Shown piece by piece: positions 1 to 41,797 of a DNA stretch of 41,797 nucleotides. A program made the position numbers and the translations under genes. The notes below the pieces were generated by a model. It was not told the DNA's origin, did no database searches, and worked only from the letters and a program-made list of their open reading frames with translations. The stretch lies in the NCBI GenBank assembly GCA_018005585.1, contig JAGMZX010000012.1, positions 25,253-67,049 on the forward strand, given 5' to 3'. The stretch comes from Candidatus Hydrogenedentota bacterium. GTDB taxonomy: Bacteria; Hydrogenedentota; Hydrogenedentia; Hydrogenedentales; JAGMZX01. Position 1 is the stretch's first letter; each line of letters starts with the position of its first letter.

Positions 1-1034
1 ACGGTTCCCTTCGTCGTGTAGCTGACCGCTTCGGAGGCGGGTCCGGTTGTGAACACGCTATATCCCGCGAGCGTGCAGTCTTCCAGGTCCACATGCAAGC
101 GCCCGATATCCCGGTGGTTCTCCGTGCATATAATGCCCGTCGCTTTTCCGCCCATCTCGGGCTGCGTGAAATTGAGAACAATCATGCGGCAGTTGACGAA
201 TCGGGCGCGGGCGCAGTAACTCGCGTAGGACATCTGGACCGCGTTGTCAGGATGCACCATTGTGCAGTCTTCGTAAATCACGTGCGGCAACTCGGGCATC
301 TCCTTCTCCCATCCCCCGACGAGCACGGCTGCCGTGTCGCCTACCCAGTCGAGCGCGAGGAAGTAACACCGGCGAAACACGCTCGGTTCGCCTTCCCGCA
401 CAACCGGATAGCATACGCCGCCGCCAAACGCGCGCCCCGTGCCCACACAATCCTCCACGACCACCGTGAACCCTTCGCCGCTCCTGTCGGTGAGGTCCCA
501 GAAGAGGCCTGCGTCGCCGCCCGCGGTGTACAGGTTCCGCAATTTCCACCGGTCCCATATGATGCTCGAAAACGTCTCTTTGTTGTTGCCCGACGGCCAA
601 TGTGCGTTCGACGCCCGAATCGTACTCCACCAATCCCAGCTCTTGAAGCCACACTCCGGGTCGCCCGAATCGATCACGACCCACCCCGTCGCCCCCGACC
701 CAAGCCGCCCGTCACGGTCGCCCACCAGTTCGTTGTACGCGCCCGCCGCACCCGTAAACGCGGGCGCCAGATTCGCCTCGATATACGTGTCGGGCCGAAT
801 CAGAACCCTGTGGCCCCCCTGCCCGTCAGGAACGGCGTCCAAACCGGCCTGAATGGTGTGGAATGCCCGCTCCCATGTGCTCCCGTCCGAATTATCGCCC
901 TGTTTCGACACGTAGATGGCCGTGCCAGCACGCCCGGCGCAATCCGGCGAAAGCGGCTCCCCCGGCTCGGCACAGGCGCCCTGCGCGAACGCGGCACACA
1001 GAAATGCCAGTGCAACCAACGCCAAGGTCCTCAT
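1..1034 (-). CDS. secreted right-handed beta-helix protein (3' end missing)
   Basis: The frame is open from an ATG at 1034 to the window edge, so the C-terminus is cut off after about 344 residues. GGAGGA lies 7 nt upstream of the ATG and fixes the start. Residues 1-22 form a signal peptide (charged MR, then a Leu/Ala core ending in GACA). After it comes YVSKQGDNSDGSTWERAF and the text HTIQAGLDAVPDGQGG, the N-terminal cap typical of pectate-lyase-like parallel beta-helix proteins. Later segments alternate short strands with Asn/Gly/Cys turns (FRRCYFLALDW, YEDCTMVHPDNAVQMS, FVNCRMIVLNF), as helix coils do. Families of this fold bind or cleave polysaccharides outside the cytoplasm. No catalytic site can be named, so it may be only a binding protein. 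Confidence 0.75.
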   Translation of the reverse strand, partial: MRTLALVALAFLCAAFAQGACAEPGEPLSPDCAGRAGTAIYVSKQGDNSDGSTWERAFHTIQAGLDAVPDGQGGHRVLIRPDTYIEANLAPAFTGAAGAYNELVGDRDGRLGSGATGWVVIDSGDPECGFKSWDWWSTIRASNAHWPSGNNKETFSSIIWDRWKLRNLYTAGGDAGLFWDLTDRSGEGFTVVVEDCVGTGRAFGGGVCYPVVREGEPSVFRRCYFLALDWVGDTAAVLVGGWEKEMPELPHVIYEDCTMVHPDNAVQMSYASYCARARFVNCRMIVLNFTQPEMGGKATGIICTENHRDIGRLHVDLEDCTLAGYSVFTTGPASEAVSYTTKGT

Positions 1035-1448
1035 GAGACGGTCCTCCGCTTGTTCGATGCGGCCTATCTTATCACTCGAGGATACAGGGACGAGAGCGCT
1101 TCGCGAAACCAATCATGAGTCCGGCTGCATGCCGTCGCGAGTCATCGTTCCGGCACGGTGACTGGCGCCCTACCGGTTACGAGGCAATTCCGCGGGTTCG
1201 CTCAAACGCATCACGATGCTGCCGTTCCCGTGCGCGCCAGTCTCTTGCGGAGAAGAGTGCGGCCCCATGCGCCAAAGCATCAAAAACCTGACAAGAAGCG
1301 TCCTGGATGGGCCGGCCGTAATCCTGCACGGCCGGGCCGATGGCAAGCGTGCCGCTCCCAAGGGACCCGCATCGCGCCGGGTTCCCATGAGAACAGGGCC
1401 TGGTCCCCGGTCTGGGCGTGATGTTGAGACCGATGCCGTCCCGGCTCG
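1035..1448. other. intergenic region, 414 bp, no gene seen
   Basis: This lies upstream of the beta-helix gene and downstream of the membrane protein gene, both on the minus strand. Short frames here show no recognisable protein. One perfect 7-bp inverted repeat, CCGGCCG at 1312-1318 and CGGCCGG at 1329-1335, encloses a 10-nt loop. It has no T-run on either side, so I do not call it an intrinsic terminator. A weak AT-rich stretch (GATAAGAT, read on the minus strand, near 1065-1075) could be a -10 element for the beta-helix gene, but no convincing -35 goes with it. Confidence 0.4.
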
Positions 1449-2273
1449 TTACTCCGTGCAGCCCGCGGCCCCGGGGGCGTCCTCCCGCGCTTCCTGGCCG
1501 CCCTCGGGGGGCAATGCGGATGCAAACCAGATCACGAAGATTGTCAACGCCCAGATGGACACATGCTCCAACAGCGGGTAAGATTCCAGCCCGTGCACCG
1601 CAGCCTTCAAACAGGTCTCGATTTCGTTTCCAGACGCACGCGCGGCCGCGTGTATCGCCGCATAGACGGATGCCCATTCGATCTTTAAACCCACGGCCAC
1701 AAACACCGGCACGCATAAGATGAAGGGCCCCACCAGTCTCAGATACGGGTGCGTACCCCGTTCCGCAAAGGTTCTTCTCTTGAGCTTGTCCCGAAGCAGC
1801 AGCGCGCCATGCCAGACCACGCCCAGCGAGAAGCCCACAGCAATCAGGACGGCCACATTTTCATGAATCTCCCGCCATTGCAGACTCCCGATAACGGTCC
1901 CGCGGGCATCCGGGAACAAGCCCGTCAGCACGATGGCGGCGCAGCCCACCAGGAAGAAGAACGCGCCCAGCCGCGCCCCCCGGCGCGAGACCTCCATGAC
2001 CCGCCGGCGGATATACAGAATGACCGGGGTCATGGCCAGCCCGCAATAGACCATCGCTACGGAAAACAGCCAGAAGTACTCCGGGTTGTGCCGGTCGTCG
2101 AAACTGCCCAACGCGCTCAACGTGTGGGTTTTGACCGAATAGTCGTGCTCTGCCGGATATCCCAGCCACGCGCCAAACACCAACCCCCAGTACACCACTG
2201 CAAGAGCCGCCAGATGCCAGCGAATCTCCGCCGGCCTGTGCCGGCCCGACAAGAACCGTTTCACCGTTTCCAT
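1449..2273 (-). CDS. six-helix membrane protein, DUF998-like
   Basis: The 274-residue product has about six hydrophobic helices: WHLAALAVVYWGLVFGAWLG, YFWLFSVAMVYCGLAMTPV, LGAFFFLVGCAAIVLTGLF, NVAVLIAVGFSLGVVWHG, LVGPFILCVPVFVAVGL and SIWALTIFVIWFASAL. Helices 1 and 2 are separated by a conserved-looking KTHTLSALGS loop, and helix 3 is followed by FPDARG. The spacing and the GLFP motif resemble DUF998-type integral membrane proteins of unknown function. The frame is open further upstream, but the ATG at 2273 has GAGG 7 nt before it, whereas the ATG at 2279 has no room for a ribosome site. No enzymatic residues are evident and neighbours give no hint. Membrane location is firm; family assignment is tentative. 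Confidence 0.7.
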   Translation of the reverse strand: METVKRFLSGRHRPAEIRWHLAALAVVYWGLVFGAWLGYPAEHDYSVKTHTLSALGSFDDRHNPEYFWLFSVAMVYCGLAMTPVILYIRRRVMEVSRRGARLGAFFFLVGCAAIVLTGLFPDARGTVIGSLQWREIHENVAVLIAVGFSLGVVWHGALLLRDKLKRRTFAERGTHPYLRLVGPFILCVPVFVAVGLKIEWASVYAAIHAAARASGNEIETCLKAAVHGLESYPLLEHVSIWALTIFVIWFASALPPEGGQEAREDAPGAAGCTE

Positions 2274-2648
2274 CAGCATGCCTCGCGTTTCAGAACATCG
2301 GCCCGCATAACATCTGCACTCATTGACCCGCCCAAGGATGTCATGGTTACACCCTCGAGCGGGTCTGGCCATAGAAGCCGGCGCCGGAATCGTGAGGTTC
2401 ACAGGGGTACCCGATCAGAATTCGCAGTTTGACGACCGCCGCCCCGGCAATCATCCCGTGCGCCGCTTCTGCCCCGTGCTTCCTCGGGCGTGGCGCCAAG
2501 CGCGTGGTCACCCGAGGCAGGTTCTGCCCACATGAAAGAATCCGGGCTTGTACAACGACTATCCAGTCGCGGCGAGCCGCGGCCCATTCCGCGCATGGTG
2601 CTGAGAAAGTACAGGCACGCGCCAGACGCAGCGGCCGGGAGGAATCCC
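2274..2648. other. divergent intergenic region, 375 bp
   Basis: It separates the minus-strand membrane protein from the plus-strand RNA ligase and should hold promoters for both. No element pair is close to consensus. TTGACC at about 2324-2329 is followed 18 nt later only by TTACAC. The ligase frame is open back to about 2490, but this part lacks protein-like conservation and I treat it as untranslated leader. Nothing else is visible. Confidence 0.35.
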
Positions 2649-3806
2649 TTGGAATCACTGACCAGGATTATCGCGACCGAAACGGGGTGGAATGTGGAGC
2701 GGCTTGCCGCATTCGCCCGCGGCAATCTCGTTGAGTTGCGCATGCGCGGGGACCTCGCATTGTTGAATTACCAAGAAAACATCCCGAACGAATCATGGAA
2801 TGATTTTAATCGTCAGTGCCGGGGCGTCATCCTGGACCGTTGCGCCCGAGAGGTCGTTGCCCATCCGTATGACAAATTCTTTAATCTGGATGCCCATCCA
2901 GAAACCGAATTCGGCGTGCTGCCCCTTGCCACCGGATACGAGATAGCCGAGAAATACGACGGCACTATGATTACCGCGTTCCGCTGGCAGCGTCAGTTGG
3001 GGTTCGCCACACGGGCATCCTTTGACAATATGCAGGCCAGACTTGCGGATAAGGTATATCGGTCGCGCTATCCGGGGATTGCGGACATCCCCTTCGAAGC
3101 CTATACGCCGGTCTTCGAGCTCATTGCTCCGGAGAATCAGCTGATTGTCCCCTGCGGCGAAACGGACCTGATTCTCACCGGCGTGCGTGACATGGCAAGC
3201 AACACCATGCTGCGGTACGGGGAAGTCGTCGCTTTCGCGCGCGCCTACGCGCTTCAGCCGCCAGCACTCGTGGAAGTGGATTTCGAGACGCTCTACTTGC
3301 GCGCAAGGGAAAACGGAAAAGCCGTGCTGGAAGAAGGTTGGGTCATCCGATTCGGTACGGGGCTGTATGTGAAGCTGAAGACCTGGCAGTACCTGACGCA
3401 ACGGCACATTCAGGCGCTCGGGCTCACGGGGAGACAACTGCTCAAAACGTACTGCGCGTCGAGCGCGGATCAATGGGCGGCATTCCTGAGCGCGTTACCC
3501 GCCGGGACGCAAACAGCGGTGCGCGTTTTCGGCGCCGCGGTAGAAGAGAAGATTGGCGGCGTCGTGGACCAGGCCAAGCGGTATTACGGTCAGTTTTCCG
3601 GGATTGAATGCCAGAAAGACTTCGCATGCGCTATCCGGGAACAGGTTCCAAAGCAGTACGTGAATGTGCTGTTCCATCTTAGGACCGGGAAACCGCTGGA
3701 ACCGCTGATCCGGAGAAATCACGAGACCTTCTTCCCGGATTGCGCGGGCATGGAGGCCGTAACGCCGGAGATGCTGAAGGAATGGGCGTTCCAGCAGAAG
3801 GACTGA
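2649..3806 (+). CDS. T4 Rnl1-like RNA ligase
   Basis: This ATP-dependent RNA ligase would seal 5'-phosphate and 3'-hydroxyl RNA ends through a lysyl-AMP intermediate. With the TTG start at 2649 the protein is 385 residues, close to T4 Rnl1 (374), and the nucleotidyl lysine of motif I (EKYDGT) is K102, near K99 of T4 Rnl1. The start is supported by GGGAGGAA at 2637-2644; ATG codons at 2532 and 2595 in the same frame have poorer or no ribosome sites. Other motifs: RGVILD (58-63), FELIAPENQLIV (about 156-167, motif III), EEGWVIRF (about 228-235, motif IV) and VKLK (about 241-244, motif V). The C-terminal 130 residues are mostly helical, as in Rnl1. No kinase/phosphatase partner or anticodon nuclease is adjacent. 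The family is commonest in phages, yet neighbours here are chromosomal housekeeping genes and no phage gene is visible. Confidence 0.88.
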   Translation: MESLTRIIATETGWNVERLAAFARGNLVELRMRGDLALLNYQENIPNESWNDFNRQCRGVILDRCAREVVAHPYDKFFNLDAHPETEFGVLPLATGYEIAEKYDGTMITAFRWQRQLGFATRASFDNMQARLADKVYRSRYPGIADIPFEAYTPVFELIAPENQLIVPCGETDLILTGVRDMASNTMLRYGEVVAFARAYALQPPALVEVDFETLYLRARENGKAVLEEGWVIRFGTGLYVKLKTWQYLTQRHIQALGLTGRQLLKTYCASSADQWAAFLSALPAGTQTAVRVFGAAVEEKIGGVVDQAKRYYGQFSGIECQKDFACAIREQVPKQYVNVLFHLRTGKPLEPLIRRNHETFFPDCAGMEAVTPEMLKEWAFQQKD

Positions 3807-4056
3807 CGAAACCGCAGGCCATGCGCCGACCAGAACATGACGCCCAAACTCGGGGGAACCGTATCGGACGGCTCCCAGGCCGCCACCACCGCGGCATACA
3901 GTTCGAGGAAACGCGCGCACCCCTGCAACGCCAGTGTAAACCCCAATTGCGAATCCCACGGTATTCCGCGCATGGGATATTCCGAGGCGAGGCGCGGCAA
4001 TCCCGGGCAGGTTCCCCGCCCATGCGCACGATCGCGTCCCGGTTTCCGCGAGATAT
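3807..4056. other. intergenic region with a doubtful antisense frame
   Basis: This 250-bp stretch lies between the RNA ligase stop and the surE promoter. On the minus strand a frame running 3973 to 3719 (ATG start, 84 residues) has somewhat protein-like composition, including GIPWDSQLGFTLALQ and SLGVMFWSAHGLRF. It has no ribosome site, overlaps the ligase 3' end by 88 bp and I recognise no family in it. It could be a gene remnant; I do not call it a gene. Confidence 0.3.
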
Positions 4057-4085
4057 TTGATTGGCTGCCGCCACTATGCTATAAA
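4057..4085 (+). promoter_or_regulatory. sigma70-type promoter of surE
   Basis: TTGATT at 4057-4062, a 17-nt spacer, and TATAAA at 4080-4085 match the sigma70 consensus in 9 of 12 positions with ideal spacing. Transcription would begin near 4092, leaving about 59 nt before the surE ATG. The AT-rich block stands out in this GC-rich sequence. Confidence 0.75.
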
Positions 4086-4150
4086 ATGCACGCTCTGGCG
4101 GCGAAATGCGCCAATTCCAGTCGACGGTGCGGTTCTACAACGGGGTTTTC

Positions 4151-4906
4151 ATGACCCAACCTCTGATTCTTGCCACGAATGACGATGGTATCCGTGCGCC
4201 CGGTCTCGAGGCGTTGGTCGAGGCGTTGCGTCCGCTCGGCGAAGTGGTCGTTTACGCGCCCGACCGGCAGCAAAGCGCCGTGGGTCACGGCGTTTCGCTG
4301 CACAAGCCGCTGCGTGTCGCGCCGCTGCGCGAGGGCTGGTTCATGGTGGACGGCACGCCGACGGATTGCGTCATGCTGGCCATACGGCGGCTGCTCGGGC
4401 GGCGCCCAAACCTCGTGGTTTCCGGAGTGAACCCGGGCGCGAACCTCGGCGATGACGTAACCTACTCCGGCACGGTTGCGGGCGCGTATGAGGGCATGTT
4501 GCAGCGCGTGCCCGCCTTCGCTATCTCAAACGTGGGCTACCGGCCGCAATACATTGAGACGGCGGCCGCATTTGCGGGCAAGCTTGCGCGTTACGTGCTC
4601 GACTGCGGCCTGCCCGAGGACACCGTGCTGAACGTAAACGTGCCGGACCTGCCGTACGGGCAATTGGCCGGCGCGGCAATCACGCGCATGGGCCGGCGGC
4701 ATTATCAGGACGAGATCATCGAGCGCCGCGACCCGCGCGGCCAGATGTACTATTGGATCGGCGGGCCCGAACCGACGCATTACCCGGAAGAGGGCACGGA
4801 TTTCGAGGCGATCGAGAAGGGCGTGATCAGCGTGACGCCGCTGCACCGCGACCTGACGCACCACGCGGCGCTGCACCGTTTCTATGACCCGAGGATTGAA
4901 CTGTGA
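4151..4906 (+). CDS. surE: 5'/3'-nucleotidase SurE
   Basis: SurE is a metal-dependent phosphatase of nucleoside 5'- and 3'-monophosphates in the cytoplasm, linked to stationary-phase survival. The 251-residue length is standard. The N-terminal ILATNDDGIRAPG gives the metal-binding Asp pair D11-D12. SAVGHGVSL (S42) and SGVNPGANLGDDVTYSGT (N94) complete the metal and phosphate site. The Rossmann-like N-terminal half and the swapped C-terminal segment (ISVTPLHRDLTHH) are both present. I chose the ATG at 4151 because the family begins a few residues before ILATNDD; an in-frame start at 4106 would add 15 unrelated residues. In many bacteria surE sits next to pcm; here pcm is about 9.7 kb downstream. 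Confidence 0.97.
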   Translation: MTQPLILATNDDGIRAPGLEALVEALRPLGEVVVYAPDRQQSAVGHGVSLHKPLRVAPLREGWFMVDGTPTDCVMLAIRRLLGRRPNLVVSGVNPGANLGDDVTYSGTVAGAYEGMLQRVPAFAISNVGYRPQYIETAAAFAGKLARYVLDCGLPEDTVLNVNVPDLPYGQLAGAAITRMGRRHYQDEIIERRDPRGQMYYWIGGPEPTHYPEEGTDFEAIEKGVISVTPLHRDLTHHAALHRFYDPRIEL

Positions 4907-5040
4907 TGCGCGCGAGCGCAATGAACACGGGCGGAACGCCCACGCCACGGGGCGCAACGCGGGCATCTCGCCCAAGCGCTGGCACGGTCCCCGCGTTCGC
5001 GGGGGAGCACGCCCCGGCCACAACAAGGAATTGAGAACAC
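4907..5040 (+). repeat. REP-like cluster of short hairpins
   Basis: The gap between surE and the next gene is filled with short GC-rich palindromes. GGGCG-GAA-CGCCC sits near 4931-4943 and CCCCGC-GTTC-GCGGGG near 4988-5003. An outer AGCGC/GCGCT pair and a GGGC/GCCC pair (around 4959-4971) lie between or around them. A 42-codon frame beginning in an ATGA overlap with surE consists mostly of Ala/Arg/Pro/Thr codons from these repeats and is not a convincing gene. The look is that of repetitive extragenic palindromes, which may stabilise or separate transcripts. Only one copy is in this window, so repetition in the genome is inferred. Confidence 0.45.
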
Positions 5041-5859
5041 ATGTTTGTCTTAATGCGGCGGGCCTATGACTGGGTCCTGAGCTGGGCTGGAACGCCTTAC
5101 GGCGCTATCGCGCTGGCCGTGTTGTCGTTCGCGGAAGCGAGCTTCTTCCCGATCCCGCCGGACGTGCTGCTCATCGCGCTATGCATCGGCAGGCGCGAGA
5201 AATCGATGTGGTACGCGGGCGTGTGCGCAGCGGCTTCGCTGTTCGGCGGCATCTTTGGCTACATCATCGGCTGGGGCTTCTGGGAAGCCGCCGACCAGTT
5301 CTTCTACACCTACGTCTTCTCCGAGAGCAGTTTCGCCTCGGTACAGTCGTATTACCAACAATATGACTTCTGGATCGTATTCATCGCGGCGTTTACCCCA
5401 ATCCCGTACAAGATCATCACCATCGCGGCGGGCGTATGCGAAATCAATCTCGCGATGTTCCTGGTCGCCTCCATCACCGGCCGCTCAATGCGCTTCTATC
5501 TCGTGGCGGGGCTCATCTACTACTTTGGCGCGCCGATCAAGAACTTCATTGAAACCCGCTTCAACACCCTCACCGTCGTGTTCGTGGTTCTGTTGATCGC
5601 GGGTTTCGCCGCGCTGAAGTACTTCCGGCACGATACGCCGGAGAGCACGCCGCCCGGTGAGCGGAACGTCCCCTCCGTTCAGGAACAGCAGCCCCCCGGG
5701 CCGCCGCACGCGCAAACTTCACATGCAGGGAGCCCTGGCGGCGAGAGCTTTGCGTTCCCGCCGCGGATGTTAGCTCGTTCAGCGCGCCAAACGCACGAGG
5801 CCCGAGTAGCCGAGCGGTACGTACGCTGTTGTCTCGCCGAATCGCGCGCGCAACGGTGA
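5041..5859 (+). CDS. YqaA-type VTT/SNARE-associated membrane protein with extended tail
   Basis: The first 200 residues match the YqaA branch of the DedA/VTT membrane family: GTPYGAIALAVLSFAEASFFPIPP near residue 17, then ASLFGGIFGYIIGWGFW, FIAAFTPIPYKIITIAAG and SITGRSMRFYLVAGLIYYFG, ending in a final helix VVFVVLLIAGFAALKYF. The paired amphipathic re-entrant loops, each with an acidic or Pro/Arg residue, suggest lipid scramblase or small-solute transport in the inner membrane; the exact substrate is unknown. Usual length is about 200. Here a further ~70 Pro/Ser/Arg-rich residues follow the last helix, and their final 81 bp run into the convergent beta-propeller gene, so the natural stop may have been lost. 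The gene follows surE after 134 bp. Confidence 0.85.
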   Translation: MFVLMRRAYDWVLSWAGTPYGAIALAVLSFAEASFFPIPPDVLLIALCIGRREKSMWYAGVCAAASLFGGIFGYIIGWGFWEAADQFFYTYVFSESSFASVQSYYQQYDFWIVFIAAFTPIPYKIITIAAGVCEINLAMFLVASITGRSMRFYLVAGLIYYFGAPIKNFIETRFNTLTVVFVVLLIAGFAALKYFRHDTPESTPPGERNVPSVQEQQPPGPPHAQTSHAGSPGGESFAFPPRMLARSARQTHEARVAERYVRCCLAESRAQR

Positions 5860-8565
5860 ACTCATGACCTGCGTCAGATCGGCAAGCGCGCCGCCGTCGG
5901 CAAAATCATAGCGGGCCAGCGCGCGGCCGCCCGCGTCCACGTAGAGTTTCGCGTCATCCGCATCGGTCAGACGCACCCACCCGTCCGAGACTTTGATCTT
6001 CGGGCCCGCTTCGATATCGCCGCCTGCCGTGACTCGCAACCCCAGAACCTCGCAGGCGCTGCCGTACTGCTCCACATACACCCAGGCGCCCCGGGCCAGC
6101 AAGCTGTTCATGGAGCCGGGCAGCGCAAACGTGTCCAGCAGTTCCACCGCCTCGCCGCCATCCCAGCGCACGCACTTAACGCTCTGCGCGATGTCGCCGC
6201 TCAGTTCGTATTGGTAGTCGCGCACCAGGAGCAGGTCGCGGACCAGGTCATAATTCACATACTCGCCAGGCACATTCGCGGCGGGACCGGCCACCGGGGC
6301 CGCGATGTCCAGTTCGCGCATGAAATAGGCGGCAAGAGGCTGTCCAAAAAAGGTGGTGCCCGCCGTCTCCTTCGTGCTCAGGTACAACCGTTCGCCAACG
6401 CTGTTCAGGCTCACTACGAAGTCATAGGCCAGGCCGATCGTGCGCACCCACGCGCCCGACTGGAGGTCGAATACGGCGATACCCTCCGAGGGCTGACCGC
6501 CGCCAAAGACCACGTCATAAGAAGCGCTCGTGCATCGCAACGCAAGTTGGCCGCCCGTCTTGAAGACCGTTTCAGAAGGCTGATACCACGGATACCACCA
6601 ATAGGCATACGGCATGCTCTTTTCCGTGGCGGAACCCGCGGACCCTTCCGCGGCGCCCGGCGCGTCCGCCGCGCCGTCGGCCATCGGGGGGCCGTCCCAG
6701 CCGTACCCCCAGCCCCAGAACGGAACCACATCGACACGTTGGTCGACGCGCACAACGGGCGTAGCCGGGTCGGTGCAATTCACGATAACCACACGGTAGA
6801 AGGAGGACGTTTCGTCCCAGTCCGTGGCCACCAACACCAATTCTTGCCCATAAACAAACGTATTCGCCACGTTGTAGACGTCGAGTTTGATTTCGCCCAA
6901 GGCCGCGCCCGCGGCGTCGACCGTGCGCACGGCCGTCGTGGCGTCGTCAAAACGCGAGACCACTTCCACGCCCAGGCCGTCGCTTAGTTCCTGAAAATCC
7001 GCCACGTATTCAGCCAGAGTAATGCGGTTCGTGACTTCCGGCGCGTTCGGGTCCGACGCATCGATAACGGCCAACTGCTCCGTCGTCACGCCATAGAAGG
7101 CGTCGCTATAGGCGAATGAGCGCAGGATCTGCCCGTCCACGTCCACGTAGCCATACTCTTCCAGGCTGCCGGGCGTCCAGCCCACGAACTGGAGCCGGTC
7201 GAACCCGCCCGCGCCTTCGCTCCACCCACTGAACGGCACGACGAGCATGTCGTCGAGCACGGTGAACGCCTTCACGTCTTCGAACGCGCTCGACCACGAC
7301 CACCCCTCGCCGAAACTGACCGTGTCGACTTCCGCGGGAGCGGCAGGGTCGCTCACGTCATACATGCTGACCTTGACGCGGCGGCCGTCCACGTCGTCGA
7401 CGCCCAGCGCAATCAGGCGGTCGCCCCGCGGTTCGATATGCGTGGACCAGCCCGGCACCTCGAGCAGACCCGCCACAACCGGGTTCGCCGGGTCTGAGAG
7501 GTCGAGCACAAACAGCGGGTCCTGCACGAAGTACGTTACGACATAGGCGCGCGGCCCATCGAAGCGGGTGGCGAACAGCGTTTCGCCCGCGGCGTCCGGG
7601 ATAGTCGCTTGACCCATCACCAGCAGTTCATCCGGATTCGCCAGGTCCACGGTCGTTACGAAGACATCGCGCTGGGGCCACCAGGTATTCGAGACCACGC
7701 GCAGCACGCCATTGTACGCGTCCATCTTGAAACGGTCCGCCACCTGCCCGTGCACCTGAATGGCATCGCGCACCTCAATGAGCCCCGCCGGGTCGCTGAT
7801 GTCAAGGTACGTGATGACCGAATCTCCCGTATTCCAGTCCGACGCAGCGACGAAAAGGGCGAAATTCGTCGCCTGAATCACGTCACCATAGCCTTCGAAG
7901 CTCATCTGGTCCGCTTGATAGATGTGTTCCGGGTCCGCCACATTGAGGCTGGTCACCCACGAAGAACTGCTTTTTGTTTTCATCACCACGTCGTCAACCC
8001 ACGCCCATTGATACTCCGCGCTGATGGCGTACAGCACGTCTCCGACGAGCCGGCTGTCCACGAAGTCCCCCGCAAGGTCGAATTCCCCGATGATGGCTGG
8101 CTTCGACGGGTCTGCCACGTCGAGAACGTAGACCCGCGACTCTATGTCGTAACTCAAGGCATCTCCCACCGTCACCACGCCGCCCGCGTAGGCGACCAGC
8201 ACATAGGCGCGGTCCCCGACCAGGTACAGGTCACGCGGATAACCGTACGTGGGCGCCTGCGAAACAAGCGTCTCGCTGTCGAGGTCGACGATGCTCAGGC
8301 CGCGGTACTGGTTGAGGACATACAGCCAGTTGCCGTCCCGCCGGATGACATCGGGCTCGACCACCTCCCGTTCGGCCTCGCCTTCCTCGCCCGAGGAATC
8401 ATCCACGCCGCCCGGCTGACCGTAGGGCGGCCCGTCGGTCATGTTTGAATTTCGGTAGGGATCGGCGCTCAGGAAAGAGAAATGCTGCGGGTTCCACCAG
8501 GACGGACACCCTGTCAACACACCCACAGCGAACAGAGAGACCACAAGCACGCCACGGCATGACAT
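5779..8565 (-). CDS. beta-propeller lipoprotein (Beta_propel/COG4880-like)
   Basis: The 928-residue protein starts at ATG 8565, with GGGAG 9 nt upstream. A lipoprotein signal (MSCRGVLVVSLFAVGVLTGC, Cys20) anchors it to an envelope membrane. The body is a long series of propeller blades, recognisable by repeats of the type VYVLDVADPSKPAIIGEF, TYLDISDPAGLIEVRDA, LFVLDLSDPANPVVAGLLEV and VSMYDVSDPAAPAEV. Spacer phrases such as RGDRLIALGVDD also recur. This matches the secreted proteins with distant WD40-like propellers (COG4880). An Ala/Gly/Pro-rich insertion (residues ~620-640) interrupts the series. Such proteins probably bind surface or periplasmic partners; no enzymatic motif is visible. It has its own promoter and its 3' end overlaps the convergent membrane gene by 81 bp. 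Confidence 0.82.
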   Translation of the reverse strand: MSCRGVLVVSLFAVGVLTGCPSWWNPQHFSFLSADPYRNSNMTDGPPYGQPGGVDDSSGEEGEAEREVVEPDVIRRDGNWLYVLNQYRGLSIVDLDSETLVSQAPTYGYPRDLYLVGDRAYVLVAYAGGVVTVGDALSYDIESRVYVLDVADPSKPAIIGEFDLAGDFVDSRLVGDVLYAISAEYQWAWVDDVVMKTKSSSSWVTSLNVADPEHIYQADQMSFEGYGDVIQATNFALFVAASDWNTGDSVITYLDISDPAGLIEVRDAIQVHGQVADRFKMDAYNGVLRVVSNTWWPQRDVFVTTVDLANPDELLVMGQATIPDAAGETLFATRFDGPRAYVVTYFVQDPLFVLDLSDPANPVVAGLLEVPGWSTHIEPRGDRLIALGVDDVDGRRVKVSMYDVSDPAAPAEVDTVSFGEGWSWSSAFEDVKAFTVLDDMLVVPFSGWSEGAGGFDRLQFVGWTPGSLEEYGYVDVDGQILRSFAYSDAFYGVTTEQLAVIDASDPNAPEVTNRITLAEYVADFQELSDGLGVEVVSRFDDATTAVRTVDAAGAALGEIKLDVYNVANTFVYGQELVLVATDWDETSSFYRVVIVNCTDPATPVVRVDQRVDVVPFWGWGYGWDGPPMADGAADAPGAAEGSAGSATEKSMPYAYWWYPWYQPSETVFKTGGQLALRCTSASYDVVFGGGQPSEGIAVFDLQSGAWVRTIGLAYDFVVSLNSVGERLYLSTKETAGTTFFGQPLAAYFMRELDIAAPVAGPAANVPGEYVNYDLVRDLLLVRDYQYELSGDIAQSVKCVRWDGGEAVELLDTFALPGSMNSLLARGAWVYVEQYGSACEVLGLRVTAGGDIEAGPKIKVSDGWVRLTDADDAKLYVDAGGRALARYDFADGGALADLTQVMSSPLRARFGETTAYVPLGYSGLVRLAR

Positions 8566-8626
8566 GGCCAAACGCTCCCTTCGAGGGGCATGCTTCTTTC
8601 GACACGCCCCCGCAACGAACTGCACC

Positions 8627-8632
8627 ATTATA
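8627..8632 (-). promoter_or_regulatory. -10 element for the beta-propeller gene
   Basis: Read on the minus strand, a perfect TATAAT lies about 62 nt before the ATG at 8565, preceded by GTG. The region 16-17 nt further upstream holds only a weak -35 (TTCCGC). Transcription would begin near 8620, giving a leader of about 55 nt. Confidence 0.5.
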
Positions 8633-8744
8633 CACTACCTGCGGGGAAGCGGAACGTTTCATCGAATCCGCGGCCAAGGCGCCCCGTAGTCCGCAACACT
8701 GCCCGGCGACCCATCCCGGGGTAGCCCGGCGCCGCCCGGCCCCT

Positions 8745-11243
8745 TCAGGGCGCGGCGGGTGCAGCCTCGCCTTCCGCGAAGTAAGTGTCGATTCGCTCGC
8801 GCAATGATGCCCGCTCTTCGCCGCCCGCCATGAACCCGAAGTAGGCGATGGCCCGGTCGAGTTCCATCAGGTCGATGAAGAACTGGTAGATGGACCCGGC
8901 GGCCGCCAGTTCGGCGGTAAGCGCGACATTCTGCGCATCGAGCAAGTCAATCGCGGAAGCCCTGCCGCGCGCGTAGCTCTCGCTCACGAGGTCGAGGTTC
9001 TTGCGGGCCGTTTCCTTGCGCTCCTGCGCGCCCGCGATATTCATATAAGACGCGGCGGCCTTGTGCGCGGCAACGCGGATACGCTCCTCAATCTTCTCCT
9101 GCACGGCGCTGCGCTGCAGGTGCAATTCCTCGAGTTTTCTCTCTGCTCGAAGCCGCTCCGCTTTCCGCGCGCCCCCGGCATACAACGGCAGCGACGCATT
9201 CAACCCGATGGACCAGTCCGTGTCCTCCTCCGGCGCGGGCATGAAGAGTCCCGTCAGCGGCGACGCGTCCGCGCCCTCGCCGCCGAAGGCAAGATTGCGT
9301 TTTGCCTCAGCCTGTAACCCGACGGACGGAATGTAGTACGCCCGTTTGGTGGCGGCGAGAAAACGTTCCTGCGCGGCGATGCCTTCGTCCAGTTGCACGA
9401 GTTCCGGGGACCGGGTCAGTCCGTCGCGCACCATGAAATCGCGGAAGCGGTCGAAACTCCGGGGCCGGTCGAGATAACGCACCGCAAATTCGCGCACGGG
9501 CAACAGCAGTTCATCGTCGATGCCGACTTCCTGCGTCGTGAACCCCTCCTCCTGTGGCAGGTGCAGGATACGGTTGAGGTCAATCTCAGCGGCCTCGCGC
9601 ATGGCTGTCGCGTTGGTCACTTCAATGCGCGCGCCCGCGAGCTCGCTCTCCCATCGGTAGACTTCGCCGGGACCCGCCGTGCCGACGTCCTGCCGCACTT
9701 TCGAGAGTCCGAGATGAGTGCGGGTCAGGCGCAGGTTGTTCTTCTGGATGCGTTCAAAGGTTTTCGCGCGCAGCACATTGAAGTACGCGACCGCCGCCCA
9801 TTGCGTTATGTCCAGTTCCAGTCCCGCGTAATCCTGGCGCAACGCTTCCTGAAGCCGCCTCGATATTTCCAGATTCGCGTGGACCTTGTCATCGTACAGC
9901 AGTTGCTGCAGGGTAAGCGAACCCGTCCAGCTCCGCTCCGGCTGGTACGGCGTCGCCGTATCCTCGTCAATCATGATTCCCGTTGTAGACGCGCCCAGGT
10001 GCGGCTTCAGCAGGGCGCGCGCCGCCGCGATGTTCTGCGCGCCGCCTTCCACGGCCTGCTGTTTCGCCGCCAGCTCCAGATTCGCCGCCAGGGCCGTCTC
10101 GACCGCGCCGCGCAAGGTGAGTTCGCGCAGCGCAAGCTGAGCGTCCTCCTGATACAGGTTCGCTTCCGCCAGAGTCGCATATGTCGGCTCATAGCCAATG
10201 GCGCGCGCCGTCGCCATGTTCAACGAAAGCCGCCCGCCCTCCGGAAACGTGACGGGCAGGCGTTCCGGAGCTTCCCCGTCCAGAATCCGCTGCACGTACA
10301 GCGCCACGCGCCGCGCCAGGCGCGTGTCGTCCGCCCCGGGGTGCAAGGACAACAAGATGCCGCGGGCAACCTCGGCTTCGCCCAGCAACGAGAAGCTGGG
10401 CAGTCTGCGCTCAATCAATCCGCGCACCAAGGCTTCGAATTCCGGGCCGGGCATGCGCAAGAGCGGAGCCACGTATACGGCCTCCGTACCCTGCGGCAAC
10501 GCCGCCAGCGCTTCCGATGCCGAGACGTCGACAGGGACCACCGCGATGTCCAGCCCCAGCCCTTCCGTTGCCTGCAGCGCATTGGCCGGAATCGCGGGAA
10601 TACCCTCGATGAGTTCCCGCGCAGCCAGGACGGCGACCTTAGTGAACGGGACCAGGTCGCGGAACGCCTCCAGGTCGCGGCGCAACGGCGCGGGCATGGT
10701 CAGATACACCAGATTCCTGACTCCACTGGCGCCGCCGTCACGCGGCAGCCCCAGCAGTTCGCCGTCCACCACCCGCGCCGCGACCACCGGCTTCGGCAAC
10801 GGCCCGCGCAACGACGCATTCGCCGAAGCCATGAGGCCTACAGCGATCACAATGTCCACCTTCGGTTCGCGCAGCAGACGGTCCAGGTGCGCCTCGACGC
10901 CCGCCATTGTCCAGTCTCCCTCCAAGGCATACGCCTCGGGGAAGGAAACGTCATAGGTCACCTCCAGCAGCGCTGGAATCTCCCGTTGCAGCGTGTCGCG
11001 CAGTTCCGCCCGCTCGACAGGACCGTCCGACACTGTCCCTATCGTCACGGGACGCGCCTCCGGCATCCACTCCGGCAAGGGCGGCAGGTCCACCAACCCC
11101 TCGACGAAAACACTCTCCGGGTTTTCGGGCGACGCGGGAACGGACGGTGTTTCGGGCAAGGGCTGCGCCAAGAGGGCAGCGCCTCCGAAGAGCAGGCAAA
11201 CAACGGCGACAACGACAGCACCTGAGCGGCAGACACGCATCAT
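8745..11243 (-). CDS. fusion of ABC substrate-binding-like domain to TolC-type outer-membrane channel
   Basis: The 832-residue product begins at ATG 11243 (GAGG 9 nt upstream) with a signal peptide (residues 1-27). Residues ~63-355 resemble the TrpX-like ABC_sub_bind family: two alpha/beta lobes, IVIAVGLMASAN near 131-142, a hinge around 200-210, and the characteristic end ILDGEAPERLPVTFPEGGR followed by LNMATARAIGY (320-351). From about 375 (LTLRGAVETALAANLELAAK) to the C-terminus it is an outer-membrane efflux protein: two repeats of long coiled-coil helices with amphipathic strands (GSLTLQQLLYDD, SIGLNASLPLYAGGARKAERL, YARGRASAIDLLDAQN). TolC-type channels are normally about 450 residues without such a domain. 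No periplasmic adaptor or inner-membrane pump gene is adjacent. Function of the fusion is not known to me. Confidence 0.85.
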   Translation of the reverse strand: MMRVCRSGAVVVAVVCLLFGGAALLAQPLPETPSVPASPENPESVFVEGLVDLPPLPEWMPEARPVTIGTVSDGPVERAELRDTLQREIPALLEVTYDVSFPEAYALEGDWTMAGVEAHLDRLLREPKVDIVIAVGLMASANASLRGPLPKPVVAARVVDGELLGLPRDGGASGVRNLVYLTMPAPLRRDLEAFRDLVPFTKVAVLAARELIEGIPAIPANALQATEGLGLDIAVVPVDVSASEALAALPQGTEAVYVAPLLRMPGPEFEALVRGLIERRLPSFSLLGEAEVARGILLSLHPGADDTRLARRVALYVQRILDGEAPERLPVTFPEGGRLSLNMATARAIGYEPTYATLAEANLYQEDAQLALRELTLRGAVETALAANLELAAKQQAVEGGAQNIAAARALLKPHLGASTTGIMIDEDTATPYQPERSWTGSLTLQQLLYDDKVHANLEISRRLQEALRQDYAGLELDITQWAAVAYFNVLRAKTFERIQKNNLRLTRTHLGLSKVRQDVGTAGPGEVYRWESELAGARIEVTNATAMREAAEIDLNRILHLPQEEGFTTQEVGIDDELLLPVREFAVRYLDRPRSFDRFRDFMVRDGLTRSPELVQLDEGIAAQERFLAATKRAYYIPSVGLQAEAKRNLAFGGEGADASPLTGLFMPAPEEDTDWSIGLNASLPLYAGGARKAERLRAERKLEELHLQRSAVQEKIEERIRVAAHKAAASYMNIAGAQERKETARKNLDLVSESYARGRASAIDLLDAQNVALTAELAAAGSIYQFFIDLMELDRAIAYFGFMAGGEERASLRERIDTYFAEGEAAPAAP

Positions 11244-11538
11244 GACAAGCTACCTCTTTCGGGAATGGGCCCATCCTAGCGCGGCGAGGCCGGAACAGTC
11301 CACCGCCATACCTCGCGCCCGGGTAAACATACGTTTGTTTGGATGCCAGGCAACGCGCATGCACGGCCTATTTCTCCGCATATTATGGTAAATCGTGATT
11401 TTTACAAGCAAACTGCGGCAGGAGAAGTCACGCGGAAACCCACACCGACAACTCACGCGTCTAAAATAGCCCGGGAATCGCCATTGCCATGGCCGGCGAA
11501 TAGAAGAGACTGCCGGCCGCCGCTGGAGGGTCGAAAAT
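11244..11538. other. divergent intergenic region, 295 bp
   Basis: It separates the minus-strand TolC fusion from the plus-strand secreted helical protein. Besides the minus-strand promoter and the AAACATACGTTTG dyad noted separately, TAAAAT near 11463-11468 may be a -10 for the plus-strand gene, but lacks a matching -35. No small gene or RNA is evident. Confidence 0.4.
11382..11411 (-). promoter_or_regulatory. candidate promoter of the TolC-fusion gene
   Basis: On the minus strand TTGCTT (11411-11406), an 18-nt spacer and CATAAT (11387-11382) make a reasonable sigma70-type promoter. The leader would be about 130 nt. The leader contains the dyad-like AAACATACGTTTG near 11326-11338, a possible operator. 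Confidence 0.5.
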
Positions 11539-12846
11539 ATGGTTCGCGCCTTGCTTCCATTCCTTTTGCTCAGCGCCTTGGCGCGCGTCGCACCGGCGCA
11601 GCCGTTGACGCTGGAACAGAAGGCCGCCCTTTTTCAATACGATATGGAGGCGCGCTTCCTGTTCGACGGGCAAGCGTTGTGCAAGCTGAAACTGCCCGCG
11701 CCGCAGCGGGATTTCCCCGCGTATAACATGCCGGACAACGCCTATATGACAGGCATGTATCTTGGCGCTTTGTCCATGAAGTATGCCGTGACCGGGGCCG
11801 ACGCCGACCGCATGGCGGCGCGGGGTTCCTTGCAGGCGCTGCATCTGCTGGCTACCGTCAGCGGCAAGCCGGGCCTGCTGGCCCGCGCGGCCTGGCCTGT
11901 GGACCGTCCCATGGATGACGACGGCGAGTGGCGCATTTCAGCGGATGGGAGATACAGGTGGCGCGGCGACGTGAGCACCGACCAGATGGACGGCGTCTTT
12001 TTCGGGTTATCGCTCGCCCATGACTTGATTGCGGACGAGGCAGACCGGGCGCTGATTGCGGCGGACGCCGCGGCGCTTGCGGACCACGTGCTCGAGAACG
12101 GCCTGCGCATCATCGACGCGGACGGCGAACCGACCACCTGGGGCAAGTACAACCCGCAGTATGCACGGCTGCTCGAACCGATGAACACAATCCTGCTGCT
12201 CCAGTTGCTCAAGGTGGCCCATCACGTCACGGGCGAGGCGCGGTTCGGCGAAGCGTACCGCACGTGGGCCATCGACAAGGGCTACGCGCGCACGGCGCTG
12301 CGCGCGCGAAGGTCGCTCGCGCCGACAGTCCCCGGCGCGGTAAATCACTCGGACGACGTACTCCTCTTTCTGGCCTATGAACCCTTGCTGCGCCTTGAGA
12401 CAGATCCCGAGTTGCGCACGGCGTATCTGGAAAGTTTCCGCCGCTCGTGGGAGGGCGCGGGGCGTTTCCCCGGCATGAAACCCGAGGCAAATCCCCTGTA
12501 CTCCTTCCTCGCCGCGAAATACCTGGACGACCCGTCTCAGGTGGCGCCCGGCATCGATACGCTCCGCTGGTTCTCCCTCGACATCAAGTGGAACCGTGAT
12601 ACCATCGCGCGTTACGAGCAGCAGTTCCATTTTACATTTGACCCCGCCGTGTGCAGCCCTGAGCCCGCGCCCAAAGCGCCGGTGCCCATTGATCGCCGCG
12701 AAAAGACCTGGTCCGCCTGGGTGCAAGACCCCTACAACAGCGCGGGGAATCGTTCGAACGAGGAACCCATCGAGTACAATGGCCACGACTACCTGCTCGC
12801 CTACTGGATGGGGCGACACCTTGGCTTCATTCGGGCCGGGGAATGA
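11539..12846 (+). CDS. secreted all-helical protein, six-hairpin-like toroid
   Basis: The 435-residue protein starts at ATG 11539 with GGAGGG 8 nt upstream and carries a signal peptide (VRALLPFLLLSALARVAPAQP). The rest is rich in helix pairs with conserved-looking aromatic and acidic turns: NMPDNAYMTGMYLGALSMKY, WRGDVSTDQMDGVFFGLSLAHDL, WGKYNPQYARLLEPMNTILLLQ, SDDVLLFLAYEPLL and NPLYSFLAAKYL. This pattern suggests an (alpha/alpha)6 toroid such as those of glycosidases or polysaccharide lyases. I do not recognise the specific family and cannot name catalytic residues. The C-terminal region (RSNEEPIEYNGHDYLLAYWMGR) looks like the closing hairpins. It is probably a periplasmic or secreted carbohydrate-active or binding protein. 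Confidence 0.68.
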   Translation: MVRALLPFLLLSALARVAPAQPLTLEQKAALFQYDMEARFLFDGQALCKLKLPAPQRDFPAYNMPDNAYMTGMYLGALSMKYAVTGADADRMAARGSLQALHLLATVSGKPGLLARAAWPVDRPMDDDGEWRISADGRYRWRGDVSTDQMDGVFFGLSLAHDLIADEADRALIAADAAALADHVLENGLRIIDADGEPTTWGKYNPQYARLLEPMNTILLLQLLKVAHHVTGEARFGEAYRTWAIDKGYARTALRARRSLAPTVPGAVNHSDDVLLFLAYEPLLRLETDPELRTAYLESFRRSWEGAGRFPGMKPEANPLYSFLAAKYLDDPSQVAPGIDTLRWFSLDIKWNRDTIARYEQQFHFTFDPAVCSPEPAPKAPVPIDRREKTWSAWVQDPYNSAGNRSNEEPIEYNGHDYLLAYWMGRHLGFIRAGE

Positions 12847-12963
12847 CCTGGTTCGCCGCAATCGGCGCCGGTTCGCGGCAGATGGAACCGCCCCGCATGA
12901 TTCAGGCAGTATCTTGCCCGGCTGGAATGGAATTCGCGAAGAGGGTTCCGGAGGCTGCAGGCC

Positions 12964-13611
12964 GTGCGAACATTGACAACGGCGCAAATTCGCGAGGCGG
13001 ACCGGCGTTGTATCGAGGACATCGGCATCCCCGGCGCCGTATTGATGAATAACGCCGGCATGGCCGTTTACGGGCACTTGCCGCCAACCGGACCCGCGGG
13101 GATTGTGTGCGGCAAGGGCAACAACGGCGGCGACGGCTATGTTGTAGCGCGCCTCGCGCTGCTCGCGGGCAGAGATGCGCGCGTCGTGCTCGTGGCGCGG
13201 CCCGAACAGGTCGCGGGAGACGCCGCCACGTTTCTACGCGTGTTCCAGCGCCTCGGCGGCGTGGTGCAGGCCGTCGACGACGAGCGCGCCGCGGCACGGG
13301 CCGTACGGGGCCTGGCCGGGTGCGCGGTGCTCGTGGACGCCCTGCTCGGCACCGGGATCAGCGGCATTGTGCGCGGCCCCATCCGCGCGGCCATCGAGGC
13401 GTGGCCCAAGGCGCATACCGTTGCGGTGGACATTCCCTCGGGGCTCGACGCCGACACGGGCCAGCCTTGCGGCTGCGCCGTGCGCGCGGATGCCACGGTC
13501 ACGTTCCAATTTGCCAAGCGCGGGTTTCTCGCGCCGGAGGCGCAACCCTATTTAGGGCGTCTTGTCGTGGCCGATATCGGCATTCCGGAATGCTGCGCGG
13601 AAGGGTTTTAA
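12964..13611 (+). CDS. nnrE: NAD(P)H-hydrate epimerase
   Basis: This YjeF_N-domain enzyme epimerises the R form of damaged, hydrated NAD(P)H to the S form so that the dehydratase NnrD can repair it. Visible signatures: GKGNNGGDGYVVARLL-like P-loop region (NNGGDG at 53-58), VDALLGTGISG near 123 and AVDIPSGLDADTG near 153, which carries the catalytic Asp and metal site. At 215 residues it is the stand-alone epimerase domain; the NnrD dehydratase half often fused to it in bacteria is absent and not in this window. The GTG start at 12964 has GGAGG 9 nt upstream. Its stop overlaps the thpR start (TAATG), so the two are translationally coupled. Confidence 0.94.
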   Translation: MRTLTTAQIREADRRCIEDIGIPGAVLMNNAGMAVYGHLPPTGPAGIVCGKGNNGGDGYVVARLALLAGRDARVVLVARPEQVAGDAATFLRVFQRLGGVVQAVDDERAAARAVRGLAGCAVLVDALLGTGISGIVRGPIRAAIEAWPKAHTVAVDIPSGLDADTGQPCGCAVRADATVTFQFAKRGFLAPEAQPYLGRLVVADIGIPECCAEGF

Positions 13612-14189
13612 TGCGCTGCTTTCTTGCGATAGCACTGCCACCGGCCGTGCGGCAGCACTTGGCCTCGCTGCAGGAGCGGCTGCGGCGCGCCCGGGCAAGC
13701 GTATCCTGGCCCCGGGCGGAGAACTTGCATCTCACGCTGCGGTTTCTGGGCGAGACCAGCGAGGAGCAGGCAACGGCAGTCTCGGACATCCTCGTTCCCG
13801 CGCTTGCCGCGTGCATCAGGCCCCAATTGGCCGTGCGCGGCGTGGGCGCATTCCCGCGCCTGGACCGGCCGAGCGTGATATGGACAGGCGTGGAAACGCC
13901 GGGCGCGGCGCTTGCGGCCATTCAGGCCCATTGCGAAGAGGCCGCCAGAACAGCCGGTTCAAAAGCGGAGAAGAAACCTTTTGCCGCGCACATCACGCTG
14001 GGGCGTGTGCGCGATCAGCGCCGTCTTCGGGAACTCGTCCGGTGCCTTCGCGGAGAACACGATTTCAGCGCGGGTGAATTTGCCCCAGTGGCTGTGACAT
14101 TATTCGAGAGCGACTTGACGCCCGGAGGCGCGCTGTATACCCCCTTGCGAGAATTCCCGCTCTATGCAGCATCTGATGACCCTGAATAG
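13611..14189 (+). CDS. thpR: RNA 2',3'-cyclic phosphodiesterase (LigT/ThpR)
   Basis: ThpR opens 2',3'-cyclic phosphate RNA ends to 2'-phosphate and, in vitro, can form 2'-5' linkages. The 192-residue protein shows both catalytic HxTx motifs of the 2H phosphoesterase family: H40-L-T-L and H127-I-T-L, with the typical N-terminal RCFLAIALP strand. The start is ATG 13611, sharing one base with the nnrE stop; the same frame is open upstream through nnrE but carries no family residues there. The 3' end overlaps the YggT-family gene by 26 bp. An RNA ligase gene lies about 10 kb away, so both an RNA-end hydrolase and a ligase are encoded in this window, though not together. Confidence 0.93.
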   Translation: MRCFLAIALPPAVRQHLASLQERLRRARASVSWPRAENLHLTLRFLGETSEEQATAVSDILVPALAACIRPQLAVRGVGAFPRLDRPSVIWTGVETPGAALAAIQAHCEEAARTAGSKAEKKPFAAHITLGRVRDQRRLRELVRCLRGEHDFSAGEFAPVAVTLFESDLTPGGALYTPLREFPLYAASDDPE

Positions 14190-14511
14190 CCTGCTGGCCA
14201 CGGCGCAGCGCGCTTTCCCTCCGGAACTTGTGGAACCGGAACAGGTGGCCATCGCGCCCGCGGCCCAGATCATCAGCGCCATGACCGGGATTCTGCTCAC
14301 GCTTTACATGATGGCGATATTGTTGCGCTGGCTCGGCCCCTGGCTGGAACTCAGCGATCGCGCTCTCTTGATGCGAGGGGCAGCCCGTATAACGGACCCT
14401 CTAATCAGACTGATGCGGCGGATCTTGCCGCCGATGGGACCCATGGATTGGGGGCCGCTGGCCGCGCTCGTGGTGGTCTGGCTGGTGCGGTTGCTCCTGG
14501 TCCGGTACTAA
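14164..14511 (+). CDS. YggT-family membrane protein
   Basis: The 115-residue protein has two hydrophobic segments, IISAMTGILLTLYMMAILLRW (about 36-57) and WGPLAALVVVWLVRLLLV (about 96-113). Between them is the YggT hallmark: an amphipathic stretch ending ITDPLIRLMRRILPPMGPMD. Typical YggT proteins of 95-100 residues or double-length versions sit in the inner membrane and have been linked to osmotic tolerance and to cell-division gene clusters; their molecular role is unclear. It overlaps thpR by 26 bp. An alternative ATG at 14176 would shorten it by four residues. A strong hairpin begins at its stop codon. Confidence 0.88.
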   Translation: MQHLMTLNSLLATAQRAFPPELVEPEQVAIAPAAQIISAMTGILLTLYMMAILLRWLGPWLELSDRALLMRGAARITDPLIRLMRRILPPMGPMDWGPLAALVVVWLVRLLLVRY

Positions 14512-14539
14512 TGCGCGAGCGGAACGCCGCATCGCGCAT
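14511..14539 (+). repeat. 12-bp hairpin between the YggT-family gene and pcm
   Basis: ATGCGCGAGCGG (14511-14522), tetraloop AACG, then CCGC and TCGCGCAT (14527-14539) form a 12-bp stem with a single bulged A. It begins at the last base of the stop codon and ends 18 nt before pcm. No T-run follows, so it is more likely a transcript-stability or attenuation element than an intrinsic terminator. Confidence 0.55.
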
Positions 14540-14557
14540 GTGGGGTAGTGCTGCCGT

Positions 14558-15217
14558 ATGTTCCGAACGTCGCTGGATGCCCTGCGCGAGCAGATGGTCG
14601 AAACGCAGATCGCCAGGCGCGGCGTGCGTGCGCCGGAAGTGCTCGGTGCGATGCGGACCGTTCCACGACACTTGTTTGTGCCGGCGGAATACGAACGCGC
14701 CGCCTATGAAGACCACCCGCTCCAGATCGGCTTCGGCCAGACCATCTCGCAGCCCTACATGGTTGCGGCAATGACCGAACTGCTCGAACTGCGGCCCGAA
14801 GACCGTGTGCTCGAGGTCGGCGCGGGCTCCGGCTATCAGGCAGCCGTTCTGGCAACCCTTGCGCGTGAAGTCATCAGCATTGAGCGCCATCCCGGATTGG
14901 CGGAAAGAGCCGCGGACCGGCTGGCCGGGCTCGGCTACGACAACGCCGTCGTATACTGCGGCGATGGATCACTCGGCTGGCCCGACGAAGCGCCATATGA
15001 CGCGATACTGGTCACCGCGGGCAGCCCGTGCATACCGCACGCGCTCAAGAACCAATTGGCGCCCGGCGGGCGGCTTGTTTGTCCCACAGGCTCTCGGGAC
15101 GTGCAGCGACTTATCAATATCGTGCGGACGGAGACCGGTTTCACGGAAACGTATGGGATAAGCTGCATTTTTGTGCCGTTGATCGGGGAACAAGGCTGGC
15201 CCGAGGACACTTTCTGA
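14558..15217 (+). CDS. pcm: protein-L-isoaspartate O-methyltransferase
   Basis: Pcm methylates abnormal L-isoaspartyl residues with S-adenosylmethionine, starting their repair. The 219-residue length is normal. Family signatures are MVETQIARRGV near 13, VPRHLFVP near 35, GFGQTISQPYMVA near 58 (the substrate-side motif) and the SAM-binding LEVGAGSGYQAAVLA near 85. The later parts, YCGDGSLGWP and ILVTAGSPCIP followed by LAPGGRLVCP, also match. The ATG at 14558 is taken as start; the family core would tolerate starting at Met13. It closes the nnrE-thpR-yggT family-pcm run, a set of small damage-repair genes, and ends 16 bp from the convergent radical SAM gene. Confidence 0.96.
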   Translation: MFRTSLDALREQMVETQIARRGVRAPEVLGAMRTVPRHLFVPAEYERAAYEDHPLQIGFGQTISQPYMVAAMTELLELRPEDRVLEVGAGSGYQAAVLATLAREVISIERHPGLAERAADRLAGLGYDNAVVYCGDGSLGWPDEAPYDAILVTAGSPCIPHALKNQLAPGGRLVCPTGSRDVQRLINIVRTETGFTETYGISCIFVPLIGEQGWPEDTF

Positions 15218-15233
15218 GGCAGCATATGCCTGT

Positions 15234-16337
15234 TCAGATGGTTTTCACGCCCCCGCGCCGCCAGGTAGTCCAGCGCGATCCCACGAGATTCCACAACGGA
15301 AAGTTGAGACGCGGTTCGTAGTAGCAGACGTAGTAGTTGCGCGTGCACCGGTCGCAGTCGCGCAGTTCCCGCAGCTTGGCCTGATACTCCGGCGAGGCAA
15401 GCGTCTCCGCGACGGGGCGGCCGCTCCAGTCGAACCCGTCGGTCCAATTCATGCCTTCGAGGCAGGGGAAAAGGGCGTTCCCGTAACTTTCGAGGTGATG
15501 GCAGCCATAGATGCATGCCGCGCGGCGCAACAGGAGATTTTCCGGTTGCAGCATGAACGCCAGATAATTGCGCAAGAAGGTCTTTGAATTTACCACGTGC
15601 GGCGCCGCAATCAACTGGCCGACCGCGGCCGTCAGCGTCTGCTGTTCCTCGGGAGACAAGCGCCTGCGATAGGGGTCCGCCGGGTCCGTCACTTCGAGTC
15701 CGGGATGGTCGTTCTTGGGCTGCACCTTGATTTCCACGCCGAGCTCGCGCGCCAGGTTCACTACATACCGAGCATGTTGCGGTTCGGTCGGACTCAGGAT
15801 GGTGTTCATGACGATGCGCGTGCGCGGCGCATGCGCCCGGACGCATTCGATCGCGCGCAGCACGCCGCGATAGGACCCTTCCATCCCGCGCACGACATCA
15901 TGCACGGCTTCGGGACCGTCGAGGCTGAAGCTGATCTCAGAGACGCGCGCGTCGGCCAGTTGGTGTGCCCGGTCCTCATTCATCAAGTAGCCGTTGGACA
16001 CGACGTGGGTGTAGAGGATGCCGCACTCTTTCGCGTAGCCGAGCAGCGGGATGGTGTAGGGTACGGCAAGCGGTTCGCCGCCGCTGATGGACAGATACAC
16101 CAGCTTGAGCGCGCCAAGCTGGCGGATGCGTGCGCGGGCGTCCTCCTCGCGCACGGTCTTCGGCGGGCGCACACGCCAGATGTTGCAGAAATGACACTTG
16201 AGATTGCACGCGCTTGTGATGTAGAGGCCGCACGCGAGCGGCGTGGCCCGCCGGAAGAGCAGGTAGCGCACGTGCCAGCGCGCCATACGGTACGCGAAGG
16301 GCAGGAGCGGCATGCGCGGGATCAGGATTCGGAGCAC
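15234..16337 (-). CDS. radical SAM protein with C-terminal cysteine-rich (SPASM-like) region
   Basis: The 367-residue protein carries the radical SAM cluster motif C44-NLK-C48-HF-C51, followed by LSISGGEPL (the GGEP SAM contact) and EISFSLDGPEAVHDVVRG. The C-terminal part has further cysteines (AACIYGCHH, LFPCLEGMNW and CDRCTRNYYVCYYEP), consistent with an auxiliary iron-sulphur site as in SPASM/twitch proteins. The N-terminus (YRMARWHVRYLLFRRATPLACGLYI) resembles membrane-associated radical SAM enzymes of envelope or lipid pathways. Substrate is not deducible. It is the last gene of an operon with two glycosyltransferases, overlapping the GT9 gene by 16 bp, so a role in modifying the same glycan or lipid is a reasonable inference. 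Confidence 0.87.
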   Translation of the reverse strand: MLRILIPRMPLLPFAYRMARWHVRYLLFRRATPLACGLYITSACNLKCHFCNIWRVRPPKTVREEDARARIRQLGALKLVYLSISGGEPLAVPYTIPLLGYAKECGILYTHVVSNGYLMNEDRAHQLADARVSEISFSLDGPEAVHDVVRGMEGSYRGVLRAIECVRAHAPRTRIVMNTILSPTEPQHARYVVNLARELGVEIKVQPKNDHPGLEVTDPADPYRRRLSPEEQQTLTAAVGQLIAAPHVVNSKTFLRNYLAFMLQPENLLLRRAACIYGCHHLESYGNALFPCLEGMNWTDGFDWSGRPVAETLASPEYQAKLRELRDCDRCTRNYYVCYYEPRLNFPLWNLVGSRWTTWRRGGVKTI

Positions 16338-17575
16338 GAGGCGCCCTCCAATGCTTCACCCGCGCCCGCGCGCTGCGCCGGAGCGCGCCGCAACAAGTCG
16401 TCAACAACGGGGAATACGTCCTCAGGGGAAATCGTCTTCAGACAGACATTGTTCGTGCAGCGCGTATCCTTCGAGTAGAACAGGTTCAAGCACGGGCTGC
16501 AATGGAGTTCCCGGTAGAACACGCGATGATGTTCGCCGACGGGGCCGTAGAGTCTTGGCGTTTCCGGGCCGAAGAAAGAAACGGTAGGTATGCCGCACGC
16601 CACCGCGAGATGCAACGGACCGCTGTCGTTGCCGATAAATAGGACGGCTCGACGCAGCAAGGCGGCCAATTCCTCGATGCTGAGATGGCCCGCCAGGTTG
16701 TGCACGCGGCGGTCCGGGAAACGTCGCGCCAAGCCGTCCACATAGCCGGATTCCTCCCCGGCGCCGATTAGGGCCACGACGAGGTGCGCGCCGTAAGGCT
16801 CCGCAGACAGCATCTCGCGGATCAGCCGCTCGAAATGGCCCAGGGGCCAGCGCCGATTCGGACACAGATCGCTCGCGTTCACGTTCGCAACCACGAGTAG
16901 ATCATCTGCACGCAACCTCTCACTTTCGAGCAGCGCATCGACGCGCGCCAAGGCTTCGGGCCTCGGCCGGATGCCGCATTCGGACAGCGGCCGGTACGTC
17001 GCGGGGACGCCGAGCGGCGCGAGCATCTTCAGGAAAAGGCGCGAGATGTGCTGGGACACGTCAATAGCGATCATGTGGGTGAAAATCCAGTCGCGGACGC
17101 GCCGGTTATTGAAGAAACCGATGCAAACTGTGTGCGTCGTCCGCAGGAGCCGTGTAATCAACGCCACGTAGTAGGAAAAGAACTCGCAATCGAAGATGAT
17201 ATCGAAGCGTTGACGCCGCAGCCGAAGAATCTGCCTAATTGTCTCCGCAAGGAACACGAGAATCCCCTTGCGAAATTCGACCGTGGCCACGTCGTCGATC
17301 ATGGGGAGCAGCCGGGCAGCACCGGCGTTCTGCGCAAACGTCAGCAGCGTGATGCGCGCATCGGGATGCGCTTCTTTCAGCGCCGCGAGCATCGGGCACA
17401 TCTGGAGAATGCTGCCGAATCCGAAACACTTGATGGCCAGAATGGCGCGCGGCGCTTGGGGCGGCGTAGCCCGGCGTTTGCCTCCGAACATGGAAACGAC
17501 GTCTAGCAACCGCAATCCGAGACACAACAGGAAGCCGCAATGAAGATCAATCTTTCGCGCCAGACTGACTCTCAC
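16322..17575 (-). CDS. glycosyltransferase family 9 (heptosyltransferase-like)
   Basis: The 417-residue cytoplasmic enzyme has the GT9 layout: an N-terminal Rossmann domain (ILAIKCFGFGSILQMCPMLAAL, the acceptor side) and a C-terminal ADP-sugar domain. Diagnostic later text includes VVANVNASDLCPNRRWP, VALIGAGEESGYVDGL, NLAGHLSIEELAALLRRA and LFIGNDSGPLHLAVACGIPTVSFFGPETPRLYGP, quoted here in separate pieces of the family's donor-binding core. A cysteine pair near the end (HCSPCLNLF, RCTNNVC) is as in many family members. GT9 enzymes transfer heptose or related sugars to lipopolysaccharide core. The GTG start at 17575 overlaps the upstream stop by 4 bp (GTGA), so translation is coupled. An N-terminal extension of ~40 residues with a hydrophobic stretch may tether it to the membrane. 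Confidence 0.92.
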   Translation of the reverse strand: MRVSLARKIDLHCGFLLCLGLRLLDVVSMFGGKRRATPPQAPRAILAIKCFGFGSILQMCPMLAALKEAHPDARITLLTFAQNAGAARLLPMIDDVATVEFRKGILVFLAETIRQILRLRRQRFDIIFDCEFFSYYVALITRLLRTTHTVCIGFFNNRRVRDWIFTHMIAIDVSQHISRLFLKMLAPLGVPATYRPLSECGIRPRPEALARVDALLESERLRADDLLVVANVNASDLCPNRRWPLGHFERLIREMLSAEPYGAHLVVALIGAGEESGYVDGLARRFPDRRVHNLAGHLSIEELAALLRRAVLFIGNDSGPLHLAVACGIPTVSFFGPETPRLYGPVGEHHRVFYRELHCSPCLNLFYSKDTRCTNNVCLKTISPEDVFPVVDDLLRRAPAQRAGAGEALEGASCSES

Positions 17576-19626
17576 GGGGTGCGATCCTCAGGCCCCTCCT
17601 GCGGGGTTATGCGCTGTACGGCCTGGACCCAGATTGCCATATCGCGCAGGTCAATGTGAAAACCGGCCGGCGCAGGGGGATTTACGTACCATCCCGCGGA
17701 TGCGGCCTGGACGCCTGGCGGACATAATACCCGAAACTGGAACACGGCCCATCTGGGGCGCATTCCGTTCGATGAAGCGCTGGGCACGGCCCTGCGCCTG
17801 CTATCCACGATAGACCCGTGTGCATCAAAGAAGCGCAACGCCAGACCCGTATTTCGCAGGCTTACGTCGCCCCTGACCGCCGCGCGAACTGTAATCAGGT
17901 TACCCTCGGACACCGAAAACGGCGGCGAGTATGTCGCCCAGAATGCGTCCGGTTCGGGAAAGCGCACCCGAAGCGCGGAATGCCCCGGAGTTTGCTCACC
18001 TGCCGCCGCGGTCAGTTCGACGTGACCGGCGTCGCCGTCCATGGTCCACGGATGCAACCGCGCCAGCGGCGGCGCGGCCTGATCGACGCTGAACGGCGGA
18101 GCAAGCGTTCTTTGCGGGGTCCCCAACGCGAGCCACCCCTGATACAGCGCGCAGCCGCGGTACGAGGCGGCCGGTCGCATGGCGTGCGCGCCGGAAATCT
18201 GCGGCAACTCGGCCAAATCGGGCGGCGACGCGATCCACCAGAGTCGGCAGCTTTCGGGCGGCTCGGGACTTGGCCGGAGGACGGGGAACACGTAACGCGT
18301 CAGGTAATGCTCGACGGGCGCGGGCAACTGCTGATCAAAACCGACAACATCGTCATCCTCCATGTGTACGGCGAGGAAGCGAGCGGCGGACTTGCAGTCC
18401 GCGAACACACACGTGAGCCAGGTTGTCCCGCGGGGGAAATCCCGGACGTAGAAATGGGCCGTCGCCGCACAGTATAGGCCGATGAAGACGCAGGCCGTCG
18501 CCGTGCGCAATCCCGAGGATGACGAGACCAAAAAGCCCGGAATGCGGGCAAGCGCCCACGCCAGCGCATCGATGCAGGCCACGACCCCGGCGGCCAGCGC
18601 TATGACGAAGAATGGCAATAGAAACAAGGTGTAACGCGGTTCCGGCTTGAGGTCCACGACGAGCAACGCCGCAGCCGGACACGCCAATGCAGCAAGGAGA
18701 ATGCCTGCCCCGAATCGCCTGCGCGCGAGCGCCGTAAGGAGACCGAACAGAGCGAGCGCCGCGGCACACCAGAAGGCTATGCCGACAAGGCCGGTAATCG
18801 ATTCGGCGAATCTGTCGAACGGATGCCAGACAGACTGTTCCGCGCCGGACAAGAAGTTCAGGAGGTCTTCGGGCCACGCGCCGTGGAAGATGCGCCGCCA
18901 TAACCCGCGATGGAGCGAAAAGACAGGAAGGTAGGCGATACATACAAGCGCCAGGCCTATGCCAAGTGCGGCCGCTGTAATGGCGGCGCGCCCGAGCGCC
19001 TGAATGGGTCGTGACCGGCCCGCCAGGCATACCCCCGCCGTGAACGCGACAAGGACCGCGGCCCAGGCGCTGAGCAGGACAAGGGAGGAGAGGTGCGTGA
19101 GGCCCATGACGAATGTGCAGAGCGCCAGTGCGGCCAGTCTCGGCACCGTGGGTCGATCAAGGCAGAGGTAGAGCAAGAGCGCGGAAGCCAGTGCGCAGAG
19201 CATGACCAAGGTGTAGCCGCGCGCGCTCATGGAATACGCGACATGATAAGGGGCCCAGGCAAGCAACGCCGCCGCAACAAGTGCGACGGCGCGGCTGTTG
19301 AGCAAAGTCCGGCCCGCACCATACACCGTTGGAATAGCGGCTAACCCAAACACCAGGGCGGGAAGCTGCAGCACCCAGTCCCGTTCGCCGAACGCCAGAT
19401 ACGCCAGCCACATCAGGAATGAATAGACCGGGTGGTTCGTCGAAAAGTACGGCTGAAGAAAGATGCCGCGCCACCCTTTCCTGACGAAAAGGTCGAATGC
19501 CACGGCTTCGTCCGGGGTGATGCAGTAGTCCCAGCCTTGAAGTCGGAGCAGGAGGCCGAATAACAGGATTCCGCACAGCAAGGCGCGCGTGGCATGGCGT
19601 TCAGCATGTGGAGTACTGTTCGCCAT
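17572..19626 (-). CDS. GT39-like membrane glycosyltransferase with jelly-roll C-terminal domain
   Basis: The 684-residue protein opens with a transmembrane helix followed by the first extracytoplasmic loop DYCITPDEAVAFDLF (acidic pair as in PMT/ArnT enzymes). NHPVYSFLMWLAYLAFGERDW and further helices follow to about residue 400, the GT39/GT-C fold that uses polyprenyl-phosphate sugars on the periplasmic side. Residues ~530-670 are different: WATYSPPFSVSEGNLITV, LALRFFDAHGSIVDSRRR and GWYVNPPAPAGFHIDL read like a carbohydrate-binding jelly roll of the CBM4/9 type. I start at ATG 19626; a GTG at 19692 in frame adds 22 polar residues. It leads the operon with GT9 and radical SAM genes. Acceptor and sugar are unknown. 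Confidence 0.84.
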   Translation of the reverse strand: MANSTPHAERHATRALLCGILLFGLLLRLQGWDYCITPDEAVAFDLFVRKGWRGIFLQPYFSTNHPVYSFLMWLAYLAFGERDWVLQLPALVFGLAAIPTVYGAGRTLLNSRAVALVAAALLAWAPYHVAYSMSARGYTLVMLCALASALLLYLCLDRPTVPRLAALALCTFVMGLTHLSSLVLLSAWAAVLVAFTAGVCLAGRSRPIQALGRAAITAAALGIGLALVCIAYLPVFSLHRGLWRRIFHGAWPEDLLNFLSGAEQSVWHPFDRFAESITGLVGIAFWCAAALALFGLLTALARRRFGAGILLAALACPAAALLVVDLKPEPRYTLFLLPFFVIALAAGVVACIDALAWALARIPGFLVSSSSGLRTATACVFIGLYCAATAHFYVRDFPRGTTWLTCVFADCKSAARFLAVHMEDDDVVGFDQQLPAPVEHYLTRYVFPVLRPSPEPPESCRLWWIASPPDLAELPQISGAHAMRPAASYRGCALYQGWLALGTPQRTLAPPFSVDQAAPPLARLHPWTMDGDAGHVELTAAAGEQTPGHSALRVRFPEPDAFWATYSPPFSVSEGNLITVRAAVRGDVSLRNTGLALRFFDAHGSIVDSRRRAVPSASSNGMRPRWAVFQFRVLCPPGVQAASAGWYVNPPAPAGFHIDLRDMAIWVQAVQRITPQEGPEDRTP

Positions 19627-19718
19627 GTGATTGTTATGCGTCGCGCCCAAAAGACGGGGCTCCCGCGTGGTTATCGGGCGGCATTGTCCCACACTTGCGT
19701 CGGTAAACGGAAACCGCG

Positions 19719-19752
19719 GCCCTGGAGACCGCTGCGCGTCCGCCTCCAGGGC
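19719..19752 (-). terminator. possible terminator after the GntR regulator gene
   Basis: A perfect 9-bp inverted repeat, GCCCTGGAG at 19719-19727 and CTCCAGGGC at 19744-19752, lies 40 bp beyond the regulator's stop. On the minus strand it is followed by a modest T-containing stretch (GCGGTTTCCGTTT), weaker than a standard U-tract. It also lies in the leader of the membrane glycosyltransferase gene and could act there instead. Confidence 0.4.
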
Positions 19753-19791
19753 TCATTCATTGTCCGTTCAGTCCGGGAACCCCGGCGGGTC

Positions 19792-20208
19792 TTACTCGGC
19801 GGCCAGGTACGGCTGCGGTGCGGTCTCGATCGTCTGGGATACGATCTTGCGAATATCCGCGGCGGGCAGCCCGCAAGCGATGCACTCCGCCACCGCTTCC
19901 TTCAGGTGGCTGCGAACGGACGAAAGAGCGCGATCCCGGCAAATCCTTGTTGCCTTTTCGGAGATGGTGACGCCGACGCCGCGCCGGGTGTGCACCACTT
20001 CCAGCAGTTCCAGGTCCCGATAGGCCTTCGTTACGGTGTTGGGGTTGACATCGAGCATGTTGGACATCTCGCGCACCGAGGGCAGCAGATCTCCCGCCTT
20101 CAGTTTGCCCGACGCCACCGCGAATTCAATCTGATTCTCGATCTGCACGTAGACGGCAATCGCACTGTCCAGGTTGATGGAAAAGGGCGCTTCTTCTTTG
20201 TTCGCCAT
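19792..20208 (-). CDS. GntR-family transcriptional regulator, YtrA type
   Basis: The 138-residue protein has an N-terminal GntR winged helix: VQIENQIEFAVASGKLKAGD, then LLPSVREMSNMLDVNPNTVT (41-60) as the helix-turn-helix and TRRGVGVTI (74-82) as the wing. The C-terminal part is only about 55 residues and helical, with no ligand-binding FadR or UTRA domain, which defines the short YtrA subgroup. YtrA regulators usually repress an adjacent ABC transporter operon; none is next to this gene. ATG 20208 has AGGAG 9 nt upstream; an in-frame start at 20241 would begin inside the leader. A perfect 9-bp dyad 31 bp upstream of the ATG is a candidate autoregulatory operator. Confidence 0.92.
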   Translation of the reverse strand: MANKEEAPFSINLDSAIAVYVQIENQIEFAVASGKLKAGDLLPSVREMSNMLDVNPNTVTKAYRDLELLEVVHTRRGVGVTISEKATRICRDRALSSVRSHLKEAVAECIACGLPAADIRKIVSQTIETAPQPYLAAE

Positions 20209-20238
20209 GTCCTCAGACTCCTTTCTTCCTGTTGTCCC

Positions 20239-20263
20239 CAACGAAGGCGGGTTACCTTCGTTG
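20239..20263. promoter_or_regulatory. perfect inverted repeat, candidate operator of the GntR regulator
   Basis: CAACGAAGG (20239-20247) and CCTTCGTTG (20255-20263) are exact reverse complements around a 7-nt centre. The repeat lies between rsmI and the regulator, 31 bp before the regulator's ATG and just upstream of its ribosome site. There is no T-run after it on the minus strand, which speaks against a terminator. GntR dimers bind such dyads, so autoregulation is a fair inference. Confidence 0.55.
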
Positions 20264-20362
20264 ACCCATACACCTCTTCACCTTAAATTGCTTACGGGCT
20301 CGCTGCGTAACTACCTCGCCACCTTTTGCCGCACACGAACGCCAGAATTGCCTCACCCTCAG

Positions 20363-21118
20363 TCACTCCTCCGCCGGTCGCATGCCCCCCTGAAAACCTG
20401 CCGCGCCGACCGCTCTTTCAAACTTCGGGTGGCGCCCCGCCACGACCAACGTCGTTTCTCCTTTCACTTCATGAGTATCATACCATTTTTGAAGGTCGGA
20501 AAGATAGCCCCTGCGCGCCTGTTCGAATTTTTTCGTAAGCTCCACGCAGACCGCGGCGCAGCGGTCGCCCAATATTTCATGCGCCGCGCCCAGCAGCGCC
20601 GCCAGGCGGAACGGCGACTCGAAGAAGACCAGCGTATGAGGAGAGTCTCGTTCCATTTCGAGAAAACGGGCACGCGCACCGGGCTTCCGCGGCGGAAATC
20701 CTTTGAATGTGTAACTGGATGTCGGCAACCCGGAGACAAGCAACGCCACATGCACCGCGCTGGGTCCGGGTACTGCCACAATTTCGTGGCCGGCCTCGAT
20801 GCTGGCACTGATCACGCGGTAGCCCGGGTCGCTGATGCCCGGGCAACCACCCTCGCTGCACAGGGCTACGGCAACACCCGCGTCGAGCAGGCCCAGAATC
20901 CGCTTGGCCGCGTGTTCCTCGTTATGCTCATGACACGAAAACCACGTCCTGGGCCGCGGGATGTCATAGCGCTCGAACAGGCGCGGCGTCACGCGCGTGT
21001 CCTCGCACGCGACCGCGCCCACCTCTCCCAGCACGCGCACGGCGCGGAAGCTGAGGTCTTCCAGGTTGCCGATCGGCGTCGCAATAACGTAAAGCGTGCC
21101 CACGTGCGTCTTCCCCAA
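20363..21118 (-). CDS. rsmI: 16S rRNA (cytidine(1402)-2'-O)-methyltransferase
   Basis: RsmI methylates the ribose of C1402 in 16S rRNA, tuning decoding fidelity. At 251 residues it is slightly shorter than E. coli RsmI (286). It has the class III SAM methyltransferase signatures: LYVIATPIGNLEDLSFRAV at the N-terminus, ACEDTRVTPRLFERYDI near 37, FSCHEHNE near 60, CSEGGCPGISDPGYRVI near 87 and VPGPSAVHVALLVSGLP near 116. FFESPFRL, then VCVELTKKFEQARRG and GETTLVVAG near the C-terminus complete the family text. It lies 20 bp after the GHMP kinase gene, probably on one transcript, and 154 bp before the GntR gene. Confidence 0.96.
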   Translation of the reverse strand: MGKTHVGTLYVIATPIGNLEDLSFRAVRVLGEVGAVACEDTRVTPRLFERYDIPRPRTWFSCHEHNEEHAAKRILGLLDAGVAVALCSEGGCPGISDPGYRVISASIEAGHEIVAVPGPSAVHVALLVSGLPTSSYTFKGFPPRKPGARARFLEMERDSPHTLVFFESPFRLAALLGAAHEILGDRCAAVCVELTKKFEQARRGYLSDLQKWYDTHEVKGETTLVVAGRHPKFERAVGAAGFQGGMRPAEE

Positions 21119-21138
21119 GCCCAGATTCGCGCTGGAAC

Positions 21139-22137
21139 CTAGGCTTCGATTTGCGGCTTGAAAACGGCGATGTCCGCCTCTTGAAAAACGCTGACCAGGC
21201 GCCCGAACATCGTTTCGTCTTCGTAGGTTCCCACAATAGCTCCGCCGGAACCCGCGAATTTCGCGTGCGCCCCTACGCTGCGCGCGCGCTCGACCATGTC
21301 GACATTGCGCGGGTCCAACTTATAGATCGAACGACGGCGCTCGAAGTTCGCATCCATAAGCGGCCCAATTTCGCGGCCGCGCCCCGCCAGAATCAGCGCG
21401 CGCGCCTCCGCGGCGTAGCCGGCGAAATCTTTCATCGCCTGCACCAATTCCGGGTCGCCGCGCAGCCAGCGCTCGCGGATGTTGTTATGGAACGTTTCCG
21501 AGCCTTCTCCAAGGTCCCGCTGATACGCAACGAACAGCGGCGGCAACAGACGGCAGTCGATCTCTTCATAGACCCCGTGCCCCTGACTCTCCATGATTGT
21601 CCGGTCAAAGTCCATGTACACGCAGCCTTCGTACACCTGAATGACCCGGTCCTGAAGGCCCGCGGAAATGCTCAATTCCTCCGTCTCGACGCTCAGTATC
21701 AGGTTAGGCAGTACTGCCTTCGGTATCTCGACCTCGTAGTACTCCATGAGGCAGCGCAACGTCGCCGTAACCAGCGCGCTCGAGCCCGCCAGCCCCAGGC
21801 GCCGCGGGATGGTCGACCGGTAGCGGACCGAGAAGCTCTTGGGCGCCAGCGCCAGCTTGTGCTGGTCACAGTATTCCACGAACTTGCGTATCGACGCCTT
21901 CATCAGGCGGATGCCGCCATAGTAGCCATTCGCCTTGACGTCCCGCGCCAGTTCCCGGACGGAATCATAGCGTGACCGGTCTTGAAAACTGGGCACAATC
22001 TCGACCTCGGGATGTTCGTACAGGCTCACCTTCGCCGAGAAATCCCGGATCACAAAGCTGATAGTCTTGCCGAAGTAGCCGTCTGACGGATTTCCAATCA
22101 GCCCGGCACGGGCATACGCTACCGCTTCACATGCCAT
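21139..22137 (-). CDS. GHMP-family sugar kinase, glucuronokinase-like
   Basis: The 332-residue kinase has the GHMP N-terminal signature ARAGLIGNPSDGYFGKTISF (10-28), in which the GNPSDGYFG phrase recalls plant glucuronokinase. The ATP loop is GLAGSSALVTA (115-125) and the C-terminal glycine motif is KFAGSGGAIVGTY. GHMP kinases phosphorylate small hydroxyl compounds such as glucuronate, galactose or mevalonate; 1-phosphorylation of an uronic acid is my favoured guess, from the N-terminal motif alone. The ATG at 22137 has AAGGAG 6 nt upstream; in-frame codons further out have no such site. A good promoter sits 30-58 nt upstream. rsmI follows after 20 bp. Confidence 0.85.
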   Translation of the reverse strand: MACEAVAYARAGLIGNPSDGYFGKTISFVIRDFSAKVSLYEHPEVEIVPSFQDRSRYDSVRELARDVKANGYYGGIRLMKASIRKFVEYCDQHKLALAPKSFSVRYRSTIPRRLGLAGSSALVTATLRCLMEYYEVEIPKAVLPNLILSVETEELSISAGLQDRVIQVYEGCVYMDFDRTIMESQGHGVYEEIDCRLLPPLFVAYQRDLGEGSETFHNNIRERWLRGDPELVQAMKDFAGYAAEARALILAGRGREIGPLMDANFERRRSIYKLDPRNVDMVERARSVGAHAKFAGSGGAIVGTYEDETMFGRLVSVFQEADIAVFKPQIEA

Positions 22138-22166
22138 CCGCATCTCCTTGAAAATGGAAGATTCTG

Positions 22167-22195
22167 AGCATACGAAAGCGTTAACGGCAATGCAA
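22167..22195 (-). promoter_or_regulatory. sigma70-type promoter of the GHMP kinase gene
   Basis: On the minus strand TTGCAT (22195-22190), a 17-nt spacer and TATGCT (22172-22167) form a near-consensus promoter. The transcript would begin near 22160, giving a leader of about 24 nt that contains the AAGGAG ribosome site. Confidence 0.65.
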
Positions 22196-22295
22196 ATGCA
22201 CCGGATTTGCCCCATTTTGCCCAGGTAACCCGCGTTTGGTGGCGCGGCAAGTCGCGATCGTGATATGAAGGGTGCTCCAATCGGAAGAGGTTCTT

Positions 22296-22751
22296 ATGGT
22301 CGGCGGAATACTGAACGGTTTCGACATCGTGACACGGCATCTCATCATGGAGAAGGACCTGAACGCTGAAGGGCATCTCTTCGGCGGCGCAATGCTGGCC
22401 TGGCTCGATGAGGCGACGGGCGTCTACGTCATGGAAAAGATCGGCTACCCGGATTTTGTCACGGTCGGGCTGGACGACGTATATTTCAAGGCGCCGGGGC
22501 ACCGCGGCGACGTCATTACCATCTACTGCAGGATTGTGAAGACCGGCGCTTCGTCCATCACGGCGGAGACCAAGGCGGTCAACCACGAATTGCGCACGGG
22601 CGTGGACCGCGAGATCATCACCTGTCATTTCACGTTCGTGTGTCTCAAAGACCACAAGGCATATCCGTATTTCAAAAGTCCCGAGTACCGGAATTGGTTG
22701 AAACGGCAGCAGGCCGCCGGCCGCCCGAAAACGCGGCGGCGCGCCCCGTGA
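22296..22751 (+). CDS. hotdog-fold acyl-CoA thioesterase
   Basis: The 151-residue protein belongs to the YciA/BACH-type hotdog thioesterases, which release free acids from acyl-CoA in the cytoplasm. The active-site segment DLNAEGHLFGGAMLAWLDEA (21-40) supplies the Asn23 and Asp38 typical of this group. The central strand text DFVTVGLDDVYFKAPGHRGD and IVKTGASSITAETKAV is also as in the family. The ATG at 22296 has GGAAGAGG 5 nt before it; a GTG at 22272 would add eight residues. It is followed after 17 bp by the isomerase-like gene on the same strand and is divergent from the GHMP kinase. The acyl substrate cannot be told from the sequence. Confidence 0.9.
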   Translation: MVGGILNGFDIVTRHLIMEKDLNAEGHLFGGAMLAWLDEATGVYVMEKIGYPDFVTVGLDDVYFKAPGHRGDVITIYCRIVKTGASSITAETKAVNHELRTGVDREIITCHFTFVCLKDHKAYPYFKSPEYRNWLKRQQAAGRPKTRRRAP

Positions 22752-22768
22752 GGACCAGGAGACCCCTT

Positions 22769-23713
22769 ATGACAACCGTAATGAATCGTCGAGGCTTTCT
22801 GTGCGCCGCGGCGGCAGGCGCGGGCGCGGCCGTCACCTCCAGCGCGCTGGCCCAAACGCCCGCGCAGCGCTACCAGGAGTCGATCAGCCCTTGGCCTCTT
22901 GCGCTCAACGCAAGCACAATCCGGCCCACGCCGCCGCTGGACAAGATTCGCGTCGCCGCGGAAACCGGGTGGGATGCCATCGAGCTGTGGATCAACGATC
23001 TGGAGCAAATCGAAGACGAAGGCGGCAACCTGAAGGATGTAGCCAAACAAATCCAGGACCTCGGCCTCTTTGTCCCGAACATCATTGGCCTGTGGGACTG
23101 CCTGCCGCCGACGCCGGCAGCCTTCAACGAGTCCCTCGTGAAGACGCGCGAGCGCATGTGCCGCGCCGCGGATATCGGCTCGCATTTCGTCGCGGCCATT
23201 CCGTCGCCGGACCGCCCCGATTTCGACCTGAAATGGGGCGCGGAGTGTTACCGGCGCCTGCTTGATATCGGGCGCAACGACTACGGGATCACCGTCGCGT
23301 TCGAGTTTGTCGGGTTCATGAAGGGCGTACACCGGCTCGGTCAGGCTGCGGCCATTGCGCTCGACGCGGACCACCCGGACGCCTGCCTCATCTGCGACAC
23401 GTTCCACTTGTACCGGGGCGGCTCGGGATTCCACGGCATACGGCACGTCGCACCCACGCTTATCGCCAATTTCCATTGGAATGACATGCCCGCGGACGTG
23501 CCCCAGTTCGAGGGCAAAGACGAACACCGCCTCTATCCCGGCGAGGGTATCCTGCCGCTGAACCAGGCGCTGCAGGACCTGAAGGCCATCGGTTATGCGC
23601 GCACGCTCTCGCTCGAACTGTTCCGCCGCGAGCATTGGGAACAAGACCCGAAGGCCGTGGCCGAGACCGGTCTACGCAAGATGCGAGACAATATTGCCGC
23701 CGCGGGCGTATAA
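22769..23713 (+). CDS. Tat-exported TIM-barrel sugar isomerase/epimerase-like protein
   Basis: The 314-residue protein carries a twin-arginine signal (NRRGFLCAAAAGAGAAV, residues 6-22), so it is exported folded. The remainder is an AP-endonuclease-2/xylose-isomerase-like barrel: LDKIRVAAETGWDAIELWI near 56, FVPNIIGLWDCLP, VAFEFVGFMKG near 170, ICDTFHLYRGGSGF near 210, HWNDMP and EHRLYPGEGILPLNQAL. The Glu, Asp-His and His-Asp positions of these pieces are the usual metal ligands of the family; hydroxypyruvate isomerase and inosose-type enzymes are close in style. Substrate unknown. The ATG at 22769 has AGGAG 7 nt upstream. The frame is open upstream through the thioesterase gene, without family residues. 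Confidence 0.9.
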   Translation: MTTVMNRRGFLCAAAAGAGAAVTSSALAQTPAQRYQESISPWPLALNASTIRPTPPLDKIRVAAETGWDAIELWINDLEQIEDEGGNLKDVAKQIQDLGLFVPNIIGLWDCLPPTPAAFNESLVKTRERMCRAADIGSHFVAAIPSPDRPDFDLKWGAECYRRLLDIGRNDYGITVAFEFVGFMKGVHRLGQAAAIALDADHPDACLICDTFHLYRGGSGFHGIRHVAPTLIANFHWNDMPADVPQFEGKDEHRLYPGEGILPLNQALQDLKAIGYARTLSLELFRREHWEQDPKAVAETGLRKMRDNIAAAGV

Positions 23714-23721
23714 GAGGGCTC

Positions 23722-23754
23722 GGGGCGGGGCGCGCCCTTAGCGCGCCTCGGCCC
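23722..23754. terminator. GC-rich hairpin between two convergent genes
   Basis: Bases 23722-23735 and 23741-23754 pair almost completely (10 bp next to a 5-nt loop, one mismatch, then 3 more), a very stable stem. It spans the end of the TPR gene, whose stop codon overlaps the loop, and begins 9 bp after the isomerase stop. No U-tract follows on either strand, so it would be an imperfect or factor-assisted barrier rather than a classical terminator. Confidence 0.45.
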
Positions 23755-24466
23755 CCGTTCCGGATACGCCGTATTTCGCGAGTGCGTCGCGCGCCGGGCG
23801 GCATTCCGGATTAATGCGCAAGGCGTGACGCCAGTCTTGGACAGCCGCCACGGTGTGGCCCGCCTGTTCGTGGGCCAGCCCGCGCAACAGCAGCGCCTGC
23901 TCGTTATCGGGGTCCTTCGCCACAATAGCATCAAGCAATGCGATGGCCTTGATGGGGTCGCCGCCCTGACTGCGCTCCGCAAACACGAAGGGCTTCACTT
24001 CGGTGAGCCGCGCCCTCAAGTTATCCGGGTCCAGTTCCAGCGCCCGGGCAAGCGCCGAGTCCATCAGTTTCCGGTACTTCTTCGCCTGGTAACCGGTGCG
24101 GATCATGACGCCGTACACGTCCGCGCGGATCCGCTGCGTTTCCGACGTTTCCGGCAGTCCATCGAGGCATCCGAGGGCTTCCCCGGCCGCGGCGTCGATC
24201 TGTGCGCCCAGCGCGCGCCGCGCCGCGCGGTCTTCCGGCGGCAACGCTTCAAATTCGATGCGCCGCAATTCCGCGAGCAGCAGCAGGCTGCGCACGAACC
24301 ACTCCCTCCGCGCCGGGTCGGCCAGCGCTTCCGCGTCCGCACGCTGCGCCTCAACCAGCGCCGCTGCCGCCGCGGCGTCATAACGGCATTGCGCGTCGCG
24401 CAGGCCGTCCTCGACCGCGCCCGGACTCGCCGGTTGCGTCAGCAGCAGGACAAGCAGCGGGATCAT
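23738..24466 (-). CDS. TPR-repeat protein, exported or membrane-anchored
   Basis: The 242-residue protein starts at ATG 24466, overlapping the hydrolase stop by 4 bp (ATGA). Its first 20 residues (MIPLLVLLLTQPASPGAVED) form a short hydrophobic signal. The C-terminal half has tetratricopeptide helices: LMDSALARALELDPDNLRAR, AIALLDAIVAKDPDNEQALL and AAVQDWRHALRINPECRPAR. The middle is helical and Ala/Arg/Glu rich without a known family. TPR domains are protein-binding scaffolds. It ends the five-gene operon with SCP2, RND, adenylate-forming and hydrolase genes, so it may scaffold that machinery; this is inference from context only. Confidence 0.78.
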   Translation of the reverse strand: MIPLLVLLLTQPASPGAVEDGLRDAQCRYDAAAAAALVEAQRADAEALADPARREWFVRSLLLLAELRRIEFEALPPEDRAARRALGAQIDAAAGEALGCLDGLPETSETQRIRADVYGVMIRTGYQAKKYRKLMDSALARALELDPDNLRARLTEVKPFVFAERSQGGDPIKAIALLDAIVAKDPDNEQALLLRGLAHEQAGHTVAAVQDWRHALRINPECRPARDALAKYGVSGTGAEAR

Positions 24467-25170
24467 GACGGGCGGCTCTCCGCACATCCGGCAAACAGGC
24501 AATCGGCGACGGCCTGAAACAGGCGCTCTTCTTCACGGCGGAAGAAGTGGTCGCATCCATCCAGTTTGCGGTATGTCTTGGGCGGCTGCAACGCCGCATA
24601 TTCGTCAAGAAATGATTCCAGCGCGAATGCGAAATCATCTTCGCCAAAGAAAAAGCACTTGGGCGCTGCGCACGCGCGAAACGCCGCCAGCGGCACGCGG
24701 CGCACGGGCGGGCTGACGCCGATCACACAGGCAGGGTCCGCAGCCGCGGCCAGCATGCCCGCGATCACCGCGCCAAGCGAATACCCGATAATGACCCGCC
24801 GCGCGCCGGGCAGCCACCGGCCCAGCGCATGGAACGCGCCCGCCGCATCGGGGAGCAGTTCTTCGTAGCGCTGCCGCGCTTCCATTTCGGCGAAATGGTC
24901 GAAGACACTTTCGCCGGGCCGCAGCCGGATTTCGCTCGCGCCCACGCCGCGGTAATTGAAGCGCAGGCTCAGCGCGCCCGCGGCCGCGCCGCGCCGCGCG
25001 AGATGGCGCACGACGTTATTGTCCATCGTGCCGCCCATGTGCGGGTGCGGCGCGAGGACCACGAACGCCGCGCGCGGCACGCTCGTCTCGGGATAGGCCA
25101 GCACGCCTTCAAGCCGCAATTCGCCGGCGTCGAAAACGGTCCGTTCTTCAACGAATTCCCGTTCGCTCAT
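24463..25170 (-). CDS. alpha/beta hydrolase
   Basis: The 235-residue protein is an alpha/beta hydrolase of the small cytoplasmic type (COG2945-like): VVLAPHPHMGGTMDNNVV near 37-54, LRFNYRGVGASE near 69, nucleophile elbow GYSLG (129-133, Ser131), then FFFGEDDFAF (acid residue near 177) and LDGCDHFF (catalytic His near 208). Esterase, thioesterase or lipase activity is typical; no signal peptide is seen. Its start overlaps the stop of the adenylate-forming gene by one base (TGATG), and its stop overlaps the TPR start, so the genes are translated in concert. Within this operon a thioesterase or esterase role toward the activated acid is plausible but unproven. Confidence 0.87.
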   Translation of the reverse strand: MSEREFVEERTVFDAGELRLEGVLAYPETSVPRAAFVVLAPHPHMGGTMDNNVVRHLARRGAAAGALSLRFNYRGVGASEIRLRPGESVFDHFAEMEARQRYEELLPDAAGAFHALGRWLPGARRVIIGYSLGAVIAGMLAAAADPACVIGVSPPVRRVPLAAFRACAAPKCFFFGEDDFAFALESFLDEYAALQPPKTYRKLDGCDHFFRREEERLFQAVADCLFAGCAESRPS

Positions 25171-26204
25171 CAGTAGAGCCCGATGTTCTGGTTCGGCGCG
25201 TCCGCGGGCAGTGGGTCGCGCACGCCCTCGCGCTGGAATCCCGGCGCCTGTATTTCATGAATCACGGGCGCGGCCTCGTCGCGTTCGATAACATTCGGCA
25301 ATAGCGCGCTCTCGTCCAGCCGATGGAAACGCACGCGCCCGCGCGCCGCGCCTTCCGGCGCGTCCACGCGCAATACCAGTCGATGACCGTAAGGGTAATA
25401 CTCGGGCGGCGCGTCCGGGTCATACTTCAGTTGCGGGCACATACCCGCGAGGCTGTTCCCGTATCCCGACAACGCCACCGCGTTCGGGAACCACGCCGCC
25501 GTCAGGTTCTTCCGGAATTCGGTGTCCAGCGCCATGCCGCCCAGATGGATGCCGGTAATGGCCTCGCGCAGCGGCTGTTCCAGGCGCTCGCCCAGCACGC
25601 GCAGCACGGGCGGCGTCGCGAAGAGCACGCCGATATGCTGGGATCGCAGCACGGCTTCGGCTTGCGCCAGCACGTGGTCCAGGTAACGGGTCCGGGCAAG
25701 CGAGTCCCCCGGCAGCCGCCGGGCCCAGCGGGGGTCGAAATCGACCATGAATGGGTCGACGGACCCCATGGCGACGGCGCAGGCGCGCGCGGCCTTGCCG
25801 ATGATGTGCGGGCCCGACGGCCCGATAAACAGCCAGTGCACGTTGCGCGGGAACCGCACCCGCGCCGCGGCTTCGAGAAATGGCGCGATGAACGCCGCCT
25901 CGAATTCGTCCTTGCGGAATGCCGTTCTCTTGGGCGGCCCCGTGGTCCCGCCGGTCTCGGTCGTAATGAATTCAGGCAGGCGGTCGTGAAATCGCCGGGG
26001 GATAAAGTCCTCGATCGGGCGCTCCGCCAGCAGCCCGGCCGGCATGGGCCCAAAGCGGTCGAGGTCTTCAATACTCGTCACGTGCCGGCGCGGGTCGAAG
26101 CCCAATTCCGGGGCGCGTTCGAGCCAATAGGGCGCCCCCCACTTCGGATCGAAATGAAGTTCCATGATGCGGGCAAGATGGGCGCGCATGGGACCCGTGT
26201 TCAT
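25170..26204 (-). CDS. adenylate-forming enzyme (PaaK/LuxE-like), short
   Basis: The 344-residue protein contains the ATP/AMP-binding phrase TTETGGTTGPPKR (81-93) of the ANL superfamily. Downstream are the style elements LFIGPSGPHIIGKAARA, FATPPVLRVLGERLEQP, ITGIHLGGMALDTEFRKNL and VALSGYGNSLAGMCP (the AMP-contact turn), then YYPYGHRLVLRVDAP. PaaK-type CoA ligases are about 430 residues; this one lacks much of the usual C-terminal lid and may make an acyl-adenylate for a separate acceptor, as LuxE-like acyl-protein synthetases do. The ATG at 26204 overlaps the RND stop (ATGA). The frame stays open far upstream inside the RND gene, but with no family residues, so that extension is rejected. 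Confidence 0.82.
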   Translation of the reverse strand: MNTGPMRAHLARIMELHFDPKWGAPYWLERAPELGFDPRRHVTSIEDLDRFGPMPAGLLAERPIEDFIPRRFHDRLPEFITTETGGTTGPPKRTAFRKDEFEAAFIAPFLEAAARVRFPRNVHWLFIGPSGPHIIGKAARACAVAMGSVDPFMVDFDPRWARRLPGDSLARTRYLDHVLAQAEAVLRSQHIGVLFATPPVLRVLGERLEQPLREAITGIHLGGMALDTEFRKNLTAAWFPNAVALSGYGNSLAGMCPQLKYDPDAPPEYYPYGHRLVLRVDAPEGAARGRVRFHRLDESALLPNVIERDEAAPVIHEIQAPGFQREGVRDPLPADAPNQNIGLY

Positions 26205-28405
26205 GTTGCCTTGTCCCCATACCGGAAAATCAGCGCCGGCGTCATTACCAGGTCGGCGGCCAGCGCCGCGATCATCGCCGCTCCGGCCAGCAACCCGAAG
26301 TATTGTATCGGCACGAAGGTCGACGCGCACAACGCGAAGAACCCGCAACACGACGTAACCGTTGCGATAACCATGGCGGGAGCCACGTGCCGCAGCGTGG
26401 TGCGCAATGCTGCTTCCTTCCCGGCTCCTGCGCGGCGGTCCTGCCGGTAGGCCGTGACCAGGTGCGCCGTGTTGTCTACGGCAATGCCGACGGCCACACT
26501 GGCCATCATGACCGTAGCGGCGTCGAGAGCAATACCGGCCGCGGCCATAATCGCAAATGCCGCGAGCACCGGCAAAAGGTTCGGCGGGATCGCGAGCAGC
26601 GTCAGCCGCCAGGAGCGCAACCCGGCCAGGATGCACAGGAAGACGACCACAAATGCCAGGCTGAAACTCCGTAACTGCATGAGCACGAGGTTAAGTTGGG
26701 CGTGAACCAGTCGCGGAACCATACCCGTCACGCATCCCGTCAAGGGCCGCGGCAGCGCGTCCATGGCCCGTTCCGCCGCGCGCAGTATTTCCAGGAATTG
26801 CGGCGACGCCATGACACGCACCAGCACCGACAGGCGGACGGCCCGGCCCTCGCTGGTCACAAACCGGGCCAACTGCGCGCGGCCCGCATCATCAAGCCCG
26901 GCAAGCAATTGCCCCGCTGCCGACTCGTCTTCCGGCAGCCGATAGTATCCGGAATCGGGGGCGTGGTCCCACTGATTGAGCTTCTTCAGCAGGTCCACCG
27001 GCGATAACACGCGGGCCACGCCCGGCACGGCCTCCAATTGCCTGGCCGCGCCGTCGAGCGCACCCCACACGCCGCGGTCGAGCCAGCCATCCGGCGCATC
27101 GACCAGCATCTCGATCGTGTAGAATCCCGTCAGCCGTTCGCCGACAAACCGGTAATCGCGCACCGCAGGCGAATCGGCCGGCAGGAACGTGAGCGGGTCC
27201 GCTTCCGTGCGCACCCAGCACACGGCAATCAATGAGGCCGTTCCCAGCACCCCGCCCGCGATGAGCACCATGCCCGAACGCCGCGAGGCAAGCCCGGCCA
27301 GCGCGTCCGTCCAGCCCCCGACGCGCGTCCGCGGCGAGTGCGCGGGCACGCGCAGCCACCGCGCCAGCAGCGGCGCGACCCCGAGGCTGACCGCCAGCGA
27401 CACCATCATGCCGAGCGCCGCGAATACCCCGAGTTCGCGGACCGGCTCCATGTCCGCCGTGAGCAACGCGCCGAACCCGCACGCGGTCGTGACCGCGGCG
27501 ATTGTGCAGGGCAACGCAGTTTCGCGCAAAGCCCTTTCCATCGCGGCGCCGGATGTTGTGCACTCAGGCCGGTGGTGCTGATACCGGCGCAAGATATGCA
27601 CGACATTCGCGAGCGCAAGCACCCAGAGCAAGGCAGGCAGCACGGACGTGACCATGTTCATGGACCGGCCGGAAAGGCCCATCGCGCCCAGGGTGAGCAC
27701 AAGCGAGAGCCCGGCGCACGCACCACAAACCACCGTCGCGCGCACGGACCGGAATTGCAGCGCCAGCACAAGCGCGGCGCATACCGCGGCAATAGGGAAA
27801 ATGCGAGCCGACTCGCGTTCCGAGGTCTCATCTAATACGGCATTCAAGGCGGGCGAACCTGCAAGATGCACCCCATAGCCGTATTGCCGCAGCGGTTCGA
27901 CGGCTGTCTCGATAGCATGCACCAGTTCGCGCCGGCCCAGCGGTCCGGCGGCCGGAGCCGCTTCAATGAATATTCCCGCCACGGAGCCGTCGGCGGAAAT
28001 CACGAAGTCCTGAAAAAAGGGTGTCGCGAGCATGTCTTCGCGGAACGCATCCAAATCCTCCGCGCCGAAGAAATCCCGGTATACGGCCGGCACCCCCCAG
28101 ACCCGCAGCACGCCCGCAATCCCCTCAATCCGTTCAAGCGCGGCGACCTGCGCATCTAGGCCCGGCTCATCAAGTATTTCGCGCCCCGCGTACGCGACGA
28201 GAACAAATTCGTCGCTGCCGAAGAAGCTGCGGAACCGCTCATACTGCCGCGCGGCGTCGCCCTCGGGTTCCAGCCACCGCTCCAGCCGGTTGTCAATGCC
28301 CACACGGAACGCGAGGGGAACCGCCGCGACGGAAAGCAAGAGCAACGTGTAGCCTGCAAGGTCCAGGAGGCGTCTGCCGGGGTGAGGTTTCGCGCGCGCG
28401 CTCAT
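26201..28405 (-). CDS. RND-superfamily exporter (MMPL/HpnN-like)
   Basis: The 734-residue inner-membrane protein has the duplicated RND plan: helix 1 (about 15-33), a periplasmic domain to ~200, five helices to ~365, helix 7 (about 388-408), a second periplasmic domain and five more helices to the end. The helix-4 type motifs LPALLWVLALANVVHILRR in the first half and MMASVAVGIAVDNTAHLVTA in the second (Asp/Asn-His relay positions) support proton-driven transport. It is smaller than AcrB and close to MMPL/HpnN-type lipid transporters, which move lipids or hopanoids. Start ATG 28405 overlaps the SCP2 gene stop by 4 bp. No periplasmic adaptor is linked, as usual for this subgroup. Confidence 0.93.
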   Translation of the reverse strand: MSARAKPHPGRRLLDLAGYTLLLLSVAAVPLAFRVGIDNRLERWLEPEGDAARQYERFRSFFGSDEFVLVAYAGREILDEPGLDAQVAALERIEGIAGVLRVWGVPAVYRDFFGAEDLDAFREDMLATPFFQDFVISADGSVAGIFIEAAPAAGPLGRRELVHAIETAVEPLRQYGYGVHLAGSPALNAVLDETSERESARIFPIAAVCAALVLALQFRSVRATVVCGACAGLSLVLTLGAMGLSGRSMNMVTSVLPALLWVLALANVVHILRRYQHHRPECTTSGAAMERALRETALPCTIAAVTTACGFGALLTADMEPVRELGVFAALGMMVSLAVSLGVAPLLARWLRVPAHSPRTRVGGWTDALAGLASRRSGMVLIAGGVLGTASLIAVCWVRTEADPLTFLPADSPAVRDYRFVGERLTGFYTIEMLVDAPDGWLDRGVWGALDGAARQLEAVPGVARVLSPVDLLKKLNQWDHAPDSGYYRLPEDESAAGQLLAGLDDAGRAQLARFVTSEGRAVRLSVLVRVMASPQFLEILRAAERAMDALPRPLTGCVTGMVPRLVHAQLNLVLMQLRSFSLAFVVVFLCILAGLRSWRLTLLAIPPNLLPVLAAFAIMAAAGIALDAATVMMASVAVGIAVDNTAHLVTAYRQDRRAGAGKEAALRTTLRHVAPAMVIATVTSCCGFFALCASTFVPIQYFGLLAGAAMIAALAADLVMTPALIFRYGDKAT

Positions 28406-28833
28406 GGCATATACGGAAACCGCTGGAAGAAGGGCGCGAGCACCGTACTCAGTTTCAGCCCCATCTCGATGTCGCCCTCCAGTTGGATGCGCATGTCGAA
28501 GAAGGCTTCCTGCGGCGCAATGTGCCCCGCAACGACCTCGAGCAGCGTGCCCGCGTCCAGAGTGAAGCGGCAGACCGGCTCCGGTTCGTCAGGACCAGCC
28601 TGAACCAGCCGTCCCTCCTCCACCACCAAACGCCACGGCGCACCGGCCCCGTCGCTAACCGCGATCTCGAAGCAGACAGAAAGCGTCTTCAAGTCCTCGA
28701 GCAGCAATTGGCCATGGATGCGCGGCAGGAATTCGGTGAAGTAACGTTCTGCGCCTGCGATCGTGTCCGCCATGTAGACCAAAGATCCTTCCATACTGCC
28801 GCGGAGCCTGGAGAGACGCGCGGCAAGACGCAT
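28402..28833 (-). CDS. SCP2-like lipid-binding domain protein
   Basis: The 143-residue protein looks like a stand-alone sterol-carrier-protein-2 fold: YFTEFLPRIHGQLLLEDL, then a strand pair SVCFEIAVSDG and WRLVVEEGRLV, CRFTLDAGTLLEVVAGHIAP and FFDMRIQLEGDIEMGLKLST, where the GD-(x)-h-(x)-h ending is characteristic. SCP2-type domains bind hydrophobic ligands; UbiJ and UbiT of ubiquinone synthesis contain this fold. The ATG at 28833 has GGAGAG 9 nt upstream; a GTG at 28908 would add 25 basic residues and cannot be excluded. It heads the minus-strand operon and diverges from mqnE. Assignment is by pattern, with moderate confidence. Confidence 0.7.
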   Translation of the reverse strand: MRLAARLSRLRGSMEGSLVYMADTIAGAERYFTEFLPRIHGQLLLEDLKTLSVCFEIAVSDGAGAPWRLVVEEGRLVQAGPDEPEPVCRFTLDAGTLLEVVAGHIAPQEAFFDMRIQLEGDIEMGLKLSTVLAPFFQRFPYMP

Positions 28834-29110
28834 ATAACACACTCTCCGTCCCAAAACGAAATCCGTTGCCCGGTGAAGATCGCGCAAAAAACGCTTCTTC
28901 CACCGCACGTTGCGCCGGTTTGCCGGTATGCCGAAAGGCTTGCATCGTTTAATGGAAACAGTCCCTGCAGCACGGTTCCAGGGAATTTTCCCGCTCCGGG
29001 ATCGTGTTTGCGTGGAGTGAGCCTGAGTCGGACCGGGGGAGCGCCGGGTGAACGCATGTCAGCCTGCTCAGGTTGACCGGACGACGGCCGCCGCCGCCAG
29101 GAAATAGCAT
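28834..29110. other. divergent intergenic region between lipid operon and mqn operon
   Basis: This 277-bp region must hold promoters for both operons, but I find no pair close to the sigma70 consensus. Two dyads are visible: TCCCTG/CAGGGA (28962-28967 and 28979-28984) and the palindrome GGGAATTTTCCC at 28981-28992, which partly overlap. They could be binding sites for a shared regulator. AGGAAA 6 nt before the mqnE ATG is its ribosome site. Confidence 0.4.
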
Positions 29111-30184
29111 ATGACACCAGAAGAAACGGAACCACCGGGGCCTAGACTCCGCCGCGAAGAGGCGTTGACGCTCCTGCGCCAAACGCCCCTGCTAGAACTG
29201 GGCCGCCGTGCGTTCGACCGGAAACGGGCGCGTTACGGCGACTGCGTGACATATGTGCGCAACCGTCACGTTAATCCCACTAATCTCTGCGTTTATTCCT
29301 GCAAATTCTGCGATTTTGCCGCAAAGAAGGGTGATGAACACGCCTATTTGCTCTCTGAAGAAGAGGTTCTGGGCAGCCTGGCCGACCCGGACCTCCGGGA
29401 AACGCACATCGTCGGCGGTTTGTGGCCCAAGTGGGGTTTCGACCGCTCGATCGCGCTGGTGCGCCGCATCCGGGCTGCGCGGCCCGACCTGTACATCAAA
29501 GCGTTTACCGCCGTCGAGGTTGCCTATTTCGCGCGGATGGAGCGTACCGATGTCGAGTCCGTGCTCCGCGCCATGATCGACGCAGGGGTGGACCTCATGC
29601 CGGGCGGAGGTGCGGAAGTGCTCAGCGAGCGAGTTCACAGAGAACTCTTCCCGGACAAGATCGGGCCCGAGGAGTGGTTGAAGATCCACGAGAAAGCCCA
29701 TTGCCTCGGTCTGCCCAGCAACGCGACGCTGCTTTTCGGCCACACCGAGACCGACGAGGAGACCGTGGACCACCTGCTTCGAATTCGTGACCTGGAAGAC
29801 CGCGCTCCCGGCTTTCAGAGTTTCGTTCCGCTTGCGTATCAGCCTGGCACAACGCAGGTCGCGCCCCGGCCGGCGAGCGCGCCGCGATGCCTGCGCATCA
29901 TGGCTTTGGCGCGGCTGGCGCTCGATAACGTGCCGCATATCAAGGCCTATACGCCGGCGCTGGGCGTAGAGACGGCCGTGGCCGCGCTCACGTTTGGCGC
30001 GGACGACCTCGACGGCACGCTCGGACAGGAACGCATCATGCAATTGGCCGGAACCGCATCCCCGGCGTCGCTCACGGCCCAACTCATGGACCGCATGATC
30101 CGCCAGGCGGGGCAAGCCCCCGTCGAACGCGACGGCCTGTTCCGTCCGGTGCGCGGGGAAACCGCTCAGCTCGTTTCCGTCTAA
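29111..30184 (+). CDS. mqnE: aminofutalosine synthase
   Basis: MqnE is the radical SAM enzyme that joins the chorismate-derived enolpyruvyl benzoate to SAM to make 6-amino-6-deoxyfutalosine, an early step of the futalosine menaquinone pathway. The cluster motif is C60-VYS-C64-KF-C67 in the family phrase HVNPTNLCVYSCKFCDF. Later family text: HIVGGLWPKWGFD, IKAFTAVEVAYFARM, LMPGGGAEVLSERV, GLPSNATLLFGHTET and FVPLAYQPGTT. At 357 residues the length is normal. It is distinguished from MqnC by the LAYQPGTT region and by the presence of a separate MqnC gene below. It opens the mqnE-mqnA-mqnC-mqnD run. Confidence 0.95.
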   Translation: MTPEETEPPGPRLRREEALTLLRQTPLLELGRRAFDRKRARYGDCVTYVRNRHVNPTNLCVYSCKFCDFAAKKGDEHAYLLSEEEVLGSLADPDLRETHIVGGLWPKWGFDRSIALVRRIRAARPDLYIKAFTAVEVAYFARMERTDVESVLRAMIDAGVDLMPGGGAEVLSERVHRELFPDKIGPEEWLKIHEKAHCLGLPSNATLLFGHTETDEETVDHLLRIRDLEDRAPGFQSFVPLAYQPGTTQVAPRPASAPRCLRIMALARLALDNVPHIKAYTPALGVETAVAALTFGADDLDGTLGQERIMQLAGTASPASLTAQLMDRMIRQAGQAPVERDGLFRPVRGETAQLVSV

Positions 30185-30195
30185 AGGACCACGCC

Positions 30196-30981
30196 ATGCT
30201 ACGCATTGCCCGCATAAACAACCTTTCCGCGCGTCCGTACGCGTTGGTTCCGCCCGCGTTTCCCGCGGACGTGATGCCGTGCACGCCGACGGAGGTGTAC
30301 AGCCGCGCGGTGCGAGGCTACTGCGATGTGGCGCTGATGCCGGTGGCGCGCCTGCGCGAACTGCAGGACCGGTTCGAGCCCTTGGGCCCTTACGGCATCG
30401 CCGCGCGCGGGCCCGCCCACAGCGTGGCAGTGTTCTCGAAGCTGCCGCTTGAACATGTCGTTGCCGAAAGACGGCCGGTCCACGTGACGCAGAAGTCGCA
30501 GACGTCGCGCGAGTTGTTTGCCATCTTATGCCGCCACAGCATCGGCTGCGAACCGGTACTTACGATCCGGTCCGAGGAAGCCGACGCCCGGCTGCTCATC
30601 GGAGACGAGGCGGCGGACACGGCGCGGGAAGAATCTCGTTGGCCACACCGGTGCGACCTCGGCCAATGGTGGTTCGACATCATGGGCCTGCCCTTCGTCT
30701 TTGCGCGCTGGGTAGTGCGGCGCGACTTGCAGCGCGACGAGCGCCGCCTCGTGCGGCAGTGGCTGGAAGAAACAACGGTTTTCGCGGCGTCGCCGGAGGG
30801 CATGCGGCATCTGGCGGAGGCGGGGTTCCCGAACCTGACCGGGGCCGCTGCGGCCCGGCGGGCAAAGGAATACTACACCAGTATTCACGCGAGGTTGACG
30901 TTCTACGATCTGCACGGACTGAGCGTCTTTCTGCGCTGCCAGGAAGCGCGGGAGCAGGAACAATGGGTCAAGAGCGCATAG
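30196..30981 (+). CDS. mqnA: chorismate dehydratase
   Basis: MqnA removes water from chorismate to give 3-[(1-carboxyvinyl)oxy]benzoate, the first committed step of the futalosine pathway. The 261-residue protein is a periplasmic-binding-protein-like fold without a signal peptide: RIARINNLSARPYALVP at the N-terminus, AVRGYCDVALMPVARL near 38-53, GIAARGPAHSVAVFSK near 67, SQTSRELFAIL, DARLLIGDEAAD and DLGQWWFDIMGLPFVFARW near 157. AAAGGA lies 7 nt before ATG 30196 and the gene is 11 bp after mqnE. Its last 19 bp overlap mqnC, so the two are translationally coupled. Confidence 0.94.
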   Translation: MLRIARINNLSARPYALVPPAFPADVMPCTPTEVYSRAVRGYCDVALMPVARLRELQDRFEPLGPYGIAARGPAHSVAVFSKLPLEHVVAERRPVHVTQKSQTSRELFAILCRHSIGCEPVLTIRSEEADARLLIGDEAADTAREESRWPHRCDLGQWWFDIMGLPFVFARWVVRRDLQRDERRLVRQWLEETTVFAASPEGMRHLAEAGFPNLTGAAAARRAKEYYTSIHARLTFYDLHGLSVFLRCQEAREQEQWVKSA

Positions 30982-32102
30982 GGGCCCGCGAAGCCTTGTA
31001 TTTGCTGCAGGACGCGCCGCAGTTGACGCTGATGGAGCAGGCGGACGCAGTGCGCCGCGCGAAACATCCGGGCAACGATGTCACGTTTGTCATCGACACA
31101 AACCCGAACTACACGAATATCTGCGTGACCGGCTGCGCCTTTTGCAGCTTCTACCGCAAGGAAGGCCATCCGGATGCATACACGCTGACGCCGGAGCAGG
31201 TGGCGGAGAAGGTCGCGCGCGCCCAGGCTTGCGGCGCCACCACCGTCCTGTTACAGGGCGGTCACAATCCCGCGCTGCGCTTCTCGTACTACCTCGGCCT
31301 GATTGCCGAAATTCAAAAGGCCGCACCAGGCATTCACCTGCACCTGTTTTCGCCGCCGGAAATCGCGCACATCGCCGAAACAAGCAACATGGCCTGGGAA
31401 ACCGTGCTGCGCGCGTTCTGGGACGCAGGCATGCGCACCATGCCGGGCGGCGGCGCGGAAATCCTCGTCGATGAAGTGCGGCGCGGCGTTTCGCCGAAGA
31501 AGATTTCGAGCGATACGTGGCTGGACATCATGCGCACGGCGCATCGTGTCGGCTTGAAGACGAGCGCCACCATGACCTACGGCCACCGCGAATCGCCGGA
31601 GCACATCATCGAGCACCTGATGCGCCTGCGCCGTTTGCAGGACGAAACGGGCGGTTTCTACGCCTTCATCCCCTGGAGTTTCAAGCCCGGCCATTCGCCG
31701 CTGCGGCGGCTGGTCGGGGAAGAGGAACTGCCCAGTCTCTACGTGCGCGTGATTGCCGCCGCGCGGCTCGTGCTCGACAATGTTCCGCATATCCAGGCCT
31801 CGTGGTTCGGCGAAGGCTGGCGCGCGGGCCAACTGGCGCTGCATGCGGGCGCGGACGACTTCGGCGGACTGTTGCTGGAAGAACACGTGCTGCAACAGGC
31901 GAAGCATGGGGTAGCCACGTCCCTTGAAGCCCTGCTGACGACGATCCGCGACGCGGGCTTCACGCCCGTCCAGCGGACGACTGCTTACGACATCCTGCGC
32001 CGCTTCGACGATCTCCCAAACGCCTTTGCGGGACCGCTTTCCTGCGCGCGCGGCAACGACGGCGCACCGCGGCTGGATACGGCGCTCGCAGGCGCGGTCT
32101 GA
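30963..32102 (+). CDS. mqnC: cyclic dehypoxanthinyl futalosine synthase
   Basis: MqnC is a radical SAM enzyme that cyclises dehypoxanthinyl futalosine into the spiro compound later cleaved by MqnD. The cluster motif is C54-VTG-C58-AF-C61 in NYTNICVTGCAFCSFYRK. Other family text: TVLLQGGHNPALRFSYYLGL, MRTMPGGGAEILVDEVRRG, LKTSATMTYGHRESPEHIIEH (quoted within limits as separate motif pieces: KTSATMTYGH and EHIIEHL), FIPWSFKPGHSPL and VLDNVPHIQASWFGEG. The ATG at 30963 fits the family length (379 residues); the frame is open much further upstream inside mqnA but without family residues. It ends 16 bp before mqnD. Confidence 0.95.
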   Translation: MGQERIGAREALYLLQDAPQLTLMEQADAVRRAKHPGNDVTFVIDTNPNYTNICVTGCAFCSFYRKEGHPDAYTLTPEQVAEKVARAQACGATTVLLQGGHNPALRFSYYLGLIAEIQKAAPGIHLHLFSPPEIAHIAETSNMAWETVLRAFWDAGMRTMPGGGAEILVDEVRRGVSPKKISSDTWLDIMRTAHRVGLKTSATMTYGHRESPEHIIEHLMRLRRLQDETGGFYAFIPWSFKPGHSPLRRLVGEEELPSLYVRVIAAARLVLDNVPHIQASWFGEGWRAGQLALHAGADDFGGLLLEEHVLQQAKHGVATSLEALLTTIRDAGFTPVQRTTAYDILRRFDDLPNAFAGPLSCARGNDGAPRLDTALAGAV

Positions 32103-32118
32103 GAAGGAAACGTCAAGA

Positions 32119-32919
32119 ATGCAATTGCGTATTGGACACAGCCCGGACCCGGACGACGCGTTCATGTTCTACGGTTTTGCCTCGGGGCAGGTGGCCGTAC
32201 CGGGTTACGACATCGAGCACGTGCTCGGCGATATCCAGTCGCTCAACGAGCGCGCAGCGAGCGGCGACCCGCTCGAAGTGACCGCCCTGTCGCTGCACGC
32301 ATTTCTCCATCTTGAAAATCGCTATGCACTGCTCGAAGTGGGAACGAGCGTAGGCCGCCGTTACGGTCCGCGGCTTGTCGCGCGGCATGCCGCGCCGATC
32401 GAAGCACTCGCAGGCAAACGCATCGCGTTGCCGGGGCCAAAAACCACGGCCACGCTCATCGCACGCGGATTGCTGCCGCCCTTCCATGAAATTCACATGG
32501 ACTTCATCCACATCATGGGCGCCGTCGCGTCCGGCGCGGTGGACGCGGGCGTAATCATTCACGAAGGGCAATTGACCTTCGCCGAACACGGGCTTGCGCT
32601 GCTGGCCGACCTTGGCGAACTGTTCGCGCATCGGCACAACGGCCTGCCGCTGCCGCTCGGCGTCAATTGCGTGCGCGGCGACCTCGCGCCGGAGCTGCGC
32701 GGCGCCATTGCGCACGCCTATCGCAGGTCCGTCGAAATCGCGTTAGCTCAGCGCAGCGCCGCGGTCGAGTACAGCCTCAGGTTTGCGCGGGGGCTTTCCC
32801 GGGAATTGGCGGATCAATTCGTAGGGATGTACGTAAATGAGGACAGCCTGGCGTTCCACGACGAATTGCGCGAGGCCGTTCGGGTCATTCGCGAGCAGTA
32901 CCTGCGCTCCGCCGCATGA
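32119..32919 (+). CDS. mqnD: 1,4-dihydroxy-6-naphthoate synthase
   Basis: MqnD releases 1,4-dihydroxy-6-naphthoate from the cyclic futalosine product. The 266-residue protein begins with the diagnostic LRIGHSPDPDDAFMFYG and continues with VLGDIQSLNERAASGD, TALSLHAFLHLENRYALL, RIALPGPKTTATLI, VDAGVIIHEGQLTFAEHGL and NGLPLPLGVNCVRGDL, all family text, including the active-site His of IIHEGQ. AAGGAA precedes ATG 32119. With mqnE, mqnA and mqnC it covers the route from chorismate to the naphthoate. MqnB (aminofutalosine hydrolase) or an equivalent, and the later prenylation, decarboxylation and methylation genes, are not in this window. Confidence 0.95.
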   Translation: MQLRIGHSPDPDDAFMFYGFASGQVAVPGYDIEHVLGDIQSLNERAASGDPLEVTALSLHAFLHLENRYALLEVGTSVGRRYGPRLVARHAAPIEALAGKRIALPGPKTTATLIARGLLPPFHEIHMDFIHIMGAVASGAVDAGVIIHEGQLTFAEHGLALLADLGELFAHRHNGLPLPLGVNCVRGDLAPELRGAIAHAYRRSVEIALAQRSAAVEYSLRFARGLSRELADQFVGMYVNEDSLAFHDELREAVRVIREQYLRSAA

Positions 32920-32969
32920 TTTGGGGCACAGGCCGTACACGAACAGAACAAGACAAGGATAAGGAGCAA

Positions 32970-33506
32970 ATGGAACAACCGAGAATATTGACGAAGAAAG
33001 AAGTGGTCGACGCCGTGCGGCAAAGCGAGTGCTTCAAGGCCGAGGCAGCTTACGCCGCGCGCGGCGGATACAAGACGCTGGCCGGCCCGCGATTGTACAA
33101 GGAACTTGAAGACGAACAGGTGCGCGTGGTTTTTCCCACGAATACGGCGAACCTCGAAGAAGGCTCGGTAATCGCGATTACCTGCCTCTTCGACCGGAAA
33201 GAGAACGTCAACATATACGGCCACACCATTTGCGCGGGGCCGGGCGTCAACGCGCTGTTGCGCGCGATCCACGCCCCGCTCGGCAAGGCCACGCCCCAGC
33301 CCGGCGAGGCCGGCGAGAAGGCCGTACTGCATTTCGTGGCCTGGAAACAGGCGGCGTGGGGCAAGTTCCTCAACGACGAACTCGAATACGGCAACCGGAA
33401 AGCCTCTGAAATCTGGATTCGCAGTTTCTGGAAAGCGCTCGACCGCATGTTCGGCGGAGGCGTGCTGATGAACGTGCCGGATGACTTCCACTGGAAGGAA
33501 AATTGA
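32970..33506 (+). CDS. conserved-looking protein of unknown function in the mqn operon
   Basis: I do not recognise the family. The 178-residue product lacks a signal peptide or membrane segment. It starts LTKKEVVDAVRQSECFKAEA, has alternating strands such as VRVVFPTNTANLEEGSVIAI and ENVNIYGHTICAGPGVNALL, and ends with aromatic-rich helices (VLHFVAWKQAAWGKFLNDEL, EIWIRSFWKALDRMFGGGVL). It is a compact, globular, probably cytoplasmic protein. The ATG at 32970 follows AAGGAG closely (3 nt); a start at 32916 would overlap mqnD by 4 bp (ATGA) and give 196 residues, which is also possible. It lies 50 bp after mqnD and 3 bp before the lipoprotein gene, so it is most likely on the menaquinone transcript. 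Confidence 0.75.
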   Translation: MEQPRILTKKEVVDAVRQSECFKAEAAYAARGGYKTLAGPRLYKELEDEQVRVVFPTNTANLEEGSVIAITCLFDRKENVNIYGHTICAGPGVNALLRAIHAPLGKATPQPGEAGEKAVLHFVAWKQAAWGKFLNDELEYGNRKASEIWIRSFWKALDRMFGGGVLMNVPDDFHWKEN

Positions 33507-33509
33507 ACC

Positions 33510-34502
33510 ATGAAGAACACCGTCTACTGCCTGCTCTTAGCCTTGACCGTCCTGTCCGGATGCATGACCACCGGGGGCGGCAACCGCGAACTTGATACGC
33601 GCGGGCCCGTTTACGTGTACACCGCGGCGGACGATGGCAGCCGTTTCGCCCAGTACGCGCCCGTGTTTGTCGTCGAGCACGCGGAGGACGATTACAACCG
33701 CATCGGCACGCCTGCGGCACGCCTCAAGGACGGCGGCGAGGAAGATGTCTACGTTGATGCGGCGCGCCCGGCCATCTATGTCGAGGAACAGGAATTCACC
33801 GCGGAGCACGGGCATTACACGAACTTGGTTTACCGTGTGCATTTCGAGGAAAGCCCCTTCAGCTTCGGCAACTTCAACCCGTCCGCCGGCAAGAACGTCG
33901 GGCTGATGGCCGTGGTCACGCTGGATGACTCGGGCAAGCCCGTGCTCATCAACACGGTGCATACCTGCGGCTGTTATCACGCGGTGATCCCCACCAGCTA
34001 CCTGCCTTCGGACGCGTTGCCGCAAGACTGGAGCGCGGAAGAGCTTGCGAACTATGGCGAGCGGCTTCCCGGCATCGTTCAATACCCGGAATCATTCGAC
34101 ACGTCGGTGCGGCCCATCTTGTACCTGCGCGCGAAGACGCACCGGGTCAAGAACCTCGCCGCCGCGCCGCTTGACGTGGCTTTCGCGCAGGGCGAAGTCG
34201 TGCTGGCTCCGCTTGCGCCCATGGACGCGCTTAAGCACCTGGCCCTGGGCGACGGCAAGGAAACCTCCTTCTACTACGAAGAGGGCGACAAGAAGGGCCT
34301 GGTCAAGGGCGCGCGCAAACCGTGGGAGACGGCCTTGCTCGGGCTATGGGTCCAGGACAGCCGCGTCGGCCAGGACCGCGAATTCGGTTCGCAGGAAGAA
34401 ACCGGACAGCTCTTCTACACCACGCTTAACCCGAACAAGAAAGAGGCGTCCGACATGGCGGACTATCCGGCGTTCCTCTCCCTCAACGGCTGGCATATGT
34501 GA
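33510..34502 (+). CDS. lipoprotein of unknown function
   Basis: The 330-residue protein has a lipoprotein signal, MKNTVYCLLLALTVLSGC (Cys18 after L-S-G), so it is anchored to an envelope membrane. The mature part begins with a Gly/Thr linker and is mostly beta strand with acidic loops: VYVYTAADDGSRFAQYAPVF, EDVYVDAARPAIYVEEQEF, NLVYRVHFEESPFSFGNF. A distinctive NTVHTCGCYHAVIP segment near residue 150 has a Cys-Gly-Cys flanked by His residues that could bind metal. I do not recognise the family. It begins 3 bp after the unknown gene above and is followed by a strong terminator, so it ends the mqn transcript. Confidence 0.78.
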   Translation: MKNTVYCLLLALTVLSGCMTTGGGNRELDTRGPVYVYTAADDGSRFAQYAPVFVVEHAEDDYNRIGTPAARLKDGGEEDVYVDAARPAIYVEEQEFTAEHGHYTNLVYRVHFEESPFSFGNFNPSAGKNVGLMAVVTLDDSGKPVLINTVHTCGCYHAVIPTSYLPSDALPQDWSAEELANYGERLPGIVQYPESFDTSVRPILYLRAKTHRVKNLAAAPLDVAFAQGEVVLAPLAPMDALKHLALGDGKETSFYYEEGDKKGLVKGARKPWETALLGLWVQDSRVGQDREFGSQEETGQLFYTTLNPNKKEASDMADYPAFLSLNGWHM

Positions 34503-34522
34503 TTTTCATAACGCTTGCATTC

Positions 34523-34564
34523 GCGCTCCGGGCTGCGTTCGTGGCCCGGCGCGCTTTCTTATTT
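34523..34564 (+). terminator. intrinsic terminator ending the mqn operon
   Basis: GCGCTCCGGGC (34523-34533) pairs with GCCCGGCGCGC (34544-34554) in 10 of 11 positions around a 10-nt loop, and TTTCTTATTT follows directly. It sits 20 bp after the lipoprotein stop. This is the clearest rho-independent terminator in the window. Confidence 0.87.
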
Positions 34565-34591
34565 GCTCCAACGGTGCGAATGCTCCACAAT
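34563..34591 (+). promoter_or_regulatory. weak candidate promoter of the di-haem giant protein gene
   Basis: TTGCTC at 34563-34568 and CACAAT at 34586-34591 are separated by 17 nt, just after the terminator. Matches to the sigma70 consensus are 3/6 and 4/6. A start of transcription here would leave a leader of about 65 nt. Confidence 0.35.
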
Positions 34592-34662
34592 GAAGCGGGT
34601 GCCCGGACGAACCATTGCCAAGACGCCGGCCACTTTGGAAATGGACTGCGGAAATTAAACAC

Positions 34663-37600
34663 ATGAGACGATATGCGCCGTGTTGGTGGGCCTTGTTGTT
34701 CGGTTTGGGACTAATCTTAGCGACCCGTGCGGCGCAGGGCGCGGCGCCGGACCAGGACGGCGCGTTGGGGCGGGCGCTGGACGCGCGCAACGGCGCGCTC
34801 GTGACGCCGATGGACGCGGCTTACAGCAGCGGGCCGATTACCGTCGAGTGCCGCGTCAAGCTGTTCGGCAACGCACAATACAACATCCTGGTGGCCAACG
34901 AGACCAAAGCCTCGGCGACGCATTGGGAAATCTTCACAACGCCGGGCGATGGCACGCTGCACGCCTACGCGCCGGGCCACGCTCCCGACCACGCGCATAC
35001 CGGTGTGCCCATCGTCGACGGCAAATGGCATTGGGTGGCGATGGTGCTTGAAGACGAGCGCATACGTCTTTTCGTCGATGGAACCGAGGCATGCAGCGTG
35101 GCGGGCGCGGTCACGAACACGGCGCGGACGCCCGGGGTGCTGGCTATCGGCGGTCTGGCGGAAGGCGGCTTCGGCTGCAACGGTCTGATCGACGAGGTGC
35201 GCATTTCGGCGGTCGCGCGGGAGATCGGCGCCGCGCCCGCCGGTCAATTCGCGCCCGACGCATCCACGCTGGCCCTGTGGCACTTCGCCGCGGATGCCGT
35301 GGGCAAGGACGCATCGGGACGAAACCACAACGGCGAGGTCAGACCGCCCCGCGCTTCGTACACGGCCAGCGGTATCGAGATTCCCGGCGGCATGCCGGCG
35401 GCGCTGCAGCCCTTGCCGCCGCCGGAGGATGCCGCGCCGTTGCGCACGGCGCTCGCGGAACTGGCGGGACGCCTGCGCCTTGAAACCGTGGACGCCCACG
35501 CGATAGACGACGCCGTGCTGCGGCAATGGAGTCATGATTTCGCGTGGGAGGGCAAAAAAGAGTATCCCGAGTCGCGGCCCGGCGGCCCGGACACGGAGAA
35601 ACTGCGGCGCGAGGCGTATGACGCGCACGCGCTGGTGCTCGATTCGGACGGAGGCCCCGTGGGAACGGCGCTGCGGCGCGCGGGCGCGCTTCTGGACCGC
35701 CTTGCCAGCTTGGACGGCGCTCAGAACCGGGCCGCGCAGGCACGGGACCTCGAAGCGCTGCGCGCTGCGCGCGCCGCAGCGAATCCGGCACCGGATTCGC
35801 CCGAATACAAGGCGTATTACCTGGCCGTATGCGCGGTCCGGCGGCAGCTCGCGCTGAGCAATCCGCTCCTGGATTTCGACGCGATCCTGTGCGTCGGGCG
35901 CGGCACGTTCGAGGGCTCGGTCCGTTCGAATCCGCAGACCGCCGACTCGCAGGGCGGCCATTTCGTCACGCAGTACTTCGGCTTCAACGCGCTGCCCGGC
36001 GGCGGCCTCTATATCGTCCGGAACTACAAAAGCGCGCCGGAGGTCGTGAGTGTGCTCGCCGGTTCCGTGGTCCAGAATGGCCGGTTGAAGGGGAAAAGGC
36101 TTGACTACGGCGCGTTCGCCACGCCCGACCTCTCGTACGACGGGAAGACGATCGTATTCGCCTGGACCGAGAACCGCGAGCACAAGTGGCTCTTCTCGCG
36201 CAGGACCAGCTTTCACCTTTTCCGCGTCGACGTGGACGGGTCGAACCTCGTGCAGTTAACGGACGGCCCCTACAACGACTTCGACCCGTGCTGGCTGCCC
36301 GACGGCCGGATCGCCTTCGTCTCCGAGCGGCGCGGCGGCTACATCCGCTGTTTCGACGCCTACCTGAAGGTGCGCAGCTACACGCTTTTCTCGATGCGCG
36401 ACGACGGCAGCGGCATCGCGCCGCTCAGCTACTTCGAGACCAGCGAATGGAACCCCTCGGTCAACAACGAAGGGCAGCTTGTCTACACGCGCTGGGATTA
36501 CGTGGACCGCGAGAACTGCCTCGGCACGCGCTTCTGGGTCAGCAACCCCGACGGCACGAATCCGCGCGCCCCGCACGGCAACTACCCGCTCCCTTATCAT
36601 ACCTTCCCGGACCACACGCCCTGGAGAGTCGAGAACGGCCGCGAATGGGACAGCCGGTTCGGCGCGCCGCTGGTCGAGATGGGCATCCGCGCCGTGCCCC
36701 ATTCGCCGCTTTACATCTTCACCGCGGCGCCGCATCACGGCTCCGTTTACGGCTCGCTGTGCATGCTCGACCTGCGCCGGGAAGACGACCGCCACATGTC
36801 TCAGGTCAGGCGCATCACGCCGTACGAGCCGTTTCCCGAAACGGAGACACCGGGCCGCCGCCATTATCGTTACGGCACGCCGTGGCCGCTGAGCGAGGAT
36901 TTCTATCTCTGCAACGAGTGGGAGAACCTGGTCCTGCTCGACCGCTACGGCAACAAGGAACTCCTGTGCGGCTTCCGCGCATTGCCCTGCGCGCAGGACG
37001 AGCGGCTCCGGCTCATTGACCCGATTCCGCTACGCCCGCGCCCGAAGCCGCCGGTCATTCCCTCGACGGCACGGCGTGCGCAGGACGGCCCTGGCCCGCG
37101 CGCCACCATCGCCGTCATGAACGTGTACGAATCTGACCTGCCCTTCCCCGACGGCGCCAAGGTCAAGTGGCTGCGCGTCGTCCAGAATATCCCGAAATCG
37201 AACCACGCCATGGGCGAGCCGATGATCGGTTACGAGCGCGAGAATACACCGCGCATCCCTCTGGGTATCGTGCCCGTCGAGGAAGACGGCAGCGCCTATT
37301 TCGAGGCCCCCGTCGCCAAACAGTTGATCTTCCAGGTGCTTGACGAGCACTTCATGGCCGTGCAGTCGATGCGGTCCTCGGCGTTCGTGCATCCGGGCGA
37401 GCAGGTCTCCTGCGAGGGCTGTCACGAGAACACGCACCAAGCCCCGCGGCGCAGGGGCGCGCCCCTCGCCTTGCGCCGCCCGCCGTCGCTACTGCAGCCC
37501 GAGTGCGGCCCCGTGGAACCGGTCAGTTACTATCGTCAGGTCAGGCCGATCTTCGAGCAGCGGTGCCTCCCCTGTCACCGCGAGAGGAAGCAGGGCCCGC

Positions 37601-38802
37601 AGGACATGAGCTACGAGGCGCTCAAGGAGGATTACACCTTCTGGTTCTCCGGCGCGATGTTCACCGACATGACCACGGCTTACAGCGGCGTACATGGCGG
37701 ATCGCGCACGATTCCGGGCCGGTTTGGCGCGCGCGCGTCCAAGATCGGCCAGGCGCTGCTCAGCGATGCGCATCGCGCCGCCGTACCGCCCGAGGAACGG
37801 CATCGGGTCATCGTCTGGCTTGACTGCAACTCGCTCCGGTTGGGCGCGTACACCCGCGAAGACGCGCAAATGAAGGGCGAACTGGTCTGGCCCGCGCTCG
37901 ACGTCGATCCGGCGAACGTGCTCGGTATCGACGGGACGGAGCCGGGGTTGCGGGCGCAATTCTGGCACGAAAACACGTATGGACCCTTCGCCGCGCTCGT
38001 GTCCGAACACGCCCACGACCGCGTCGTGCTCCTCGACAAGTCCGGCGCGGCCGTCTGGGAATATGCCGTGCCGCATCCGCAGGATGTATGGATGCTGCCC
38101 AACGGAAACATTTTGACCACCTATTATCAGGGCGTGCGCGAGGTCACGCGCGACAAGCAGACAGTCTGGGAATACCGCACCGAAGCACCGAACGAAATCC
38201 CGAACTGCCAGCCGTTGCCGAACGGCAACATCCTGATCGGCGTTGTCGGCGAATGCCGCCTCATCGAGGTAAACCGCGCCGGGCGGATCGTGCACGAGGT
38301 CCCGTTATCCACGACCGAGCAGACGCCGCACGCGCAATTCCGCATGTGCAGGATGACGCCCGGGGGCACCTATCTCGTGCCGTTCACCGCAGAGGGCGCT
38401 GTACGCGAATATGACCGCGGCGGCGCCGTCATCCGCGAGTTCCCGCGGCGGCCTGCGCCCGTGTGCGCGTTGCGCCTCGAAAACGGCAATACCCTGATCA
38501 GCGCCGACCGCGCCGTGACCGAATACGACCGCGATAACCGCATCGTCTGGGAATTGCTCGAACATGAAATCCCCGACATCCGCGTCGGCGTCTTCGCGGG
38601 CATCCAGCGGCTGCAGAACGGCGACACGGTCGTCTGCAACTGGAACACGCAGGATACCGAGGAACAGACCGGCGCCCATATCTTCGAAGTCACCGACGAC
38701 AAACGCGTCGTGTGGCAGGTCATGGGCACGCACATAGGCCAGGTTGCCCAGTGTCAAGTCCTCACAGATGACCTGTCGGCCCCGCTGCCGCAACTGCGAT
38801 AG
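34663..38802 (+). CDS. exported di-haem multidomain protein (LamG, HzsA-like propeller, cytochrome, second propeller)
   Basis: The 1379-residue protein starts at ATG 34663 with a signal peptide (WWALLFGLGLILATRAAQGA). Residues ~35-220 form a LamG/concanavalin-like domain (ITVECRVKLFGNAQYNILVA, WHWVAMVLEDERIRLFVDG, GCNGLIDEVRIS). A helical linker follows. Residues ~470-900 read like the hydrazine-synthase-alpha middle domain with TolB-type blades found in many Planctomycetes proteins: NLVQLTDGPYNDFDPCWLPD, QLVYTRWDYVDRENC, RLIDPIPLRPRPKPPVIPS, VKWLRVVQNIPKS, GIVPVEEDGSAYFEAP. Two haem c sites follow: C917-EG-C920-H921 and C968-LP-C971-H972. From ~1095 a second propeller of arylsulfotransferase/PQQ style repeats (VWEYAVPHPQDVWMLPNGNI, IPNCQPLPNGNILIGVVGEC). 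It probably acts in the periplasm as a redox or sensor protein. The similarity does not make it a hydrazine synthase, and no HzsB/HzsC is nearby. Confidence 0.85.
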   Translation: MRRYAPCWWALLFGLGLILATRAAQGAAPDQDGALGRALDARNGALVTPMDAAYSSGPITVECRVKLFGNAQYNILVANETKASATHWEIFTTPGDGTLHAYAPGHAPDHAHTGVPIVDGKWHWVAMVLEDERIRLFVDGTEACSVAGAVTNTARTPGVLAIGGLAEGGFGCNGLIDEVRISAVAREIGAAPAGQFAPDASTLALWHFAADAVGKDASGRNHNGEVRPPRASYTASGIEIPGGMPAALQPLPPPEDAAPLRTALAELAGRLRLETVDAHAIDDAVLRQWSHDFAWEGKKEYPESRPGGPDTEKLRREAYDAHALVLDSDGGPVGTALRRAGALLDRLASLDGAQNRAAQARDLEALRAARAAANPAPDSPEYKAYYLAVCAVRRQLALSNPLLDFDAILCVGRGTFEGSVRSNPQTADSQGGHFVTQYFGFNALPGGGLYIVRNYKSAPEVVSVLAGSVVQNGRLKGKRLDYGAFATPDLSYDGKTIVFAWTENREHKWLFSRRTSFHLFRVDVDGSNLVQLTDGPYNDFDPCWLPDGRIAFVSERRGGYIRCFDAYLKVRSYTLFSMRDDGSGIAPLSYFETSEWNPSVNNEGQLVYTRWDYVDRENCLGTRFWVSNPDGTNPRAPHGNYPLPYHTFPDHTPWRVENGREWDSRFGAPLVEMGIRAVPHSPLYIFTAAPHHGSVYGSLCMLDLRREDDRHMSQVRRITPYEPFPETETPGRRHYRYGTPWPLSEDFYLCNEWENLVLLDRYGNKELLCGFRALPCAQDERLRLIDPIPLRPRPKPPVIPSTARRAQDGPGPRATIAVMNVYESDLPFPDGAKVKWLRVVQNIPKSNHAMGEPMIGYERENTPRIPLGIVPVEEDGSAYFEAPVAKQLIFQVLDEHFMAVQSMRSSAFVHPGEQVSCEGCHENTHQAPRRRGAPLALRRPPSLLQPECGPVEPVSYYRQVRPIFEQRCLPCHRERKQGPQDMSYEALKEDYTFWFSGAMFTDMTTAYSGVHGGSRTIPGRFGARASKIGQALLSDAHRAAVPPEERHRVIVWLDCNSLRLGAYTREDAQMKGELVWPALDVDPANVLGIDGTEPGLRAQFWHENTYGPFAALVSEHAHDRVVLLDKSGAAVWEYAVPHPQDVWMLPNGNILTTYYQGVREVTRDKQTVWEYRTEAPNEIPNCQPLPNGNILIGVVGECRLIEVNRAGRIVHEVPLSTTEQTPHAQFRMCRMTPGGTYLVPFTAEGAVREYDRGGAVIREFPRRPAPVCALRLENGNTLISADRAVTEYDRDNRIVWELLEHEIPDIRVGVFAGIQRLQNGDTVVCNWNTQDTEEQTGAHIFEVTDDKRVVWQVMGTHIGQVAQCQVLTDDLSAPLPQLR

Positions 38803-38882
38803 GCAGATTCGAGCGTTGATGATGTGCATGGCGCTGTGATGATCCCCGGCCGCCGTGGTACTGTGGCGAAAAGGTTCCACCC

Positions 38883-40481
38883 ATGCCGCGCATGACCGGA
38901 CAATGCAAGAGATGCACAGGGGCCGTCCGCTGGGCCGTTCTGCTGGCGCTGAGCGCGTGCCCCTCGCCCCCGCCGGAGCCGCCCGCGCGCGCGTCGCTAC
39001 CGCTCATCGTGGGCATGGAATATGCCTTCCCGGGGCTCGCCGGGGAACTCACGGGGACACGCATGCCGGGCGTGAAGTTCTTCCCGTCGCTGTTCAATTG
39101 GGGCGAGATGCAGGCGACCGCCGAGAGCGCGATCGATTTCCGCCTGCTGGACCGGCTGGTGAAGGAGTACCAGGACGCGGGCTTCTCCGATTGCATGGTT
39201 GCGCTGCACTCGAAATGCCCGTGGGGTTCGGTCCAGGGGAATCCGCTGGCGCCGGACCCGAATTACGCGCCGAAACCGGAATATCAAGACGAATATGCCG
39301 CGTGGGTCCAGGCCGTCGTGGAACGCTACGACCATGACGGCGTCCAGGACATGGACGGACTGTCCCGCGCGATCCGGTATTACGAGATGGGCACCGAGTT
39401 CTCGACGTATGAGCCGGAGCCGGTCGCCGAGTATCTGGGCATGTTGGCGATGGCCTATGCCGCGGCGCACGCCGCCTTCGCGGACGCAATCGTGATGAAC
39501 GCCGCTTTTCTGACCACAACGGCGTTCGTCCATGATCCGGGGCCGGAGGAATACGAGGAGGCCTTCGCGCAGGTCAGTGCGCGCATTATGTACCACTCGC
39601 TCGAGGACATCCGCGCGGTCCTGGACCGCCCGGACCTGTTTGACGCCGTCAATTTCCACGCACTGGCCTCGCCGCTGGAAATCGAGGCCACCGCCGCGTG
39701 GCTGCGCTACGAAATGGGCCTGCGCGGCTACGACAAGCCGCTGGTCATTTCCGACACGTCGCCGAACCCCCTGATCGGATGGGGGGCGGCCACGGTCTGC
39801 AATACTTTGCCGCAATGGATGGGGCTGGTTCTTCCGCCTGCAACGGAGGCGGACCGCTGCCGTCTGGCCGATTTCTTCACGCTCCTCATCGACAAGGACC
39901 AGCCGACCCTCGACTGGACCTACGGCCAAGTCGCCCGGGACATGGCCAAGATGATCGTGATCGCCGCCGAACAGGACATCGCGTTCCTCAACACTTCGTT
40001 CATGGAAGACTTTGTCCAGATGCAGGCGCCTGCGTTCCAGGCGGCCGCGGGCCTCAGCGCGTGGGGCGGAATGGCCACGACGACGTTCAACGTGGTCACG
40101 CAAGAACACACTATCCAGGAACTGCGCCCCCTCTACTACGCCATCAAACAAACCGTCGACCGGCTGGACAAGAGCGTGCTCGTCGAGCGCGTCGAAACGG
40201 ACGATGCCGATGTCCGCCTCTATCGCGTGTGGCAGACCGGCAGCGTCATCGCGCCGGCGCTCTGGACCGCGTGGTACGAACCCGGCGCGCTCTTCCTCCC
40301 GGGCGATGAGGAACCCGAGGTCACCCTGTCGCTGGACGTGCCGGCGGCGTCTGTAGTCGTCGAGGAACTCGTCTCCGCCGCCAATCAGCCGCCGCTCTCC
40401 TACACTGTCCCCGCTTCAGGCGGCACGGTCGAAGTGATGCTGCGTTCCACGCCCGTGTTTATCCTCCCCGCCGGGGCGTGA
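38883..40481 (+). CDS. lipoprotein with TIM-barrel glycosidase-like domain
   Basis: The 532-residue protein starts at ATG 38883 with AAAAGG 8 nt upstream. WAVLLALSAC is a lipoprotein signal (Cys26) followed by a proline-rich linker. The body looks like a glycoside-hydrolase-type (beta/alpha)8 barrel: KFFPSLFNWGEM near 62, LLDRLVKEYQDAGFSDCMVA, IRYYEMGTEFSTYEPEP near 163 (a Glu at the end of a strand, as for acid/base residues), FDAVNFHALASPLEIE near 257, KPLVISDTSPN near 289. An all-beta C-terminal domain (from ~440, VTLSLDVPAASVVVEELVSA, PVFILPAGA) resembles the sandwich that often follows such barrels. The second catalytic Glu usually found after the KPLVIS strand is Asp/Thr here, so it may be inactive or non-hydrolytic. 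Confidence 0.74.
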   Translation: MPRMTGQCKRCTGAVRWAVLLALSACPSPPPEPPARASLPLIVGMEYAFPGLAGELTGTRMPGVKFFPSLFNWGEMQATAESAIDFRLLDRLVKEYQDAGFSDCMVALHSKCPWGSVQGNPLAPDPNYAPKPEYQDEYAAWVQAVVERYDHDGVQDMDGLSRAIRYYEMGTEFSTYEPEPVAEYLGMLAMAYAAAHAAFADAIVMNAAFLTTTAFVHDPGPEEYEEAFAQVSARIMYHSLEDIRAVLDRPDLFDAVNFHALASPLEIEATAAWLRYEMGLRGYDKPLVISDTSPNPLIGWGAATVCNTLPQWMGLVLPPATEADRCRLADFFTLLIDKDQPTLDWTYGQVARDMAKMIVIAAEQDIAFLNTSFMEDFVQMQAPAFQAAAGLSAWGGMATTTFNVVTQEHTIQELRPLYYAIKQTVDRLDKSVLVERVETDDADVRLYRVWQTGSVIAPALWTAWYEPGALFLPGDEEPEVTLSLDVPAASVVVEELVSAANQPPLSYTVPASGGTVEVMLRSTPVFILPAGA

Positions 40482-40535
40482 ACGGTTCAGCCCCACCCGC
40501 TCTCAATTGTAATCCCACAATCGTTTTGTGCTTCT

Positions 40536-40565
40536 TTGGTATTCGCGCCGAACCTGTGGTATAAC
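40536..40565 (+). promoter_or_regulatory. candidate promoter of the SGNH hydrolase gene
   Basis: TTGGTA (40536-40541), an 18-nt spacer and TATAAC (40560-40565) give a plausible sigma70-type promoter in the 177-bp gap after the lipoprotein gene. The leader would be about 87 nt and ends in a short hairpin at the start codon. Confidence 0.5.
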
Positions 40566-40650
40566 TTCGATGATCGTGCCGTCCGTTGTCGAAGACGCAT
40601 GAGGGTCCGTGACAGGCACCAACAACAGCGCTTCAGGCGTAATGCCGGGG

Positions 40651-40666
40651 GATTCCAAATGGAATC
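40651..40666 (+). promoter_or_regulatory. hairpin enclosing the start codon of the SGNH hydrolase gene
   Basis: GATTCC (40651-40656), AAAT, GGAATC (40661-40666) is a perfect 6-bp inverted repeat. The ATG at 40659 spans the loop and first paired base, and the ribosome site GGGGGA overlaps the 5' arm. Folding could limit initiation. Confidence 0.4.
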
Positions 40667-41797
40667 GTTTTGTATTACCAAATCTGGATTGCAGAGTGTC
40701 ATTCGCCGCGTCCGTCTCTTGTTGATTCCCGGATTGCTGGCCGTCTGGAGTCTCGCGGCCGCAGCAGCGACTCCGCGTATTCTGTACGTCGGCGATAGCT
40801 GGACCGCCTATCCGTGGCAACAGGACCCGCCCGCGCTGCGCGACGCACTGGACGAATATGGATTGGGTCAGTACGAGGAAAACGGCGACTTGGCGCTGTA
40901 TCGCGCGACAGCCGCCGACTGGGACACAGCGGACCCCCTCGCCCAGATAACGGCCAAGCTCGTCCAATACCCGACGATTGACATCATACACATCAGCCTT
41001 GGCGGCAATGACATCAATATGGGCTGGCGCGACGCGGCGGACAAGGAAGCCTTCCTCGACGTCACGGCGCAGCATATCCGGAATATCGCCCTGCACTGTC
41101 TGAACGTGCGGCCCAATGTGCGCGTGGCCATTTCCAGCTATGACTACCTGAACATCTCCGAGGGGTTCACCTATAACGAATACGGCCTCGTCACCGGTGC
41201 CGACATGGGCGTCACGCTGGCGTATGTCCTGTACGGGTTCTCGGTGCCCGTCACGGTCCTAGACGTGTTGAACAATCAGAACACGATGAACGATGTCTTC
41301 ATCGGCCTGGAACAGCGCAAGCTCAACGTCGCGCGCGAGCTGGACCGTGTCGCCTATCTGCACCATTTCGGCCTGATGCAGGCGGCCTACGGCATCCCCA
41401 GCTTGGGCATCCCGCCCAATGTGCCCGACGGCCTCCCCGACGGCCCTTCTAACGACTACGCGGACTTCCCCGGCGGTAATCGCGACCTCTTCAGCCCAAA
41501 GGAAGCCATGGTCAACTCCGATGACGGCATCGACCCGATTCACTTGAACGAGGGCGGATTCCTCTGGCTGATGCGCAATGCGATTCTACAGGTGTATTAC
41601 GCTTGGCTGATAGACTCCATCCCGCCATCGGTCAGCGGCGTCGCGCGCGCGGCGGGCGCCGCGAACCCGACCTACGCTGATGCGGTGGACTTCACCGTGA
41701 CGTTCTCCGAACCCGTCACCGGCGTGGACAACGCCGATTTCGCCGTGGACGCCGGCAGCGGCATCGCGGGCGCTGCGATTGCCGAAGTGCAGGGCAG
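40659..41797 (+). CDS. secreted SGNH/GDSL hydrolase with Ig-like tail (3' end missing)
   Basis: The frame runs from ATG 40659 off the window edge (about 379 residues seen). GGGGGA lies 6 nt before the ATG. After a basic N-terminus a signal helix (LLLIPGLLAVWSLAAAAATP) leads into RILYVGDSWTAYPW, block I with the nucleophilic Ser of GDS. Block III appears as ISLGGNDINMGW, and block V as IDPIHLNEGGFLWL, giving the Asp-x-x-His pair. SGNH enzymes are esterases, often acting on acylated polysaccharides. From about 335 (PSVSGVARAAGAANPTYADA, VTFSEPVTGVDNADFAV) an Ig-like repeat of the bacterial surface type begins and continues beyond the window. Confidence 0.85.
   Translation, partial: MESFCITKSGLQSVIRRVRLLLIPGLLAVWSLAAAAATPRILYVGDSWTAYPWQQDPPALRDALDEYGLGQYEENGDLALYRATAADWDTADPLAQITAKLVQYPTIDIIHISLGGNDINMGWRDAADKEAFLDVTAQHIRNIALHCLNVRPNVRVAISSYDYLNISEGFTYNEYGLVTGADMGVTLAYVLYGFSVPVTVLDVLNNQNTMNDVFIGLEQRKLNVARELDRVAYLHHFGLMQAAYGIPSLGIPPNVPDGLPDGPSNDYADFPGGNRDLFSPKEAMVNSDDGIDPIHLNEGGFLWLMRNAILQVYYAWLIDSIPPSVSGVARAAGAANPTYADAVDFTVTFSEPVTGVDNADFAVDAGSGIAGAAIAEVQG

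What the first reader, a model, noticed from the sequence alone, without database searches (positions are those of the whole stretch)
23738..28833. Five overlapping genes for a possible lipid-handling machine, divergent from menaquinone synthesis
Seen: an SCP2-like protein, an RND exporter, a short adenylate-forming enzyme, an alpha/beta hydrolase and a TPR protein are joined by four consecutive 1-4 bp stop/start overlaps (28402-28405, 26201-26204, 25170, 24463-24466). Known: SCP2 folds bind hydrophobic ligands, MMPL/HpnN-type RND proteins move lipids, and ANL enzymes activate acids. Inference: one machine that carries, activates, hydrolyses and exports a lipid or aryl acid. I know of no described system with this exact set. 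This is the strongest candidate for a new system in the window.
Basis: partly seen in the sequence, partly recalled or inferred. Interest (0 to 1): 0.72.

Follow-up and report, generated by a model that had tools for sequence, protein, structure and literature searches.

The report
Gene module beside futalosine quinone genes
A set of linked genes for carrying, activating and moving an oily aromatic molecule sits beside a quinone-precursor pathway in this bacterium, and the same set recurs in many distant bacteria including anammox bacteria, which suggests an undescribed pathway for a vitamin-K-like electron carrier or a related lipid.

Summary
The five genes, coordinates and overlaps are real. 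SCP2-RND-ANL-hydrolase keeps order and stop/start overlaps in all 7 of 68 Hydrogenedentota genomes that have it; the TPR gene follows in 4. The SCP2 fold is confirmed, and the adenylating enzyme is an EhpF-type ANL (E=1.6e-44 to PDB 3l2k; model TM about 0.8). The unit is larger than described: clusters in anammox and other Planctomycetota, Auribacterota, Gammaproteobacteria, Omnitrophota and Sumerlaeota add an NAD_binding_4 reductase, a double UbiU/UbiV-like U32 protein and a class-III aminotransferase. The window's genome carries the last two as an unlinked pair. In Hydrogenedentota the unit always lies beside mqn genes; the strong MqnA+MqnD pair occurs in exactly those 7 genomes. The phylum lacks UbiD, the decarboxylase needed to reach menaquinone by this route, and the 4 module genomes tested have MenD of the classical Men pathway. 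Best reading: a branch from 1,4-dihydroxy-6-naphthoate to a lipophilic, probably quinone-like product that is not ordinary menaquinone. The association is well supported; the chemistry is inferred. Counter-evidence: three Lentisphaerae/Verrucomicrobia-type bins have the module without mqn or MenD, and the reductase is missing from the window's genome.

The parts
28402..28833 (-). SCP2-domain lipid-binding protein (UbiT/UbiJ-like fold), first gene of the minus-strand operon
   Evidence: Pfam SCP2 E=7.3e-15; NCBIfam UbiT 29.3 bits, below its 46.9 cut-off; profile matches SCP2 structures E=7.7e-11; AF2 model pLDDT 92, Foldseek hits SCP2 and UbiJ structures with probability 1.00
26201..28405 (-). 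RND/MMPL (HAE3-type) transporter; Asp motif GIAVD kept in the C-terminal half only
   Evidence: Pfam MMPL 142 bits; TIGR00921 203 bits, below its 351.9 cut-off; HpnN 139 bits, far below its 751.85 cut-off; motif columns
25170..26204 (-). short EhpF-type ANL (adenylate-forming) protein without C-terminal lid domain, 344 aa
   Evidence: profile A1 vs PDB EhpF 3l2k E=1.6e-44; AF2 pLDDT 92.2, Foldseek top hits 3hgv/3hgu/3l2k TM about 0.8, next PaaK; GGTTG, GPSGPH and ERDEA-type motifs conserved over several phyla
24463..25170 (-). alpha/beta hydrolase with intact Ser131-Asp179-His208 triad
23738..24466 (-). TPR protein, optional member (present in 4 of 7 relatives)
29111..30184 (+). mqnE, aminofutalosine synthase (divergent operon)
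   Evidence: TIGR03700 363 bits, best family but below its cut-off
30196..30981 (+). mqnA, chorismate dehydratase family
   Evidence: PF02621 E=1.2e-31; falls in the MqnA clade
30966..32102 (+). mqnC, cyclic dehypoxanthinyl futalosine synthase
   Evidence: TIGR03699 449 bits, over its 428 cut-off
32116..32919 (+). mqnD, 1,4-dihydroxy-6-naphthoate synthase
   Evidence: PF02621 E=1.3e-57; falls in the clade with the other stand-alone MqnD proteins
32916..33503 (+). protein of unknown family that follows mqnD in Hydrogenedentota
   Evidence: homologues in L010, L011, L013-L017
33510..34499 (+). putative lipoprotein of unknown family, also found beside the module in other phyla
   Evidence: profile hits in L053, L067, L047, L022, L058, L050, L019

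Best explanation
The two divergent operons are one biosynthetic unit. MqnA, E, C and D (with an MqnB-type hydrolase not searched for here) make 1,4-dihydroxy-6-naphthoate (DHN6). Because the genome has no UbiD-type decarboxylase and has classical Men genes for menaquinone, DHN6 is not used for ordinary menaquinone. Instead its 6-carboxyl group is activated by the EhpF-type ANL and elaborated or coupled to a lipid, with help from the hydrolase and, encoded elsewhere in this genome, the double U32 protein (oxygen insertion without O2, by analogy with UbiU/UbiV) and the class-III aminotransferase (amine donor or acceptor step); many relatives add an NAD_binding_4 reductase. The SCP2 protein holds the hydrophobic intermediates, as UbiT and UbiJ are thought to do, and the RND protein moves the lipid in or across the membrane. 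Shown: the gene set, its conservation, its link to mqn genes, absence of UbiD, presence of MenD (complete men cluster in one relative). Inferred: DHN6 as substrate, the order and nature of the reactions, a redox-active quinone-like product, and the direction of transport.
For: Strong MqnA+MqnD pair in exactly the 7 of 68 Hydrogenedentota genomes with the module (1e-9 if genomes were independent, which they are not), adjacent in all 7. In G026 mqnA-C-D, accessory genes, NAD_binding_4, SCP2, RND, ANL, hydrolase and U32 run on one strand, with the start of the aminotransferase at the contig end. In Auribacter L060 ANL-U32-aminotransferase-MqnA-NAD_binding_4-SCP2-hydrolase-MqnE-MqnC-MqnD are consecutive on one strand. 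Gammaproteobacteria L053 and L064 carry mqnC/A/E/D beside the module. A separate MqnD-like clade occurs inside planctomycete, gammaproteobacterial and sumerlaeotal modules. UbiD is absent from 68/68 Hydrogenedentota genomes, positive control working. MenD is over cut-off in the 4 module genomes tested and menD-H-B-A-C-E are all over cut-offs in G008; a published survey also reports a complete men set for the phylum (PMC11406978). Published precedent: a second futalosine gene set feeds a naphthoquinone moiety, with acyl-CoA-ligase genes proposed to take part, in PM100117 biosynthesis (PMC4763440). U32+SCP2 pairing resembles UbiU/V/T (PMC10470549). Redox neighbours: cytochrome b and multihaem c genes in anammox and L020 clusters.
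Against: Three module-bearing bins (G095, G096, G098) have neither PF02621 nor MenD over cut-off. Most module-bearing genomes outside Hydrogenedentota (26 of 33) do have a UbiD homologue, and anammox modules are not beside mqn genes. The NAD_binding_4 reductase has no orthologue in G000, G001, G008 and G020, and U32/aminotransferase orthologues are missing in G014 and G037. No prenyltransferase is specific to the module genomes. The ANL lacks the C-terminal domain that normally completes catalysis. Nothing biochemical was tested, and most genomes are metagenome bins.
Confidence: 0.48

Rival explanations
1. A lipid-processing and transport machine unrelated to quinones: the ANL activates a fatty or other lipid acid, the reductase and aminotransferase convert it to aldehyde or amine, SCP2 carries it and RND moves it. 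The mqn neighbourhood is a shared genomic location, not a shared pathway.
For: NAD_binding_4 is the fatty-acyl-reductase family and is fused to SCP2 in several lineages; module present without mqn or MenD in G095, G096, G098; anammox modules are away from mqn genes.
Against: Adjacency to mqn genes recurs in Hydrogenedentota, Auribacter and Gammaproteobacteria and through an MqnD-like gene inside planctomycete modules; closest ANL of known structure belongs to an aromatic-acid pathway; double U32 protein resembles quinone and tRNA hydroxylases.
Confidence: 0.22
2. The module replaces the missing late steps of ordinary menaquinone synthesis from DHN6, that is, it removes the carboxyl group by an activation route instead of UbiD/UbiX.
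For: Genomes with the mqn set beside the module mostly lack UbiD: the 7 Hydrogenedentota genomes, G068, G088, G094; G088 and G094 also have no MenD over cut-off.
Against: The 4 Hydrogenedentota module genomes tested have MenD, G008 has a complete men cluster, and published data give menaquinone by Men for the phylum; most anammox and planctomycete genomes have both UbiD and the module.
Confidence: 0.15
3. A secondary-metabolite cluster that makes an exported aromatic compound (phenazine- or naphthoquinone-like) rather than a membrane lipid or electron carrier.
For: EhpF homology; RND transporter; futalosine genes are known in one natural-product cluster (PMC4763440); patchy presence within the phylum.
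Against: Present in all anammox genera recovered and in several other phyla with a stable core, neighbours include respiratory cytochromes, no carrier-protein or PKS/NRPS genes seen in the core.
Confidence: 0.12

Closest known systems
Futalosine (Mqn) menaquinone pathway
   Same: mqnA, C, D and E homologues adjacent; common intermediate DHN6 expected
   Different: No UbiD (MqnL) in the whole phylum although published work found mqnP, mqnL and mqnM in every Mqn genome studied (PMC4746308); MenD present in the 4 module genomes tested, whereas only 20 of 13,096 genomes annotated for menaquinone production showed evidence of both pathways in a 2026 survey (PMC13386864)
EhpF of the D-alanylgriseoluteic acid (phenazine) pathway
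   Same: Short ANL without lid domain, 27% identity over the fold, TM about 0.8
   Different: No phenazine core genes identified near the module; different partners (SCP2, RND, U32, aminotransferase)
UbiT/UbiU/UbiV O2-independent ubiquinone hydroxylation
   Same: SCP2 protein together with paired U32 domains, each with four conserved cysteines in the window genome's protein
   Different: U32 domains fused in one protein, all scores below the UbiT, UbiU and UbiV cut-offs, no ubiquinone pathway expected in this phylum
PM100117/PM100118 naphthoquinone biosynthesis in Streptomyces
   Same: Second set of futalosine genes feeding DHN6 to a non-menaquinone product, with ligase genes proposed to take part (PMC4763440)
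   Different: Polyketide context and modular ligase domains, no SCP2, RND, U32 or class-III aminotransferase module reported in the passages read
HpnN / HAE3 lipid RND transporters
   Same: MMPL-type RND architecture
   Different: Below HpnN and TIGR00921 cut-offs; Asp motif missing in the N-terminal half

Membership tests
Futalosine menaquinone pathway | mqnA, C, D, E present together | tested here: met
Futalosine menaquinone pathway | UbiD-type decarboxylase (MqnL) in the genome | tested here: not met
   0 of 68 Hydrogenedentota genomes, control positive in 9 of 14
Futalosine menaquinone pathway | Classical Men pathway absent (the two routes are normally exclusive) | tested here: not met
   MenD over cut-off in G000, G008, G014, G026; menD-H-B-A-C-E over cut-offs in G008
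EhpF-type ANL | Homology over the whole EhpF fold, no C-terminal domain | tested here: met
EhpF-type ANL | Activation of an aromatic carboxylic acid | not testable with these tools
   needs enzyme assay
UbiUVT system | SCP2 protein scoring as UbiT | tested here: not met
   29.3 bits against a cut-off of 46.9; fold similar to UbiJ
UbiUVT system | U32 protein scoring as UbiU or UbiV | tested here: not met
   best scores 186 (UbiU, cut-off 440) and 87 (UbiV, cut-off 275) for the homologue L068; the window genome's own protein was not scored
UbiUVT system | Two U32 domains with four cysteines each | tested here: met
   read by eye from the G000 protein printed; double-U32 architecture by Pfam in L068
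Hopanoid transporter HpnN | Score over the HpnN cut-off | tested here: not met
   139 bits against 751.85
Split carboxylic acid reductase (ANL + NAD_binding_4) | Reductase present with the ANL | tested here: not met
   orthologue only in 3 of 7 Hydrogenedentota module genomes, none in G000; present in most other phyla
Ladderane biosynthesis clusters | Restricted to ladderane producers or listed among the published candidate genes | tested here: not met
   module found in many non-anammox phyla; none of six search words for module protein families occurs in the text of PMC2649909

The most novel reading that the evidence does not exclude
The mqn genes plus this module make a new class of lipoquinone in which the 6-carboxyl carbon of the futalosine naphthoate is kept and used as the handle for further chemistry or lipid attachment, giving anammox bacteria, Hydrogenedentota and several other lineages a second electron carrier besides menaquinone.
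Probability: 0.3. Interest if true: 0.9.

Novelty: new variant of a known kind. Interest (0 to 1): 0.7.

Why it matters
If right, it adds a pathway to quinone or aromatic-lipid biosynthesis and gives genomes with both Men and Mqn genes an explanation. It may also bear on anammox energetics: in clusters of several anammox genomes the module runs into cytochrome b and multihaem cytochrome genes, and recent work on Kuenenia Rieske proteins finds high potentials (+303 and +335 mV) and unusual energetics calculated on the assumption that the quinol is menaquinone-7 (PMC12954380); a second quinone of different potential would change that calculation. That last link is speculation.

Tried and rejected
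Ladderane biosynthesis: rejected because the module occurs in many phyla that are not anammox and six search words for its protein families do not occur in the ladderane candidate paper. LuxE/LuxCDE and CAR analogy: considered because an ANL and an NAD_binding_4 reductase stand together in most phyla; no LuxE Pfam hit and no reductase orthologue in the window's genome. UbiD replacement: my first reading; weakened by UbiD presence in most other module genomes and by MenD in Hydrogenedentota. HpnN/hopanoid: score far below cut-off, no hopanoid genes noticed near. Prenyltransferase in the module: UbiA family present but not specific to module genomes. Failed or mis-framed calls: 22, 37, 38, 50, 61, 67, 85. 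Planctomycetota survey: all 21 genomes with high-scoring ANL have PF02621, but so do 206 of 294, so it adds little on its own; 59 further genomes have a weaker EhpF-like ANL that may be a different family.
Full report
WHAT WAS CLAIMED AND WHETHER IT IS THERE. The five minus-strand genes and the four short stop/start overlaps are exactly as described. SCP2 (Pfam E=7.3e-15) and MMPL/RND (E=2.3e-41) pass curated cut-offs; the hydrolase has weak Pfam hits but a Ser-Asp-His triad invariant in 7 homologues; the ANL protein has no Pfam match at E up to 1. The divergent genes are mqnE, mqnA, mqnC and mqnD. The genome belongs to Hydrogenedentota: its nearest relatives in the named collection are Candidatus Hydrogenedentota bins, and its phylum is a single order of 68 held genomes.

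IDENTITY OF THE TWO UNCERTAIN PROTEINS. A profile of the ANL family matches EhpF, a phenazine-pathway protein of solved structure (3l2k, 3hgu), at E=1.6e-44, with nothing else credible. The AlphaFold model (pLDDT 92) is closest to EhpF (TM about 0.8), then to PaaK-type ligases. Like EhpF it lacks the C-terminal lid domain. Published work places EhpF among the enzymes EhpF-O that turn phenazine-1,6-dicarboxylic acid into D-alanylgriseoluteic acid (PMC3175449). The SCP2 protein has the SCP2 fold (model pLDDT 92, Foldseek probability 1.00 to SCP2 and to the ubiquinone protein UbiJ), and its profile matches SCP2 structures.

CONSERVATION INSIDE THE PHYLUM. The ANL occurs in 7 of 68 genomes. In all 7 the order SCP2-RND-ANL-hydrolase is kept, with ATGA- or TGATG-type overlaps; the TPR gene follows in 4. 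In three (G014, G026, G037) an NAD_binding_4 reductase and a DUF547 protein stand directly upstream. mqn genes are adjacent in all 7, and the strong MqnA+MqnD pair is found in exactly those 7 genomes. That match would be about 1e-9 by chance if genomes were independent; they are not, but genus g13 contains both positive and negative genomes, so gain or loss of the two was coupled at least there.

THE UNIT OUTSIDE THE PHYLUM. One scan of 84,980 species genomes with the ANL profile gave 55 loci: anammox genera (Brocadia, Kuenenia, Jettenia, Scalindua, Loosdrechtia, Anammoxibacter), other Planctomycetota, Auribacter, Omnitrophota, Sumerlaeota, Lentisphaerae, Verrucomicrobia, Gammaproteobacteria, Magnetococcales. 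Gene neighbourhoods show a recurrent set around the ANL: of 41 loci with at least 7 kb upstream, SCP2 in 37, NAD_binding_4 in 35, class-III aminotransferase in 33, RND in 28, double U32 protein in 25, hydrolase in 24. The U32 protein is related to UbiU, UbiV and TrhP but below their cut-offs. NAD_binding_4 and SCP2 are one protein in several lineages. Between ANL and aminotransferase sits either the U32 protein or an MqnD-like protein, rarely both; the in-module MqnD-like proteins form a clade apart from the other MqnD proteins.

THE WINDOW'S OWN GENOME. The U32 protein (59% identity, 846 bits) and the aminotransferase (426 bits) are adjacent on another contig of G000, and likewise in G001, G008 and G020; seven module-negative relatives have only distant matches. 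G026 has the whole set nearly contiguous with mqnA-C-D. No NAD_binding_4 orthologue was found in G000, G001, G008 or G020, and no U32/aminotransferase orthologues in G014 and G037, so the chemistry may vary or these parts may be replaced or unassembled.

WHY NOT ORDINARY MENAQUINONE. UbiD, needed for the late futalosine steps (MqnL; PMC4746308), is absent from all 68 genomes while the control search works. MenD is over its cut-off in the four module genomes tested, including G000, a complete menD-H-B-A-C-E cluster is present in G008, and a survey of the phylum reports a complete men set (PMC11406978). A 2026 survey found evidence of both routes in only 20 of 13,096 genomes annotated for menaquinone production (PMC13386864). 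The futalosine genes of these organisms thus look like a second pathway. In most other module-bearing genomes UbiD is present (26 of 33), so the module is not simply a UbiD substitute.

PROPOSED MECHANISM. DHN6 is activated at its 6-carboxyl by the ANL and then elaborated or attached to a lipid; the U32 protein may hydroxylate, the aminotransferase may supply or place an amine, SCP2 holds the hydrophobic intermediates, and RND moves the lipid. Published precedents are the diversion of a second futalosine gene set to a naphthoquinone moiety in Streptomyces (PMC4763440) and the UbiT/U/V system (PMC10470549). The substrate, reaction order and product are inferences. Redox neighbours (cytochrome b and multihaem c in anammox and L020) favour an electron carrier but do not prove it.

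WHAT SPEAKS AGAINST. Three Lentisphaerae/Verrucomicrobia-type bins have module genes but no PF02621 and no MenD over cut-off. Anammox modules are not next to mqn genes. There is no module-specific prenyltransferase. The RND protein keeps its Asp motif only in the C-terminal half, and the ANL lacks the lid domain, so transport and catalysis need tests.

VERDICT. Its tie to futalosine genes is the new point; the exact function remains a hypothesis with about even odds for a DHN6-derived lipophilic product.

Noticed in passing
Planctomycetota survey: A second, weaker group of EhpF-like short ANL proteins (about 150-200 bits) occurs in 59 of 294 genomes; its context was not examined.
   Followed up: no
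L053 8992-12738 and L064 12421-16747: Gammaproteobacterial bins carry futalosine genes beside the module; unexpected for a group known mainly for ubiquinone.
   Followed up: partly
loci L019-L067: Between ANL and aminotransferase there is either a double U32 protein or an MqnD-like protein; the apparent interchange is unexplained.
   Followed up: partly
window 28405-26201: RND protein has the GIAVD motif in its second half but WVLxxA at the equivalent place in the first half, in nearly all of 7 homologues.
   Followed up: partly
window 25170-24463: Best NCBIfam match of the hydrolase is SglT, a Myxococcus type IV pili motility protein (E=1.5e-10, below cut-off).
   Followed up: no
window 22272-22751 and 22640-23713, plus strand: A YciA-like hot-dog thioesterase and a TAT-signal sugar-isomerase-like protein lie just downstream of the TPR gene on the other strand.
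   Followed up: no
window 34615-38799, plus strand: A 1395-aa open frame downstream of the mqn side, not analysed.
   Followed up: no
L065 16436-18714: The module in this mqn-less bin is followed by a protein that looks like a flavodoxin-fold NAD(P)H quinone oxidoreductase and by ABC transporter genes (read by eye, not searched).
   Followed up: no
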